64,000 bases of DNA, from positions 62,001-126,000 of the forward strand of contig NZ_VMNI01000014.1 of the NCBI RefSeq assembly GCF_007625205.1, read 5' to 3'. This document shows, one piece after another, positions 1-64,000 of the stretch; the first letter of the stretch is position 1, and each line of letters opens with the position of its first letter. This stretch comes from Denitromonas ohlonensis. GTDB lineage: Bacteria > Pseudomonadota > Gammaproteobacteria > Burkholderiales > Rhodocyclaceae. The notes under the pieces are model-generated. The model had not been told where the DNA came from, did no database searches, and saw only the letters and a list, made by a program, of their open reading frames with translations. The position numbers were made by a program, and so were the translations under genes.

Positions 1-485
1 CCTATGTCGAGCACCGCCTGAAGCATGTTGGCTGGAAAGACGACCCGCATTTTGATAATGCGATTTTCCCATCGATATTTCGCGCGTCGGGCGGCGTGCC
101 TCGCCGAATCAACACTTTATGCGATCGGCTGATGCTGGCGGGTTTCCTGCTCGAGAAACGCTCGCTCGGTGAATCCGAGGTGGACGAAGTCCTCGCGGAA
201 ATGAAAGAAGAGCAGCGCAGTGGCCGGGGCAGCGGTACGGCGCGTCTCGCACCGTTGTCCAGCGTTGCCGCGCCGGCGGCGCTACCGTTGTTGGACATGG
301 ACAAGCTGAACGTCGATCCGGCAATCGCCCAGCAGTTCGCCCAACTGGCGGCCGGATTTGACGCCGCAAGAATCGAGGCGCGTCTGGCGCAGCTCGAGCG
401 GACGATGTCCACTACGCTGGCGCTGATGAGCCAGATCGTGTCGGCCTCGACTGATCAGAATGAAAAGGATGAGGCCGCGAAATGA
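1..485 (+). CDS. XrtA/PEP-CTERM system-associated ATPase, C-terminal part (5' end outside window)
   Basis: The reading frame is already open at base 3 and runs to a TGA at 483-485, so only the last ~160 residues are present. The visible start reads YVEHRLKHVGW and then FRASGGVPRRINTLCDRLML. This is the sensor-2/lid end of the GspA-like AAA ATPases that sit next to exosortase A genes. The Walker motifs would lie upstream of the window. The last ~90 residues are low-complexity and Ala/Glu rich, with a coiled-coil look (EARLAQLERTMSTT). The stop overlaps the next ATG by 4 bp, so it is translationally coupled to wecB. The family call rests on the tail and on the XrtA context. Confidence 0.75.
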   Translation, partial: YVEHRLKHVGWKDDPHFDNAIFPSIFRASGGVPRRINTLCDRLMLAGFLLEKRSLGESEVDEVLAEMKEEQRSGRGSGTARLAPLSSVAAPAALPLLDMDKLNVDPAIAQQFAQLAAGFDAARIEARLAQLERTMSTTLALMSQIVSASTDQNEKDEAAK

Positions 486-1645
486 CGGAGTCCGCCGTGA
501 CCCCGGTGATCTGCATCGTCGGCGCTCGCCCAAATTACATGAAAATGGCGCCGATCATGCGTGCCTTTGCGGCGCATTCTCCCGCGATTCCAACGCTGTT
601 GGTGCATACCGGCCAACACTATGATGCGGCGATGAATGATCGACTGTTCACCGATCTGGAACTGCCCCGAGCGGACATCAATCTGGAAGTGGGCTCGGCC
701 TCGCACGCGGTGCAGACCGCCGAGGTGATGAAGCGATTTGAACCCGTGATCGAAGCCCATGGTGCGCGCGCCGTGCTGGTGGTGGGCGACGTGAATTCAA
801 CGCTTGCCTGCGCGCTTGTTGCGGCCAAGCGTCACGTGCCGGTGATCCATGTCGAGGCCGGATTGCGCAGTGGTGATCGGCGCATGCCTGAGGAGGTCAA
901 TCGTGTCCTCACCGACCAGATCTCCGACATTCTCTACACTACCGAGCGGTCGGCGCACGACAACCTGGCGCGAGAGGGGATTGATCCCGCACGGGCGGTG
1001 TTTGTCGGCAACGTCATGATCGACACCCTGATGGCCAACCAGAAGAAGGCCGTCGCGCCCGAGGCCCTGGTGGCGCAGGCAGGGCTGGATCCGCAGCGTA
1101 TCCGCGCCGGTTTCGGCGTGGTGACCTTGCATCGTCCGTCCAATGTGGACGATCCGGCCATGCTGCGCCGTTTGATCGAAACCTTGCATGTGGTCAGCCA
1201 GAAATTGCCGCTGGTTTTTGCCTTGCACCCGCGAACCCGCAAGAATATTGAGGCGCACGGGCTGTCTGCCTTGCTCGACGCCCCCGGTTTTCTCGTGCTG
1301 CCACCGCAGGGCTACCTCGAAATGCTGGGCCTGATGGCCAGCGCGCGTCTTGTGCTGACCGATTCCGGCGGTATTCAGGAAGAAACGACCGCGCTCGGCG
1401 TACCGTGCCTGACCATGCGGGAAAGCACTGAACGTCCGATTACGGTCACCGAGGGCACCAATACCATCGTCGCGGGTGACGCAAAAGCGATCATCGACGG
1501 CGTGGATGCCATTCTCGCTGGTGGTGGGAAGGGCGGCCGGATTCCCGAAGGTTGGGACGGATGTGCAGCAGAGCGCATCGCGGCGCATCTGTCCGCTTGG
1601 CTGGTCGAGCGCGAAGCGCAGGCGGTGGCCGGGTTGCCTGCATGA
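482..1645 (+). CDS. wecB: UDP-N-acetylglucosamine 2-epimerase (non-hydrolysing)
   Basis: A cytoplasmic enzyme of 387 residues that interconverts UDP-GlcNAc and UDP-ManNAc, supplying ManNAc-type sugars for surface polysaccharide. The family signature is complete: an N-terminal ARPNYMKMAPI, HTGQHYD, then HVEAGLRSGD followed by EEVNR, and DSGGIQEE in the C-terminal Rossmann half. Length is normal for the family. The ATG overlaps the ATPase stop (ATGA) and the stop overlaps the next ATG, so it lies inside a tight operon. It indicates that the XrtA-linked polymer probably contains ManNAc or a derivative. Confidence 0.93.
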   Translation: MTESAVTPVICIVGARPNYMKMAPIMRAFAAHSPAIPTLLVHTGQHYDAAMNDRLFTDLELPRADINLEVGSASHAVQTAEVMKRFEPVIEAHGARAVLVVGDVNSTLACALVAAKRHVPVIHVEAGLRSGDRRMPEEVNRVLTDQISDILYTTERSAHDNLAREGIDPARAVFVGNVMIDTLMANQKKAVAPEALVAQAGLDPQRIRAGFGVVTLHRPSNVDDPAMLRRLIETLHVVSQKLPLVFALHPRTRKNIEAHGLSALLDAPGFLVLPPQGYLEMLGLMASARLVLTDSGGIQEETTALGVPCLTMRESTERPITVTEGTNTIVAGDAKAIIDGVDAILAGGGKGGRIPEGWDGCAAERIAAHLSAWLVEREAQAVAGLPA

Positions 1646-2475
1646 GTATCGTCAACGCGCTGACCATCGACGTGGAGGACTACTTCCAGGTCTCAGCCCT
1701 CGCGCCGCATTTTCCGCGCCGGCAGTGGGATACCGTCCCGTGCCGTGTTGAGCGCAATGTGGATCTGATCCTGTCCTTGCTTCACGAATATGGCGCCAAA
1801 GGCACCTTTTTTACCTTGGGCTGGATCGCTGAGCGCTATCCGCATCTGGTGCGTCTGATCGCCATGGAAGGGCACGAAGTGGCCAGTCATGGCTATGCCC
1901 ATCAGCGGGCGAGTGATCAAACGCCGGACGCTTTCGGCGCGGATATTCGCCTCGCAAAATCGGTACTGGAGGATATTGCGGGCACCGAAGTCAAGGGCTA
2001 CCGCGCACCGAGTTTTTCGATTGGTGAGAGCAACCCCTGGGCGCATGACCGCATCGCCGAGGCCGGCTACCTGTATAGCTCCAGCGTCTATCCGGTCAAG
2101 CACGATCACTACGGTGTTCCGAATGCGCCGCGCTTTCCGTATCGGCTTGAGAGCGGTCTGATCGAGATGCCGATCACCACCGTTCGCTACCTTGGGCGCA
2201 ATCTGCCGGCCGGCGGTGGTGGCTATTTTCGCCTGCTGCCGTATTCGGCATCGCGGTGGTTGATCCGTCGGGTCAATGAGCAAGAGCGGCGTTCGGCGAT
2301 GTTCTACTTTCATCCCTGGGAGGTCGATCCGGGCCAGCCGGTGGTGCAGGGAACGACCTTGAAGACCCGCTTTCGCCATTACGTCAATTTGTCACGTACC
2401 GAGGGCAGACTGCGTCAGTTGATGTCCGATTTTTCCTGGGGACGCATGGACGAGGTCTTCCTCGACGCGGCGTAA
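1642..2475 (+). CDS. XrtA system polysaccharide deacetylase
   Basis: A NodB-type carbohydrate esterase of 277 residues expected to remove N-acetyl groups from the polysaccharide. It starts SIVNALTIDVEDYFQVSAL, the usual opening of the exosortase-associated deacetylases, with the metal-binding Asp pair in TIDVED and the His motif in EVASHGYAHQ. The YRAPSFSI motif follows. No signal peptide is seen, as is usual for this subfamily. The ATG at 1642 was chosen because it overlaps the wecB stop and gives the family start; upstream in-frame codons would lie inside wecB. A second, different deacetylase lies at 15655-16602. Confidence 0.92.
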   Translation: MSIVNALTIDVEDYFQVSALAPHFPRRQWDTVPCRVERNVDLILSLLHEYGAKGTFFTLGWIAERYPHLVRLIAMEGHEVASHGYAHQRASDQTPDAFGADIRLAKSVLEDIAGTEVKGYRAPSFSIGESNPWAHDRIAEAGYLYSSSVYPVKHDHYGVPNAPRFPYRLESGLIEMPITTVRYLGRNLPAGGGGYFRLLPYSASRWLIRRVNEQERRSAMFYFHPWEVDPGQPVVQGTTLKTRFRHYVNLSRTEGRLRQLMSDFSWGRMDEVFLDAA

Positions 2476-2495
2476 GCCCTCGATTACGGAATGTC

Positions 2496-3533
2496 ATGTC
2501 ACACCCCGATCTAACGATTCACCATTTGACCGAGAGCGACCACGCTGCGTGGGACGCCTTCGTGTTCAAGTGCCCCGACGCCACGTTTTTTCATCAAGCC
2601 GCCTGGCAGGGGCTGATGGAGGACGTGTTCGGTCATCGCACCCATTTTCTCTATGCGCGCCGAGGCGGCGAGATTGTCGCTGTTTTGCCGCTCGCGGAAG
2701 TCCAGAGCCGCCTGTTTGGCCATTCACTGACATCGCTGCCGTTTTGCGTCTACGGCGGGGTTGTTGGCGAGGCCACTGCGGTGCCCCTGCTGGAAGCTGA
2801 GGCCGAGCGCATCGCGCTGGCGCGGGGTGTTCAGCATCTCGAGTATCGTAATCTGGTCGCCCGCCACACCGACTGGCCGCGACAGGATCTGTACGTGACG
2901 TTCCGAAAGGCACTCGACCCGGATGTCGAGGCGAATTTGGCGGCGGTGCCGCGAAAACAACGGGCGATGGTGCGAAAGGGCATCAAGAACGGATTGATCA
3001 GTCATATCGACCCGGATGTTGACCGGTTCTTCGCGCTGTATGCCGACAATGTGCGGCGCCATGGTACGCCTGCATTGCCCAAGCGCTTTTTTGCGTCGCT
3101 GCAAGAACGCTTCGGCGAACAATGCGAGGTCCTGACGGTGACGAGTCCGGAGGGTAAGACGCTGTCGAGCGTACTGAGCTTCTACTTCCGGGATGAAGTC
3201 TTGCCGTACTATGCCGGCGACGACCTGGCCGCGCGTAGCCTCGCGGCCAATGATTTCAAATACTGGGCCCTCATGCAGCAAGCCTGTGGTCGCGGGGCTC
3301 GCCTGTTTGACTACGGGCGCAGCAAGATTGGCACCGGCCCTTACAGTTTTAAAAAGAACTGGGGGTTTGAGCCGCAGCCGTTGTCTTACGAATACCGCTT
3401 GTACAAGCGTGACGCCGTGCCGCAAAACAATCCCATGAATCCCAAGTACCGGGCCTTCATCGCGATGTGGAAGCGCTTACCCTTGCCCGTGGCCAATGCA
3501 CTCGGCCCCTACATCGTGCGGAACCTGGGCTGA
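2496..3533 (+). CDS. FemAB family XrtA/PEP-CTERM system-associated protein
   Basis: 345 residues with the FemAB/GNAT double-domain character: an N-terminal WDAFVFKCPDATFFHQAAW, a central RKQRAMVRKGIKNGL, and a C-terminal RLFDYGRSKIGTGPYSFKKN. The last motif is typical of the exosortase-cluster FemAB proteins. FemAB proteins transfer aminoacyl groups from aminoacyl-tRNA to peptidoglycan; here the acceptor is unknown and may be the EPS or its lipid carrier (inference). It sits 20 bp after the deacetylase and 2 bp before the next glycosyltransferase, in the same transcript. A more distant relative is found at 32225-33271. Confidence 0.9.
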   Translation: MSHPDLTIHHLTESDHAAWDAFVFKCPDATFFHQAAWQGLMEDVFGHRTHFLYARRGGEIVAVLPLAEVQSRLFGHSLTSLPFCVYGGVVGEATAVPLLEAEAERIALARGVQHLEYRNLVARHTDWPRQDLYVTFRKALDPDVEANLAAVPRKQRAMVRKGIKNGLISHIDPDVDRFFALYADNVRRHGTPALPKRFFASLQERFGEQCEVLTVTSPEGKTLSSVLSFYFRDEVLPYYAGDDLAARSLAANDFKYWALMQQACGRGARLFDYGRSKIGTGPYSFKKNWGFEPQPLSYEYRLYKRDAVPQNNPMNPKYRAFIAMWKRLPLPVANALGPYIVRNLG

Positions 3534-3535
3534 GC

Positions 3536-4768
3536 ATGGATAAACCGCCACTGCTCTATCTGGTCCATCGCATTCCGTACCCGCCCAACAAGGGCGACAA
3601 GCTGCGGTCGTTTCACATATTGCGACACTTGGCGAATCACTATCGAGTGTTTCTGGCGACGTTTGTTGATCACCCGGATGATTGGCGCCACGTGCAGGCT
3701 TTGAATCAGTGGTGTGCGGGCGTTCATGCGGTTCGGCTGAATCCGAAGCTCGGTCGGCTGCGCAGCCTGCGGGCACTTGCGAGCGGCGACGCGCTCAGCG
3801 TGCCCTATTACCTTGATGCCGGTATGGCTGCCTGGGTGCGGGAAGTTGTTGCGCGCGAAAGAATTCGCAAGGCCGTCGTTTTCTCCGGCCCGATGGCGCA
3901 GTATCTCGCCGACTTGTCGCTGGACAGAACGGTAATCGATTTTTGTGACGTAGATTCAGCGAAATGGACGCAGTACGCGGCCTCGCGCCGAGGGGTGATG
4001 GCCTGGCTGTATCGTCGAGAAGGTCGTTTGCTTGGGCAGTTTGAGCGACGCTGGGCGCAGCGTGCGGACGTGTCGAGTTTTGTAACCCGGGCTGAGGCAG
4101 ACCTCTTTTTGGCTGAGGCGCCGCAACTGGCTGATCGTGTGTTGGCCATCGAGAATGGTGTCGACGCTGAGGTGTTTTCGCCAGCAAATGGCGGTGAGCG
4201 ACCGTATTCTGATGGAACGCCCAATATCGTTTTTGCCGGCGCGATGGACTACTGGCCCAATGTTGATGCGGCCACCTGGTTTGTTGCCGAGGTGATGCCG
4301 CGGATATGGGCGAAGTGGCCGGCGGCCTGTTTCACCATTGTTGGCATGAATCCGACGCCCGAGGTTCGCGCCCTGGCCGTGCCAGCGCGTGTCGTCGTGA
4401 CAGGTACGGTACCCGACGTGCGACCCTACGTGCATCACGCCGATGTGGCGGTGGCGCCCCTCCGGGTGGCCCGAGGCATTCAGAACAAGGTGCTGGAGGC
4501 GATGTCGATGGGGCGTCCAGTCGTCGTGTCTGCGGCGTCGGCGAAGGGGTTGCGCGGAGAAGCCGGTGTTAGCCACGAGATCGCGGAGTTACCCGATGAT
4601 TACGTTGAGGCCATCAGCCGTTGTCTCAGGCCAGAGGTCGGTAAGGCGATGGGGCTGGCTGCGCGCCAGATTGTGCTTGAGCAGTACGCATGGGATGCTC
4701 ACTTGAAAGCCATCCCTCAGGCTTTGTCTGCCTTGAATGAGAAGAAAAATCAGGCGGTGCACGCATGA
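3536..4768 (+). CDS. TIGR03087 family PEP-CTERM/XrtA system glycosyltransferase
   Basis: A GT4-type glycosyltransferase of 410 residues. The N-terminus LLYLVHRIPYPPNKGDKLRS and the donor-binding part VAPLRVARGIQNKVLEAMSMG are hallmarks of this XrtA-linked family. The start at 3536 (MDKPPLLYLV) was preferred over in-frame upstream codons that would run into the FemAB gene. It probably adds a sugar to the lipid-linked repeat unit at the cytoplasmic face. The stop overlaps the xrtA ATG (ATGA), so the two are coupled. Donor and linkage cannot be read from sequence. Confidence 0.9.
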   Translation: MDKPPLLYLVHRIPYPPNKGDKLRSFHILRHLANHYRVFLATFVDHPDDWRHVQALNQWCAGVHAVRLNPKLGRLRSLRALASGDALSVPYYLDAGMAAWVREVVARERIRKAVVFSGPMAQYLADLSLDRTVIDFCDVDSAKWTQYAASRRGVMAWLYRREGRLLGQFERRWAQRADVSSFVTRAEADLFLAEAPQLADRVLAIENGVDAEVFSPANGGERPYSDGTPNIVFAGAMDYWPNVDAATWFVAEVMPRIWAKWPAACFTIVGMNPTPEVRALAVPARVVVTGTVPDVRPYVHHADVAVAPLRVARGIQNKVLEAMSMGRPVVVSAASAKGLRGEAGVSHEIAELPDDYVEAISRCLRPEVGKAMGLAARQIVLEQYAWDAHLKAIPQALSALNEKKNQAVHA

Positions 4769-6300
4769 GTACGATGCCGCGTCCAGTCGCGCTGGGGGTG
4801 TTCCCCGCGGGTATGTTGCCAGTGGTTGGAACAATACTTGGTGTGTTACTGATTTGGGCCGCCGCCTATCTGCCGTCGATTCTCGACATGGCGGCCATTT
4901 GGTCGCGCTCGGATACGTTTGCACATGGTTATGTCGTGCTGCCGATTTCGATCTATCTGATATGGATACGGCGTGCTGGCCTTGTCGGACGACGGCCCCA
5001 GCCGGCACTGTTGGTGTTGCCCCTGTTGCTGCTGGTGGTGGTTGCATGGGTGCTTGGAAAATTGACCAGTATCGCGGCACTGGAGCATCTGTCTGCGGTG
5101 GCGGTGTTGGTTGTCGGCTTGTGGTGCGCCTTGGGCCATCGCCTGTTCCGTGATCTGGCGTTTCCATTGTGTTTTCTGATGTTCATGGCGCCTGTGGGCG
5201 AATTTCTGGTGCCGGTGCTGATGCATTACACCGCTGAGTTTGCGGTGGCAGCGGTGCGTATGTCGGGCGTGCCGGTCTATCAAGAAGGTCTCCAGTTCGT
5301 ATTGCCAAATGGACGCTGGTCGGTGGTCGAGGCGTGCAGCGGGATTCGCTATCTGATTGCCTCGTTCATGGTCGGTACGCTTTACGCCTATCTCAATTAC
5401 CAAAGCCTGAGCAAGCGGCTGTGGTTCGCGTTGGTGGCTTTACTGATCCCGATCGTGGCAAATTGGCTACGCGCCTACATGATCGTCATGCTTGGCTACC
5501 TCAGTGACAATCGGCTTGCGGCCGGGGTGGATCACTTGATCTATGGCTGGGTGTTTTTCGGCGTTGTGATTCTTGCGATGTTTTGGCTCGGGAATCGCTG
5601 GCGTGAAGCTGAACCAGACTACGGTCTGGTGGTGCCTGATGCTGGCGTGCGATTCGGCGGTGGCCGAATGACAATCTCCTTCGTGGTTTTGATTTCAGCC
5701 TTGGTGATGGGCCCCGCGCTTGGTGCCTGGTTGAAGCCAGTAGAGCGGTCCGTTGACGTTTCTCTTGGGCACCCGGAGGCGGCGGCGAACTGGCAGGCAA
5801 GCGATGAGCCCTTGGTCGCGTTTCGGCCCGCGTTTGCAGGGTTTCGGGCTCAGAGCAACGGGCGTTACATGAGCACTGGCGGGGATGTTGGCTTGTATGT
5901 CGCATTTTATGCTGAGCAAGTCGCTGGTCACGAAATGCTCAGTTCGGACAATCAGATTGTTCAGGGTGAAAAGTCGCCTTGGTATGTGGTTGCGACCGCC
6001 ATCGAAGACAGTCCGGTTGGAAAGGTGCGTTACGAGCGCCTGAATGGACCGGAAGGGCCGCTGCATGTGTGGCGGTGGTACCAGATTGCTGATGAGGTGC
6101 TGATTGGCCGGATTCAGGCCAAGCTCCAGTTGTCATGGGCAAGACTTGCCAGGGATGGCGATGCCAGTGCTCACGTGGTGTTGATGGTTAAAGACGACAC
6201 CGCCGAGCACGCGCGCGAACGTGCGATGGCGTTCATGAAGGATCATCGATTGGCCTTGAATGCTGTGCTAGCAGCAGCGGCCACAGAGGCCGCGCGGTGA
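4765..6300 (+). CDS. xrtA: Exosortase A fused to an EpsI-type domain
   Basis: An integral membrane Cys transpeptidase/protease of 511 residues that processes PEP-CTERM sorting signals. Residues ~15-290 hold about eight hydrophobic segments and the catalytic set: Cys191 in VVEACSGIRYL, Arg236 in ANWLRAYMI and His257 in GVDHLIYGW. Residues ~300-511 are a soluble EpsI-like domain (HPEAAANWQASDEP onward), which in many genomes is a separate gene. Fused forms are known for XrtA. ATGA and GTGA overlaps on both sides couple it to the neighbouring glycosyltransferases. No PEP-CTERM substrate gene lies in this window. Confidence 0.95.
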   Translation: MSTMPRPVALGVFPAGMLPVVGTILGVLLIWAAAYLPSILDMAAIWSRSDTFAHGYVVLPISIYLIWIRRAGLVGRRPQPALLVLPLLLLVVVAWVLGKLTSIAALEHLSAVAVLVVGLWCALGHRLFRDLAFPLCFLMFMAPVGEFLVPVLMHYTAEFAVAAVRMSGVPVYQEGLQFVLPNGRWSVVEACSGIRYLIASFMVGTLYAYLNYQSLSKRLWFALVALLIPIVANWLRAYMIVMLGYLSDNRLAAGVDHLIYGWVFFGVVILAMFWLGNRWREAEPDYGLVVPDAGVRFGGGRMTISFVVLISALVMGPALGAWLKPVERSVDVSLGHPEAAANWQASDEPLVAFRPAFAGFRAQSNGRYMSTGGDVGLYVAFYAEQVAGHEMLSSDNQIVQGEKSPWYVVATAIEDSPVGKVRYERLNGPEGPLHVWRWYQIADEVLIGRIQAKLQLSWARLARDGDASAHVVLMVKDDTAEHARERAMAFMKDHRLALNAVLAAAATEAAR

Positions 6301-7469
6301 GTGCTGTCGATGTGCCATTGGTGGCACACATTGTGCACAGCTTTCGTATCGGCGGTCTGGAGAATGGGGTTGTTAACCTCATTAACCGGATGCCGGCATC
6401 GCGCTATCGGCATGTGGTTATTGCGCTTACCGAGTGCGACCCCGCTTTTTGCTCACGGGTGACTCGCGACGATGTGCATTTTATTTCGCTGAAGCTCCCG
6501 CCCGGCCATGGTGCGCGGCACTATTGGCGTGTCTTTCAGCTACTCCGAAATCTGCGTCCGACGGTTGTACATACGCGGAATCTGGCCGCTTTGGAGATGG
6601 TCGTGCCAGCGTGGGCAGCGCGGGTGCCGGTCAGAGTTCATGGAGAGCACGGTTGGGATACCGGCGATCCTGGCGGTGTGTCGAAGAAATATCGGTTTTT
6701 GCGGCGCCTGTACGCGCCCTTCGTGACACATTACATTGCGCTGTCAGTACAGCTTTCGTCATATTTGACGCAAGCGATTGGCGTCGGCGACGCACGTTTG
6801 ACTCGAATATGTAATGGTGTCGACGCGACTCGATTCTTGCCTGCAGTCTCCAGGCGTAACGTTGCACCGGTCGGCTTCGAGACCGAGGCGTCTGTTGTTT
6901 TTGGTACGGTTGGACGACTCCAGGCAGTGAAAGACCAGGTCACTCTGGTGCGCGCGTTCGGGCTGTGGCTAGCCGATGATACTGATGCCCGCGCCAAGGC
7001 TCGGCTAGTGATCATTGGCGATGGCCCTCAGCGAGGCGAAGTAGAAGCGGCTATTGTCTCCGCCGGTGTGCAGGCGCAAGTGTGGCTTGCCGGAGCGCGA
7101 GATGATGTGCCGCGGTTGTTGCAGGGAATGGATGTGTTTGTGCTTCCGTCGAAGGCAGAAGGCATCTCTAACACCTTGCTTGAAGCCATGGCCTCTGGCT
7201 TGCCCGTTATTGCAACGGATGTTGGTGGAAACGCTGAACTGGTGGTGGCGAATGAAACGGGTGAACTCGTGCCACCCGAAGATCCGGCCGCGATGGCTCA
7301 AGCGATGCAGGGTTTGTTTCGCGACCCCGAGCGCCGATTGGCTCAGCGCTTGGCGGCGCGGCGGCGAGTTGAAGCGGAGTTCAGTCTCACTGCCATGGTG
7401 GATCGATATATGGCGGTTTACGACACTATGTTGGCACGCGCAGGTCGATCCCCGGCCGCGTCGGACTGA
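6297..7469 (+). CDS. TIGR03088 family PEP-CTERM/XrtA system glycosyltransferase
   Basis: A GT4-type glycosyltransferase of 390 residues. The N-terminus VAHIVHSFRIGGLENGVVNL and RVHGEHGWD are characteristic of the family that follows xrtA. The C-terminal donor site reads LPSKAEGISNTLLEAMASG. The start is GTG at 6297, overlapping the xrtA stop in GTGA, so it is translationally coupled. It is presumably another step in the repeat-unit assembly. The only doubt is its sugar specificity. Confidence 0.9.
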   Translation: MSAVDVPLVAHIVHSFRIGGLENGVVNLINRMPASRYRHVVIALTECDPAFCSRVTRDDVHFISLKLPPGHGARHYWRVFQLLRNLRPTVVHTRNLAALEMVVPAWAARVPVRVHGEHGWDTGDPGGVSKKYRFLRRLYAPFVTHYIALSVQLSSYLTQAIGVGDARLTRICNGVDATRFLPAVSRRNVAPVGFETEASVVFGTVGRLQAVKDQVTLVRAFGLWLADDTDARAKARLVIIGDGPQRGEVEAAIVSAGVQAQVWLAGARDDVPRLLQGMDVFVLPSKAEGISNTLLEAMASGLPVIATDVGGNAELVVANETGELVPPEDPAAMAQAMQGLFRDPERRLAQRLAARRRVEAEFSLTAMVDRYMAVYDTMLARAGRSPAASD

Positions 7470-7489
7470 CGAAGCAACGGAAACGAGTT

Positions 7490-9403
7490 ATGTGCGGCAT
7501 TGCCGGTCTGTTTGATCTGGAAGGACGTCGGGATTTTTCGCGAGACCTCGTCACGCGCATGAGCGACGTGCAATACCATCGCGGTCCGGACGAAGGTGGT
7601 TATCACTTTGAGCCGGGCGTTGCGCTGGCCCATCGCCGTCTGTCGATCATCGACTTGGCGACCGGCCAGCAACCGCTGTTTAACGAAGATCACACCGTCG
7701 CTGTGGTCTTCAACGGCGAGATCTACAACTATCAGTCTCTTGTCCCCGAACTTCAGGCGCTGGGCCATGTGTTTCGCACGCACAGCGACACCGAAGTCAT
7801 CGTTCATGCGTGGGAGGCGTGGGGCGAGGCCTGCGTCGAGCGCTTTCGCGGCATGTTTGCCTTCGCGCTGTGGGATCGCAACCGGCAAACCCTTTTTCTG
7901 GCCCGCGATCGACTCGGCGTCAAACCCCTGTTCTACGGGGTGATGAAAGATGGCAGCTTTGCCTTTGGCTCCGAGCTCAAAGTGCTGATGGCGCACCCCG
8001 GGCTGGATCGACGCATCGATCCGCTGGCGGTCGAAGAGTATTTTGCGTTGGGTTATGCGGCTGAGCCACGCACGATTTTCAAGGGCGCAGCCAAGCTCGA
8101 TCCCGGTCACACATTAACCCTCCGGCGCGGCCAGCCGATCCCGGCGAGTCGGCCCTACTGGGATGTCCGTTTTACGCTCGACAACCCGATCAGCCTGGAT
8201 GATGCGGTGGCCGAGCTGAATGAGCGGCTGCATGAATCCATCCGCTTGCGCATGATTTCCGAAGTGCCGCTGGGCGCTTTTCTCTCCGGCGGGGTGGATT
8301 CGAGCGCCGTGGTGGCGACCATGGCAGATCTATCGTCCGGGCCGGTCAATACCTGCTCGATTGGCTTTGATGACCCGGCGTTCAACGAATCCGAGTTTGC
8401 CAAGATGGTGGCCGATCGCTACCACACCAATCACCACACCGAGACCGTCATGTCCGACGATTTCGACCTGATCGACAAGCTCTCCGCGCTGTACGACGAG
8501 CCCTATGCCGACAGCTCTGCCATCCCGACCTATCGGGTGTGCGAACTCGCGCGCAAGCATGTCACTGTCGCCTTGTCGGGCGATGGCGGTGACGAGAGCT
8601 TTGGCGGCTATCGCCGCTACCGTCTGCACATGATGGAGCAGCGCATGCGCGACGCGATGCCGCTGGGACTGCGTCGGCCGCTGTTCGGCGCGCTCGGTTA
8701 CGCCTATCCCAAGGCCGACTGGGCGCCGCGCATGTTCCGCGCCAAGACCACCTTTCAGGCCCTCGCGCGGGATTCGGTCGAGGCCTATTTCCATTCGGTA
8801 TCCATTTTGCGCAACGATCTGCGCAGTCAGGTGTTTTCCGATAGTTTCAAGCGCGAGTTGGGCGGTTACAACGCGCTGGAAGTGTTCCGTCGCCATGCCG
8901 GCAACGCCCAGACCGACGACTCGCTGGCGCAGATTCAGTATCTCGATCTCAAGACCTATCTGGTGGGCGATATCAACACCAAGGTCGATCGCGCCAGCAT
9001 GGCTCACTCGCTTGAGGTGCGCGAACCTTTGATGGATCACCCGCTGGTCGAGTGGCTTGCCGGTCTGCCCAACGATCTGAAAATCCGCGGACAAGAGGGC
9101 AAATTCCTGTTCAAGAAATCCCTCGAACCGGTGCTGCCGAATGATGTGCTCTATCGTCCGAAAATGGGCTTTGCCGTGCCGCTGGCACGCTGGTTCCGTG
9201 GTCCGCTCAAAGACCGGGTTCGCGAACGATTGATGGGCGACGTGATGGCGGATTCCGGTGTGTTCGACATGGCGACGCTGAAACGTATGCTGGATGACCA
9301 CCAGTCCGGGCGCCGGGATTACAGTGCGCCGTTGTGGACCTTGATGATGTTTGAGTCTTTCTTGCGCGGGGGCGGTGCTTCGATTGATAGGAGCGAACTC
9401 TGA
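7490..9403 (+). CDS. XrtA-associated amidotransferase 1 (asparagine synthase-like)
   Basis: A class II glutamine amidotransferase/asparagine synthetase of 637 residues. Cys2 of MCGIAGLFDLEG is the glutaminase nucleophile. The C-terminal half has the SGGVDSSAVVA PP-loop (~residue 264) and LSGDGGDESFGGY. Proteins of this type in EPS loci probably amidate a uronic acid or other carboxylate of the polymer rather than make free asparagine; that role is inferred from context. It starts 20 bp after the previous stop, and its TGA overlaps the next ATG. A paralogue lacking the glutaminase Cys is at 27525-29333. Confidence 0.92.
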   Translation: MCGIAGLFDLEGRRDFSRDLVTRMSDVQYHRGPDEGGYHFEPGVALAHRRLSIIDLATGQQPLFNEDHTVAVVFNGEIYNYQSLVPELQALGHVFRTHSDTEVIVHAWEAWGEACVERFRGMFAFALWDRNRQTLFLARDRLGVKPLFYGVMKDGSFAFGSELKVLMAHPGLDRRIDPLAVEEYFALGYAAEPRTIFKGAAKLDPGHTLTLRRGQPIPASRPYWDVRFTLDNPISLDDAVAELNERLHESIRLRMISEVPLGAFLSGGVDSSAVVATMADLSSGPVNTCSIGFDDPAFNESEFAKMVADRYHTNHHTETVMSDDFDLIDKLSALYDEPYADSSAIPTYRVCELARKHVTVALSGDGGDESFGGYRRYRLHMMEQRMRDAMPLGLRRPLFGALGYAYPKADWAPRMFRAKTTFQALARDSVEAYFHSVSILRNDLRSQVFSDSFKRELGGYNALEVFRRHAGNAQTDDSLAQIQYLDLKTYLVGDINTKVDRASMAHSLEVREPLMDHPLVEWLAGLPNDLKIRGQEGKFLFKKSLEPVLPNDVLYRPKMGFAVPLARWFRGPLKDRVRERLMGDVMADSGVFDMATLKRMLDDHQSGRRDYSAPLWTLMMFESFLRGGGASIDRSEL

Positions 9404-9909
9404 TGGAATTAGCTACGAATACTAAAATGATTCCAAGAGTAATGTTCTATGTTCCGGGTGGAGGATTTCAACTAGAGTCATATATGTTGATAAATAAGCT
9501 CCATGGAGTTGAGCTGATACTTATTCTTCCAAAAGATTCAGTATTGTCGCCTTGGATGAATCGCTATGAAATTCATCGCGTCGATGCGTTGGGAACGCGG
9601 GCAAATAGTAGTTTATTGAAAGTGGGATGGAGAAGCGTAAGAAATTTTCTTAAGAGTCTCCTGTTGATTAGAAAGATTAGGCCGGATTTTTTAGTTTGTA
9701 TTGGATCCTCGATATGCATTCCTGGGTTTTGTGCGGCAAGGTTGGCAGGAGTGCGGAGAGTATACATTGAGAGTGTCGCGCGGACAGACTCTCATTCGTC
9801 GACAGGGTCGTTCGTTAAGCGCTTTGGTTTGGCGTCACGCTACTATGTGCAGTGGCCAGGGCAAGCTGATGATCGTGGAGAGAGATTGTACCGGGGTACG
9901 GTCCTATGA
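9403..9909 (+). CDS. Alg14/PssD-like glycosyltransferase subunit
   Basis: 168 residues resembling bacterial Alg14/PssD/Cps14F: a nucleotide-sugar transferase half with PGGGFQLESYML at the N-terminus, a central hydrophobic segment (FLKSLLLIRKIRPDFLVCIG) that may be its membrane association, and RVYIESVARTDSHS. In this family Alg14-type proteins anchor and activate an Alg13-type catalytic partner, which is the next gene (4-bp overlap). The gene is clearly AT-richer than its neighbours and uses ATA, AGA and TTA codons rarely seen around it, which suggests recent acquisition. Confidence 0.8.
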   Translation: MELATNTKMIPRVMFYVPGGGFQLESYMLINKLHGVELILILPKDSVLSPWMNRYEIHRVDALGTRANSSLLKVGWRSVRNFLKSLLLIRKIRPDFLVCIGSSICIPGFCAARLAGVRRVYIESVARTDSHSSTGSFVKRFGLASRYYVQWPGQADDRGERLYRGTVL

Positions 9910-10364
9910 TTTTCGTTACGGTTGGTACAACTCATTTTGATCCATTGATAGAAGTGGTGGATACATTGGTTGCCGATGGCCAACTCGCTGGGCCGATTAT
10001 TTTTCAAATCGGATCTGGTCGGTACGAACCGAAGAACGGAAGTTTTTTTCGTTTTAAGCCGAGTATCGACGAAGAGCTTGATGCAGCGGATCTTGTAATT
10101 ACCCATGGTGGAATTACAGTGCTATCGCTTCTTGCGCAACGAAAGCGTTTCGTTGCGGTAGCTAATACTGCGCTGGCCGATGATCATCAGACGCACTATC
10201 TTGCTTTTTTGGAGAAACAGTCAACTATAGTTTGGACCAATGATTTAGGCGCTATTGGGGAGTGTGTTGCTGGAGTGTTGGATAGTGAGCCGGCACGTTT
10301 AGAGGCCCCATCCTTAGTGTCGGATTTGTTGGAGTATTTTGGTGTTGTCACCAATGAATCATGA
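9906..10364 (+). CDS. Alg13/PssE-like glycosyltransferase subunit (GT28 C-terminal type)
   Basis: 152 residues forming a single GT28 C-terminal-type Rossmann domain. MIFVTVGTTHFDPLI at the start, ADLVITHGGITVLSLLA and ADDHQTHYLAFL match Alg13/PssE catalytic subunits. Together with the overlapping Alg14-like protein it should form a two-part UDP-sugar transferase, commonly using UDP-GlcA or UDP-GlcNAc in polysaccharide loci. Base composition is low-GC like its partner, in contrast to the flanking genes. The acceptor is unknown. Confidence 0.82.
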   Translation: MIFVTVGTTHFDPLIEVVDTLVADGQLAGPIIFQIGSGRYEPKNGSFFRFKPSIDEELDAADLVITHGGITVLSLLAQRKRFVAVANTALADDHQTHYLAFLEKQSTIVWTNDLGAIGECVAGVLDSEPARLEAPSLVSDLLEYFGVVTNES

Positions 10365-10589
10365 GCGTTGTAGCAACTGGCAGGAAATGACAATGCGAAA
10401 GTCAATGTAAAGGTTTTCGTGTTGATTTTGATCCGCGTTGCTCCCAACAAAGTTGATTGATGTGTAGTTTTGCTTACTAATTGATCCACGTCTTTACGGA
10501 CATATTTAACGGTGGCGGGTTGGTGGCGTATGCGGATGCAACAAATTACGCTACCCTGATTCCCCGATAGCAGCGATTGTTTTCCGGGT
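10365..10589. other. AT-rich non-coding gap
   Basis: 225 bp with no convincing coding frame on either strand. Composition is AT-rich like the Alg14/Alg13 pair just upstream and changes abruptly to GC-rich at the next gene. It may hold the downstream edge of a transferred segment and a promoter for the following glycosyltransferase; no clear -35/-10 pair, terminator or repeat boundary was recognised. Confidence 0.5.
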
Positions 10590-11795
10590 ATGAAAACGCT
10601 TCACATCCTAGATCACTCCATTCCCTTGCACAGCGGTTACACCTTTCGCACAGCCAACTTGCTGCGCGAGCAACGTGCGCTTGGCTGGGAAACTCATCAC
10701 CTGACCTCGCCGAAGCAGGGGGCTTGCAGCGCAGCGTCCGAAGAAGTGGACGGCCTGCTGTTTCATCGCACGCCCGTGCCCGCCATGCAGTGGCCCGTGG
10801 TGGGTGAAATGGCGTTGATGAAAGCCACCGAGCAGCGACTTGACGCTTTGGTGGCGCAGATTCGGCCAGATGTTCTGCACGCGCATTCGCCGGTGCTCAA
10901 TGCATTGCCTGCCTTGCGCGTGGGCCGCCGTCATGGCATTCCGGTGGTCTATGAGGTGCGCGCCTTCTGGGAAGACGCGGCGGTGGATCACGGCTCGACC
11001 CACGAGGGTAGTGTGCGCTATCGGCTGACGCGGGCGCTCGAGACCTATGCGCTGCGCAATGTCGACCATGTGTTCACTATCTGCGAAGGCTTGCGCAAGG
11101 ACATCGTCGGGCGGGGGATTCCGGCAGGCAAAGTGACCGTGATTCCCAATGCGGTCGATGTCACCCAGTTTCAACCCTGTGGCGTACCCGATGCCGCTCT
11201 GAAGGCGGAGCTTGGGCTCGACGGCTGTGATGTCGTCGGGTTTATCGGTTCCTTCTATGCCTATGAAGGCCTCGATCTGTTGCTGGATGCGTTTCCCCGG
11301 ATGCTTGTCCAGCGCCCGAATCTGCGCTTGTTGCTGGTCGGTGGTGGCTCCCAGGAGGACCGTTTGCGCGCTCAGGCGGCGGCTTTGGGTGTTGCCGACA
11401 AGGTGATCATGCCGGGCCGGGTGCCGCACAGCGAGGTCAAGCGCTACTACGATCTTATCGATGTGCTGGCCTATCCGCGCCATGCCATGCGCCTGACTGA
11501 GCTGGTGACGCCGCTCAAGCCGCTGGAGGCGATGGCGCAGGGGCGGATCTTTGTCGCGTCGGATGTCGGCGGTCATCGCGAGCTGATTCGCGACGGTGAA
11601 ACCGGCGTGTTGTTCCCGGCGGGCGACGCGGGTGCGCTGTCCGATGCGATCTGCGCGCTATTCGATCGCCGTGATCAATGGAGCGCGATGAGCGTGGCCG
11701 GTCGGCAGTTTGTGGAAGAGGTTCGCAACTGGAAGAACAGCGTGGCGAATTACATCCCGGTCTATGGTCGTCTGGCCGGCGCTGACGTTGCATGA
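10590..11795 (+). CDS. PEP-CTERM/exosortase A-associated glycosyltransferase (Daro_2409 type)
   Basis: A GT4 glycosyltransferase of 401 residues. It opens MKTLHILDHSIPLHSGYTFR, which is diagnostic of the XrtA-linked Daro_2409-type family. It contains YEVRAFWEDAAVDHG in the N-terminal domain and PLKPLEAMAQGRI in the donor domain. It begins after a 225-bp AT-rich gap, so a promoter may lie there. Its TGA overlaps the next ATG by 4 bp. It probably extends the lipid-linked glycan on the cytoplasmic side. Confidence 0.9.
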   Translation: MKTLHILDHSIPLHSGYTFRTANLLREQRALGWETHHLTSPKQGACSAASEEVDGLLFHRTPVPAMQWPVVGEMALMKATEQRLDALVAQIRPDVLHAHSPVLNALPALRVGRRHGIPVVYEVRAFWEDAAVDHGSTHEGSVRYRLTRALETYALRNVDHVFTICEGLRKDIVGRGIPAGKVTVIPNAVDVTQFQPCGVPDAALKAELGLDGCDVVGFIGSFYAYEGLDLLLDAFPRMLVQRPNLRLLLVGGGSQEDRLRAQAAALGVADKVIMPGRVPHSEVKRYYDLIDVLAYPRHAMRLTELVTPLKPLEAMAQGRIFVASDVGGHRELIRDGETGVLFPAGDAGALSDAICALFDRRDQWSAMSVAGRQFVEEVRNWKNSVANYIPVYGRLAGADVA

Positions 11796-12913
11796 GCTTC
11801 AAGTCTTTGCGTCTCGTTTTGGTTGGACCCTTGCCGCCGCCTGCCGGTGGCATGGCCAATCAGACCCGTCAGCTGGCCGAATTGTTGCGCAGCGAAGGTG
11901 CGCGGGTCACGGTGGTGCAGACCAATGCGGCCTATCGCCCCCAATGGGCTGGTCGACTGCCAGGCGTTCGCGCGGCGTTTCGTCTGGTGCCGTATCTCGT
12001 TGATCTGTGGCGTGCCTGCGGCCAGGGGCGCTTGATGCATCTGATGGCAAATTCCGGCTGGTCGTGGCACTTGTTTGCGGTGCCCGCGATTGTCGTGGCC
12101 CGCTTGCGCGGGGTGCCTGTCGTTGTGAATTATCGCGGTGGTGAAGCCGGAAGCTTTCTGAGCGGATCGGCCGGTGTTGTGCGCCTGGCCATGCGCCATG
12201 TGGCGGCGCTGGCCCTGCCGTCGGGTTATCTGCAGGCGGTATTCCAAGGCTACGGCATGGCGGGCGAGATCGTGCCGAACATCATCGATCTTCAGCGTTT
12301 TCGCCCGTCTGGCGCGCCGGTCGCTGGCGCGGCGGCTCACATTGTGGTCGCGAGAAATCTTGAGACGATTTACGGCATCGACGTGGCACTGCAGGCCTTT
12401 GCGCAGATTCGCCAGTCAGTGCCTTTGGCGACGCTGTCGGTGGCTGGAACCGGGCCGCAGTTGGCCAGTTTGCAGGCACAGTCCGAGGCGCTGGGGATTG
12501 CCTCCGCCGTGCGATTTACCGGCCGACTGGATCGGGATGAGATGGCCGATCTTTATCGCTCGGCGGATGTCATGATCAATGCCAGCCGGGTCGACAACAT
12601 GCCCAATTCGGTACTCGAGGCGCTGGCCAGTGGCGTGGCCGTGGTGTCGACCGACGTGGGTGGCGTGCCGCATATCGTCGAGCACGAAAAGACCGCACTG
12701 CTGGTGCCGCCCGATGCGCCGGAAGCGATGGCGCAAGCGGTCGTCCGCCTGCTGGAGGACGCGGCCTTGCGAAAGCGACTGGTCGAGGCTGGCCTTGCTG
12801 ATGTGGTGCGCTATCAGTGGGCATCGGTCAGTGCGCAGTGGCTGGCGGTGTATCGACGGGCCTTGGGTGGTTTGCCGGAGGTCGATTCTTCGGTGGAGGG
12901 CGCGCGGTCATGA
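11792..12913 (+). CDS. Glycosyltransferase family 4 protein
   Basis: 373 residues with two Rossmann-like domains. The N-terminal LVGPLPPPAGGMANQTRQL carries the acceptor-side glycine loop, and NASRVDNMPNSVLEALASG is the donor-binding EX7E-type region. A GT-B retaining transferase of the EPS pathway is the safest call; the sugar is unknown. It overlaps its upstream and downstream neighbours by 4 bp (ATGA), which places it firmly in the same operon. Confidence 0.87.
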   Translation: MSFKSLRLVLVGPLPPPAGGMANQTRQLAELLRSEGARVTVVQTNAAYRPQWAGRLPGVRAAFRLVPYLVDLWRACGQGRLMHLMANSGWSWHLFAVPAIVVARLRGVPVVVNYRGGEAGSFLSGSAGVVRLAMRHVAALALPSGYLQAVFQGYGMAGEIVPNIIDLQRFRPSGAPVAGAAAHIVVARNLETIYGIDVALQAFAQIRQSVPLATLSVAGTGPQLASLQAQSEALGIASAVRFTGRLDRDEMADLYRSADVMINASRVDNMPNSVLEALASGVAVVSTDVGGVPHIVEHEKTALLVPPDAPEAMAQAVVRLLEDAALRKRLVEAGLADVVRYQWASVSAQWLAVYRRALGGLPEVDSSVEGARS

Positions 12914-14259
12914 GTGTCTACACGCGATTTGTGTCTCAGGCGGTGTTTCCCTTGCAGGAGCGGCTCAAGAAACACGACACCGTGCGCGTGCGCCGCGCCA
13001 TGGAGGCGTCCCAATGGTGGCCAGCGGCGCAACTCGAGGCTTTTCAACGCGATCGTCTCCGGGCGTTTCTGTCGGATGTTGGCGCGCATGTTCCGTACTA
13101 TCGGCAGGTCTTCTCGGATGCGGGATTTGACCCGGCCAAGATCAGCCGGGTGGCCGACCTGCAGCGATTGCCCTTCCTGACCAAGCCGCTCATTCGCGCC
13201 AACACCGAGGCCTTGCGCGCCGACGATGCGCGTGCTCTGGCGCGTTTTAATACCGGTGGCTCCAGCGGCGAACCATTGATATTTTTCATCGGCGATGAGC
13301 GAGTGACTCACGATGTGGCGGCCAAATGGCGCGCTACGCGATGGTGGGATGTCGATATCGGCGATCGCGAGATTGTTGTTTGGGGTTCGCCGATTGAACT
13401 GGGGGCGCAGGACCGGGTGCGTCAGTTCCGCGATGCACTGATGCGTACCGAGTTGATGCCGGCGTTTGAAATGTCGGAGACGAAGCTCGACGGTTTTGTG
13501 GCTCGCATTCGCGCGCGACGCCCCGCCATGTTGTTTGGCTATCCGTCAGCGATCAGCCATATTGCCCGGCATGCCGAAAAGCGGGGCATCCGGCTGGACG
13601 ATCTGGGTGTTCGGGTGGTGTTTGTGACCTCGGAGCGCTTGTACGATGACCAGCGTGAAAGCATCGAACGATTGTTCGGCTGTCCGGTGGCCAACGGCTA
13701 CGGCGGTCGCGACGCTGGCTTTATTGCGCATCAGTGCCCGTCGGGCAGCATGCACATCACGGCCGAAGATATTGTCGTCGAGATCGTCGACGCGTCGGGC
13801 CAGGTGCTGCCGTCAGGGCAGTCCGGTGAAATCGTTGTGACTCATCTGGCGACGCGTGATTTTCCGTTCATCCGCTATCGCACCGGGGATATTGGCGTAC
13901 TTGATGACACGCCCTGTGCCTGCGGTCGCGGTTTGCCGGTATTGAAAGAAATCCAGGGGCGGAGCACGGATTTTGTCATCGCGCTCGACGGCACCGTGAT
14001 GCATGGCCTGTCACTGATATATGTATTGCGCGATATTCCTGCCGTGCGAGCGTTCAAGATCATTCAGGAAACGCTGACGCTGACGCGGGTGCAGGTGGAG
14101 CCGGGTGAAGGCTTTTCGGACGGGGATGTCGCATTGATTCAATCTGGCCTGCAGGCGCGTCTTGGTGCCTCGGTGGAGATTGTGGTGGAACAGGTGGCGC
14201 AAGTCGCGCCGGAGCGCTCTGGCAAGTTCCGCTATGTCATCAGCAAGATTGCAGGGTAG
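12910..14259 (+). CDS. CapK/PaaK-like adenylate-forming enzyme (phenylacetate-CoA ligase family)
   Basis: 449 residues of the PaaK/CapK branch of adenylating enzymes. The phosphate-binding loop is FNTGGSSGEPLIF, followed by NGYGGRDAGFIAHQC and YRTGDIGVLDD near the C-terminal hinge. In capsule and EPS loci such proteins activate an acid for attachment to the polysaccharide, but the substrate is unknown. ATG 12910 was chosen because it overlaps the previous stop; an in-frame extension upstream would lie inside the previous gene. It is a second, different acid-activating enzyme besides the acyl-CoA ligase at 40677-42260. Confidence 0.85.
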   Translation: MSVYTRFVSQAVFPLQERLKKHDTVRVRRAMEASQWWPAAQLEAFQRDRLRAFLSDVGAHVPYYRQVFSDAGFDPAKISRVADLQRLPFLTKPLIRANTEALRADDARALARFNTGGSSGEPLIFFIGDERVTHDVAAKWRATRWWDVDIGDREIVVWGSPIELGAQDRVRQFRDALMRTELMPAFEMSETKLDGFVARIRARRPAMLFGYPSAISHIARHAEKRGIRLDDLGVRVVFVTSERLYDDQRESIERLFGCPVANGYGGRDAGFIAHQCPSGSMHITAEDIVVEIVDASGQVLPSGQSGEIVVTHLATRDFPFIRYRTGDIGVLDDTPCACGRGLPVLKEIQGRSTDFVIALDGTVMHGLSLIYVLRDIPAVRAFKIIQETLTLTRVQVEPGEGFSDGDVALIQSGLQARLGASVEIVVEQVAQVAPERSGKFRYVISKIAG

Positions 14260-14287
14260 ATAGGGTGATGAATACAGGAGTTGCAAC

Positions 14288-15646
14288 GTGCGGGATCTGA
14301 TCGTTACCGCGTTGTTTGTTTTTGGGGCGCTTGTGGCGCTTAAGCGGCCGTATTACGGTGCGTTGCTATGGGTCTGGATCGGCTTGATGAACCCCCACCG
14401 TCTGGGTTGGGGTTTTGCTTATGACCTGCCTTTTGCCATGGCCTCAGTGGTCATCATCGCATTGGGGATGTTGTTCTCGATGCGCGCGATCCGCTGGCAA
14501 ACCGGCGGACCCGCCGTTGTACTGATTTTGATGATTTTGTGGATGACACTGACGTCGTTTACCGCGATTTTGCCCGAACCCAGCCAGACCAAGCTCATTG
14601 ATGTGCTCAAGGTGCTGGGAATGACCTTGGTCGTTGGTGCGCTCGTGGCGAGTCGCGAGCAAATTGTCGGACTGATCTGGGTGGTCGTGGGGTCTATTGC
14701 ATTTTTTGGTGTCAAGGGCGGCATCTTTACCCTGACAACGGGCGGTGAGTTCCGCGTGTGGGGGCCCCCATCAAGTCTGGTGCAGGGGAACAATGAACTC
14801 GCACTGGCATTGATTATCTCTATTCCACTGCTTTATTTTCTGGCGAAACAGGCGACGCTGGCGCGTGAGTTTGTACTGGTTAGCCGAATTCCCGAAAAAT
14901 GGTTGACCCGCGGTCTGATGGTGTCAATTTTATTATGTGCGGTCGCGGCGATTGGAAGTCACTCACGCGGCGCGTTGCTGGCGATCATCGCGATGGCGTC
15001 GATGATGTGGTGGCGCAGCCGGTCGAAGGTGGCGATGGGATTCTTGTTTCTGGCCTTGACCCCGGCGATTCTGATGTTGATGCCAGAAGAGTGGTTTTCC
15101 CGTATGGAAACCATCGAAACCTATGAAGAGGATTTGTCGGCGTTGGGTCGGATCAACGCCTGGCATATGGCCATCAATATCGCGAACGATCGCATTTTCG
15201 GCGCGGGTTTTGCTACGGCTTCGCCGGTGGTTTTCAACGCTTACGCGCCGAATCCAGACTGGGTTCTGGTGGCACACAGTATTTATTTTCAGATCCTTGG
15301 CGACCACGGCTACATCGGTTTGGGGCTATACCTGCTTTTCTGGATCCTGACCTACCGCGTGGCCGGCCGTTTGGCAGCGATGGAAGGGCGTGGTGCCCGC
15401 TTCGAGTGGGTTGCCATGCTCGGCAACATGACCAAGGTGAGCCTGGTCGGATTTGCGGTCGGGGGCGCCTTCCTGAGTCTCGCCTACTGGGACATGCCGT
15501 TCTACCTGATGATTATCCTGCTTGCGACGGAGCGCTATGTGAAAGAGGTGCTGGTCAAGGCGCCTGAAGACGTGGTGCCTTCTGCTGAGGTGGGAAATGG
15601 TGAGACGCCATCTCATCAACGCGCCTCGTCAGTAGTGAGCGGTTGA
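14288..15646 (+). CDS. Putative O-glycosylation ligase, exosortase A system-associated (Wzy/WaaL type)
   Basis: A polytopic membrane protein of 452 residues with roughly ten to twelve hydrophobic segments. It opens RDLIVTALFVFGALVALKRP and PYYGALLWVWIGLMNPHRL, typical of the exosortase-associated O-antigen ligase-like family. A large loop containing SHSRGALLAIIAM and an RINAWHMAINI segment matches the Wzy_C region. It probably polymerises or ligates the repeat units at the periplasmic face. The start is GTG at 14288, with AGGAG about 7 bp upstream. Confidence 0.87.
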   Translation: MRDLIVTALFVFGALVALKRPYYGALLWVWIGLMNPHRLGWGFAYDLPFAMASVVIIALGMLFSMRAIRWQTGGPAVVLILMILWMTLTSFTAILPEPSQTKLIDVLKVLGMTLVVGALVASREQIVGLIWVVVGSIAFFGVKGGIFTLTTGGEFRVWGPPSSLVQGNNELALALIISIPLLYFLAKQATLAREFVLVSRIPEKWLTRGLMVSILLCAVAAIGSHSRGALLAIIAMASMMWWRSRSKVAMGFLFLALTPAILMLMPEEWFSRMETIETYEEDLSALGRINAWHMAINIANDRIFGAGFATASPVVFNAYAPNPDWVLVAHSIYFQILGDHGYIGLGLYLLFWILTYRVAGRLAAMEGRGARFEWVAMLGNMTKVSLVGFAVGGAFLSLAYWDMPFYLMIILLATERYVKEVLVKAPEDVVPSAEVGNGETPSHQRASSVVSG

Positions 15647-15654
15647 GATCCGCC

Positions 15655-16602
15655 ATGTTGATGCGACCGGCATTTCATCTGGCCAGCACCCGGGGCGGCA
15701 ATGCCCGCTTGAGCATTTTTGTCTTTCATCGGGTATTGCCGACGCCTGACCCCTTATTTCCGGCCGAAGTGGATGTTGCAGCGTTTGATCGGATGCTGGG
15801 CTGGATTTGCCGCTGGTTTCGGGTTGTCCCGCTCGCCGAGGGCATTGACCTAATGCGGCGGGGTGACCTGCCGGCTCGGGCGGCCGCCATTACCTTTGAT
15901 GATGGCTACGCGGATAACCTCACCCATGCGCTGCCGATCCTTCAGCGACATGGCGCGTCGGCGACGTTGTTTGTGGCGACCGGGTTCCTGGATGGTGGCC
16001 GCATGTGGAACGATACGGTGATTGAATCGGTACGTCGTACGCCACTCGCTCAACTAGATCTGTCCGCGATCGGTCTCGGCGTGATCGCGACCGGGACGAT
16101 TGCCGAAAAGCGCCAAGCGATTGACTACCTGATTCCGCGCACCAAGCACCTCCCGGCCGATTCGCGTCAAGCGCAGGTGGCGGCGATTGCCAATGCCTCG
16201 CAAGCGATGTTGCCAGATGATTTGATGATGCGCTCGGATCAGCTCCAGGCATGGCATCGGGCCGGCATGGGGGTGGGGGCGCATACCGTGACGCATCCCA
16301 TTCTTGCGACCACCGAGCTGGATTCGGCGCGACAAGAGATGGCTGACAGCAAGACCCAGCTTGAAGCCTTGCTCGGCGAGCGCATTGGCTTGTTTGCCTA
16401 TCCGAACGGAAAACCCGAGCAAGACTATCGCTCAGAGCATGCCAGGCTGGCGGCCGAGCTGGGGTTTGATGCCGCCGTGGCAACGGTTTGGGGCGCCGCC
16501 ACGCGCGATAGCGACGTGTTTCAACTCCCGCGTTTCACGCCGTGGGACCGAACGAAATATCGTTTCGGTCTAAGGCTTCTACAGAATCTGTTGTCGAGCT
16601 GA
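15655..16602 (+). CDS. Polysaccharide deacetylase family protein
   Basis: A NodB-homology carbohydrate esterase of about 315 residues. Catalytic motifs are AITFDDGYADN (metal-binding Asp pair) and VGAHTVTHPIL (metal His residues), with FAYPNGKPEQDY further on. It differs from the XrtA deacetylase at 1642-2475 and resembles the deacetylases that end many EPS operons. Start choice is uncertain: TTG 15643 overlaps the previous stop (TTGA), while ATG 15655 and ATG 15661 follow in frame. The gene ends 4 bp before a convergent permease gene. Confidence 0.88.
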   Translation: MLMRPAFHLASTRGGNARLSIFVFHRVLPTPDPLFPAEVDVAAFDRMLGWICRWFRVVPLAEGIDLMRRGDLPARAAAITFDDGYADNLTHALPILQRHGASATLFVATGFLDGGRMWNDTVIESVRRTPLAQLDLSAIGLGVIATGTIAEKRQAIDYLIPRTKHLPADSRQAQVAAIANASQAMLPDDLMMRSDQLQAWHRAGMGVGAHTVTHPILATTELDSARQEMADSKTQLEALLGERIGLFAYPNGKPEQDYRSEHARLAAELGFDAAVATVWGAATRDSDVFQLPRFTPWDRTKYRFGLRLLQNLLSS

Positions 16603-16606
16603 GCCT

Positions 16607-18340
16607 TCAGGGGAAGAACGGAAACACCCGCGGCACCAGCAGTAAAACCACGGTTCCATAGACCAGCGCGACCGGTGTGCCGGTGCGCACAAAATCCATC
16701 ACCCGGTAGCGCCCTGGCGAATAGACCATCAGGTGGGTTTGATAGCCGAAGGGGATCAGGAAGCCGGCGCTGGCGCCATAGGCCACCAGCATCACAAACG
16801 GGGTGGGGTCGGCTCCGAAGGCGTGGGCGGTCGACAGCGCAATAGGGAAGGCCAGCGCGGCGGCAGCGTTGTTGGTGACCACCTCGGTGAGGATCACCGT
16901 CATCAGATAGATGCCGATGAACGCGCCCCACACGCCCAGATCGCCAAAGACATGGGCGACAAAGTCCGAGATGATGGCCGCGCCACCCGAGGATTCGAGC
17001 ACGCGCGCGATGGCCAGGGCGGCGCCGATGACCAGAATCAGTTCGAACGGGAATCGCCGGCGAATCTCGGCCATCGAGAGCAGTCCGCTGGCCAGAAAGG
17101 CGCCAAGCAAGAGCAGCAGCCCGGCAAACAGAGGCAGCACGTTGGTCGCGGCGGCGATGATCACACTGGCGAATCCGCCGACCACCCAACGGGTTTGCGG
17201 TTGCGTGAGCTTGGGGTGCAGCGGGGCGCCGCCCACGCGATGAAAGTTGCGCGCCAGATTGCGGTGCTGGGCAAAATCGGCGCCAGCGGCCAATAACAGG
17301 GCGTCTCCGACCCGGAGCGGTATCCGGCCCAGCTGCCCGGTCAGGCGTTTATCGCCGCGGCGGATGCCGACCACGCCCGCGTCGAACATGGTGCGGAAGT
17401 CGACCTCGCGCAAGGTCCGGTTGGCCAACTCCGAATCACTGGAAATAACGACTTCGACGAGGTTGGAGCGCAAGAGATCGTCTGCGCGCGTGCCAAACAC
17501 TTGCAAGCCGGGGAAGCGGTCGATGACCTGCATTTTCTCGACTTCGCCGGTGAAGATCAGCACATCGTCGGCATGCAGGATTTCTTCGGGTGATACCGGA
17601 GAGATGAGTCGCCCGCCCCGAACGATTTCAACCAGAAACAGCCCGTCGAGGTTGCGCAGGCGGTTGGCCTCAATGCTGCGACCGATGAGGGGCGAGCCGG
17701 CTGTCAGTCGGGCCTCCAGAAAATAGGCTTGGCGCGGGCCACCGTCGTCGCCGGTGCGCACGGGTAGCCAGCGGGCGACGAGCGTCAGACAGACAATGCA
17801 CGCCAAGGCCACGGGCACGCCGACGGTGGTCATTTGAAACATCGAAATCGATGGCAGGCCAGCGCGCTCGGCGAAGGAATTGACGACCAGGTTGGTGGAG
17901 GTGCCCACCAGCGTGGTGATGCCGCCCAGCACGGCGGCGTAGGACAGCGGCAGCAGCAAGCGCGATGCGGGGTGATGGCGCTGGCGGGTGATGGTGCCCA
18001 GCAAGGTGCTGACCACGGCGGTGTTGTTGAGAAAGGCAGAGCAGGCCGCGGTGATCAGACACATGCGGAAGGTGGCGAGGCGTTCGCCGCCCTTGAGGAG
18101 CGTCTCCGAGAAGCGCTCGATGAGCGGCGCGCGTTCCAGTACCAGCGAGATCAGCAGCAGCAACAGCAAGACGGCCAGCCCGGGGTTGGCGTAGCTCTCA
18201 AGAAGCTCGCGCTCGCTGATCAAGCCCAGCAGATGGTAGCCACCGGCCCAGCCGCAGAACAGCAGCGCGGGTGACAGGCGGCCATGCACCAGCAGCGCGA
18301 CCAGCAGGGCAAGTGAGAGCAGAACCCAGGTGGCGGTCAT
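16607..18340 (-). CDS. SLC13-family (DASS-type) permease with RCK_C domains
   Basis: An inner-membrane anion/Na+ symporter-like protein of 577 residues. The N-terminal ~170 residues and the C-terminal ~190 residues are hydrophobic, each with several membrane segments; NNTAVVSTLLG and VVTNNAAAALAFPIALS are the duplicated family motifs. Between them lie two soluble TrkA_C/RCK_C-like domains (e.g. GSPLIGRSIEANRLRNLDG). Proteins with this architecture often carry sulfate or dicarboxylates. The adjacent cysQ, cysD and cysNC favour sulfate, but this is inference. It lies 18 bp downstream of cysQ in the same direction. Confidence 0.87.
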   Translation of the reverse strand: MTATWVLLSLALLVALLVHGRLSPALLFCGWAGGYHLLGLISERELLESYANPGLAVLLLLLLISLVLERAPLIERFSETLLKGGERLATFRMCLITAACSAFLNNTAVVSTLLGTITRQRHHPASRLLLPLSYAAVLGGITTLVGTSTNLVVNSFAERAGLPSISMFQMTTVGVPVALACIVCLTLVARWLPVRTGDDGGPRQAYFLEARLTAGSPLIGRSIEANRLRNLDGLFLVEIVRGGRLISPVSPEEILHADDVLIFTGEVEKMQVIDRFPGLQVFGTRADDLLRSNLVEVVISSDSELANRTLREVDFRTMFDAGVVGIRRGDKRLTGQLGRIPLRVGDALLLAAGADFAQHRNLARNFHRVGGAPLHPKLTQPQTRWVVGGFASVIIAAATNVLPLFAGLLLLLGAFLASGLLSMAEIRRRFPFELILVIGAALAIARVLESSGGAAIISDFVAHVFGDLGVWGAFIGIYLMTVILTEVVTNNAAAALAFPIALSTAHAFGADPTPFVMLVAYGASAGFLIPFGYQTHLMVYSPGRYRVMDFVRTGTPVALVYGTVVLLLVPRVFPFFP

Positions 18341-18358
18341 GAAGGGGCGTTGTGCCGG

Positions 18359-19126
<768 letters not shown>

Positions 19127-19193
19127 TCGGGGACTCCGTGGGCAGGGCAGATGGGGCAGGTTAATGCAGACACGCCATGTTGGTGACGTGGCA

Positions 19194-19237
19194 GTTAATT
19201 ATTTAACACTGAGTCAGGCCAAATAAATGTTTAATAT
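19194..19237. promoter_or_regulatory. AT-rich divergent promoter region with palindrome
   Basis: The 140-bp gap between divergent cysQ and the HTH-cysD reading frame is strikingly AT-rich. It holds a perfect 5-4-5 inverted repeat, GTTAATTATTTAAC (19194-19207), and a possible -10 TAATAT at 19232-19237 for the + strand. Related GTTAAT and TTTAAT words lie at about 19160 and 19230. This could be an operator of the HTH protein encoded just downstream or of a CysB-type regulator. No convincing -35 was seen. Confidence 0.35.
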
Positions 19238-19266
19238 ATCACCATGCCACTTCGATTGAACGATTC

Positions 19267-20091
19267 ATGCCGCCGCGTTTGACCGGCGATGCGCTGAACC
19301 AGGCCCGACGGCGGGCGGTTGAGCTGCGCCGACAGGGGCGGACCCTGGCCGAAGTGTCGGCGGCGACCGGCTTGTCGGTGCCGACCGTTGTTGCCGCGGC
19401 GAAAGCGTTTGCGCAGGCCGGTTGGGCGGGCGTGGATGTGCGCCCGCAGGGGCGGCCGGTCGGGAGCGGTCGCGCGATCGATAAGGCGGTCGAAGCCGAG
19501 ATTCGCGATGCGTTTCTGGTGTGTTCGCCCGAGCGCGCCGGCGAAGCGGGTGGGTTGTGGCAGCACCAGGCGGTGGCCCGCTGGTTGGTGCGTCGCTTTG
19601 ACATCGACCTGGGTGAGCGCACGGTGGCGCGCTATGTGGCGAGCTGGGGCATTGATCCGCCCGACTGGCAGACTGTTCTTCGCGCGTCGACCAAACACGA
19701 TGCGCCCGAGCCCCCAGCGCTCGATTCGCGCGCGCGCTTTTGGTGTGGCGAGCAGCGCCTGGACGCGACGCGAACCGTGCTGTTTGCGCGCGGGCCGCGC
19801 GGTCGCCTGTATTGGCGCATCGTCGCCGTGCCGCTGCAGGCGCTGGCCGTGGTCGATTTTCTGGAACGGATGTGCACTTTGGCTGGCCGGCCATTGCAGT
19901 TGCACTGGGTGGGGGCCGACATCACGCAGGTCGCCTCAGTGGCCGCTTGGCTAGCGGCCAATGCGGCGCGGCTGGTGCTGGTGCGCTATCGCGCGCCCGA
20001 GGCGTCCCCGGCAGTATCGTATGATTCGAACAACGCGGCGTTGGCGCAGTTGGCCAGCGACGATCAACACGGTTTTCGCAAGAGGACAGCA
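19267..20091 (+). CDS. IS630-transposase-like HTH protein/segment, in frame with cysD
   Basis: 275 codons read from ATG 19267 straight into cysD with no stop. Residues ~5-75 form a homeodomain-like HTH ([20 protein letters not shown]) followed by [14 protein letters not shown], as in IS630-type transposases and their derivatives. Residues ~80-135 look like a second winged-helix unit ([19 protein letters not shown]). Residues ~155-260 follow the outline of an IS630 DDE domain and end in YRAPEASP where transposases have Y-SPELNP. The expected catalytic Asp positions read CGEQ and HWVGAD, so it is probably catalytically dead. It may be a domesticated regulator of the cys genes, or an N-terminal extension of CysD. 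Confidence 0.6.
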
Positions 20092-20991
20092 ATGACATTG
20101 ACCCATTTGCAACGGCTCGAGGCCGAAAGCATCCACATCATGCGCGAGGTGGTGGCCGAGGCTGACAACCCGGTCATGCTCTATTCGATCGGCAAGGACA
20201 GCGCGGTGATGCTGCATCTGGCCATGAAGGCCTTCTACCCGGCCAAGCCGCCGTTTCCGCTGCTGCATGTGGATACGCGCTGGAAGTTTCGCGAGATGTA
20301 CAGCTTCCGCGACAAGATGGTGAAGGAGCTTGGCCTGGACCTGCGGGTGCATATCAACCCCGAAGGCGTCGAGAAGGACATCAATCCCTTCACGCACGGT
20401 TCGGCGATCCACACCGATATCATGAAGACCGAAGGGCTCAAGCAGGCGCTCGATATGTACGGCTTCGACGCGGCCTTTGGCGGCGCCCGGCGCGACGAGG
20501 AAAAATCGCGCGCCAAGGAGCGTATCTTCTCCTTCCGCAGTGCGCAGCATCGCTGGGACCCGAAGGTGCAGCGCCCCGAGTTGTGGAAGCTCTACAACGC
20601 GCGCAAGCACAAGGGCGAGTCGATGCGGGTGTTTCCGCTGTCGAACTGGACCGAGTTGGACATCTGGCAATACATCTACCTCGAAGACATTCCGATCGTG
20701 CCGCTGTACTACTCGGCTGCGCGTCCGGTGGTCGAGCGCGATGGCGCGCTGATCATGGTCGACGACGAACGCATGCCGCTCAAGGCCGGCGAGGTGCCGA
20801 TGATGCGCAAGGTGCGTTTCCGCACCCTGGGCTGCTATCCGCTGACCGGGGCGGTCGAGTCCGATGCCGACACGCTGCCGGCGATCATCCAGGAAATGTT
20901 GCTGACGAAAACCTCGGAGCGCCAGGGCCGGGTGATCGACCACGATTCTGCCGCGTCCATGGAAAAGAAAAAGCAGGAGGGGTATTTCTGA
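20092..20991 (+). CDS. cysD: Sulfate adenylyltransferase subunit 2 (ATP sulfurylase small subunit)
   Basis: 299 residues that with CysN form APS from ATP and sulfate. The PP-loop motif is [10 protein letters not shown] at residues 32-41, then [14 protein letters not shown], and [20 protein letters not shown]. It ends with the family tail [12 protein letters not shown] 20092 gives the normal length and has AGAGGA about 6 bp upstream. The same frame is open for a further 275 codons upstream, so a longer fused product cannot be excluded. A repeat-filled gap separates it from cysNC. Confidence 0.95.
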
Positions 20992-21000
20992 TGGCCCCCA

Positions 21001-21144
21001 CGCTCACTTTGTTCGCTGCCCCCCGAGGGGGCTGCGCCCATCCTTGGGGCGGCCCGGCGGATGGTCGGCCGATGCGCCCTTTCGCTCACATTTGTTCGCT
21101 GCCCCCCGTGGGGGCTGAAGCCGCCTTTGGGGCGGCCCTGCAGG
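21001..21144. repeat. Two-copy GC-rich hairpin repeat between cysD and cysNC
   Basis: Copy 1 (21001-21060) and copy 2 (21083-21144) share CGCTCAC..TTTGTTCGCTGCC, a CCCCC-GNG-GGGGGC hairpin, then a second hairpin built on GCC..TTGGGGCGGCCC. They are ~60 bp units in direct orientation separated by 22 bp. The look is of a REP/ERIC-like element common in GC-rich betaproteobacteria. The end of copy 2 contains the AGGAGG that serves cysNC. The hairpins may stabilise or attenuate the cysD-cysNC message. Only two units occur here and they lack CRISPR spacing. Confidence 0.75.
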
Positions 21145-21154
21145 AGGCTTGCTA

Positions 21155-23065
21155 ATGGCCCACGTATCCGATCTCATCGCCTCCGATATTGGCGAATACC
21201 TGCGCAGCCACGAGCACAAGAGCCTGCTGCGTTTCATTACCTGCGGCAGTGTGGATGATGGCAAGAGCACCCTGATCGGGCGTCTGCTGTTCGAATCCAA
21301 GATGCTGTTCGAAGACCAGATGGCCGCGGTCGAAGCCGACTCGAAGAAATACGGCACCCAGGGCGAGGATATCGACTTCGCCTTGCTGGTCGATGGCCTC
21401 GCCGCCGAGCGGGAGCAGGGCATCACCATTGATGTGGCCTATCGCTTCTTCTCGACCGACAAGCGCAAGTTCATCGTTGCCGACACCCCGGGGCATGAGC
21501 AATACACCCGCAACATGGTCACCGGCGCCTCAACCGCCGACGTCGCCATTTTGATGGTCGACGCGCGCAAGGGCATCCTTACCCAGACGCGCCGCCACAG
21601 TTACCTGGTGTCGCTGATCGGCATCCGCCACATCGTGGTCGCCATCAACAAGATGGACCTGGTCGACTACTCGGAAAAGACCTACCGCAAGATCGTTGAA
21701 GACTATCGCGATTTTGCCACCCGCATCGGTATCGAGGATGTCACCTTCATCCCGCTGTCGGCTTTCAAGGGCGATAACATCATCGCCCCCAGTGACAAGC
21801 TGCCCTGGTATCACGGCACCACGCTGATGGGCTTTCTCGAAACTGTCGAGATCGACGAAGAGCGCATGCAGAAGGCGGCGTTCCGCCTGCCGGTGCAATG
21901 GGTGAACCGCCCCAATCTCGACTTCCGCGGCTTTGCCGGCACCGTGTCCAGCGGCGTCATCCAGCCGGGCGACCGCATCCGTGTTCAGCCCTCGGGTAAG
22001 GAAAGTACCGTCGCGCGTATCGTCACGCATGATGGCGATCTGCCGCAGGCCGTGGCCGGCCAGTCGATCACACTCACGCTGGCCGATGAGATTGATGTCT
22101 CCCGTGGCGACGTCATCTCCATCGCCGAACACCCGGCCAGCTCGGCCGATCAGTTCGAAACCACCATCGTCTGGATGCACGACGAACCGATGCTGCCCGG
22201 CCGCGCCTATCTGCTCAAGATCGGCACCAAAATGGTCACGGCGACGGTCACCGAAATCAAGTATCAGGTGAACGTCAACACCATGGAACACGTGGCCGCC
22301 AAGAAGCTCGATCTCAACGGCATCGCGGTGTGCAACCTCAGCCTCGACCGCCAGATCGCCTTCGACGCCTACACCGATAACCGCGATACCGGCGCCTTCA
22401 TCCTGGTCGACCGGCTCAGCAACAACACCGTCGGCGCCGGCATGATCCACTTCGCTCTGCGCCGCTCGCACAACATCCACATGCAGCATGTGGATGTCGA
22501 CAAGGCGGCACGCGGCGGCATGAAAGGCCAGAAACCCTGCCTGTTGTGGTTCACTGGCCTGTCCGGTGCCGGCAAATCGGCCATCGCCAACATGGTCGAG
22601 AAAAAGCTCCACGCCATGGGCCGCCACACCTATCTGCTCGACGGCGACAACGTGCGTCACGGTCTGAACAAGGACCTCGGCTTCACCGATGCCGACCGTG
22701 TCGAGAACATCCGCCGTGTGGCCGAAGTCGCCAAGCTGATGGTCGACGCCGGCCTGATCGTCATCACCGCCTTCATCTCCCCCTTCCGCTCAGAGCGGCG
22801 CATGGCGCGCACCCTGGTGGAAGAGGGCGAGTTCCTCGAAGTGTTTGTCGACACCCCGCTCGAAGTCGCCGAAGAGCGCGATCCGAAGGGGCTTTACAAG
22901 AAAGCGCGACGGGGTGAGTTGAAGAACTTCACTGGTATCGATTCGCCGTATGAGGCGCCGGAAGAGGCGGAAGTTCGGTTGAAGACTGTGGGTAGTTCCA
23001 TCGAGGCGTCGGCCGATCAGGTGATCGCGGCGCTGCGCCAGCATCACATCCTGGGCGCCGACTAG
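21155..23065 (+). CDS. cysNC: Bifunctional sulfate adenylyltransferase subunit 1 / APS kinase
   Basis: 636 residues making PAPS from sulfate together with CysD. Residues 1-~430 are CysN, an EF-Tu-like GTPase with GSVDDGKST (31-39), [12 protein letters not shown] and NKMDLVDY. Residues ~445-636 are CysC, with Walker [14 protein letters not shown] (~468) and [16 protein letters not shown] 21155 is preferred because CAGGAGG lies 8 bp upstream; a TTG two codons earlier is also in frame. The PAPS product feeds assimilation and could feed the sulfotransferase at 35289-36059. Confidence 0.96.
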
Positions 23066-23123
23066 CGTTGCTGCGACGGCTGGGCACGCTGGTGCTTCGC
23101 TGTCGCAAAAATTGGCGGTGCGC

Positions 23124-24035
23124 CTACTCGCCGCGCAGGTAGCGGATGTAGCCTCGCGGATCCGTCTTGAGGCGGTCGAGGATGTTTTCAAAGACGTTGT
23201 TGGTCTTGCGTACCAGCGGCCGGCTGGCGGCGAAATTGGCTCGCCGCCAAAGGCCTGCGACGGGACCGCGGAACAAGCCCGCCCGACGCAAAAGTACTGC
23301 CAAGCTGTCGAGTCCGGCCGTCAGCGCCGAGGTGCTGCGGTCTTTCCTGAAATCCCGGTCAGTCCAGGACATGGCGCCGAGATGGAAAATCGTGTCGGCA
23401 TACAAGCCGGCGAGCAGATAGTGGTCATTGCGCTTGTTGGAGCGATATAGCCGCTTCCATGGCAACTGGTGCTTCCAGACCGTGAATCCGACGCCAATGC
23501 CGGAGTCCGGCTTCTGGCCGGTAGCGTGCAGGAACTCGCTGAACTCGGGTCCAGCCATTACGCTGTCGTCGGGCAGGAAGGTCGGGGCGTAGTGGCGGAA
23601 GAAGCTGCTTGAGAAATAGCAGCAACTGGGGTGTGGCAGTGCGGTGTCGTTGTTTTCTTCCCGAAACACGGCCGCCAGATGGTTTCCGGCGCTGATCTCC
23701 GACTCGAGGTGTTGGTTCCAGCCCTCTAGAACAGGAAAGGCATCCACATCCATCGTGCACAGGCGCTCGGCGCCGTTCGCGATGGCATGCTCGCAGAGCT
23801 TGTTCAGATAATAGGAGTGCTCTTTCGAGCCGACGAAATCGGTCGGCTCGATCTCTACCATCTCCAGCTTGGGTACGCCAACCAGCCGCGACCTGACCGT
23901 ATCGCTGACGCGCGGGGCGACACCGTAGATGACGAAATCATCCGTCGTGAACTCGGTGAGCGACTTCAGGTGGAGGTCGAGTATGGGAATGTTTTCGTCA
24001 CGCAGGAAGTACACGACGAGGATAGCGAGTTTCAT
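23124..24035 (-). CDS. Putative glycosyltransferase (GT-A-like)
   Basis: 303 residues starting MKLAILVVYFLRDENIPIL. The DVDAF in ERLCTMDVDAFPVLEGW looks like the DXD metal/nucleotide-sugar site of GT-A enzymes. A substrate-lid region with MAGPEFSEFL and a basic C-terminal third follow. No clear family name can be given. It is read with the GT39 protein upstream (59 bp gap) and faces cysNC convergently. In context it probably adds a sugar to the EPS; other nucleotide-diphospho-sugar transferase roles remain possible. Confidence 0.6.
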   Translation of the reverse strand: MKLAILVVYFLRDENIPILDLHLKSLTEFTTDDFVIYGVAPRVSDTVRSRLVGVPKLEMVEIEPTDFVGSKEHSYYLNKLCEHAIANGAERLCTMDVDAFPVLEGWNQHLESEISAGNHLAAVFREENNDTALPHPSCCYFSSSFFRHYAPTFLPDDSVMAGPEFSEFLHATGQKPDSGIGVGFTVWKHQLPWKRLYRSNKRNDHYLLAGLYADTIFHLGAMSWTDRDFRKDRSTSALTAGLDSLAVLLRRAGLFRGPVAGLWRRANFAASRPLVRKTNNVFENILDRLKTDPRGYIRYLRGE

Positions 24036-24094
24036 GGCAACGTGAGCTTGAGCAGGTTGTGGGCAGAGCGCGGGCTCGGGGCGGCGCTTGGGCG

Positions 24095-25402
24095 TCAGTC
24101 CGAGTGCACCGGCAGGGCGTGCTTCCGGGATGCTCTAGTGAACCGCCCGGTTCGGGAAAGCAGGGGCTGAAGGGAGAGTGCTGCAATGATACCCAGTATC
24201 GGCATGATCGGCTCCCGGTACCGGAATATGACATAGAAAAGCATGTGAACCGCGGTGTATCCAGCGATCGCGAGCCAAAGGGTGATGAGGTGGGGCCTGC
24301 TGATATGTCGGGTCAGAATGCTGCCGAGCGCGGCCAGGACCATGATGGCGAACTGTATCGCCCACAGTACGCGGATGATGGATTCAACGCCGCTTGCCTC
24401 ACCTTTTCCCGCATGAAGGGGGGGCGTCCAGAAATAGACCGCCTTTTTTACCATCAATGCGGCGAAACGCGCCGGGTCTTCCATGATCCATGCAATGGCG
24501 TCGCGTTTGAGGGACTCCGACGCTTCGACTTCCCCCTGGGCCAGCCGAAACGCTTCCCAGCCTTTTCCCCGCGGGGTATCGACGATTGAAACAAACATGC
24601 CGGTTGCCGCCGGATTATTACCGAGATAGAGATTGAATCCGCCGTTGGTATTCAACACCGGCGCCCCTAGTACATTCATGTTTCGAACAATCCACGGCGC
24701 CGATACCGAACAGACGCCCGCAGCGATGCAAAGCGCGAGGATACCGCGTCGATAGAACGACGCAGGGCACACCCACAGTGCAAACGCGACGGCGCCGCCG
24801 AGCGACAAGGCGGCGCTGCCGGTCAGCGCGATGGCACCGAGCAGCAAGCCGCAGGTGACGGCCGCCGCCGGGGATGGCCGTTTTGACAGTCTGAGGGCAC
24901 ACCACATGACAGCGAGCATCAAGGGCACCATCAGATTCTCTTTCAGAAGGTAGACGCCGTAGACGCTGGCCGGCAGGTAGAGCGCCCATATCGCGGCGGC
25001 GATGATACGCCCGCTGCGGTTTGCGCCGGCCTCCCTGGCCACGCGATGGCACAGCAGGATCGAGACCCCACCCAGCAGCACATTGGCAATCCGAGCAGCA
25101 AAGGTGCTTTCGCCGAAAAGTGAGAAAACCGGTGCCAGCACAAACAGCGGGTAGCCCACGCTATACATGGCATGGTTTCCCTTGTAGTCAACAATGCCGT
25201 GGCCGTTGATGAGGTTCATCGCCATGCTGGCATAGGCGATCTCATCGCTCTCCGGCGTGTGGTGATAAAGCACGATTGCCGCGGCTCGCATTGCGAGGCC
25301 GATGCAAATGACAACGGAGAGCCATTTCCATTCGAGATGATCGCCTTGATTCGATGGCTCGCCCATGGCGATCGGCATCGGTGAGTGCAGTAGCGTTGCC
25401 AT
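24095..25402 (-). CDS. GT39/ArnT-like membrane glycosyltransferase
   Basis: 435 residues with about ten to eleven hydrophobic segments. After the first segment comes YHHTPESDEIAYASMAMNL, which fits the catalytic Asp-Glu loop of GT39/GT83 (PMT, ArnT) enzymes that use polyprenyl-phosphate sugars in the periplasm. A periplasmic loop with NTNGGFNLYLGNNPAATG is typical of the bacterial family. It lies just downstream of an SMR-like protein and a HAD-UbiA prenyltransferase, suggesting a set that makes, flips and uses a lipid-linked sugar. Acceptor unknown. Confidence 0.78.
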   Translation of the reverse strand: MATLLHSPMPIAMGEPSNQGDHLEWKWLSVVICIGLAMRAAAIVLYHHTPESDEIAYASMAMNLINGHGIVDYKGNHAMYSVGYPLFVLAPVFSLFGESTFAARIANVLLGGVSILLCHRVAREAGANRSGRIIAAAIWALYLPASVYGVYLLKENLMVPLMLAVMWCALRLSKRPSPAAAVTCGLLLGAIALTGSAALSLGGAVAFALWVCPASFYRRGILALCIAAGVCSVSAPWIVRNMNVLGAPVLNTNGGFNLYLGNNPAATGMFVSIVDTPRGKGWEAFRLAQGEVEASESLKRDAIAWIMEDPARFAALMVKKAVYFWTPPLHAGKGEASGVESIIRVLWAIQFAIMVLAALGSILTRHISRPHLITLWLAIAGYTAVHMLFYVIFRYREPIMPILGIIAALSLQPLLSRTGRFTRASRKHALPVHSD

Positions 25403-25415
25403 CGTAAGTGACCTC

Positions 25416-25781
25416 CTAGCTATGACCGACCATCGCCACGCCGATGCAGATCATGCTCACGCCCACGAGTCTGAACAGTGTCATTTGTTCACCCAACATG
25501 AGTCCGATGCCCGCGGTCAGGGCGAAGCCCAGGCCAACCATCGGATAGGCCTTGCTGACGTCCCACTGGGCCAGCACGGAGAGCCAGACGATGGCACCTA
25601 CGCCATACAGTGCAAATCCGGTCACGATGTGCATGTTGGTCGCGAGTTCGAGAATCGACCTTGCGCTCAACGGATTCTCACTGAAGCTCTTGGCTACGGC
25701 GGAGCTCATTCCCGCTTTCAGGAAGAACTGTGCGGAAACCGACAAGCAGATGCTGAGGAGTGCTGCGAAAAGGATTTTCAT
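25416..25781 (-). CDS. SMR/EamA-like small membrane protein, possible lipid-sugar flippase subunit
   Basis: 121 residues with four hydrophobic segments, starting MKILFAALLSICLSVSAQFF. The segment WLSVLAQWDVSKAYPMVGLG and the final GVSMICIGVAMVGHS follow the small multidrug resistance/ArnE-ArnF fold. Such proteins next to GT39 enzymes often flip polyprenyl-phosphate sugars; a drug-efflux role is less likely here. Start 25781 was chosen over an in-frame start 17 codons upstream because it begins directly at the first membrane segment. It lies 13 bp upstream of the GT39 gene. Confidence 0.75.
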   Translation of the reverse strand: MKILFAALLSICLSVSAQFFLKAGMSSAVAKSFSENPLSARSILELATNMHIVTGFALYGVGAIVWLSVLAQWDVSKAYPMVGLGFALTAGIGLMLGEQMTLFRLVGVSMICIGVAMVGHS

Positions 25782-25849
25782 ACGGTGTTCCAGTCGAGAG
25801 GCAATGGGCATGTGGGTCTGGAAGCCAGCCAAGCTGGCGGCGAGGTACC

Positions 25850-27292
25850 TCAGCCGCCGAGCGTCAGAAAATGCGCTGTCAGCATCAAGGTGATCAGGCC
25901 GAGAACGGTCACTCGACTCCCGAAATCCTTGACGGCATACACGATCGGGTCGTCATTCATCTCGCCACGTGAGGTCTTGATAAGCAGCCGCGTCAACCAG
26001 TAGATAAGGCCAACTGCGACCAACCACAGGAGGTCCGGCGTGGCGTAGCGGGCCCGGGTTGCCCCGTCGCTGATAAAGAGTCCGAAGATCACCACTGAGC
26101 AGAGGGCTGCGCCAACGCCGAGCGGCCAGATCACCGATAGGTCTGTCACCCGGTAATCCCGGCCTTGCGTCGCATCTTTGCCGAGCTCGCCAAGTGTCAT
26201 GAGTTCGGCGCAGCGTTTGACGAGGGCCAGACTGAGAAAAATGAACACGGAAAAAGCGAGCAACCAGGAACTGATCGGAATGCCCGAGGCAACTGATCCC
26301 GCGAGAATGCGCAAGGTGTAGAGCAGCGACAGGACAATGACATCGATAATGACATATTCCTTCAGGAACCAGCTGTAGGCGCTTGTGATGACCAGATAGA
26401 GCAGAAGTAGTTGTGCGAAACCCGGCGATACCATCAAGGCCAGGGCTGCGGCAATCGTCAACGCAAGGCTGGCGACGATGAGGCCGTGGGTGATCGGGAG
26501 CGAGGCGCTGGCGAAGGGGCGTGAGCGCTTTCTTGGATGTGCCCGGTCGTTTTCGAGATCAAGCAGGTCGTTTGCGATGTATGTCGCTGATGCGGCGAGC
26601 GAGAAAGCGATGAATCCCACAAGCACGGAAAACAGCTTGCCGGCATCGAAGAACGAGAATGCGGTGAGCAGCGGGACAAATAGCAGGAGATTCTTTGACC
26701 ACTGATGTACGCGAAGCGCCCTGAGCCAGACCGCGATGCCACCCGATTCTTCAGGAAAACTGCGTTCGATAGGCACCGACGCATTGAGCCTGCTAGCGGT
26801 GGTTGGCGACACGCAAACCAGTATGGCTGCGGTGGCGGCATTCCAGATCGGCAGGTCGGCGGCGCAGTCGCCGGCATACGCAAATTCGTTGCCTACCTTG
26901 GCCCGTATGGCCTTCAGCTTTGACGCGCTTTTCAGGTTGTTGTCGTGCTCGGTGGCGAGCACTGCATCGAAGAGACCGAGGTGCTCGGACACGGCCTCGG
27001 CAATCGATCGATGTGCCGCCGTGGCGAGGATGACCCTCCGTCCGGCCGATTTCTGCTGGATCAGATAGTCCACCAGCGCTTGGCGATAGGGCAGGTGGGC
27101 CGCAGAGATTTCTACCTTCTGGGCCACGGATTCCTTGAATCGCGCTCTGCCTTTCAGCAACCACCATGCAATCCAGACCAGATTGAGCGGAGACTGTTTG
27201 ACCAGCTTGATCAGTGACTCCAGCAGGGTATCGGTCGGTGTCAGCGTGCCGTCAAGGTCGACGACGAGCGGTACTTCGGCTGTGGCGGTCAT
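25850..27292 (-). CDS. HAD phosphatase-UbiA prenyltransferase fusion
   Basis: 480 residues. Residues 1-~200 are a HAD-superfamily phosphatase: VVDLDGTLTPT (nucleophile Asp12), ILATAAHRSIAEAV, and YAGDCAADLPIW. Residues ~210-480 are a UbiA-family membrane prenyltransferase with NDLLDLENDRAHP and a second Asp-rich part DATQGRDYRVTDLS. This architecture resembles the decaprenyl-phosphate phosphoribose synthase pathway, in which a pyrophosphate-linked pentose phosphate is put on a polyprenyl phosphate and then dephosphorylated. The fused phosphatase would supply that second step. Start 27292 precedes the HAD motif by 11 codons. Confidence 0.85.
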   Translation of the reverse strand: MTATAEVPLVVDLDGTLTPTDTLLESLIKLVKQSPLNLVWIAWWLLKGRARFKESVAQKVEISAAHLPYRQALVDYLIQQKSAGRRVILATAAHRSIAEAVSEHLGLFDAVLATEHDNNLKSASKLKAIRAKVGNEFAYAGDCAADLPIWNAATAAILVCVSPTTASRLNASVPIERSFPEESGGIAVWLRALRVHQWSKNLLLFVPLLTAFSFFDAGKLFSVLVGFIAFSLAASATYIANDLLDLENDRAHPRKRSRPFASASLPITHGLIVASLALTIAAALALMVSPGFAQLLLLYLVITSAYSWFLKEYVIIDVIVLSLLYTLRILAGSVASGIPISSWLLAFSVFIFLSLALVKRCAELMTLGELGKDATQGRDYRVTDLSVIWPLGVGAALCSVVIFGLFISDGATRARYATPDLLWLVAVGLIYWLTRLLIKTSRGEMNDDPIVYAVKDFGSRVTVLGLITLMLTAHFLTLGG

Positions 27293-27524
27293 GGGGCTCC
27301 CAGTGGTGTTGACCGCTCTTTCCCCTGGTTTTTTCCGGTGTCGGAGCGATCTGGTGCATATCCAATAGATGCGATACGGATCGCTGGATGACCAGAGCGT
27401 ACGACGTTGGGGTGGCTTCAGGCCGAGAAAAATGTCACTGGTTGGCAAAGGTCGTAGGGGTGAGACCATGCCGATCCGATGGATGGTGGGCTGGCGGGCG
27501 TTGCTTCACACAGGCGTCGTCAAA

Positions 27525-29333
27525 TCAAGCGTCGGGCGTGGTTGCCGGCCGGGAAAGCCACAACTCCATCATCATCAGAATCCACACCAGTTCACCGTAG
27601 TAACCCGGGTGCGCTGGCAGTAGCTCGTCGATGAGGCGATCGATCAAGGCCGGCTGGATGATGCCTCTCTTTTTGAGCTGACCAAGTGTGTCACCGGCGA
27701 GGTTGCGCAAACCGGCGTGCTGGCAGGCCCAGACGCCGAAGGGGAGGCCGAATCCGTGCTTCTGCTTCTTGATGATCGCTTCGGGCAGGAAGTCGCGCAG
27801 CGCCTCCTTGAAAAACCAGCGAAGCTTGAACCCTCGGAGTTTATAGTCGAGCGGCAGGGCGAGCGAGAAATCGAGCAGGGCGTCGTCAAGTAGAGGGAAT
27901 TCGACGCCGACGCCTGCCAGATCCGTGGTGCCGAGGATTTTGGGCAGGTCGTTGTCGGCCAGCGTGTACTTCCAGTCGAAGGCGAGCATGCGGTTGAGAT
28001 CGCTGCCGGCCTTGATGCGTGCCCAGACATCTCGACTCGCCTGATCAGGCGCACCTTGATCGATCTGGCTGAGGTAGTCGGGGGTGAGCAGATTGTCTGC
28101 GCCGACCCGGACGAGCAGCGTGTATTGGTGGATTCGATCGGGGAGTGGCACGCGGGCTTGCTCTACATAGCTTGCCGCTTTTTTTACGATAGGTATTCGC
28201 TTGCTGATGTCGAGGTTCAATACCGGTTCGAGCAGGCTTCGGCGCAGAGCGCCGGGGACGTCGTCGTACCAGCCAAAGATTTTCTGTTTGGCGTAGCGGG
28301 TGTTGCCGCCAAATAGTTCGTCGCCGCCGTCACCGGCGAGTAGTGTCTCGATGCCGTCCTGTTTGGCAAAGCGGGCGCAGAGCCAGGCGGGCACGGCGGA
28401 GGAGTTGCCGAAGGGCTGGTCGTAATGCTGCGCGACCTTCGGGATACCTTCGAGCAAGTCGCCAGGCGTGACATAGTATTCGTGGTGGTGGGTGCCGAAA
28501 TGTTGTGAGGCGGTGCGGGCGAAGTCCATCTCGTCGTAGCCGCTGGCGTCGAACCCCATCGAATAGGTTTCTGCAGGTTTGCCGGTGACCTTGCCGAGCA
28601 TGCCAGCGACGGTGGAGCTATCGGTGCCTCCGGACAGGAAGGCCCCGACTTTGCCGTGTTCGGCAGCACGGGCGACGGCAGTTTCGACGATATGAAGGAA
28701 TTGCTGCTTGGTTTCGGCGAAATCCATCCGTGCCGGTTCATGGAAGGTCGGTCGCCACCATGCGTCTATCTGCAATTTGCCTTCGAGCCAGAGAAGCCGG
28801 TGGCCGCCCTCCAGGCGCTGGATGTCTTTGAAAATGGTCTGCGGCGCTGGAATGACGTGATGGAACAGGTAGGAGAAAATCGCCTGCGGGTCGATTTCGG
28901 AGCTGTTGTCGGACAGCGCATCCGCCCGGTCGGCGAACAGGAGCCGGCTGCCGCGCCGGGTGAAGCACCATGGGTGCGTGCCGAAACGGTCGGTCGCCAG
29001 AAAAACCGATTGCGCATTGCGATCCACGATGGCAATGGCAAAGCGGCCCTGAACGTGGTTTGGTGCGTTCTGACCATATTTGGCGTACAAAATGCGCCAG
29101 GCGGCTGCCGCCGAGGCCGGAATGTCTTCACCGCCAAAATCGGCCGGCTTGAAAACCGGCTTGCCACGACTCAGACACAACACACCATCGCGCTCGTCGA
29201 GTATCAGTTTGTCGCTGAGCGCGGCCTCGGCGTGTGGCCATTGGAGCCGTTCTTTTGGCGCGCGCTGAGGTAGCGGCGACGCATTGCTTGCGGTTGAGAG
29301 CGAAGAAAGATCGAGCGAAGTGTGCTGAGTCAT
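27525..29333 (-). CDS. Asparagine synthase-like amidotransferase without glutaminase Cys
   Basis: 602 residues. The C-terminal two thirds are a normal asparagine-synthetase domain with SGGTDSSTVAG (234-244) and LAGDGGDELFGGN. The N-terminal ~190 residues keep the class II glutaminase fold (GRFAIAIVDRNAQSVFLATDR) but begin MTQHTSLDLSSLST, with no MCG start, so the catalytic N-terminal Cys is missing. It probably uses free ammonia or another amine, or catalyses a different adenylation/condensation. Start 29333 overlaps the flippase stop by 4 bp. It contrasts with the intact amidotransferase 1 at 7490-9403. Confidence 0.87.
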   Translation of the reverse strand: MTQHTSLDLSSLSTASNASPLPQRAPKERLQWPHAEAALSDKLILDERDGVLCLSRGKPVFKPADFGGEDIPASAAAAWRILYAKYGQNAPNHVQGRFAIAIVDRNAQSVFLATDRFGTHPWCFTRRGSRLLFADRADALSDNSSEIDPQAIFSYLFHHVIPAPQTIFKDIQRLEGGHRLLWLEGKLQIDAWWRPTFHEPARMDFAETKQQFLHIVETAVARAAEHGKVGAFLSGGTDSSTVAGMLGKVTGKPAETYSMGFDASGYDEMDFARTASQHFGTHHHEYYVTPGDLLEGIPKVAQHYDQPFGNSSAVPAWLCARFAKQDGIETLLAGDGGDELFGGNTRYAKQKIFGWYDDVPGALRRSLLEPVLNLDISKRIPIVKKAASYVEQARVPLPDRIHQYTLLVRVGADNLLTPDYLSQIDQGAPDQASRDVWARIKAGSDLNRMLAFDWKYTLADNDLPKILGTTDLAGVGVEFPLLDDALLDFSLALPLDYKLRGFKLRWFFKEALRDFLPEAIIKKQKHGFGLPFGVWACQHAGLRNLAGDTLGQLKKRGIIQPALIDRLIDELLPAHPGYYGELVWILMMMELWLSRPATTPDA

Positions 29334-30811
29334 TGCCTTGAATATCGTTTGGCCAGATCGGCCCATAGTATGCGGATTTTCTGAAGACAGTAGCGCTCTG
29401 CGCCGTCTGGCATTCGTGCGGAACGCCACAGCGCAAGCATCAAAACGGCATAGGTGGCCGCGCCGACGATGATCTTGAGTGCCAATACGGCCATGAGAGG
29501 TAGGGCGGGTTGCGGTAGCCAGTGCAGCGCGGCGGCCATTCCGCCTGCAGCAGCCAGGGGGCGCCATATCTGGCCGATCAGGGCGCTGAGCCGTAGGTCA
29601 GGGGTCCATCGTAAAACCAGGCCAAAAAACAGCATGGCGCCTGCCGATACCGCACCCAGACGTATGAGTGCGATTCCGCTCAGGTCAGCCCCCTGGGCAA
29701 ATGCCAGTGCCAGTGCGAGAAACATGGCCGGCTCCAGCCAGGCAATGGCAGCGAGTGCTTTTACACGCCCTTGCGCGAGCAACAGATAGATACTGCTGTG
29801 GGTAATGGCGCCGACGACGTTGACCAGCGCGAGGATCTGGATGAGGGGAATGGTCATTGTCCAGGCATCGCCCAGCAGCAGTGGCACAGCCTGGGGAGCC
29901 ACCATGGCCAAGCCGACACCGGCCGGCACCGCGACGAGCGTTTGTACGCCAAGGGCAAGCGAAAAGCTGCGAAGGAGATTGTCGCCCCGGTCACGTTGCT
30001 CGACGAAGGCCGGGAACAGCACGCGCCCGAGCGGTGAGAGCAGCTCAGTAGTGGGGATGGCGGCGATTTCATCGGCCAGCGTGTAGCTGCCCATACCCGC
30101 GGCACCTTGACCGCCGACCACGAATTTGTCCACGCGGGTCGCCACGTAGGTGCCGATATTTCGCACCAGCACCCACTGCGAGAAGGACCAGAGTTGTCGG
30201 ATCTTGCTGAGCCCCAGTCGTGGCCGGAAGGCGTGCATGTGGTAGCTCAACAGCACGCCCACCACGCGGCCCGTGAGCGCGCCAATGACCATCGCCCAAT
30301 AGGAGCGCAACCACCACGCAGCGGCGAGGGTCACGACAAAGCCGGCCAGGCGACGATAGAAGAAAAAGCGAAAGTCCTGGCCGAAGGCCATGTGTTTCTG
30401 GAAGTCGACAATGCCGATGTTTTCACTGCTGGCGATCAGCACCGACAAGGCCATCACGTAGAGGACCGGGCCGACGCGCGAGTCACCGAAGTACGTCACC
30501 GCCAGTGGTGTGAGCAGTACGATCAGGCTCGCCGAGATGCCGGCCTGGAGGATGCGCAGGGTCCAGGCCGTGTCATAGTCTTCGCGGCTGGGGTCTTTGG
30601 CGTGGATCAGAGCAACGTGGACGCCCAGATCGAGCAGGACATCGATCAGGCCGACCATGATTGAGGCCATCGCCACGATGCCGAAATCTTCGGGCACCAG
30701 CAGGCGGGCCAGCACGAGCGTGCTGACCAGGCCGATCAAGCGGTCTGACCAGCGCATGCCGATGACCAGCAGCGCGCTGACGGCCAGTCCGGTCCGTTGG
30801 GGGTGGGTCAT
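29330..30811 (-). CDS. Oligosaccharide flippase (Wzx/MOP superfamily), copy 1
   Basis: 493 residues with about twelve hydrophobic segments. ARLLVPEDFGIVAMASIM at residues ~36-53 is the typical first-repeat motif of PST/Wzx flippases. ENIGIVDFQKHMAFG and FSQWVLVRNIG occur in the central part. It should translocate undecaprenyl-linked repeat units to the periplasm. A clear paralogue at 38948-40441 shares PEDFG, ENIG-FQK and LRSYWA motifs. It is read with the PLP decarboxylase upstream (10 bp) and overlaps the amidotransferase downstream. Confidence 0.88.
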   Translation of the reverse strand: MTHPQRTGLAVSALLVIGMRWSDRLIGLVSTLVLARLLVPEDFGIVAMASIMVGLIDVLLDLGVHVALIHAKDPSREDYDTAWTLRILQAGISASLIVLLTPLAVTYFGDSRVGPVLYVMALSVLIASSENIGIVDFQKHMAFGQDFRFFFYRRLAGFVVTLAAAWWLRSYWAMVIGALTGRVVGVLLSYHMHAFRPRLGLSKIRQLWSFSQWVLVRNIGTYVATRVDKFVVGGQGAAGMGSYTLADEIAAIPTTELLSPLGRVLFPAFVEQRDRGDNLLRSFSLALGVQTLVAVPAGVGLAMVAPQAVPLLLGDAWTMTIPLIQILALVNVVGAITHSSIYLLLAQGRVKALAAIAWLEPAMFLALALAFAQGADLSGIALIRLGAVSAGAMLFFGLVLRWTPDLRLSALIGQIWRPLAAAGGMAAALHWLPQPALPLMAVLALKIIVGAATYAVLMLALWRSARMPDGAERYCLQKIRILWADLAKRYSRQ

Positions 30812-30821
30812 CGTGTCAGGA

Positions 30822-32066
30822 TCAAACCAGTACTTCGGTTACGCGCGGATGGTCGAGAAACTGTTGCGGACTGGCGCTGGCCCCATAGGCGCCGGACTGA
30901 AAGACGACCACCAGATCGCCGACCTCGGCATGCGCTAGCGGCATGCGCTCGCCGAGCAGATCGAGTGGTGTGCACAGCGGACCCACCACCGATACGATGT
31001 CGTCTGCCGGGGCATCCATGCGGTTGCCAATCGCGAGTGGATAGTTTTTTCGCACGACCTGGCCGAAATTGCCCGAGGCGGACAAATGGTGGTGCATACC
31101 ACCGTCGGTCACGAGAAAGGTCTCGCCGCGCGAGATTTTGCGGTCGATGACTCGGCATACGTAGACGCCGGCCTCGCCGACCAGGAAGCGGCCGAGTTCG
31201 AGGCACAGTTCGGCTTCTGGGAGTGCCTGGCGCGCCTGCTCGGCGATCTGAGCCAGATTGGCACCGATCGGTGCCAGATCCAGGGGCATGTTGCCGGGAA
31301 AGTAGGGAATGCCCAAGCCGCCGCCCAAGTTCAGGCTGCGCACCGGTGTCGGTGCATGGGCTGCGAGGTCGACGGCCAGAGCGAAGCTTTTTTGCTGTGC
31401 TTCGATGATGGCTTCGCATTTGAGATTCTGCGAGCCAGAGAAGATATGAAAGCCTTCGAACTGCAGCAGTGTTTGCCGTATGCGGCCCAGTACGGAAGGG
31501 ATGCGCTCGGCGTCGATGCCGAAGGGCTTGGGGCCGCCGCTCATCTTCATGCCGGACGCTTTGAGCTCGAAGTCCGGATTGACACGGAGCGCGACCCTGA
31601 CTGGCCAGCCGGTTTGTGTGGCGATGGATGCCAGCCGATCGAGTTCCAGCTCCGATTCGACATTTATGAGAATGCCGGCCGCCGCAGCCTGGTGTAGTTC
31701 GGCCTCTCGTTTTCCCGGTCCGGCAAAGCTGATGGCAGTCGGTGCGACGCCAGCATCGAGAGCCACCTTCATTTCGCCGGCTGATGCCACGTCGATACCG
31801 TCGACCCGATCACGCATGTGCGCGACCAGTGCTGGCATCGGATTGGCCTTCATGGCGTAATGCAGCTTGATGGTGGTGGGAAAGGCGGCGCGCAATTCGG
31901 TGATACGGTTGTCGATGGCGGCGCGTTCGTAGGCATAGAAGGGCGTCCGACCGACGCGTGCCGCGAGACGTGTCAGCGGTTGGCCGCCAAGGATCAACTC
32001 GCCATACGCGATCGAAAAGGTCTCCATCGGAGCATGAGTGGCTGGGGCGCGTGAATTCGAGGTCAT
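30822..32066 (-). CDS. PLP-dependent decarboxylase, exosortase A system-associated
   Basis: 414 residues of the fold-type III ornithine/diaminopimelate decarboxylase family. Lys73 in LHYAMKANP should bind PLP. HIFSGSQN, NLGGGLGIPYF (phosphate loop), LELGRFLVGEAG and the C-terminal CTPLDLLGE and GAYG motifs are all present, so it should be active. The XrtA-associated branch resembles BtrK-type enzymes, which decarboxylate an amino acid tethered to a carrier protein. Carrier proteins and an acyl-activating ligase lie nearby. Substrate not determinable from sequence. Confidence 0.9.
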   Translation of the reverse strand: MTSNSRAPATHAPMETFSIAYGELILGGQPLTRLAARVGRTPFYAYERAAIDNRITELRAAFPTTIKLHYAMKANPMPALVAHMRDRVDGIDVASAGEMKVALDAGVAPTAISFAGPGKREAELHQAAAAGILINVESELELDRLASIATQTGWPVRVALRVNPDFELKASGMKMSGGPKPFGIDAERIPSVLGRIRQTLLQFEGFHIFSGSQNLKCEAIIEAQQKSFALAVDLAAHAPTPVRSLNLGGGLGIPYFPGNMPLDLAPIGANLAQIAEQARQALPEAELCLELGRFLVGEAGVYVCRVIDRKISRGETFLVTDGGMHHHLSASGNFGQVVRKNYPLAIGNRMDAPADDIVSVVGPLCTPLDLLGERMPLAHAEVGDLVVVFQSGAYGASASPQQFLDHPRVTEVLV

Positions 32067-32224
32067 GGCGTCGTGTGGTGTGGTCGGTTGTCAGGGGGCG
32101 CGGCGAATCCTGTTAGCATGCCCGCGGCGAGCGCGGTGGCACAGGGCGTCTTTCACGGTGGCAGTTTGCCGTTGGAGTCTACAACGGACCGCCGTTGGTG
32201 CGTGGCTTGTGTGCCATCGAAGAA

Positions 32225-33271
32225 ATGACAAGCGGAGTGGAGATGTCGTGTTGCCGAATTGATCTGACCGAAGCGACAGCCGAGGCGCAGCCGAAGGGGT
32301 GGCGGGCGAGTAGTTTTGACACCGAGTGGGACTGGTATCGACTGCTGGCACACACCGCGTTGCCACCTCAGTCTGCGCCGGCGGTCTGGGTGCTGGAAAG
32401 CGGTGGCGGTCTGCTGGCCGCACTGCCGGTGCGTTCGGATGGGGCGGGTCGCCTTGCGGCGCTCGGCAACTTCTATACTGCATGCTTTGCGCCACAGTTG
32501 CACGCCAATGCAGACATGAGCGTCTTGTTGCGCGACATGATGACGTCTGAGCGCGCCTACAGCCTGGATCTGCAGCCGCTTGCGCCAGAGGATGAGCGTT
32601 ATCCGGCTCTGCGCCAGGCCTTGGAGGCTGCAGGACTGGTGAGCTTCGATTACTTCTGCTTCGGCAATTGGTATTTGCCGGCCCGTGGCTTGCGTTATGC
32701 GGCGTATCTGGCCGGCCGGCCCGGCTCACTGCGCAGCACATTGAAACGCAAAGGAAAGAAATTTGCCGCTGCCGGAGGCCATCTTGATGTGGTCACTGGG
32801 GGCGAGGCGCTGGATACTGCGATGGCCGCCTATCAGCATGTGTACAACGCAAGCTGGAAGCGTGCTGAGCCGTTTCCCGAGTTCATTCCGGGTTTCCTGC
32901 GGCTGTGCGCGGATCGGGGTTGGTTGCGTTTGGGCGTGGCTCGTTTGAACGATGCGCCAATCGCGGCTCAGATCTGGGTCGTGCGTGAAGGGCATGCGGC
33001 CATCTACAAGCTAGCCTACGATGAGGCGCACACTGAATGGTCCGCAGGTAGTTTGTTGACGGCTGCGCTTATGCAGCGAGTGCTTGATGAGGAGTGCGTC
33101 GACGAAGTCGATTATTTGATCGGCGACGACGCTTACAAGCGCGACTGGATGACTCATCGCCGCGAGCGTCGCGGGCTGCGGGCTTACAATCCGCGTCGGC
33201 TGCGCGGCGCGATAGCAGCGCTGAGTGAAATGGGGCGTCGAGTGGTTAAACGTGTGATGCGCCGGGCGTGA
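32225..33271 (+). CDS. FemAB-like GNAT (Acetyltransf_6) protein
   Basis: About 348 residues; a double-GNAT protein with SLRSTLKRKGKKFAAAGGHL in the centre, and VREGHAAIYKLAYDEAHTEW plus EVDYLIGDDAYKRDWM at the C-terminus, all typical of the FemAB/BioF2-like acyltransferases in EPS loci. It may transfer an acyl or aminoacyl group to a sugar (inference). It is divergent from the PLP decarboxylase. Start is uncertain: ATG 32225, ATG 32243 (with GGAG just upstream) and GTG 32195 are all in frame. It ends 3 bp from the convergent hydrolase 1 gene. Confidence 0.78.
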   Translation: MTSGVEMSCCRIDLTEATAEAQPKGWRASSFDTEWDWYRLLAHTALPPQSAPAVWVLESGGGLLAALPVRSDGAGRLAALGNFYTACFAPQLHANADMSVLLRDMMTSERAYSLDLQPLAPEDERYPALRQALEAAGLVSFDYFCFGNWYLPARGLRYAAYLAGRPGSLRSTLKRKGKKFAAAGGHLDVVTGGEALDTAMAAYQHVYNASWKRAEPFPEFIPGFLRLCADRGWLRLGVARLNDAPIAAQIWVVREGHAAIYKLAYDEAHTEWSAGSLLTAALMQRVLDEECVDEVDYLIGDDAYKRDWMTHRRERRGLRAYNPRRLRGAIAALSEMGRRVVKRVMRRA

Positions 33272-33274
33272 TGG

Positions 33275-34147
33275 TCAGTGCGTTGGCCACTGCGCCAGCC
33301 ACTGGCGTGCGGTGGCGATGATCTCATCCCGCGCGGCGATGGTGGAGAACGCCTGATCCGCCTCTGCAACATCGTGGCGTGCGACGTCCGCAGGGGCTTT
33401 CAACGCGGTTTGCCAGCGCGTATCGCTCGCCACCAGTTCATCGAATTCCTTGCTGAGCAGGCTGCGCCCGCTCATCAGCAGCAGGATCCGGCCTTTGAAG
33501 TGACTCAGTCCTTCGCGCATTTTTTCCTGGAATGGTCGCGCGTCGAAATCGGTGGCGCCAGCACTTGCGGGTGCCGGCGCGCGCTTTCTGAGCAGCGACT
33601 TGAGCATGCCGCCGGCAACTGGTAGCGGGTTGTATTGCAGGGTCAGCACCTTGCGCCAGAACGACCACTCGTAGATGCGTTTGCTGTAGTGATGCTTGAT
33701 CGCAACCCGTGCTTCGGTTTGTTCGGAGTGGACCCATGGATTGCCGAGGATCAGGCCGCTCACCTCAGGAAGGCGCCAGGCGTTGATCAGGCTGGCAGAG
33801 GCAGCATCACAGCCGCCCCAGAGAATGACCTCCTCAAGCTCTGGCACTTGGTGTTTGAAGATTTCGATGGCTGCCAGCAAGTCAGCGTGCGTGCTTTCGA
33901 AACCCTTGAATACGCCTTCGCTGTCTCCCATGCCGCGATAGTCGAAGCGCATCACGGGAGTGCCATCAGTAGCAAACGTGCGCGCCATGACCAGCAGTTG
34001 CCGGCAGCAGCCGCCGCGATACTGCGGGCCCCCGGCCACGATGGCCAGCACGCCTTGGCGTCGAGGAGCTTCGGGGCGGTGGACGATGCCAACCAATTGC
34101 TCACCTTGGCAGTCAAACGCGATGGGGATTTCTTCGGACAGCACCAC
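33275..34147 (-). CDS. Exosortase A system-associated hydrolase 1, copy 1
   Basis: 290 residues, alpha/beta-hydrolase fold. The family motif GGPQYRGGCCRQ (39-50) lies in the place of the oxyanion region, and FDYRGMGDSEG follows. The nucleophile elbow is WGGCDAAS, with Cys113 where most hydrolases have Ser. Asp/His residues for a triad are plausible in the C-terminal part (VAEADQAFST). It directly abuts hydrolase 2 with no gap and belongs to the mirrored module whose other copy is at 43673-45604. The true reaction is unknown; acyl transfer from a carrier protein is one possibility. Confidence 0.88.
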   Translation of the reverse strand: MVLSEEIPIAFDCQGEQLVGIVHRPEAPRRQGVLAIVAGGPQYRGGCCRQLLVMARTFATDGTPVMRFDYRGMGDSEGVFKGFESTHADLLAAIEIFKHQVPELEEVILWGGCDAASASLINAWRLPEVSGLILGNPWVHSEQTEARVAIKHHYSKRIYEWSFWRKVLTLQYNPLPVAGGMLKSLLRKRAPAPASAGATDFDARPFQEKMREGLSHFKGRILLLMSGRSLLSKEFDELVASDTRWQTALKAPADVARHDVAEADQAFSTIAARDEIIATARQWLAQWPTH

Positions 34148-34963
34148 TTACTCCTGAGCAAACTGTTGTGTTGTTTGCGCGATCAATGCGGGGGCAGCAT
34201 CGCGTTTGTGCAATTGCCATAGCGGTGCGCCGGCGAACGTGTGGGTTTTGATCTTGACGCCTTTGCTCGCCATGGCGTCTACGGCGCGTTGGGTGGCAAT
34301 CGATAGTGCGCCCCCTTCTTCTGCGACGTTTTCGTACCAGTCGATATGCATCCCGCTCAAGCCTTCCATCGCAGCCAGCTTGCAGCTTGAGATGCCTTCG
34401 ACCAGCGGCGCGGACAATGGATAGCCCGCGACTTCGACAACGCTGCCGGATGACAGCGCTTCACGTATGGACTGAGTGGTTTCCGCCGGCAGGCCGCGGT
34501 CCATGAGATTCGCCACGCGCAGACGCAGGTATTGATTCATGAACAGGTTGCCGTCAGCGGTGGGTTGCCACAGCAAAACCTGCTTGAAGCGATTTGGGTG
34601 CTTCGCTGCAACGCTTGCCGCAAGCAGGCCACCCAATCGCAAGCCCCAAAGCGTGATGTGACAGCCGCTGGACGCAGCCAGGTAGTCGGCCGCATCGCAG
34701 ACATTCTGCTGCCAGATGTCCCACGATGCCGCTTCGAGCTCTCCTTCACTGTCTCCGGTGCCGAACAGGTCGAGCAACAGGCAGGCGTACCCGGCGTTCG
34801 CCAAGGCGCGTGCCTGTTCGGCAGCAAGCGCCCGGCAACGGTTCATTTCTTCGGCGAAGGGCGGAATGTAGAGTAGCGCGCCGCGTGGGGTGCCGGCGGG
34901 CATATATGCCAGAGCAAACAGGCGTGCGCCGGCCGAGTCGAGAAACAGGGGATTGATCGCCAT
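34148..34963 (-). CDS. Exosortase A system-associated hydrolase 2, copy 1
   Basis: 271 residues with an alpha/beta-hydrolase core: LYIPPFAEEMNRCR (31-44) is the subfamily signature and LLLDLFGTGDSEG the following strand-turn. The nucleophile elbow reads WGLRLGGLL, placing Arg109 at the catalytic serine position, so classical hydrolase activity is doubtful. It is tightly packed between the carrier protein (13 bp upstream) and hydrolase 1 (0 bp). The conserved pairing suggests that the two hydrolase-fold proteins act as a complex (inference). Confidence 0.88.
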   Translation of the reverse strand: MAINPLFLDSAGARLFALAYMPAGTPRGALLYIPPFAEEMNRCRALAAEQARALANAGYACLLLDLFGTGDSEGELEAASWDIWQQNVCDAADYLAASSGCHITLWGLRLGGLLAASVAAKHPNRFKQVLLWQPTADGNLFMNQYLRLRVANLMDRGLPAETTQSIREALSSGSVVEVAGYPLSAPLVEGISSCKLAAMEGLSGMHIDWYENVAEEGGALSIATQRAVDAMASKGVKIKTHTFAGAPLWQLHKRDAAPALIAQTTQQFAQE

Positions 34964-34976
34964 GGGTGCGAGTTGC

Positions 34977-35225
34977 TCAGGTCAGTTTTGCATCGATAAA
35001 GCTGGACAGGCTACCGACCGTGCGGAAGAGGTCTTCATTGATCTCGGTATCGGACACTTCGCAGCCGAGTTGCTCTTCGATTGCGCTCACGAGTGCGACG
35101 ACGGTCAGGGAATTGAACTCCGGGAAGTTGCCCAGCAGTGGCGTGTCGGCGGTCAGCGCGTCGGCGCGTGCGCCAAGTTGCAAGCATTGGCGAAGGAGGT
35201 CGCGCGTCAGGTCGAGTGCATTCAT
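34977..35225 (-). CDS. Acyl carrier protein, exosortase-associated, copy 1
   Basis: 82 residues with a four-helix carrier protein pattern. Ser39 in FPEFNSLTVVALVSAIEE is the expected phosphopantetheine site; the usual Asp before it is Asn. The start at 35225 (MNALDLTRDL) gives the normal ACP length; an in-frame start 11 codons upstream is less likely. It is first in an ACP-hydrolase 2-hydrolase 1 unit read on the - strand. It probably carries a substrate activated by the acyl-CoA ligase at 40677-42260. Confidence 0.87.
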   Translation of the reverse strand: MNALDLTRDLLRQCLQLGARADALTADTPLLGNFPEFNSLTVVALVSAIEEQLGCEVSDTEINEDLFRTVGSLSSFIDAKLT

Positions 35226-35288
35226 CGGTAGTGTCCTGAGAATATCGTGTTTGATCAAATAAGAATGGCAGGTCAGGAGCGGGCGCGG

Positions 35289-36059
35289 TCAGCGCCGGTG
35301 TGTCATCGACTGATCCGCATGCTGAACCAGCTTTTCCCGGCATCGGGCATAGGTTTCGCTGGCGCGATTCAGTAGTTCTGGGGGGAGCTCAATATCGGCG
35401 TAGTTGCTTTTCTTGACTTGAATCGCGCCCGATCTAAGCGCATCGGAGTTGTCTCCCGAATTGCCTTTGGCAGAACGTTCGAATAACTCGTACTCGGTAG
35501 TCAACGGTTGGGAAAGACCAAGCCATTGCGTGATTGCAGCGAGCGTGTCGTCGCTTGCACTGACCAGTGCTTCGGCATCGAGGTAGAAGTATTTACCTGG
35601 AATTGTCGTGGCGATGGCGGCCAGCGTCTCGAGCCGGTCGATGTAGTAGGTGGCGGCGCCTTGGATCGTGGCCTCCGGGAGGTCCGGACTGGTTTTTCGA
35701 TACAGCGTCACGATGCTTTTGATGGACTGCTCGGGCTCCCGGATCATCAACAGGGCGCGCGTGTCGTTGCGGGTGAGCATCGCCGGTGTAATGTGATGGC
35801 CGTCGTGAAGTACTTTGTCGAAAAGGATGCGGCTTGATGGCTTGGCCGAATGATCCGAAAAGTGCAACATTTTCTGCCGCCACAGGCTTTTCCAGCTGTA
35901 GTAGCTGATATGCATCTCGTAGTAGCCTTCGACATCTGGACTGCTGCCGAGAATGTGGCCGAACAGCGTTGTGTTGGCCCGCATATGGCTCAACAAAAAG
36001 ACGTTCTTCGCGGTGAACAGAAGACGCGGGTTGGCAAAGAAAGCGCTGAGCATCGACAT
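35289..36059 (-). CDS. Sulfotransferase family protein
   Basis: 256 residues. The 5'-phosphosulfate-binding motif is LSHMRANTTLFGHILGSSP (Arg27, Thr30, Thr31) and the 3'-phosphate motif is LMIREPEQSIKS (Arg107, Ser115), both as in PAPS-dependent carbohydrate sulfotransferases. No signal peptide is evident, so sulfation would occur on the cytoplasmic side before export. It lies between a carrier protein and a GT2 gene of the same strand, so the likely substrate is the EPS repeat unit. PAPS can come from the cysD-cysNC genes 14 kb away. Confidence 0.75.
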   Translation of the reverse strand: MSMLSAFFANPRLLFTAKNVFLLSHMRANTTLFGHILGSSPDVEGYYEMHISYYSWKSLWRQKMLHFSDHSAKPSSRILFDKVLHDGHHITPAMLTRNDTRALLMIREPEQSIKSIVTLYRKTSPDLPEATIQGAATYYIDRLETLAAIATTIPGKYFYLDAEALVSASDDTLAAITQWLGLSQPLTTEYELFERSAKGNSGDNSDALRSGAIQVKKSNYADIELPPELLNRASETYARCREKLVQHADQSMTHRR

Positions 36060-36071
36060 CGATGATGCGCC

Positions 36072-37083
36072 TTAGCTTTGCGCGCCGCTGGTTAGCTGCT
36101 TCCAGTGGCAGTACAGGAAGTAGCCTAGCCACTTGGGGCTGAAGGTCAGCAGTAGGGTCTCTCTGATGTAGTACGAAGCCTCAGTGTAGCGACCGGTTTC
36201 GACGAGCGTGGTGGCGATTTTCTTGAGCTCATAGGCCTTCGCACGCTTTGAAAAAGCGACGACCGCCTTGTTGCGCGAGAGCAGGATGCCTTTGTCGAAA
36301 ACGCGCAGTTGATAGATCTTTTTCTCGAAGATCGAGATCGCAGTCGACATGTTGTTGGATTTTTTTTGGGTCAGGAATATTGTGCTCGGACACGACTGCC
36401 GGGTTGTAGAGAATGCAGTCGGCTGCGTCGATGCCCCGCATGTAGATATCCCGGTCGCATTCGTACCGGATGTTCTCATCCATACCGCCGAATCCAAGCC
36501 AGAATTCGCGTCGGTAGATACTGCAATTCAGGTGTGCAAAACCTCCGGCCTGAAGCAACTCGGCAGCAGAGATGCGGCGGGTGCCATTGGCGTCGGGTGC
36601 GCCGTGGGCGAATTTTTCGACCCCCGAAATCCATAGCGGTGTGTTGTTCGGACGGCCGTCGGAAAACAATGCGCGTTGGTCGGTAAAGTAGAGATCCGTG
36701 CTTGTTTTCTGGGCTTCGATCGAAGCCTTGCAGCGCTGCAGGTGATGCGGATCGATCCAGGCGTCGTCGTCGTCGAGGAAGCACAGGTACTTCCCTCGAG
36801 CCTGCCCAGCCCCAAAGTTCATGGAATAACTCTGGCCATGACCGTTGGGACGATGGACCAGGTAATGGAAGCTGGCCTTGCCTTGGTAGGCCAATTCAAG
36901 CGCGTGGTAGGCCTCCAGGTCGGCGCCCGTTGAACCGTCGTTAACAATGATGACTTCGAGATCGGTGCAGTCTTGCGAAAGAACGGAATCAAGCGCGATT
37001 TTGAAGAGGCCGCAGCGGTTTCTCGTCGGAATGACTACGGAGAAAAATGGTGTAGGGATTGATTGATTCATTCTCTCGATCAT
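36072..37083 (-). CDS. Glycosyltransferase family 2 protein, frameshifted at a poly-A run
   Basis: The N-terminal ~235 residues are a normal GT2 domain: FFSVVIPTRNRCGLF, IIVNDGST, and LCFLDDDDAWIDP (DXD). After SEHNIPDPKK the frame runs into a non-homologous tail ending at 36229. One base over, the sequence continues sensibly (SNNMSTAISIFEKK..YQLRVFDKGIL..) to a stop at 36072, giving the usual helical C-terminus. The join is a run of eight A on the coding strand (36360-36367); seven would restore one frame of ~337 residues. This is either a sequencing error, a real inactivation, or slippage. Start 37083 or 37071. Confidence 0.75.
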
Positions 37084-37168
37084 TGATTTTTGTCTTGTTG
37101 CAAAGCCGCAGCACGGGTGGTGTCGAACCTGCGTGAGCAAAGAACGTATTCGTCTGGTTCAGCGCGGG

Positions 37169-38884
37169 TCAGTCCTGCGCGCTGGCGATCCTGTCGATGC
37201 AGGAAGCGATCTGCTGATACACGGAACGATAGGTTGTAGCGGGCTTCCCGTAGGGGTCTTCAATATCGAGACTCCTCGGTTCTCGCGGATCAGCGAGCGC
37301 CAGCAAGAATGTTCGATCTGCCGCGTCCGGATGTGCCTGACACACTTTTCGATAGTGATCTAGCTCCATGACGAAGATAATTCCGGCATCGGCAACGACA
37401 GTCGGTTTGAGCTGCTTTGAAGCCCATCCCGTCATATCCAGACCGGCATCGTGTGCAACGTCAATCATCACGGGATCCGCTGCACGATCGACGACGGGAT
37501 GAAAGCCTGACGACGATATGGTGACGGGGCGTTCAAACACCGATTTTGCATATCGCTCGGAAATCGCGCTTCGGTTGATGTTGCCGTAGCATACAAAATG
37601 TATGTGATTTGACTTGCGAACTATGTCGCGGATGGTGCCGTTCTGCCACGCTTCGCGCTGAGTCTTGAGGATTTTTTTGTCGGCCTGGATGCGCGCAAAG
37701 CGCTCTTGGTAGGTTTTGACGATCCGCCAGGCGTCGACCAAGCCCGGCTTGGGGTCGGTCAGTCGCTGGACATCGAATGAATGATGCCAGTTGAGCATTA
37801 GCAGTGCGTCTTTGAGGACGGATTGCCACCCAGGAATGCTGACCAGCCGGGTCGGCGCGTTCTTGCGAAGCACTTGTTCATGCCAGTAAACATCGCGCGA
37901 CAGGTTGCGGCAGTAGACGCCAATGCGCGCTGGGGGGTGTTCTTCTACCCGGCCTTTGACAAGTAGCTCGTAAAGCATGCCGGGGAAATTGGCTCCAGCT
38001 GCAGCGGCCAGAGGCAGGGAGCCCCAGAAGCGACCATTGACCTCCATGAGGCGGAACTGGCCGGAGGCCGGGTCATGCTTGAACTCAACCATCGCCACAC
38101 CATGCCACTTCATGGCCGCCATCAAGCGCTGTGACGCGTCGAGCAGGGCGGGAGTAATGTCGACACTCATACGCAGGCTGCTGCCGCCGCCGGTCAGTGG
38201 CACTTCGTGCAGTCGGCGGTGCTGAAAGGCATAGACGACCTTGCCTTGGTCAGCGAGCAGTTCGATGCCTTCTCCTTCGCCGCGAAAGTACTCCTGCAGG
38301 ATGACATGACCAAAACGCAGGGCGTGCCTCACCTGGGCGCGCAGTTCGTTGTCGTCAAAGGCGTAGCTGACAGTGAGCTGGACGTTTTTGGACTGGTCTG
38401 CTCCGACCGAGCTGGCGGGTTTGATGACGATTGGAAAACTGAACTGGGCTCGCGCATCATCGAGCTGAGCGATATCGTCGACCAGCACGCTGCGTGGCAC
38501 GGGAATGCCGACAGATTCAGCCAGCGCAACGGTCTGGGCTTTGTCCAGCGCCAGCCGGAGACTGTCCGTCGGAGCCATGGCGATTCGGCTGTCGTCGTAG
38601 CGATCGCGGTACTTGAGCAGTGGCGCGACGGTGCGCTCGGTAACCGGGATGATTAACGCGTAACGGCTTTGTTTGGTGATCTCTCGAATCCAGTCAATGA
38701 ACTCGGACTGGCGCTCCAGTGGGTCGGGGTAGTTCAGGCACGCGTCGACGGTTCGTGAATACGCAGCAATCGGATGGTCGTTATTGCTGGCGACGTCCAC
38801 GGCTATCCCGATCTCCTTGAGTGAGCGTGCGACCGACAGGGCGGGGGCCAGGTCAGCGTCAAGGATCAGAATTCGGTCAGTCAT
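37169..38884 (-). CDS. ATP-grasp / low-molecular-weight protein tyrosine phosphatase fusion
   Basis: 571 residues. Residues ~1-330 are a CarB-like ATP-grasp ligase: a Rossmann-like start MTDRILILDADLAP, FPIVIKPASSVGAD with the ATP Lys, EYFRGEGEGIEL, and MEVNGRFWGSLPLA with metal ligands. Residues ~425-571 are an LMW-PTP: the P-loop HFVCYGNINRSAISER has Cys432 and Arg438, and DIEDPYGKP carries the general acid Asp. LMW-PTPs in EPS loci dephosphorylate tyrosine kinases; the ATP-grasp half suggests peptide-like ligation or tailoring. Start 38884 precedes the first beta strand; MSASPMTD five codons earlier is possible. Confidence 0.82.
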   Translation of the reverse strand: MTDRILILDADLAPALSVARSLKEIGIAVDVASNNDHPIAAYSRTVDACLNYPDPLERQSEFIDWIREITKQSRYALIIPVTERTVAPLLKYRDRYDDSRIAMAPTDSLRLALDKAQTVALAESVGIPVPRSVLVDDIAQLDDARAQFSFPIVIKPASSVGADQSKNVQLTVSYAFDDNELRAQVRHALRFGHVILQEYFRGEGEGIELLADQGKVVYAFQHRRLHEVPLTGGGSSLRMSVDITPALLDASQRLMAAMKWHGVAMVEFKHDPASGQFRLMEVNGRFWGSLPLAAAAGANFPGMLYELLVKGRVEEHPPARIGVYCRNLSRDVYWHEQVLRKNAPTRLVSIPGWQSVLKDALLMLNWHHSFDVQRLTDPKPGLVDAWRIVKTYQERFARIQADKKILKTQREAWQNGTIRDIVRKSNHIHFVCYGNINRSAISERYAKSVFERPVTISSSGFHPVVDRAADPVMIDVAHDAGLDMTGWASKQLKPTVVADAGIIFVMELDHYRKVCQAHPDAADRTFLLALADPREPRSLDIEDPYGKPATTYRSVYQQIASCIDRIASAQD

Positions 38885-38947
38885 TGGCGATGCGCTCATG
38901 CTGGCGTTGCTCTGGCCGGTCGTTGCGGTCAATCTGTTTGCGGACCA

Positions 38948-40441
38948 TCAGGATACAGCGCCGGGCTCGGCGCGGCGGTGAACGATCAAGCTGGTGAGTG
39001 CTGCCTCCAAACCGGCGGGGCGGCCGCTGAGTAGCCAAAGTACAAGGGAGACAAGTGTGTACACCAGCGCGCCAAGCCCGGATTTTACTACCAGTGTGGC
39101 TAGGGTCGGAAATTCGGAGGGTAACGGCAGGTAAGTCAGTGCCAGCGCCATGGCGCCTGCGGCAGCAGCGGGGCGCCAGAGCATGCCAGGGAGCGCTGGC
39201 AGCGGAAGTGCCAGCCGATGGGAACACCAGGAAAACAACACAATCATTTCGAGAACCGACAGGCTCAGTTTCAGCACAATTGGGGCCGTGATTCCGCCCC
39301 ACTGAAACAGGGGGTAGAACAGGGCGAGAAACAGCGCCGTTCTGCCCAGTCCGATCAGCGCTGCCTTGTCTTGCATACCCGACATGGTCATGAATTTGCC
39401 GAGGTTTTCCGCGATGGCATAAAACAGCCAGACCAGTGCAAACAGGCCAATGATGGGGGCGGCCGCATGCCATTGGTCGCCGAGCAACACGGCGGTCAGC
39501 TCGGGTGCCAAGCACCATACGCCAATGGAGGCCGGCGTGATTAGTGCAATAAACACGGCCGTCGAGATGAGGAAGGCGCTGCGCAGGCGTGCGGGCTCAT
39601 CCTGCAACTTGGCGTAGCCGGGGACCAAGGCTGAGCCTGCCGGGCCCATGAGATCGACCGTCACCGTGCTCGCCACATCTGCGCTGACCGTGTAATAGCC
39701 CAAGTCGCGTTTGGACACCAGGCCGGCAAGGGTGAAACGATCGATCGCGTTGAATAACTGGCGGCTGACGTTGTTGACCAGAATCCATCGCGAGAAATGC
39801 CACAGTTTGCCCATGCCGGTGATACGAAAGCGCGGGCGGTAATCGCTCATCCAGTAGCTGAATAAGACCTCACAGATGTAGCGCGATAATGAGCCGAGAA
39901 CAATCGCCCAGTATGAGCGCAGCCAGAGTGCAAGGCCGATGGTGGCGGCGACCCCGATCAGGCGTGGGAACAGACGGAAACGGAAAAGGCGGTCGAACTG
40001 CAGTTCTTTCTGGAAAACAACGACGCCGATGTTCTCCAGCCCCTTGAAGGCGATACCCAAACCCATGATCAGACTGATGTTGACCACTTCAGGCGCTTGA
40101 GCGTAGTCAGCGATCCAGGGGGATGAGGCCATCAGCAAACCGCCAAACAGCAAGGCCTTGAGAAAACGAAGTGTCCATACCGCGTCAAACTCTGCACGCC
40201 CAGCGCTTTGGTCGCGGATCAGCGCCAGATCGAAGCCAAAATCGAAGAAGCCATCCATGATGGCGACGGCGGCGACAACCGTGGCGACGAGGCCGAAGTC
40301 CTCCGGCATCAGCAGGCGGGCCAGGATCATTGTGCTGATCAACCCGAGGAGGCGATGAGACCAGCGAGTTGCGATCATCCATACGGCACCGAACAGGACC
40401 TTGGTGCGAAGCGGCGGTGACGATGGGGTGTCGGAACTCAT
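38948..40441 (-). CDS. Oligosaccharide flippase (Wzx/MOP superfamily), copy 2
   Basis: 497 residues with about twelve membrane segments. TMILARLLMPEDFGLVATV, ENIGVVVFQKELQFD and LRSYWAIVLGSLSRYI closely parallel the copy at 29330-30811, so the two are paralogues. ATG 40441 was chosen because it starts 11 residues before the TKVLFGAVWMIATRW segment that opens the paralogue; the in-frame extension to 40528 is not homologous. Two flippases in one cluster can serve two lipid-linked intermediates, or reflect a merged pair of loci. Confidence 0.88.
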   Translation of the reverse strand: MSSDTPSSPPLRTKVLFGAVWMIATRWSHRLLGLISTMILARLLMPEDFGLVATVVAAVAIMDGFFDFGFDLALIRDQSAGRAEFDAVWTLRFLKALLFGGLLMASSPWIADYAQAPEVVNISLIMGLGIAFKGLENIGVVVFQKELQFDRLFRFRLFPRLIGVAATIGLALWLRSYWAIVLGSLSRYICEVLFSYWMSDYRPRFRITGMGKLWHFSRWILVNNVSRQLFNAIDRFTLAGLVSKRDLGYYTVSADVASTVTVDLMGPAGSALVPGYAKLQDEPARLRSAFLISTAVFIALITPASIGVWCLAPELTAVLLGDQWHAAAPIIGLFALVWLFYAIAENLGKFMTMSGMQDKAALIGLGRTALFLALFYPLFQWGGITAPIVLKLSLSVLEMIVLFSWCSHRLALPLPALPGMLWRPAAAAGAMALALTYLPLPSEFPTLATLVVKSGLGALVYTLVSLVLWLLSGRPAGLEAALTSLIVHRRAEPGAVS

Positions 40442-40552
40442 TGCGTCTTGGGGCGGTCGGCGAAGGGCACAGGATACTCCATGGTGGCGGACTTCTTCGT
40501 GATGTCGGCCACGGCAGGTCATGGACAATGTTGCACCGCAATCGTGGTCGCT

Positions 40553-40591
40553 TCATGACGTAGTTCGCAGGCGCCGTGGGCGTCATGACGT
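40553..40591. promoter_or_regulatory. Direct repeat in the divergent promoter region upstream of the acyl-CoA ligase
   Basis: The 235-bp gap between the divergent flippase (-) and acyl-CoA ligase (+) genes contains TCATGACGT twice, at 40553-40561 and 40583-40591. The spacing is 30 bp start to start, about three helical turns. The second copy is inside a perfect palindrome CGTCATGACG (40581-40590). This arrangement fits a dimeric regulator binding two same-face sites, but no regulator is known. No coding sequence was recognised in the gap. Confidence 0.35.
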
Positions 40592-40676
40592 GAAGATGCG
40601 CGATAATGCCCCGCCGTCGTGCAGTTGCGCTGCATGATCGCCGACGTGGAACCAATTGCAGGACAAAGGAGCAAGA

Positions 40677-42260
40677 ATGGCCCGACTGATTCACGAATTG
40701 TCAGCAAAGCATGCTGCCCTGACCCCGGATGCGCTGGCGCTATGTGAGGGTGAGCGCAGAATCACCTATGCGCAGCTAGATACGGAAATTGGGCGCGCGG
40801 CGGCGATGTTCTCGGCTCAGGGGTTGACGCGCCATGAACGCGTAGCAGTGTGGCTCGACAAGCGTGCTGAGACGGTTTTTGCGCTTTTCGGCGCCGCGCG
40901 GGCTGGTGGCGTTTTCGTGCCGGTCAATCCATTGCTTAAACCAGAGCAAGTGGAGCACATTCTGACCGATTGCAATGTGCGCGTGCTCGTGACGACGCCT
41001 GAACGCCTGAGTTTGCTGAGTGAGGTTCTGCCGCGTTGCCATGACCTGCGCACGATCGTCGTTGTCGGTACGTCCCCGGTTCCTGGTATAGATGCGAGAG
41101 GCGCCTCGTTGCTTGTTTGGGCGGATCGGCCGACAGAGCCCTTCACCGCAAGCGGCGCCATCGACGCGGACATGGCGGCAATTCTGTACACCTCCGGTAG
41201 CACCGGTCGCCCCAAAGGTGTGGTGCTGTCGCACCGGAATCTGGTGGCTGGCGCCGCCAGCGTGTCGGAATACCTCGAAAACACCCCGGAGGACCGGATT
41301 CTGTCGGTGCTCCCGCTTAGTTTTGACTACGGCCTGAACCAGCTCACCACAGCTTTTTATGTTGGCGCGTGTGCTGTGCTGATGAATTATCTGTTGCCGC
41401 GCGATGTGATTCGTGCCGTGGCTCGTGAGCGGATTACTGGCCTCGCCGCGGTGCCGCCCCTGTGGGTGCAGTTGGCACAACTTGAGTGGCCCGAATCGGT
41501 GCGTGAGCATCTGCGCTACTTCACTAATTCGGGTGGTCATATGCCGGCGACGGTCCTGGCTGGTTTGCGCAGCAATCTGCCGGGGGCCAAGCCGGTTCTC
41601 ATGTATGGCTTGACGGAGGCCTTTCGTTCGACTTACCTGCCGCCGGCCGAAGTCGATCAACGACCGGACTCCATGGGTAGGGCGATCCCCAACGCCGAAA
41701 TTCTGGTTGTGCGTGAAGATGGCGGTGTCTGCGAGCCAGGCGAGCCGGGCGAACTTGTGCATCGTGGTGTGCATGTGGCGATGGGTTATTGGAATGATCC
41801 GGCCCGGACAGCCGAGCGTTTCCGGCCCGCACCGGGTCAGCCCGAGGGCTTGCCGATGCCAGAAATGGCAGTGTGGTCGGGTGATACGGTCAAAAAGGAT
41901 GAGGCCGGCTTTCTGTACTTTGTCGGCCGACGCGATGAGATGATCAAAACCTCCGGCTATCGGGTCAGCCCGGCGGAGGTGGAAGAAGTTGCCTATAGCG
42001 CAGAAGCGGCCAACGAACTGGCGGCGATTGGTGTGTCGCATCCGGTGCTGGGACAGGCCGTTGTGTTGATTGCCTACTCGGAAGAGGATGCTGCCGCCGT
42101 GACCAACAAGATACTCGACGTGTGTCGCCAGCGTTTGCCGGCCTTCATGGTCCCGGCGCAGGTTCTGGTGCGTAGTGAGGCGTTGCCGCGCAATCCCAAC
42201 GGTAAAATTGACCGCAAGCGGTTAGGGGCAGAATCCGGCGACCTGTTTGGCGCTAGTTGA
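40677..42260 (+). CDS. Acyl-CoA ligase (AMP-forming), exosortase A system-associated
   Basis: 527 residues of the ANL superfamily. Core motifs are AILYTSGSTGRPKGVVLSH (169-187), YGLTEAFRSTYLP (adenine/substrate region), SGDTVKKDEAGFLYFVGR and the C-terminal NPNGKIDRKRL with the catalytic Lys. It should activate a carboxylic or amino acid as adenylate and load it on CoA or a carrier protein. ATG 40677 has AAAGGAG 6-7 bp upstream. It pairs functionally with the PLP decarboxylase and carrier proteins nearby, as in other XrtA loci. Confidence 0.92.
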   Translation: MARLIHELSAKHAALTPDALALCEGERRITYAQLDTEIGRAAAMFSAQGLTRHERVAVWLDKRAETVFALFGAARAGGVFVPVNPLLKPEQVEHILTDCNVRVLVTTPERLSLLSEVLPRCHDLRTIVVVGTSPVPGIDARGASLLVWADRPTEPFTASGAIDADMAAILYTSGSTGRPKGVVLSHRNLVAGAASVSEYLENTPEDRILSVLPLSFDYGLNQLTTAFYVGACAVLMNYLLPRDVIRAVARERITGLAAVPPLWVQLAQLEWPESVREHLRYFTNSGGHMPATVLAGLRSNLPGAKPVLMYGLTEAFRSTYLPPAEVDQRPDSMGRAIPNAEILVVREDGGVCEPGEPGELVHRGVHVAMGYWNDPARTAERFRPAPGQPEGLPMPEMAVWSGDTVKKDEAGFLYFVGRRDEMIKTSGYRVSPAEVEEVAYSAEAANELAAIGVSHPVLGQAVVLIAYSEEDAAAVTNKILDVCRQRLPAFMVPAQVLVRSEALPRNPNGKIDRKRLGAESGDLFGAS

Positions 42261-42270
42261 GTGCCTGCGG

Positions 42271-43509
42271 TCAGCTGTTCTGGGTGACGGCGTCGTCCAG
42301 CACGGCCGCAAGCGCGGCGGTGCGGGCCCGGCGTGATGACTGAGCAACGACGTTGGGCTCTGGAAGGGGTGATGAGGACGGCGCACCACAAAAGGCTTCC
42401 AGAGTTTTTGCGATCGCCCCAGTATCGTTCAGTGGGGTGACGTTGTTGAGGCCTGCCAGGGAGAGTGCTTGAGCGGTGTCGCCTTTGGGGTCGGTGAGCG
42501 CAATGATCGGACGACCAGCACGCAAGTATTCATAGAGCTTTGCCGGGATCTGTTGGTTGCAATTGCTCGCCTGCAAAATGAGCAGGCCGTCGGCGCGACA
42601 GATTTCCGCCAATGCATCGCGGTAACCGATTGGCGGCAGGATTTCGACCAGGTCTGCCACGCCGTTTGATTCAGCCAGCTTGCGCAGGAGATCGGAATGG
42701 ACCGGTGCGCGAAATCGCAGCCTGAGGCGCTGAGCGAGCCTCGGGTTGCTGGCTTGAAACTGCGCCAGAGCGGACAGCAGTGGGCGCGGATCCCGTTCGT
42801 CGGGGTAGACGATGCCGCTGTGAAGCAGCGTGAGGTAGCCGTCGGTGAGCGCGGTATCGCGCGTAAGGCCCGCGAATGCCGCTTCGTCATAGCCGTTTTC
42901 GATGAGGCGCATCTTGTGGGCAGCGCTGGGAAAGCGGTCTCGATACATGCTCAAAGCGCCGGGGGTCGTCATCACCATGCACGCGGCAGTTCGGGCAATG
43001 CGTTGCTCAAGTTGTGAAAAGCGCTGCCATTGTGCCGGATCGGTTGGGTAATCGTCCTGTGCCATGGGGTCGCGGAAGTCGGCGATCCATGGCAGTTTGC
43101 TGTTCTCTGCAAGGCTCGCACCAATCTGATGAGCAGTTGCGACCGGATAGGTCGACCAGATCGCGTCTGGTTGATAGCGCTGAATCAGTTGTCGTCCGGC
43201 GAAGATGGCAGCCGGCTGCCAACTGGCCCAGCGGTCTGGCAGGGCAACGATGGACGGGTAGCGTCCGGCGATTGACAGATGGCGGGCCGCATCCAGACCA
43301 AAGGCGCGTTTGATGATGGTGCCATCGGGGATGTCAGCCATTTGATCGTCAGCGCACTTTTCGTAGGCACGGGGAGAGATGGTCAGTACCAGTGGCTCCC
43401 ATCCGAACTCTGCCAGATATCGGACAAAACGCAGCGTGCGTTGAACACCACTACTCCCTTGGATTGGGGGAAAGTGGTATGCGACCATCAGGAGACGTTT
43501 TTTTTGCAT
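42271..43509 (-). CDS. Glycosyltransferase (GT4-like)
   Basis: About 412 residues beginning MQKKRLLMVAYHFPPIQGSS. The N-terminal part has GVQRTLRFVRYLAEFGWEP, and the middle has WIADFRDPMAQDD, frequent in the GT4-type enzymes of EPS loci. The C-terminal donor site is less canonical (QQIPAKLYEYLRAGRPI) but has the conserved Glu. An in-frame extension of 21 codons to 43572 is possible; the shorter form fits the family start. It ends 10 bp from the convergent acyl-CoA ligase. Confidence 0.83.
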   Translation of the reverse strand: MQKKRLLMVAYHFPPIQGSSGVQRTLRFVRYLAEFGWEPLVLTISPRAYEKCADDQMADIPDGTIIKRAFGLDAARHLSIAGRYPSIVALPDRWASWQPAAIFAGRQLIQRYQPDAIWSTYPVATAHQIGASLAENSKLPWIADFRDPMAQDDYPTDPAQWQRFSQLEQRIARTAACMVMTTPGALSMYRDRFPSAAHKMRLIENGYDEAAFAGLTRDTALTDGYLTLLHSGIVYPDERDPRPLLSALAQFQASNPRLAQRLRLRFRAPVHSDLLRKLAESNGVADLVEILPPIGYRDALAEICRADGLLILQASNCNQQIPAKLYEYLRAGRPIIALTDPKGDTAQALSLAGLNNVTPLNDTGAIAKTLEAFCGAPSSSPLPEPNVVAQSSRRARTAALAAVLDDAVTQNS

Positions 43510-43672
43510 GACAGCCTGGGAAGGGGCTGGGAAGTTGGCGATGGCAGGGGCACTGGGTAACAGTTCATGCATGCCGACGGAAATCGACCCCTATAATAAC
43601 AACCTGCTCGCTGGGCGGTGATCTCCGTGTCATCCTCGCGGACATGCTCAAATAGTCGCTTGGAGGTTTGAC

Positions 43673-43921
43673 TTGGATATCAAGCACGAAGTGCTGCTCG
43701 TACTGGACGATGTGCTCGCACTCAATGGTCGGGCCATGGCCTATGATCTTGAAATGCCCTTGCTCGGTGCGGTGCCTGAACTGGATTCGATGGCTGTCGT
43801 CGGTGTCATCAACCTGCTCGAAGAGCGCTTTGGTTTCATCGTCGAAGATGATGATATCGACGGACGTACCTTCGCTAGTGTAGGCACCCTAGTGGAATTT
43901 GTTTCCGGCAAATTGCGGTGA
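43673..43921 (+). CDS. Acyl carrier protein, exosortase-associated, copy 2
   Basis: 82 residues; Ser39 in VPELDSMAVVGVINLLEE is the phosphopantetheine attachment site with the usual Asp before it. The start is TTG at 43673, with GGAGG at 43662-43666 about 6 bp upstream; no ATG fits the frame. The GTGA overlap with hydrolase 2 couples the two. It is the same length as copy 1 at 34977-35225 and has Ser at the same residue number, so the two are paralogues in mirrored modules. Confidence 0.87.
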   Translation: MDIKHEVLLVLDDVLALNGRAMAYDLEMPLLGAVPELDSMAVVGVINLLEERFGFIVEDDDIDGRTFASVGTLVEFVSGKLR

Positions 43922-44751
43922 CGACACAGTCAAGGGAGGCGTTTTTCCTCCCCGGCCCGTTTGATCCGGGCCGTTTCTGCTTGCTGCAAATACCGTCTGA
44001 GGCGCTGAAGGGGTGCGTGCTCTTTGTGCCAGCGTTTGCAGAAGAAATGAATAAGTCCAGGCGCATGGTGGCTTTGGCTGCTGACTATTTTGCAGCTAAT
44101 GGTTGGGCAAGCATGTTGCTGGATCCCTCGGGTTGCGGCGACAGCGGAGGCGACTTTTCCGATGCTGAATGGCTTGGCTGGCAAGACGATATCGATGCGG
44201 CCTACACTTGGTTGAGCGAGCGATTTGGCGTCACCCCGGTGCTTTGGTCAATGCGTGCAGGTTGTTTGCTGGTGACCGATTGGCTCAGGTCGCGGCAGAT
44301 TGATGTGCCAACGTTATTTTGGCAGCCAGTGATTCACGGCAAACAGCACCTGACTCAGTTCTTGTTCTTGAAAGCCGCGGGTGAAATGCTTGGGGATTCT
44401 GATGGGCGGGCTGTTATGGCCCGCACACGCCAAGACCTCGCGTCGGGATGTAGCGTCGAAATCGCTGGCTACACGTTGTCCCCGTACTTGGCTGAGGGGC
44501 TGGAAGCCGCATCGCTGGAAGCGTTCCCCTCCTTGAAGTCGACCACGACTGTGATTGAAGTCCTCGCCTCTGAAGGGGTGTCTGGGCCAAATTCAATAGC
44601 TCTTCAGCAGAAATGGTCAGCGATGAGTATTCCCTATGCGTGGGCGACCGTCACCGGGCCGGCGTTCTGGCGCACCCAGGAAATTTCCGTGGCTCTGAGC
44701 TTGCCGGTTGTCTCGCTTGATGCACTCAATGGGGGCGTCGGTGAGCTTTAG
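43918..44751 (+). CDS. Exosortase A system-associated hydrolase 2, copy 2
   Basis: 277 residues, GTG start overlapping the carrier protein stop. The subfamily signature LFVPAFAEEMNKSR (35-48) is shared with copy 1. At the nucleophile elbow it reads WSMRAGCLL, with Arg113 in the serine position, as in copy 1. LLDPSGCGDSGGDFS is the strand-turn after helix A. The protein probably does not act as a standard serine hydrolase. Its 3' end overlaps the start of hydrolase 1. Confidence 0.87.
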   Translation: MTTQSREAFFLPGPFDPGRFCLLQIPSEALKGCVLFVPAFAEEMNKSRRMVALAADYFAANGWASMLLDPSGCGDSGGDFSDAEWLGWQDDIDAAYTWLSERFGVTPVLWSMRAGCLLVTDWLRSRQIDVPTLFWQPVIHGKQHLTQFLFLKAAGEMLGDSDGRAVMARTRQDLASGCSVEIAGYTLSPYLAEGLEAASLEAFPSLKSTTTVIEVLASEGVSGPNSIALQQKWSAMSIPYAWATVTGPAFWRTQEISVALSLPVVSLDALNGGVGEL

Positions 44752-45604
44752 TGAGCAGCCACTGGTCTTTTCGTGTCAGGGTGATTTGTTGGTTGGCGTT
44801 GTGTGCCGGCCCGAGAAGCCCGCGTCCGTAGCGGTTCTTATTGTTGTTGGGGGGCCGCAGTACCGTGCTGGAAGCCATCGCCAGTTTGTATTGTTGGCCC
44901 GGGCGTTGGCGGAGCAGGGTATCGCGAGCTTTCGTTTCGATGTGCGTGGCATGGGCGACGCCAGTGGTGAGCCGCTCGGATTTGCCGCAACGGCTGAAGA
45001 TATATCAGCTGCGCTGGCGGTTTTCTCGCAAGTCGAGCCTTCAGTGTCCCGGTTTGTTCTTTGGGGGCTTTGCGATGGCGCAACGGCCGCAGCGATCTAT
45101 GCGCCAAACGATCCCCGCGTTTGTGGTTTGGTGTTGCTCAATCCTTGGGTTCGAACCGCGTCGTCGCAGGCGCGAACCTATTTGAAGCATTACTACCCCA
45201 AGAGGTTGCTTGACGCCGATTTTTGGCGAAAGTTATTGCGTGGCCAAATCCGCCTGAGTGACGCAATACGGCGCTTTATAGGAACAATTCCGGACTTGAT
45301 TGGACCGCGAGAAACGCGCGAGTCCAATGCCCCGGAACTGGCCGGAAAAATTGTCGATGCGTTGCATCAGGCACATGGTCGAAGTCTCATCGTTCTAAGC
45401 GGGCGTGACTACGTCGCTCGTGAATTCGAAGAGGCTGTAGCGGAGGTGCCGCTGTTTTCTGAACTGGTGGCGGGTGACCGGATTGACCTTCTGCACCTGA
45501 AAGCGGCCGATCATACGTTTTCATCGGCGTCCCATAGAAATGCAGTGGCTGATGCTACGGCCAAGTGGGTGAAGATTGCAGGGCGGTGTGATGCTACGTT
45601 GTAA
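44741..45604 (+). CDS. Exosortase A system-associated hydrolase 1, copy 2
   Basis: About 287 residues. GGPQYRAGSHRQFVLLAR is the family signature (the CC of copy 1 is SH here). The nucleophile elbow is LWGLCDGATAA with Cys111. FDVRGMGDASG and LHLKAADHTFSS, with a likely catalytic Asp/His region, are present. The GTG at 44741 gives the normal start (MSFSEQPLVFSCQGD) and has GGGGGCG just upstream; ATG 44729 is an in-frame alternative. It overlaps hydrolase 2 by 11 bp. Confidence 0.87.
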   Translation: MSFSEQPLVFSCQGDLLVGVVCRPEKPASVAVLIVVGGPQYRAGSHRQFVLLARALAEQGIASFRFDVRGMGDASGEPLGFAATAEDISAALAVFSQVEPSVSRFVLWGLCDGATAAAIYAPNDPRVCGLVLLNPWVRTASSQARTYLKHYYPKRLLDADFWRKLLRGQIRLSDAIRRFIGTIPDLIGPRETRESNAPELAGKIVDALHQAHGRSLIVLSGRDYVAREFEEAVAEVPLFSELVAGDRIDLLHLKAADHTFSSASHRNAVADATAKWVKIAGRCDATL

Positions 45605-45631
45605 TGATTCGTTTTTGTTGGAGAAAGTGAC

Positions 45632-47204
<1,573 letters not shown>

Positions 47205-47281
47205 CTAGGCGGTCGCGAGGGGTGAGATAAAACCTGATTCTAACGGCCCGGCCCCCCGCCGCAAAGCCGGCGCGTGTTTGT

Positions 47282-48451
47282 TTAACGTGGCCGGGGGGTT
47301 TGCCAGGCCCCGGGGGCCCAGCGTTGAGGGGGCTCAAGTGCCACGGTGCCGGCGGGATGGCGAAATTCGTGTGTGGGTTGCAGGGGGATGTCGCGCCATG
47401 TCGGTGCGGCGCTGATATGGCCGCGGAGTAATGTATCGGGCGCCAGCCGAATATCGATGGCGTGCTCGCTCGAGGCGGCTGGCAGGATGGTGCTGGGGTT
47501 GTCGATGAACTCGCCGGGGTTGCCGAGGGCAAAGGCGCCGAGCCCGACCAACAAATTATTTCGTGCGATGACTACCGGTGTTGTCTCGGTTTTTCCGGGC
47601 CAGATGCGCAGGAATATGCCACCGGTGGGGCGTTCGTTCACCAGCGTGTTATGGCTGAGTGCGAGGCGGTTTTCGTCGCTGCGATAGCCTTCTGCGCCAT
47701 AGCTGATCAGGGTGGTGTTTGAGGTGTTGGCTGATTGGCCGATGGTATTGCCGATGACCGTGGCGAGGCCACCTTCGGGAAATTCCAGCTCATAGGATGC
47801 CTCGCCATCGGGGCCATCGACGATCCAGTTGTATTCGATGTGATTGCTTCGGGCGCGTGTTTTGACGAGGTGGGCGTTGTAACCGCCTTGCAGGCGACTC
47901 CCCCGCAGCGTGAACCGGTCGATCTGGCCGACATAGAGCAAATGATGCAGCGCGCCGGGGTGACGGGGGGCGTTGTCGAACTGGCAGTTTTCGACAAAGA
48001 GTCGTGCGCTTGGATCGTTGCTGGTGAGAATGCCGTTTTCGTTGTCGATGAAGCGGCTGTTGGTGATGCTCAGGCGTCCGCGTTCAAAACGGATGCCTGC
48101 ACCGTTCAAATGCGGCACGCGTGCGCCGCGGAAGGTGATGTTGTTGATCTGGATGTCGCCCCCGCGGATCACCCAGATGGCTTTGCCTTCGATTGACTGG
48201 CCGGCGGCTTCGAGTACCGGCCCGTCGCCCAGACCGCGGATGGTTAGCCGGTTTTGCGTCCACAGCGCGACATCGCCACGATAGGTGCCCGGCTGGATGC
48301 TGACGGTGTCACCGTCCTGGGCGAGACGGGCGGCCTCGGCGATGCGCTGAATGGGTTCGTTGGGGCCGACGCGCAATTCGGCCGCCATGGCAGCCGCGGG
48401 CGCCAGCAGGGCACTTAGTACGAGTAGGCCGCGATGTGTGCGTCGGAGCAT
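47282..48451 (-). CDS. Exported right-handed parallel beta-helix protein
   Basis: 389 residues. A signal peptide (LRRTHRGLLVLSALLAPAAAMAA) is followed by ELRVGPNEPIQRIAEAARLA, the usual opening of beta-helix proteins, and VSIQPGTYRGDVALW. Repeats of the type INNITFRGARVPH, LSITNSRFIDNENG and ARLFVENCQFDNAPRH show the pectate-lyase-like coil. It may bind or cleave polysaccharide, or be structural. No catalytic residues can be assigned. It is read in the direction of argB with a 77-bp gap. Confidence 0.8.
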   Translation of the reverse strand: MLRRTHRGLLVLSALLAPAAAMAAELRVGPNEPIQRIAEAARLAQDGDTVSIQPGTYRGDVALWTQNRLTIRGLGDGPVLEAAGQSIEGKAIWVIRGGDIQINNITFRGARVPHLNGAGIRFERGRLSITNSRFIDNENGILTSNDPSARLFVENCQFDNAPRHPGALHHLLYVGQIDRFTLRGSRLQGGYNAHLVKTRARSNHIEYNWIVDGPDGEASYELEFPEGGLATVIGNTIGQSANTSNTTLISYGAEGYRSDENRLALSHNTLVNERPTGGIFLRIWPGKTETTPVVIARNNLLVGLGAFALGNPGEFIDNPSTILPAASSEHAIDIRLAPDTLLRGHISAAPTWRDIPLQPTHEFRHPAGTVALEPPQRWAPGAWQTPRPR

Positions 48452-48540
48452 GGGCGCCGGTTTCCAGTCAAGCAGGGTTGGCGCCAGTGTGAACCGCTCG
48501 CCCGGGCAACGCCAGTGGACGGTGCCCGGGCGGGGGTAGC

Positions 48541-48957
48541 TTACTCGATGGTCAGGCGTCTGGCTTGCACCGCTGCTTTTTTGGGTAGGGTCAGTTCCAG
48601 CACACCATCGACGAACTTCGCGCCGGCGCGCGCTTCGTCAACATCCTGGCCGAGTTGGAAGCTGCGTGAGACTTTGCCGTAGTAGCGTTCCGTGCGCAGC
48701 ACCCGTTCACCGTCCTTTTGCTCGGACTGTTGCTTGCGTTCGGCCGTGATTGAAACGACGGGCCCGTCGATGCTCACATGGATGTCGTCTTTGGTGACAC
48801 CCGGTAGTTCGGCGTGAACGGCATAGCTTTCGGGGCTTTCCTTGACGTCGACGCGCATCTGCGGCGCCTCGGTGGCATTGCCACCAAACTCGACAGGGCG
48901 TACGAAAAATCCGCGAAAGAAGTCTTCGAACGGATCGTGGCGTGTGATGTTGCTCAT
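48541..48957 (-). CDS. Hsp20/alpha-crystallin family small heat-shock protein
   Basis: 138 residues. The alpha-crystallin domain spans residues ~35-135, with VDVKESPESYAVHAELPGV, a central DDIHVSIDGPVVSITAERK, and the closing DGVLELTLPKKA. The N-terminal part (MSNITRHDPFEDFFRGFF) is the usual hydrophobic, oligomerising arm. It binds unfolding proteins independent of ATP. The start has AAGGAGGA just upstream and a sigma32-like promoter 35-70 bp upstream, consistent with heat induction. It appears monocistronic. Confidence 0.95.
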   Translation of the reverse strand: MSNITRHDPFEDFFRGFFVRPVEFGGNATEAPQMRVDVKESPESYAVHAELPGVTKDDIHVSIDGPVVSITAERKQQSEQKDGERVLRTERYYGKVSRSFQLGQDVDEARAGAKFVDGVLELTLPKKAAVQARRLTIE

Positions 48958-48999
48958 GAGATCCTCCTTGTCAAATGGGTGATGATTCCCGCTTGAAAA

Positions 49000-49026
49000 A
49001 ATAGTGGCGTGGCACGGTTTTTCAAG
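49000..49026 (-). promoter_or_regulatory. Sigma32-like heat-shock promoter of hsp20
   Basis: Read on the - strand: CTTGAAA at 49026-49020 matches the sigma32 -35, followed after about 12-13 bp by CCACTATT (49007-49000) near the expected -10 (CCCCAT-T). A second CTTGAAAAA at 48992-49000 on the + strand makes a 9-bp perfect inverted repeat with the -35 box. The position upstream of the small heat-shock gene fits well. Confidence 0.6.
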
Positions 49027-49049
49027 TGACGAGGACGCAAGCAGATGTT

Positions 49050-49547
49050 TCAGTTCTTGCTGGTTGAGGCTAAATGCCGGGTGAAGGTCGCCGAGATGCG
49101 TGGGTCAATGCGTGCGCACAGCCGAACCGCGTCGCGATTGGTCCAGGACCAGATGCGGTCGATGGCGTCTCGGGCGGGCAGCCATTCGGCGCCATGGTGT
49201 TCCGCTGCATCAAGCGTGATTGGTAGCGGTGTTGGCAAGCACAGGCTGAACACCGTTTCGGTGTTGTGGCTCACTTCGGGGGCATAGCGATGGCGCCACT
49301 TTGGAGGAATCGGATAGCGGTTGTTCAGCCCCCAGTCGAGAAAAGCGTAGTCGGGCGCCGACAGGCCGGTTTCTTCGAAGACTTCGCGGACGGCGGCCTC
49401 GCGGGGTGTTTCGTCCGGCTCCAGGCTGCCGGTGACGGATTGCCAGAAGTCAAAGGGCTGCTGCCGATGCAGGAGCAGGACGTCCATCGCAGGGGTGTGG
49501 ATGACCACCAGCACGGAGCGGGGGCGTTTCTCGCCGCCAGCGATCAC
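49050..49547 (-). CDS. nudB: Dihydroneopterin triphosphate diphosphatase (Nudix)
   Basis: 165 residues. The Nudix box runs GSLEPDETPREAAVREVFEE and continues TGL, complete with the metal Glu residues. VLVVIHTPAMDVLLLHRQQP and the FWQSVTGSLE context match NudB, the second step of folate biosynthesis. It overlaps the barstar-like gene by 4 bp. In many betaproteobacteria nudB is found near aspS and the DUF502 gene, as here. Other Nudix specificities are possible but less likely. Confidence 0.88.
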   Translation of the reverse strand: MIAGGEKRPRSVLVVIHTPAMDVLLLHRQQPFDFWQSVTGSLEPDETPREAAVREVFEETGLSAPDYAFLDWGLNNRYPIPPKWRHRYAPEVSHNTETVFSLCLPTPLPITLDAAEHHGAEWLPARDAIDRIWSWTNRDAVRLCARIDPRISATFTRHLASTSKN

Positions 49548-49966
49548 GCCGTGTCGGCGCTGCGCGCGGTTTGGGCGAAGACATGAAACGGTACGCTGCG
49601 TTCCTGCCAGTGCTCACAACAGTCGGTCAGCAGGTCCGTGAGAATAGACGCGGTGCCGGTGTCAGGAGCGGCGTTGGTGAGGATCAAGACGTAGCCCTTG
49701 GCGGGCAGCCATGAGAGGTCGGTCAGGCAGTCGTAGAGCGCGTCCCAGTTGTGCCCGAACCAGCGCGGCATGTCGAAACGCTGGGCGAGGGCGTCGAGGA
49801 TCTGTGCTTTGTCGGTCAGTCCATCGAGGGCGACATCGATGATGCGTCGCTCGCGTGCCTGGGCGGCGGAAACAATGGCTTCTGTGTCGCCAGGGCGCAT
49901 GGACAAAATGCGGTTGGGGCCGTCGAGTGCGAGGCCGTGGTCGTCATTGGGGCGGGGAGCGGTCAT
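49544..49966 (-). CDS. Barstar family RNase inhibitor
   Basis: 140 residues with the barstar fold in the C-terminal ~90: ALDGLTDKAQILDALAQRFD, MPRWFGHNWDALYDCLTDL and KGYVLILTNA. The WFG-NWDALYDCLTDL helix/loop carries the acidic residues that plug the RNase active site. It overlaps both neighbours by 4 bp and follows a secreted barnase-type RNase in the same transcript, so it probably protects the cytoplasm from that enzyme. It is longer than classical barstar (~90 aa) by an N-terminal extension. Confidence 0.87.
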   Translation of the reverse strand: MTAPRPNDDHGLALDGPNRILSMRPGDTEAIVSAAQARERRIIDVALDGLTDKAQILDALAQRFDMPRWFGHNWDALYDCLTDLSWLPAKGYVLILTNAAPDTGTASILTDLLTDCCEHWQERSVPFHVFAQTARSADTA

Positions 49967-50343
49967 CGCGTCTCCGGAATGCGTCGAAAACTGCGGTAAT
50001 GATCTGCAGTGTAGTAAAACACTTCAGGAGGATTGCCGCCGGCGACGATGCGACGTGCGCCGCGCGTGCGTTCTCCGGGTGTCGGAACGGTGTATTCGCG
50101 GTAGTAGCTGCGCGATTGTCGGGGCAGGAGTCCTTCGCGGTTGAAGAATGTCGTGCCGTCTTTGCTGTAGGGGAAGGGGCCGCCGCGCTGGATCAAATCG
50201 AGGGTGCTCAGCGCTTCAGGTGGCAGCCAAGCGAGTTCGCTGGGCGCTGACGCGGTGCCAGGAGGCGCGTCGCGCGAACAGGCCGGGAGCAGTGCAAACG
50301 CTGCAAGCAGGAAGACGACGAAGGTTTGGGTCAGGCGGCGCAT
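49963..50343 (-). CDS. Secreted barnase/N1-T1-type ribonuclease (probable lipoprotein)
   Basis: 126 residues from MRRLTQTF. The signal peptide ends in a lipobox-like LLPACSRD. The mature part has the barnase active-site order: FNREGLLP, YYREYTVPTPG (general base Glu), RGARRIVAG (Arg) and YTADHYRSF (His). It cleaves RNA. It overlaps the barstar-like gene by 4 bp. An in-frame start five codons upstream also exists. Export as an outer-membrane lipoprotein or free enzyme cannot be decided. Confidence 0.85.
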   Translation of the reverse strand: MRRLTQTFVVFLLAAFALLPACSRDAPPGTASAPSELAWLPPEALSTLDLIQRGGPFPYSKDGTTFFNREGLLPRQSRSYYREYTVPTPGERTRGARRIVAGGNPPEVFYYTADHYRSFRRIPETR

Positions 50344-50406
50344 GCGCGATCCATCCACCGGTTGGTGGTTGGAGTGTAGCAGTTCCGTTGCGTCGCGCGT
50401 GTCAGC

Positions 50407-52032
50407 CTAGACTTTGACGTCGCGAATGCCGAATTTTGCCTTGAGCGTGGTGTGGAAGTCTTTCAGCGCGGGCAGGCGGGCGTTGTTCGGGTCCTGACGG
50501 CGAACCCGGTCGATGAGCCGTTGGGCCTGACTGGCGTACTGCTCGCTCCAGCCGCGGTTCTCGATGTGGCGCAGCAAGGCCAGCGCGGCGTTGAAGAGGA
50601 CATGGACGTTATTGGGCATTTTGCCTACGGCGTTGAGCATTTCGTCGACGGCGCCATCAAAGTCACCCGCTTTGGCCTTCTCGGCGCCCGTGGCGACAAG
50701 CGCCCGGACTTCGTGATGAACTTGTTTTTCGAGGTCTTGCGCGAGATTCGAATAGCCTCGCGCGTCGAGCATCTTGCGCGTGTTTTCGATGGCGCGCGGG
50801 GTGTCGGCCGTTCGCATGATGTCGAGCACCACTTCCGAGCCTGCCGCCTCCATGCCGTGGTCGAAACAGGCTTTTGCCAACTGTTGTTTGAGGCCGAGCG
50901 ACACCGTGCCGAGCCGCCGCGACTCAGTCAGCGCCGACTCGACCGCCGCCTTCGCCTTGGCGTCGTCGCCGAGTTTGCCGTGGAGCATGGCGGAGGACAG
51001 CGCGGTGCACAGTTTGCCGCGCTCGGTGGTGGCCATGGTCCGGTCGAGATCACGCAAGGTGGCCGCGGCGTCCTCAAGTTTGCCGTTGCCGATCTGTGCC
51101 TGCATGAGCCACACGTGGTCGTCTGGGTCTCGGAAGTCTGAATATTTGCCTTTGCGTACCACCTCGCCCAACACGGCTTCGGCGGTATGGGAATCGTCCA
51201 TTTCAAGTGCAATGGCGCCCAGTCGGCGCAGGCGGCCAACGCGATGCGGGGAAACCGCCGTCGCACGGGCGAGGATGTCGCGGGCTTTGGCCAGCTCGCC
51301 CGCGGCCTCACGCGTGCGCGCCAGCCAGTCATACGCGTCGAGAAACTGATCGTTCTCTTCGACGAGGCCGGTGAGCAGATCTTCCGCTTCGCCATAGCGC
51401 TGGCGCATGTAGAGGGCCTTGGCGAGGCCAAGGCGGGCCCACGGAATGGCACGAAGTTCTAGAACCTTTTGGTAGACCTTTTCGGCTTCATCGGCTTCGC
51501 TGGCCGAAATGTGGAGTTCGGCACGCAGGCGAAGAAAGTCGAGCTGATATTGCGGATGCTCTCGTTCGCCCTCAATGCTCGCTCGTAGCGCGCCTGGGAT
51601 GTCGCCGGATTCGATCAGCTTGTAAACCGGAAGCAGTGCGTCGCGTTTGAGAATGGCGCGCACGATGCGGGTATGAAGCGTGTCGGCAGCGAAGGGTTTG
51701 AGGACATAGTCGTTGGGCGCCAGCTCGGCGGCGGAGACGACTTTTTCATACTGGCGCTCGCCGGTGACCATGATGAACAGCGTAGCCAGTGGAATGATGC
51801 CGTTGTGGCGCAGGTCTTCGAGCAGGTGCTGGCCGTCCTGGCCGTCACCGATGTGGTATTCGCACAGAATGAGGTCGAATCGCGCATCGCGTAGCTTGCG
51901 CACCGCGGCGCCGGCCGAGACGGAAAGCTGCACCTTGTCCACCCCGCTTTCGCCCAGCATGTTGCGCAGTTGAGTGCGCATGTTGGGGTTGGCCTCGATG
52001 ACGAGGGCGGTAACGGCGGACAGGTCGGGCAT
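50407..52032 (-). CDS. Response regulator-like receiver with TPR repeats (degenerate receiver)
   Basis: 541 residues. Residues ~5-125 are a CheY-like receiver, but the phosphoacceptor segment reads FDLILCEYHIGDGQDG with Glu58 in place of Asp, and the usual acidic pair is EA in VIEANPN. The Lys of VLKPFAADT is kept. Residues ~140-540 are helical TPR-like repeats (e.g. PWARLGLAKALYMRQRYGEA). Start 52032 begins directly at the receiver; a longer in-frame start would overlap the upstream terminator. It probably acts as a protein-protein scaffold. A strong terminator separates it from aspS. Confidence 0.85.
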   Translation of the reverse strand: MPDLSAVTALVIEANPNMRTQLRNMLGESGVDKVQLSVSAGAAVRKLRDARFDLILCEYHIGDGQDGQHLLEDLRHNGIIPLATLFIMVTGERQYEKVVSAAELAPNDYVLKPFAADTLHTRIVRAILKRDALLPVYKLIESGDIPGALRASIEGEREHPQYQLDFLRLRAELHISASEADEAEKVYQKVLELRAIPWARLGLAKALYMRQRYGEAEDLLTGLVEENDQFLDAYDWLARTREAAGELAKARDILARATAVSPHRVGRLRRLGAIALEMDDSHTAEAVLGEVVRKGKYSDFRDPDDHVWLMQAQIGNGKLEDAAATLRDLDRTMATTERGKLCTALSSAMLHGKLGDDAKAKAAVESALTESRRLGTVSLGLKQQLAKACFDHGMEAAGSEVVLDIMRTADTPRAIENTRKMLDARGYSNLAQDLEKQVHHEVRALVATGAEKAKAGDFDGAVDEMLNAVGKMPNNVHVLFNAALALLRHIENRGWSEQYASQAQRLIDRVRRQDPNNARLPALKDFHTTLKAKFGIRDVKV

Positions 52033-52105
52033 GGTGGCGGTGCCGTAGAAAAGGGACTCAAGCTGAATTGTCGGCTTTTTAAGGCCGATCTTGAGTGAAC
52101 GCACC

Positions 52106-52136
52106 AAAACAAACGAGGCGACCGAAGTCGCCTCGT
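52106..52136 (-). terminator. Rho-independent terminator of aspS
   Basis: A perfect 10-bp stem, ACGAGGCGAC (52113-52122) and GTCGCCTCGT (52127-52136), with a CGAA/TTCG tetraloop. On the - strand the stem is followed by TTGTTTTGG. It lies 27 bp after the aspS stop and upstream of the receiver-TPR start, so it ends the aspS transcript. Confidence 0.88.
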
Positions 52137-52162
52137 TGTGTCTTTGAGCCATTCCGCCGGGA

Positions 52163-53965
52163 TTAGTCCTTGGTGACCTCCACCGAGGTTTCGACTTTCT
52201 GGCGCAGACGGACGTGCAGGTCGCGCAACTGGCGGTCGTCGACGGGCGAGGGTGCCTCGGTGAGCAGACACTGGGCGCGCTGCGTTTTGGGGAAAGCGAT
52301 CACGTCGCGGATCGACTCCGCGCCGGTCATCATGGTGACGATGCGGTCGAGGCCGAAGGCCAGGCCACCATGCGGCGGTGCGCCGTATTTCAGCGCATCG
52401 AGCAGGAAACCGAACTTCTGCTGGGCCTCTTCGTCGCCGATCCCCAGCGCGCTGAACACCTTGCTTTGCACGTCGGCACGGTGGATACGTACCGAGCCAC
52501 CGCCGAGCTCCCAGCCGTTCAATGCGAGATCATAGGCTTTGGCGAGGCACTTGCCCGGGTCGCTGACGAGCAAGTCGAGGTGTTCGTCCTTGGGGCTGGT
52601 GAAGGGATGGTGGCAGGCGGTCCAGCGCTTGTCTTCGTCGTCATACTCGAACATCGGGAAATCCACCACCCACAGCGGCTCCCAGGCCTTGCCATTGACG
52701 TAGCCCTTCTCGTGGCCGACCTTGCTGCGCAATGCGCCGAGGGCGTCGTTCACGATCTTGGTCTTGTCTGCGCCGAAGAAGATCAGATCACCGTTTTGCG
52801 CACCAGTGCGCTCAATGATGGTTGCCAGCGCCTGCGCGTGCAGGTTTTTGACGATGGGCGACTGCAGGCCCTCATCGCTCAGTTTGGTGATGTCGTTGAC
52901 CTTGATGTAGGCCAGACCCCGGGCGCCGTAGATGCCGACGAACTTGGTGTATTCGTCGATTTCGCCACGGGTAAGCTGGGCGCCGCCGGGGATTCGCATG
53001 GCAGCGACCCGGCCGGTGTCGGAATTGGCCGGGCCGGAGAAGACCTTGAAGGCAACGTCCTTGACGGCGTCGGTGACATCGGTGATTTCGAGCGTTACAC
53101 GCAGGTCGGGCTTGTCCGAGCCGAAGCGTGACATCGCTTCGGCGTAGCTCATGCGCGGAAATGGCGCGGGAAGATCGACGTCCAGCACTTCCTTGAAAAT
53201 GCTGCGAATCATCTCTTCCATCAGCGCGGTAATCTCGGCTTCGCCCAGGAAGGACGTCTCGATATCGACCTGGGTGAATTCGGGCTGCCGGTCGGCCCGG
53301 AGGTCTTCGTCACGGAAGCACTTGGTGATCTGGTAGTAGCGGTCGTAACCGGCCACCATCAGCAGTTGCTTGAACAGTTGCGGCGACTGGGGCAGGGCGA
53401 AGAAGTGACCCGGATGAACCCGCGACGGCACCAGGTAGTCACGCGCGCCTTCCGGCGTGCTCTTGGTGAGCATCGGCGTCTCGATGTCGATGAAGCCTTT
53501 GGCATCGAGGAAACGACGGAAGGCCATCGCCGTCTTGTAGCGCAGCATCATGTTGCGTTGCATGGCCGGGCGGCGCAGATCGATCACGCGATGGGTCAGG
53601 CGCGTGGTTTCCGACAGGTTGTCGTCATCGAGCTGGAACGGTGGCGTGACCGAGGCGTTGAGGACTTCAATCTCGTGGCAAAGCACTTCGATTTCGCCGG
53701 ACGTGAGGTTGGCGTTTTCGGTGCCGGCAGGGCGGCGTCGGACCTTGCCCGTCATGCGTACGACAAACTCGTTGCGAAGCGACTCAGCCACGGTAAACAT
53801 GTCGGCGCGGTCGGGGTCACAGACCACCTGAACAAGACCTTCGCGGTCGCGCAGATCGACGAAAATCACACCACCGTGATCCCGCCGCCGGTGCACCCAG
53901 CCGCACAGGGTGACGATCTGGTCGAGGTTGGCGGCAGTGACCTGGCCGCAGTATTGAGTACGCAT
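52163..53965 (-). CDS. aspS: Aspartate-tRNA ligase
   Basis: 600 residues, the normal bacterial length. The N-terminal OB-fold anticodon domain is followed by class II motif 1 ([20 protein letters not shown]), motif 2 ([16 protein letters not shown]), the inserted GAD domain, and motif 3 ([15 protein letters not shown]). It charges tRNA-Asp, and in many betaproteobacteria is non-discriminating and also charges tRNA-Asn. It is read with the DUF502 gene (48-bp gap) and ends at a strong terminator. Confidence 0.98.
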
Positions 53966-54013
53966 GATTCTGATTCCGTATTTTGTACGCTTGGGGCGAA
54001 TCGCCCCGAGTTG

Positions 54014-54640
54014 TTAGGGTTTGACCGGGGCGAGCTCGGCGATGTCGGCCTTTTTGCCGGACGTGACCACACCCATTGAAATGACATACTTGAGCGCTTC
54101 GTCAACGCTCATTTCCAGTTCGATGACGTCTGCGCGCGGGACCATCAGGAAAAACCCCGAGGTCGGGTTTGGCGTGGTCGGGACGTAGATGCTGATGTAG
54201 TCGCCGCTCAGATGGCGGGCCGCGTCGCCACCCGGCTTTCCGGTGAGGAAGGCGATGGTCCAGGCACCCTGGCGGGGATACTGAACCAGCAGCGCTTTGC
54301 GGAACGCGTGGCTGGAACTGGAAAACAGGGTGTCGGATACTTGCTTGACGCTTGAATAGATGGATTTCACCACCGGGATGCGCGCGAGCAATGCCTCCCA
54401 GACCAGCACCAGACGCTGGCCAAGCACATTGGCGCCGATCAAGCCGGTGAGCAGAATGATCAGCAAGGTGAGTGCGACGCCGATGCCCGGAATGTCGAGC
54501 CCGAGCAAGACTTTGGGCTGCCAGTGCTCAGGTATCCACAGCAGGATTCGATCCAGCGTGCTGACGATCCAGGCGATCACCATGAAGGTGATGGCGAGCG
54601 GGATCCAGATCAGGAGCCCGGTGACGAAGTATTTCTTCAT
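54014..54640 (-). CDS. DUF502 family membrane protein
   Basis: 208 residues. Two N-terminal hydrophobic segments (FVTGLLIWIPLAITFMVIAW and LGLDIPGIGVALTLLIILLT) are followed by a conserved periplasmic/cytoplasmic domain with SIYSSVKQVSDTLFSSSS and FFLMVPRADVIELEMSVDEA. The family is widespread and its function is unknown. Association with aspS and an FmdB protein is typical of betaproteobacteria. It starts 9 bp after the FmdB gene, so they are co-transcribed. Confidence 0.92.
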   Translation of the reverse strand: MKKYFVTGLLIWIPLAITFMVIAWIVSTLDRILLWIPEHWQPKVLLGLDIPGIGVALTLLIILLTGLIGANVLGQRLVLVWEALLARIPVVKSIYSSVKQVSDTLFSSSSHAFRKALLVQYPRQGAWTIAFLTGKPGGDAARHLSGDYISIYVPTTPNPTSGFFLMVPRADVIELEMSVDEALKYVISMGVVTSGKKADIAELAPVKP

Positions 54641-54649
54641 TCGATACGG

Positions 54650-54919
54650 TCAGTGGCAGGCGCAGCCACCGCCACAACTGGCGTCGGTCGTGCCGGAGGT
54701 CGGGGCAGCCTCGGTTTTGGTGGGCGCACTGGCGCTGCCGCCTTTGAAGTCGGTGGCGTACCAGCCCGAGCCCTTCAGCTGAAAGCCGGGCGCGGTGAGC
54801 TGTTTGGTGTAGGCGTTCGCGCCACAGGCGGGGCAGACCGTCAGTGGTGCATCACTCATCTTCTGCAAATGATCTTTTTGAGCACCGCAATCGGTGCAGC
54901 GATAGGCGTAGATCGGCAT
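54650..54919 (-). CDS. FmdB family zinc-ribbon protein
   Basis: 89 residues. PIYAYRCTDCGAQKDHLQKM at the start and CPACGANAYTKQLT provide four Cys for one zinc. The C-terminus is low-complexity with a Cys-rich end (DASCGGGCACH). The family has a possible regulatory role but no firm function. It precedes the DUF502 gene by 9 bp. Confidence 0.92.
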   Translation of the reverse strand: MPIYAYRCTDCGAQKDHLQKMSDAPLTVCPACGANAYTKQLTAPGFQLKGSGWYATDFKGGSASAPTKTEAAPTSGTTDASCGGGCACH

Positions 54920-55026
54920 GACAAGCTCCGAAAAATCAAGCCCGTAAGTCTATCTTATTGGCGATGGTGCGGGAAGCGGTGTGCAGTGTCGCGCAGGCGT
55001 AGCACTGATTTGATTTTGCGCTGGTG

Positions 55027-55878
55027 TCAGAACGCCTGGAGGTAACGCGCGTTCAAGCTTTCACCGAAAAAGAGGGCCAGCAGGCCTGCCGCGGCGAGGT
55101 AGGGGCCAAACGGAATTGGTGTGTCCCGCCCATGGCGAGCGAAGAGCATCAAGGCAATCCCGACTGTTGCACCGACAATTGAGGACAGCAGAATGGTCAG
55201 CGGCAGCATTTGCCAGCCAAGCCAGGCGCCAACGGCGGAGAGTAGCTTGAAGTCGCCGTAACCCATTCCTTCCTTGCCGGTGACCAGACGGAAAAGGTGA
55301 AAGACCAACCACAGGCAGAGATACCCCGCGACAGCGCCAACCACCGCATCGTGCAAGGACGTAAACGTGCCGCCCAGGTTGAATAGGAGTCCAAGCCAGA
55401 TCAGTGGCAGGGTGATGGTGTCGGGTAAAAGTTGGGTGTCCAGGTCGATAAACGTCAATGCAATCATCGCCCAGACGAACAGCAGGGCGCCTAGGGTGGC
55501 GACGCTGTTGCCGAACTTCCACGCGACAAGTGCTGAAAGGGCCGCAGTGGCGATTTCAACGCTCGGGTAGCGCCGGCTGATTGGCGCTTTGCAGTGACGA
55601 CAGCGGCCGCGGAGCACCAGATAGCTCAGTACCGGAATGTTGTCGATGGCGGTGACCTGGGTGCCACAGTGTGGGCAGCGGGAGCGGGGCGTGGCCAGAT
55701 TGAAACGGGCTGGCGCGTTGACTTCTTCCCCGCGCATTTCGGCCGCCTGCTGCGCCCACTCGTTTTCCATCATCGTGGGAAGGCGATGGATGACGACGTT
55801 CAGAAAACTGCCGACAAACAGGCCGAGAAGGCAACTGAGTGCGACGAGCGCTGTCGGTTCGTTGAAGAGTTCGGTCAT
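55027..55878 (-). CDS. pilD: Prepilin peptidase/N-methyltransferase (A24)
   Basis: 283 residues with about eight membrane segments. The cytosolic tetracysteine zinc site CPHCGTQ...CRHCKAPISRRYP lies at ~70-105. Catalytic Asp residues are in FIDLDTQLLPD and GYGDFKLLSA. It cleaves the leader of type IV prepilins and methylates the new N-terminus. It is the last gene of pilB-pilC-pilD on the - strand. The coaE/yacG genes that often follow pilD in related bacteria are absent here. Confidence 0.97.
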   Translation of the reverse strand: MTELFNEPTALVALSCLLGLFVGSFLNVVIHRLPTMMENEWAQQAAEMRGEEVNAPARFNLATPRSRCPHCGTQVTAIDNIPVLSYLVLRGRCRHCKAPISRRYPSVEIATAALSALVAWKFGNSVATLGALLFVWAMIALTFIDLDTQLLPDTITLPLIWLGLLFNLGGTFTSLHDAVVGAVAGYLCLWLVFHLFRLVTGKEGMGYGDFKLLSAVGAWLGWQMLPLTILLSSIVGATVGIALMLFARHGRDTPIPFGPYLAAAGLLALFFGESLNARYLQAF

Positions 55879-55921
55879 GAGGGATTGGTGCCGCCCCGGG
55901 GTCCAGGGCGGGCCAGGAAAG

Positions 55922-57157
55922 TTAGACGACGGCGCCGAGTTTGAAGATCGGGAGGTACATGGCGACGACTAGGCCGCCGATGACAGTACCTAGAAACACC
56001 ATGATCATTGGCTCAAGCAACTGAGATAGTCCCGCGACTGCGTCGTCTACCTCCTGCTCGAAGAAATCAGCGACCTTGCTCAACATGCCGTCGAGTTGTC
56101 CGGACTCTTCACCTATGGATACCATTTGTACAACCATGGTCGGAAAAACCTTAACGCCTTGCATGGATACGGTAAGGCTGGTGCCTGTGCTGACGTCCGA
56201 CTGGATCTGTTTGGTTGCGACTTTGTAAACATGGTTTCCGGCCGCGCCACCGACTGAGTCAAGCGCCTCCACCAGTGGAACCCCAGCCGCAAACATGGTT
56301 GCAAGTGTACGGGTCCAGCGTGCAATTGTGGCTTTCCGGATGACATCGCCAATGACCGGTACCTGAAGGATGAAACGATCCATGGCGTTCTGAGCTTTCT
56401 CTGATCTTCGATATGCCATGCTCAAGCCGACAATAATCGCGGTGAGACCGCCAAAAACAATGTACCAATTGTCGACAAAGTAGTCTGACATGGCGATTAC
56501 GATCTGTGTTGGGGCGGGAAGATCTGCACCAAAATTGGCGAACACATTTTTGAATTCAGGAATAACGAAGATCATCATCACCGACACCACCAAAGTGGCG
56601 ACGACAATGACCGCCATTGGATAGAAAAGTGCCGACTTGATCTTGCCTTTAATGGCGATGATTTTTTCTTTATAGGTTGCAAGGCGATCTAGCAGACTAT
56701 CCAAAATACCTGCTTGCTCGCCCGCCGCTACCAAATTACAGAAGAGTTGATCAAAGTGAAGCGGGTGCTTCCGAAACGCTTGCGACAAACTGCTGCCGGT
56801 TTCAACGTCATTGCGAATGTCATTCAGCAAACGCCCCAGCGAGGGGTTGCCCGATCCCTTGATGCCAATATCAAAGGCCTGAAGCAGTGGCACGCCGGAC
56901 TTCATCATGGTTGCCATCTGGCGAGTGAATAGCGCGATGTCCTTGTCGGTGATGCGGCGGCCCCGAGAAAGCTTCCGCTTCTTGACCTTGGTGACGAGAA
57001 TGCCCTGACGGCGTAGCGTTGCCTGGACAACCGCCTCACCCCCTGCGCGGACTTCGCCGCGAATGATCTTGCCTTTCTTGTCCTTGCCTTCCCAGTCGTA
57101 GAGATGCTCTTTGACATCTTGGGCTGTGCGGCGAGTAGAGCGGGTAGCGGTTGCCAT
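55922..57157 (-). CDS. pilC: Type IV pilus inner-membrane platform protein
   Basis: 411 residues with the duplicated T2SF domain: FTRQMATMMKSGVPLLQAF (first repeat) and WTRTLATMFAAGVPLVEAL (second repeat). Three membrane helices, the last in LEPMIMVFLGTVIGGLVVAM. It couples PilB ATPase action to pilin assembly. It starts 17 bp after pilB and ends 43 bp before pilD. Confidence 0.97.
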   Translation of the reverse strand: MATATRSTRRTAQDVKEHLYDWEGKDKKGKIIRGEVRAGGEAVVQATLRRQGILVTKVKKRKLSRGRRITDKDIALFTRQMATMMKSGVPLLQAFDIGIKGSGNPSLGRLLNDIRNDVETGSSLSQAFRKHPLHFDQLFCNLVAAGEQAGILDSLLDRLATYKEKIIAIKGKIKSALFYPMAVIVVATLVVSVMMIFVIPEFKNVFANFGADLPAPTQIVIAMSDYFVDNWYIVFGGLTAIIVGLSMAYRRSEKAQNAMDRFILQVPVIGDVIRKATIARWTRTLATMFAAGVPLVEALDSVGGAAGNHVYKVATKQIQSDVSTGTSLTVSMQGVKVFPTMVVQMVSIGEESGQLDGMLSKVADFFEQEVDDAVAGLSQLLEPMIMVFLGTVIGGLVVAMYLPIFKLGAVV

Positions 57158-57174
57158 GTGTGTCGTGCCTCGAA

Positions 57175-58890
57175 TTAGTCGTTGGTCGTCGCCAGAACTT
57201 CTGCCAGAGAAGTCATGCCGGCCTTGACCTTGCGAAGGCCCGAGCGGCGAAGGTCCATCACGCCGTCGAGCTCCGCTTGCGCGGCGATCTCAATTGAGTT
57301 GCCGTTGTTCATGATGATGCGGGCGATCTCGTCTGTGATCGGCATGACCTGATAGATGCCGACCCGGCCTTTGTAGCCGCTGCCCTTGCATTTATCGCAG
57401 CCTACGGGACCGTAGGGCTTCCAGCTGCCGTCCAGATCCGCCTCGGAAAAGCCGGCTTCAATCAGCGCGTCGTGCGGGATGTCTAGCGCCTGTTTGCAGG
57501 TGCACAGGCGTCTTGCGAGGCGCTGGGCAGTGATCAGGATGACCGACGAGGCGATGTTGAACGCCGCAACGCCCATGTTGCGCAGACGCTCAAGCGTGGT
57601 CGGCGCGTCGTTGGTGTGCAGGGTCGATAGCACCAAGTGCCCGGTCTGTGCCGCCTTGATGGAGATCTCGGACGTTTCGAGGTCCCGAATTTCGCCAACC
57701 ATGATGACGTCCGGGTCTTGCCGCAGAAAGGCCCTGAGCGCGAAAGAGAAGGTCAGACCGGCTTTTTCGTTGACGTTGACCTGGTTGATGCCGGGCAGGT
57801 TGATTTCAGCCGGATCCTCGGCGGTGGAGATGTTGACCCCGGCCTTGTTCAGGATGTTCAGGCAGGTATAGAGCGAAACGGTTTTGCCGCTACCGGTGGG
57901 TCCGGTGACCAGAATCATGCCATAAGGGCGCTCAATGGCTTCGAGTAATGCGGCCTTCTGTTCGGGGTCGTAACCCAGCGCGTCGACGCCCAGCATGGCG
58001 GAGGAGGGGTCGAGAATACGCATGACGATCTTTTCGCCATGGAGGGTTGGCAGCGTCGATACCCGGAAGTCGATGGCCTTGTTCTTGGAAAGCACCAGCT
58101 TCATCCGGCCGTCCTGGGGGACGCGTTTTTCCGAGATGTCCAGACGCGAGATGACCTTGATACGGGCAGCGATTTTCTCTCGCAACACCAGGGGCGGTTG
58201 CGCCACTTCGCGCAAGGTGCCGTCGGTTCGTACGCGAATGCGGTAATACTTTTCGTAGGGTTCGAAATGGATGTCCGACGCCCCTTCATTGATGGCGTCG
58301 ATCAGGACCTTCTGAATGAATCGAACGACTGGCGCGTCATCGACTTCTGCCTGTGCATCGTCGGCGGCGGCTTCGCTGGGCGTGTCCTGCTCCAGCATGT
58401 CCATGTCGAATTCGTCGCCGGTGAGCGCTTCGAGCGTCTCCTTCGCGGACTCGCCTTGCTTGTCGATGGCTGCAAGCAGCTTGCTCGCCTCGACAACCAC
58501 CGGGTCGACAGACAGGCCGCTCTGAAAGCGGATTTCGTCGAGTGCACGCAGGTTGGTGGGGTCGGCGAGTGCGACGGTCAGGCGATTGCCGCGCTTGGCG
58601 ATCGGCAGGACATGGTGCTTTCCGATCAACTTTCGGTCGATCGCATCGACCAGAATATTGCTCGGATCGAGCGCCGAGATGTCTAGCAAGGGGTGGCCGA
58701 AGGTGTCTGCAGCGAAGCGGGCGATATCCCGTTCACCGAGCAGGCCTCGGCGAGCGGCTTCCAGAATGAAGCCGTTGACCTTGTTTTGCTGTTCGGACGT
58801 GCACGCCGCAGCGTCCGCCTCTGTCAGGCGGTTTTGTTGGACGAGTGCGCGCGCAAGACCCGTGAGCGCAGTTTGAGGATTTGCAGCCAT
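57175..58890 (-). CDS. pilB: Type IV pilus assembly ATPase
   Basis: 571 residues. The N-terminal GspE/MshEN domain is followed by the ATPase: Walker A MILVTGPTGSGKTVSL (~325-340), Walker B DPDVIMVGEIRD, and a tetracysteine zinc site (RRLCTC...GCDKCKGSGYKGR). It powers pilus extension. ATG 58890 was chosen over a GTG two codons upstream. First gene of the pilBCD operon. Confidence 0.97.
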   Translation of the reverse strand: MAANPQTALTGLARALVQQNRLTEADAAACTSEQQNKVNGFILEAARRGLLGERDIARFAADTFGHPLLDISALDPSNILVDAIDRKLIGKHHVLPIAKRGNRLTVALADPTNLRALDEIRFQSGLSVDPVVVEASKLLAAIDKQGESAKETLEALTGDEFDMDMLEQDTPSEAAADDAQAEVDDAPVVRFIQKVLIDAINEGASDIHFEPYEKYYRIRVRTDGTLREVAQPPLVLREKIAARIKVISRLDISEKRVPQDGRMKLVLSKNKAIDFRVSTLPTLHGEKIVMRILDPSSAMLGVDALGYDPEQKAALLEAIERPYGMILVTGPTGSGKTVSLYTCLNILNKAGVNISTAEDPAEINLPGINQVNVNEKAGLTFSFALRAFLRQDPDVIMVGEIRDLETSEISIKAAQTGHLVLSTLHTNDAPTTLERLRNMGVAAFNIASSVILITAQRLARRLCTCKQALDIPHDALIEAGFSEADLDGSWKPYGPVGCDKCKGSGYKGRVGIYQVMPITDEIARIIMNNGNSIEIAAQAELDGVMDLRRSGLRKVKAGMTSLAEVLATTND

Positions 58891-58978
58891 GACCACCTGT
58901 TATGGATCCGACATAGCATGTTGCATCGCTTGATGTGCCTTGTAAAGCTTCAGGCGCAAACCCTTGTCACAACTTGGT

Positions 58979-60247
58979 TTATGTCCGCGGTTTGAACAGC
59001 CGTGCGGTCTTCACCATGCGATCTTGAGTCTGCACCACTTCGATGGGTACATCGCCAATCCGGATTGAGAGTCCGGCCTCAGGAATATCCTGGAGGTATT
59101 CAACAATCAGCCCGTTCACTGTTTTCGGACCATTTACCGGAAGGTTGAGGCCTAATTTGCGATTGAGGTCTCTCAGATTGTGCGCACCGTCGACAAGAAC
59201 GCTGTCGCTGGCGTGCCACGCAAGGTGATCACCGCCGGCTGGCGCGCTGGTGGTGAACTTGCCGATCATCTCTTCGATGATGTCTTCGACGGTGACCAAG
59301 CCGAGCAATTCGCCGTATTCGTCCACGACGAGGCCCATGCGTTGCTTGTTCTCCTGGAAGAACTGAAGCTGGGAGTAGACGGGCGTGTCTGCCGGAATGA
59401 AGTAGGGCTTGGACAGTATGTTGCGCAAGGCGTCATGGTCCAGGCGCTCTTCAAGCGTATGGCTGAGCATGCGGCGCAGGTGCAGGATGCCGACGACGTT
59501 GTCGGTTTCGCCGTCGAACACCGGCAAACGGGTGTGATAGCTCGTTGCCAGCTGTTGGCGAATATCTTCGATGGTGTCCGACAGGTCGATGCCCTCGATG
59601 GCGCCTCTTGGCGTCATGACGTCCTCGACGGTGATGTCTTCCAGTTCAAACATGTTCAGCAGGATGCTGCGGTGCTTTGACGGGATGACGTGTCCCGCCT
59701 CGAGAACCATGCTGCGCAGCTCTTCTGTCGAGACCTGGTCTTGTCCGTTTTCGCCTTGAGGGGCGAGGCGGAGTGCGCGCAGGAGAACGGCGACGAACAA
59801 GTTGACGAACCAGACCGCAAAATAGGAGGCGCGCAACAAAAAAGTCAGCGGAAAGGCGTAGATGACCGCGAGTCGGTCGGCATACCTTGCACCGATCACC
59901 TTTGGCGTGATCTCTGAAAAAACGAGGATCATGAAGGTCACGGCAAGTGTGCCCGCGCCGAGCGCCCAGCGCTCCTCGCCGAACAAGGCAATCGTAATTA
60001 CGCTCACCAGTGTCGCGGCGGCAGCGTTGACCAGATTGTTGAACAGCAAAATGACGCCGAGCAGCTTCTCTGTCTGCCCGAGCAGATTCAGCGCCAGAGT
60101 GGCACCTCGATGGCCGCTTGAGGCCATGGATTTGAGGCGATAGCGGTTGGCGACCATCATGGTTGTTTCGGCCATCGAGAACAGGCCGGAAAACACCAAC
60201 AGCAAGGCGAGCGCAGAGATCTGCACTGAAAGAGGAATGTCGGTCAC
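58979..60247 (-). CDS. CNNM/CorC family (hemolysin-C-like) membrane protein
   Basis: 422 residues. Residues 1-~190 form the CNNM/DUF21 membrane domain (SGLFSMAETTMMVANRYRLK). A CBS pair lies at ~205-330 with VMTPRGAIEGIDLSDT and GLVVDEYGELLGLVTVEDII. The C-terminal ~80 residues are a CorC_HlyC domain. Members are linked to Mg2+/Co2+ transport or efflux. It is transcribed in the direction of pilB with an 88-bp gap. Confidence 0.93.
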   Translation of the reverse strand: MTDIPLSVQISALALLLVFSGLFSMAETTMMVANRYRLKSMASSGHRGATLALNLLGQTEKLLGVILLFNNLVNAAAATLVSVITIALFGEERWALGAGTLAVTFMILVFSEITPKVIGARYADRLAVIYAFPLTFLLRASYFAVWFVNLFVAVLLRALRLAPQGENGQDQVSTEELRSMVLEAGHVIPSKHRSILLNMFELEDITVEDVMTPRGAIEGIDLSDTIEDIRQQLATSYHTRLPVFDGETDNVVGILHLRRMLSHTLEERLDHDALRNILSKPYFIPADTPVYSQLQFFQENKQRMGLVVDEYGELLGLVTVEDIIEEMIGKFTTSAPAGGDHLAWHASDSVLVDGAHNLRDLNRKLGLNLPVNGPKTVNGLIVEYLQDIPEAGLSIRIGDVPIEVVQTQDRMVKTARLFKPRT

Positions 60248-60320
60248 GGCCTGCTAGGCGAAAAGGGGAGCGTCGAGTATTCCGGCGCGATGCGGTGATG
60301 TCAAGGCGGCGACTCCGGAT

Positions 60321-61148
60321 TCAGGCCGCGCGTTGAAGCAGAATTTCGATGACAAACCGGCTGCCGACATAGGCCAGCATCAAGGCCGCGAAGCCGGCAA
60401 TCGTCCAGCGCTGGGCAAGTTTTCCGCGCCATCCCCACAGATGGCGACCGACCAGCAAGGCGCCAAAGAGCAGCCATGAGATCGCGGCGAACACCGTTTT
60501 ATGGTCGACTGAAAAGGCTTTTCCGAATAGCACTTCGGAAAAGGCGACGCCCGAAATCAGCGTCAGGGTGAGCAGCACAAAGGCGATGCGGATCAGGCGG
60601 AACAGCAGATGTTCCATTGTCAGCAATGGCGGCAGAGAGGCAAAGGCGTTCGAAAGACGCGCGCTGTGCAGTCGCTTTTCGGCAATGGCCATGAGCAGCG
60701 CATGCAAGGTGGCGAGGGTGAACAGGCTGTAGGCGAGCATGGCCACGATAAAATGCGCCCGGAACGCAGGCGAATCGGCTTTATCCAGCAAGTGCGGTGG
60801 TGGAAACAGCCCGGGGAGTAGCGCCGCTACGGCGGCGGCCGGCATCACGAAGGTTTGCAGGCCGTCCAGCCGCGAGAAAAAATTTTCGATCCAGTAAAAA
60901 AGCACTGCGAGCCACACCATCAGCGACATGGCGGTGCCAAAGCCGAAATGCATGCCTTCGCCAGGGAAGAGTTCGCCATGGAGCACCGCGCCGTGGGCGA
61001 GCAGGGCAATGAGGAGCGCGACGCGCTCCAGAGCGGATAGGCCGCGACGTGGTGTATGGCCGGAGGGGTGCCAGCGGGTACGCCAGAAGTGCACGCCAAG
61101 CGCGGCATACATGGAGGCGGGCAGCAGATGCAGTAGAATCGATGGCAT
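60321..61148 (-). CDS. CcsA/HemX-like cytochrome c assembly family protein
   Basis: 275 residues with about eight hydrophobic segments. The conserved end VDHKTVFAAISWLLFGALL and RHLWGWRGKLAQRWTIAGF match the CcsA/YpjD-like branch next to ffh in many proteobacteria. It may help heme handling or cytochrome c maturation, but the true haem-lyase WWD motif is not clear. It is divergent from ffh across 37 bp. Confidence 0.87.
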   Translation of the reverse strand: MPSILLHLLPASMYAALGVHFWRTRWHPSGHTPRRGLSALERVALLIALLAHGAVLHGELFPGEGMHFGFGTAMSLMVWLAVLFYWIENFFSRLDGLQTFVMPAAAVAALLPGLFPPPHLLDKADSPAFRAHFIVAMLAYSLFTLATLHALLMAIAEKRLHSARLSNAFASLPPLLTMEHLLFRLIRIAFVLLTLTLISGVAFSEVLFGKAFSVDHKTVFAAISWLLFGALLVGRHLWGWRGKLAQRWTIAGFAALMLAYVGSRFVIEILLQRAA

Positions 61149-61185
61149 TTCGCAAGTTTACTCCAAGCCAGATTCCCGGACCATC

Positions 61186-62544
61186 ATGCTAGACAATTTG
61201 ACCACGCGGCTTTCCAAAGTCGTCAAAACCCTCCGTGGCCACGCCCGGCTGACCGAAGACAACATTCAGGACGCGATGCGTGAAGTGCGCATGGCACTTC
61301 TGGAAGCCGACGTAGCCTTGCCTGTGGTCAAGGACTTCGTTGCGCGGGTGCGCGAGAAGGCGGTCGGCCAGGCGGTGGTCGGCTCGCTCACACCGGGGCA
61401 GGCCCTCGTCGGTGTGGTGCACGATGAATTGTGTGCCCTCATGGGGGAGAAGAATGAAGGATTGAATCTCGCCGCACAGCCGCCTGCCGTGGTGCTGATG
61501 GCGGGCTTGCAGGGCGCCGGTAAAACGACCACCACCGGCAAGCTCGGCAAACTATTGCGCGAGCGCAAGAAGAAAAAGGTGCTGGTGGTGTCGGCCGACG
61601 TGTATCGGCCGGCGGCAATCGAGCAGCTTAAAACCGTGGCAGGGCAGGCCGGCGTGGAGTTCTTCCCGTCGCAAACCACCCAGAAGCCGGTCGACATCGC
61701 CTTGGCGGCGCTGGATTACGCCCGCAAGCACTTCTTTGACGTGTTGCTGGTCGACACGGCGGGACGGCTCGCCATCGACGAAGCGATGATGGCCGAGATC
61801 AAGGCCGTGCATGCCGCGATCCTGCCGGTCGAGACCCTGTTTGTGGTCGATGCCATGTTGGGTCAGGACGCGGTCAATACCGCGGCGGCCTTCAACGAGG
61901 CGCTCCCGCTGACCGGTATTGTGTTGACCAAGCTGGATGGTGACTCGCGTGGCGGTGCGGCACTGTCGGTGCGTCACGTGACCGGCAAGCCGATCAAGTT
62001 CGCCGGTGTGGCCGAAAAACTCGATGGGCTGGAAGAGTTCTTCCCCGAGCGCATGGCGTCCCGGATTCTCGGTATGGGCGACATCATGGGTCTGGTCGAG
62101 GACGCGCGCCGCGGCGTCGACGAGGACAAGGCCAAGGCCTTTGCGCAGAAGCTCAAGTCGGGCAAGGGCTTCGATCTGAATGATTTCAAGGAGCAGATCG
62201 GCCAGATGCGCAAGATGGGCGGCCTGACATCCATGATGGACAAGCTGCCCGCACAGTTCGCGCAAGCCGCCAGTCAGTTGCAGGGCGGGGCCGAAGAAAA
62301 AATGGTTGGTCGCGTTGAAGGCATCATCAATTCGATGACGCCGCTCGAGCGCGCCAAGCCCGAACTGCTCAAGGCATCGCGCAAGCGGCGTATTGCCAGC
62401 GGCGCCGGGGTGCCGGTGCAAGAGGTTAATCGACTGCTCAAACAGTTTGAACAGACCCAGAAGGTGATGAAGCAGTTCTCCAAGGGCGGCATGTCGAAGA
62501 TGATGCGTGGCATGAAGGGGATGCTGCCAGGCATGATGCGTTGA
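61186..62544 (+). CDS. ffh: Signal recognition particle protein
   Basis: 452 residues. NG GTPase domain: MAGLQGAGKTTTTGKLGKL, LVVSADVYRPAAIEQL, VDTAGRLAIDEAM and TKLDGDSRGGAALS. The C-terminal M domain is Met-rich and ends GMKGMLPGMMR. It binds the SRP RNA and signal sequences for co-translational membrane targeting. ATG 61186 (MLDNLTTRLSKVVKTLRG) is the family start; the longer in-frame reading runs back through the divergent gene and is rejected. Confidence 0.98.
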   Translation: MLDNLTTRLSKVVKTLRGHARLTEDNIQDAMREVRMALLEADVALPVVKDFVARVREKAVGQAVVGSLTPGQALVGVVHDELCALMGEKNEGLNLAAQPPAVVLMAGLQGAGKTTTTGKLGKLLRERKKKKVLVVSADVYRPAAIEQLKTVAGQAGVEFFPSQTTQKPVDIALAALDYARKHFFDVLLVDTAGRLAIDEAMMAEIKAVHAAILPVETLFVVDAMLGQDAVNTAAAFNEALPLTGIVLTKLDGDSRGGAALSVRHVTGKPIKFAGVAEKLDGLEEFFPERMASRILGMGDIMGLVEDARRGVDEDKAKAFAQKLKSGKGFDLNDFKEQIGQMRKMGGLTSMMDKLPAQFAQAASQLQGGAEEKMVGRVEGIINSMTPLERAKPELLKASRKRRIASGAGVPVQEVNRLLKQFEQTQKVMKQFSKGGMSKMMRGMKGMLPGMMR

Positions 62545-63377
62545 TGGCGGCACTGCGCGCGCCCGAATCCTTGTTTTCGGCTTTGCGCAGTGCCTTGCTC
62601 GAATGTGATGTCGAGCAAAAGTGCGCGCGTGTGCATGCCCTGAAAGCCGCGTTTGATGCCGGCCAGTTGTGTATTGATGACAACACGCCGCCCGAATCAA
62701 TCGTTGAGTGCGGTCGGCCAGCGCGTCCTGAGCTGGTGGCGCCAAACAAGCTGCGTAAGCGCCGTCCCGGCAGCCCCGACGGTCACGCCGCCTTGTTGCA
62801 CGCCATTGCCCACATCGAATTCAATGCGATCAACCTGGCGCTCGACTGTGCCTATCGCTTCCGCGGATTGCCGGATGCGTTCTATCATGGTTGGGTGCGG
62901 GTCGCCGTCGAAGAGGCGATGCATTTCGGCTTGTTGCGCGAACGGCTGCAGGCGCTGGGGTTCGACTATGGGCGGTTCGCAGCGCACAACGGCTTGTGGG
63001 AGATGACCGTTCAAACGGCGGATGATCCGCTTGCCCGGATGGCACTGGTGCCGCGCGTGTTAGAGGCGCGCGGACTGGATGCGACACCGCCGATCATGAA
63101 CAAGCTGCGTCATGTCGGCGATGCCGCCACATTGGCCGTGTTGGAGGTCATCCTGCACGACGAGATCGGCCATGTGGCGCTCGGTGACCACTGGTTTCGA
63201 TACTTCTGCGCGCAGCGGGGGCTGGCGCCAGAAGCAACGTATCTGGCGCTGATTGATCAATTCAATGCGCCGTGGCCCAAGCCGCCCCTCAATCTTCCCG
63301 CGCGACGCACGGCAGGTTTTAGCGAAGCCGAGTTGGTCGTGTTATCCGCGCCACGTCAGTCTAAACAAGCTTCCTGA
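62544..63377 (+). CDS. DUF455 ferritin-like family protein
   Basis: 277 residues. The family signature ALLHAIAHIEFNAINLALDC and the later EVILHDEIGHVALGDHWFRY carry Glu/His pairs consistent with a di-iron ferritin-like bundle. Function unknown, possibly redox or tRNA-modification related. ATG 62544 overlaps the ffh stop (TGATG), suggesting coupling; a TTG one codon earlier is also possible. Confidence 0.92.
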   Translation: MAALRAPESLFSALRSALLECDVEQKCARVHALKAAFDAGQLCIDDNTPPESIVECGRPARPELVAPNKLRKRRPGSPDGHAALLHAIAHIEFNAINLALDCAYRFRGLPDAFYHGWVRVAVEEAMHFGLLRERLQALGFDYGRFAAHNGLWEMTVQTADDPLARMALVPRVLEARGLDATPPIMNKLRHVGDAATLAVLEVILHDEIGHVALGDHWFRYFCAQRGLAPEATYLALIDQFNAPWPKPPLNLPARRTAGFSEAELVVLSAPRQSKQAS

Positions 63378-63598
63378 TCGGCCTTGTTTGTTCCGCATGT
63401 CTTTGCGGCACGTGTGGTGGCAGGCATTTGCATGTCTCACCTGCATCGCCAATGGCGGCTTGAATGGCGGCGTTGTCGTTGCCCGACGCTGCCTGGGCAA
63501 GCGCGTCGATGATCAGTATCAGATTGTTGACCTGGCGCTTGAAGCGGGGAAAGTTCCTCCCAGGTGTCAGGCGTCATGCGACGGATGGTGCCAATGAA
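63361..63598 (-). pseudogene. 3' remnant of a class II cytochrome c (cytochrome c'-like) gene with frameshifts
   Basis: Read on the - strand, three short frames join into a cytochrome c'-like C-terminus. The first is FIGTIRRMTPDTWEEL. After a shift comes FPRFKRQVNNLILIIDALAQ with AASGNDNAAIQAAIGDAGETCK. After one extra T comes ACHHTCRKDMRNK. Joined, the last parts give CKACH, the haem motif at the end of class II cytochromes c. No start region exists upstream, where a terminator and the next cytochrome lie. It looks like a decaying 3' fragment. A sequencing error would explain the shifts but not the missing 5' half. Confidence 0.6.
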
Positions 63599-63627
63599 AA
63601 AAGGGAGTGACGAATCACTCCCTTTTT
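63597..63627. terminator. Bidirectional rho-independent terminator
   Basis: AAAAAGGGAGTGA (63598-63610), loop CGAA, then TCACTCCCTTTTT (63615-63627) form a 13-bp stem including the A/T tracts. It ends the cytochrome gene on the - strand, whose stop is about 26 bp away, and could also stop readthrough from the + strand. Confidence 0.9.
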
Positions 63628-63652
63628 AACGGCGTCGGTGCGCTTTAACGAA

Positions 63653-64000
63653 TCAGCGCAGTCCGGCGATGAAGTCTGATACGGCCTCTATTTCCTTGTC
63701 GGTCATCTTGAGCGCAATCATCTGCATCATCTTGGCCGGATCGTTGGCACGTTCGCCGGCACGGAAGGCCTTCAACTGAGCGGCCGTGTATTCGGCAAAC
63801 TGGCCAGACAGACGCGGGAACTGAGCCGGCAGACCTTTGCCTGCGGGGCCGTGGCAGGCTGCACAGGCGGGCAGGCCTTTGGTGGCATCGCCGGCGCGCC
63901 ACAGTTTCTGGCCCCATTCGATGGTCTCGCCATTCTTGGCGACGGCGGGTTGCAGCGTCTGGCTACCAAAATAGTGCGCCACGTTGATGACGTCTTCGTC
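63653..64000 (-). CDS. c-type cytochrome (cytochrome c4-like), C-terminal part
   Basis: Open at the right window edge, so the N-terminus is missing; 115 residues plus stop are visible. They begin DEDVINVAHYFGSQ, as at the end of the first half of a di-haem cytochrome c4. One haem site CAACHGPAGKG follows. Met residues in KMMQMIALKMTDKE could be the axial ligand. It ends EIEAVSDFIAGLR. It is a periplasmic electron carrier in respiration. A mono-haem form is possible if nothing lies upstream. Confidence 0.87.
   Translation of the reverse strand, partial: DEDVINVAHYFGSQTLQPAVAKNGETIEWGQKLWRAGDATKGLPACAACHGPAGKGLPAQFPRLSGQFAEYTAAQLKAFRAGERANDPAKMMQMIALKMTDKEIEAVSDFIAGLR

Follow-up and report, generated by a model that had tools for sequence, protein, structure and literature searches.

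What is a segment of transposase ancestry doing in one reading frame with an enzyme of sulfate activation? The question is raised by a gene in a stretch of 64,000 nucleotides of Denitromonas ohlonensis DNA (the whole of which is called the window here), where a single stop-free frame of 574 codons runs on the forward strand from position 19267 to 20991. It encodes 275 amino acids of transposase-derived sequence (the N-domain) followed, from an ATG at 20092, by 299 amino acids of CysD, the small subunit of sulfate adenylyltransferase (20092-20991; PF01507, PAPS_reduct, E 2.7e-59). The latter part is 72% identical to PDB 1zun_A across the aligned portion and has the PAPS-reductase/PP-loop domain with its GKDS motif, and a CysN-type partner is encoded alongside. 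The N-domain begins with its best conserved part, the predicted helix-turn-helix unit HTH1 (about residues 1-61, 19267-19449; model helices 7-22, 27-34 and 38-55), followed by a second such unit, HTH2 (about residues 73-126, 19483-19644; model helices 73-85, 100-111 and 117-126). Then come an RNase H-like remnant (about residues 156-241, 19732-19989), recognised from its alignment with IS630 transposases and from the modelled order strand-strand-strand-helix-strand-helix-strand, and a linker (about residues 246-275, 20002-20091), which is predicted to be disordered (pLDDT below 50 at 246-276) and differs in length among relatives. All of these parts lie on the forward strand, as does a Shine-Dalgarno-like AAGAGGA (20080-20086) in front of the internal ATG. 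An earlier note on this DNA had described a transposase-derived segment in one open frame with CysD, the loss of its catalytic Asp residues, and a CysD with its own ATG and Shine-Dalgarno sequence, making two products possible; the present analysis bears out this description.

Codons 1-275 come, on the joint evidence of sequence and models, from an IS630-family transposase of which two HTH units and an RNase H-like remnant are left. The window segment matches the NCBIfam IS630 transposase model with E 8e-12 and 45 bits, below the curated cut-off of 100, and it matches Pfam HTH families with scores that are likewise below the family cut-offs. NF033545 is matched at E<=0.001 by all 25 of 25 N-domains, and positions 2-250 of the N-domain profile align with whole intact IS630 transposases. 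In the alignment with these transposases the motif WGDE reads WCGE in the window, so that the first Asp is lost, and the second Asp is replaced as well. The fused N-domains stop before reaching the third catalytic acid, and the window sequence diverges ahead of the motif that carries it. Most aligned fusions lack the first and the second Asp, the first being retained in five loci. No intact DDE/DDD catalytic triad is therefore present in the window, and the N-domain is to be regarded as derived from the IS630 family rather than as an active member of it. A plasmid search with the N-domain gave 17 records, none of them spanning 80% of it; an IS630 transposase annotation stands on 9 of the 15 records listed.

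The earlier note had named the absence of an HTH/RNase H fold in structure prediction as an argument against its proposal. The AlphaFold2 model of the N-domain alone (mean pLDDT 89.7) contains a pair of HTH units together with a sheet of RNase H type; that of the full-length fusion has a mean pLDDT of 73.2, with values below 50 in the linker and some low stretches in CysD too. The best Foldseek matches of the N-domain were TnsB and Mos1 (E 3e-5 to 1e-4), with TM-scores that are lowered by the greater size and different bend of the target chains; taken jointly with the sequence evidence, rather than alone, these matches support the RNase H/transposase reading. VIA-align placed the N-domain beside integrase cores (Z 7.5) and the paired domains of Pax5 and Pax6 (Z 7.5 and 7.3, rmsd above 9), middling values which, by the tool's own note, lie in the range of unrelated matches. 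A sequence search of the PDB with the N-domain profile gave no match at E<=10.

The fusion is conserved, and more broadly than the window alone reveals. After five duplicates had been dropped, 49 distinct N-domain loci remained, of which 47 reach CysD and two leave the contig. The frame from the N-domain into CysD is open in all 47, with 34 different spacer lengths, and the other five frames are each free of stops in just 0 to 7 of the 47; the loci are related, and such counts do not represent independent events. Frequent stops or frameshifts in the upstream part of relatives, which the earlier note had regarded as fatal to its idea, were not seen. As 23 of the 47 loci were picked partly for their open frame (being genome-search matches), selection bias is possible, and two results provide a check on it: a scan of genome contigs for the HTH1 pattern, in which CysD was not required, found 31 loci, 29 fused in frame, two cut by the contig and none unfused, and the N-domain was present in none of 22 unfused cysD loci, in any frame and including flanks of about 1.5 kb.

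The fused gene occurs in eight of ten genomes of the genus sample, the remaining two (both 86% complete) having only other CysD matches. The family sample of 150 genomes includes at least 16 with the fusion, a count made without partial matches in two genomes, and one more (locus L040) with HTH1 plus CysD; two further fused loci belong to another family of the same order. In the class sample (369 genomes) an N-domain match at E<=1e-15 was found in 25, and four of these beyond the window proved to be fused, one of the four with HTH1 only. Four more distant fused loci lie beyond the set of 47. The hosts represent several beta- and gammaproteobacterial families and include Methyloversatilis, Sterolibacterium, Azohydromonas, Rhizobacter, Comamonas, Pusillimonas, Allopusillimonas, Achromobacter, Granulosicoccaceae and Chromatiales. 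In two distant genomes (L040 and L143) the fusions are shortened to HTH1 and a linker before CysD, HTH2 and the RNase H remnant being gone.

Purifying selection on codons 1-275, for which the earlier note had proposed to look, was found. The estimates (Nei-Gojobori, 18 pairs) include many synonymous distances near saturation, and therefore the ranking of the parts is safer than the dN/dS values themselves: 0.01-0.20 for HTH1 (17 of 18 pairs, the 18th not being computable), 0.04-0.52 for HTH2 (14 of 18 pairs, four not computable), 0.13-0.67 for the RNase H remnant (15 of 18 pairs computable), 0.29-0.86 for the linker and 0.01-0.13 for CysD (each computable in 17 of 18 pairs). Judged by these substitution patterns, purifying selection on HTH1 is strong, and stronger than on any other part of the N-domain.

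If HTH1 is a DNA-binding unit, a target may lie close at hand. The earlier note had pointed to a palindrome in the promoter as a possible target of the transposase-derived segment, and in this region a motif was found twice that is also present ahead of fused genes elsewhere. The palindromic consensus, ATTAAATATTTAAT, reaches 14.5 bits as against 5.6-7.5 in 20 refitted shuffles. In the window it is represented by candidate operator 1, GTTAATTATTTAAC (19194-19207, score 14.8), and candidate operator 2, AATAAATGTTTAAT (19222-19235, score 18.6, leave-one-clade-out P 0.005), which are spaced 28 bp apart and are the only sites scoring >=12 within the 64 kb. The best upstream score exceeds the 1% shuffle threshold in 39 of the 49 fused loci and the 5% threshold in 46. 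Neither threshold is exceeded by any of 21 upstream regions of unfused cysD (12 close relatives and nine paralogues of the same genus), and a scan across 12 whole unfused loci gave a best score of just 5.3. Among 26 named loci, 22 scores >=14 lie within 230 bp upstream and none across the remaining 271,505 bases. Since the motif model was trained on fused loci, the shuffle comparison and the site scan are partly circular, and two other tests are fairer. In the leave-one-clade-out test P<=0.05 was obtained in 45 of 49 loci and 14 of 17 clades, and the four loci that failed include L040 and L101 (the others being L023 and L025). Among four further loci, on which the model had not been trained, L146 passed clearly with P 0.006, L143 gave a marginal 0.048, and L144 and L145 failed. 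Pairs of sites 27 bp apart (six loci) or 28 bp apart (seven loci) occur in beta and gamma lineages alike.

The exact pattern TTAAN4TTAA stands within about 200 bp upstream of 25 of the 49 fused loci and of none of the 21 unfused cysD genes, the shuffles giving a mean of 0.3 in 49. A single exact copy in the window is in itself not rare (at least one in 10 of 100 shuffles), and the pattern is not enriched across the window's genome, where it occurs five times and its reversed form seven times. A regulon built on it was considered and set aside, the five genomic sites including no clear promoter site besides that of the fusion. One site of the same genome, TTAAATGCTTAA (L110, C19:63104-63115), is identical to the Azohydromonas site and adjoins an unrelated membrane-protein ORF on its upstream side; this copy is probably due to chance. 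A search for a sigma-70-type promoter pattern at 19120-19280 found none. A terminator-like hairpin (19174-19192) directly precedes candidate operator 1.

How might these features work together? We consider it reasonably probable that the gene encodes an autoregulating trigger enzyme derived from a domesticated transposase, which binds the palindromes of its own promoter and to which an internal start probably adds plain CysD. A truncated, catalytically dead IS630 transposase would have been kept for its DNA-binding HTH units, and a flexible linker would connect it to a functional CysD, forming a regulator and enzyme in a single chain. The fusion would bind the palindrome pair (ATTAAATATTTAAT, with a spacing of 27-28 bp in several lineages) and adjust, by what we infer to be repression rather than activation, the transcription of cysD-cysNC, and perhaps of the divergent cysQ, in response to the state of the complex that activates sulfate. 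DNA binding might be set by APS or ATP on CysD, or by CysN capturing CysD, and the internal start would allow one gene to supply both a regulator and an enzyme form.

The neighbouring genes bear on this proposal and on its strongest rival. Downstream lies a CysN-CysC fusion of GTPase and APS kinase, the partner subunit (21149-23065, + strand; Pfam GTP_EFTU and APS_kinase). Of the 26 named loci in which sequence continues past the fusion, 25 have it adjoining the fused gene, and in L101 it is 2.9 kb off. On the other side, a CysQ-like gene of the inositol monophosphatase family (18359-19126, - strand; PF00459) is divergently oriented and has its intergenic region in common with the candidate operators; the divergent arrangement with CysQ is seen in 17 of 31 named loci. 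Beyond it, a CitMHS/Na-sulfate symporter-type transporter with TrkA_C domains (16607-18340, - strand; Pfam) is found in nine of the 31. The nearly constant adjacency of CysNC would also suit a real fusion whose N-domain serves the assembly, stability or localisation of CysDN rather than DNA binding, another regulator acting on the palindromes, and the retention of the RNase H remnant in most loci, under weaker constraint, agrees with such a role. We nevertheless regard it as unlikely: HTH1 is the most constrained part of the N-domain and the sole part left in L040 and L143, and the motif tracks the fusion, being missing from the unfused upstream regions and whole unfused loci described above.

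Somewhat less probable still is that plain CysD is the sole functional product, with the upstream frame acting as a translated leader that couples or tunes CysD translation and the fusion a by-product. An ATG lies no more than 25 codons before the conserved CysD start in 43 of the 47 distinct loci (L101 and L103 have a GTG at that place), and in many cases purine-rich sequence precedes it, like the AAGAGGA in the window; on these sequence features plain CysD is probably also made from an internal start. Translational coupling, however, needs no shared frame, yet the frame is kept across the 34 spacer lengths, and the HTH residues are under selection at the protein level. Furthermore, the two Achromobacter loci offer only GTG (L106) and TTG (L107) as nearby starts.

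The N-domain might instead act mainly elsewhere, e.g. against IS630 elements, the ends of which may have remained recognisable to it. Related IS630 transposases are indeed present in the same order and class, but we think this role very improbable, as the motif sits at the fused gene's own promoter, the 12 IS630 loci inspected lacked TTAAN4TTAA, and their terminal repeats, where found, look unlike the palindrome. An origin of the operator from IS630 terminal repeats is not supported by these loci. Finally, although high G+C favours stop-free frames, as is evident from an open extension of 389 amino acids before one unfused CysD (L037, left out of the fused set for want of any N-domain match), a transposase insertion in decay, free of stops ahead of cysD by mere accident, is scarcely credible in the face of homologous fused N-domains in many families and a matching upstream motif, and a chance open frame is contradicted by the HTH-only scan, the dN/dS values and frame retention at so many spacer lengths.

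Returning to the autoregulating trigger enzyme, one can ask what it would sense. The corepressor of BirA is an adenylate, and by analogy APS or ATP could be the switch of DNA binding. In this tentative version, which we hold to be possible rather than probable, the transposase part would be a sensor-operator arm: CysD would sense its own nucleotide state (ATP or APS, cf. BirA and biotinyl-AMP), the HTH would switch the PAPS-making operon on or off, and the internal start would give a non-regulatory CysD. Around the module in the window lie genes for an exosortase (EpsH), two asparagine synthases, glycosyltransferases, an O-antigen-ligase type polymerase and polysaccharide export (4765-6300, 7490-9403, 10590-16602 and 27525-30811), and a sulfotransferase-family gene (35289-36059, - strand; PF13469, E 1.5e-9) in this exopolysaccharide region with PAPS-making genes suggests a sulfated polysaccharide. 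In Vibrio vulnificus, PAPS made via CysD and CysC is reported to drive c-di-GMP-dependent polysaccharide expression (PMC6113621), which is a parallel and no more.

The fused gene is the sole CysD match in five of 12 genomes checked and, if these assemblies are complete, must do the enzyme's job there. Close relatives of the window's CysD exist without the N-domain, which is therefore dispensable for the enzyme. The window's own genome has a second, unfused CysD that is 50% identical (L016, contig C39). A CysD tree was built from 45 fused and 17 unfused rows, without seven unfused paralogue loci; on it the fused/unfused label needs nine changes, at least four of them forced. Unfused rows among the fused ones would suit, on this sequence tree, an old gain with repeated loss; the root of the tree is not fixed and horizontal transfer is possible.

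The fusion resembles several known systems. Like IS630-Tc1-mariner transposases, with which it shares full-length N-domain alignment and NF033545 matches, its best fold matches including Mos1 and TnsB, it carries their HTH and RNase H-like outline, but it ends before the third acid, has lost Asp residues and is joined to an enzyme. Its CysD agrees over the whole domain with that of the Pseudomonas syringae CysDN ATP sulfurylase (1zun), including the GKDS motif and a CysNC neighbour, and differs in bearing an extension of about 275 amino acids of DNA-binding type. PutA and BirA are described as trigger enzymes that also repress their own operon (PMC6978683). The likeness, predicted here from sequence and models, is that one chain would combine DNA-binding domain and metabolic enzyme, and that a motif lies at the operon which encodes it; in our case the DNA-binding domain would stem from a transposase, the enzyme is a sulfate adenylyltransferase and the control is inferred. 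Transposase-host protein fusions are also known from eukaryotes; CSB-PGBD3 is reported to join a transposase-derived part to a host protein that is also made alone, whereas the window's case is bacterial and involves another transposase family, an enzyme as partner and a probable internal translation start rather than alternative splicing. Searches of the open-licence PMC literature found no description of such a fusion. Annotation pipelines likely start CysD at the internal ATG, which would mask the fusion.

If the proposed reading is true, a bacterial transposase has come to serve a metabolic enzyme as its DNA-binding part and has been kept in this role across beta- and gammaproteobacteria, where it would provide a local regulator for sulfate activation. 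The predicted operator makes the idea of autoregulation directly testable. Should the CysD part moreover act as the sensor, sulfate activation in the window would be tied to an exopolysaccharide cluster with a sulfotransferase.
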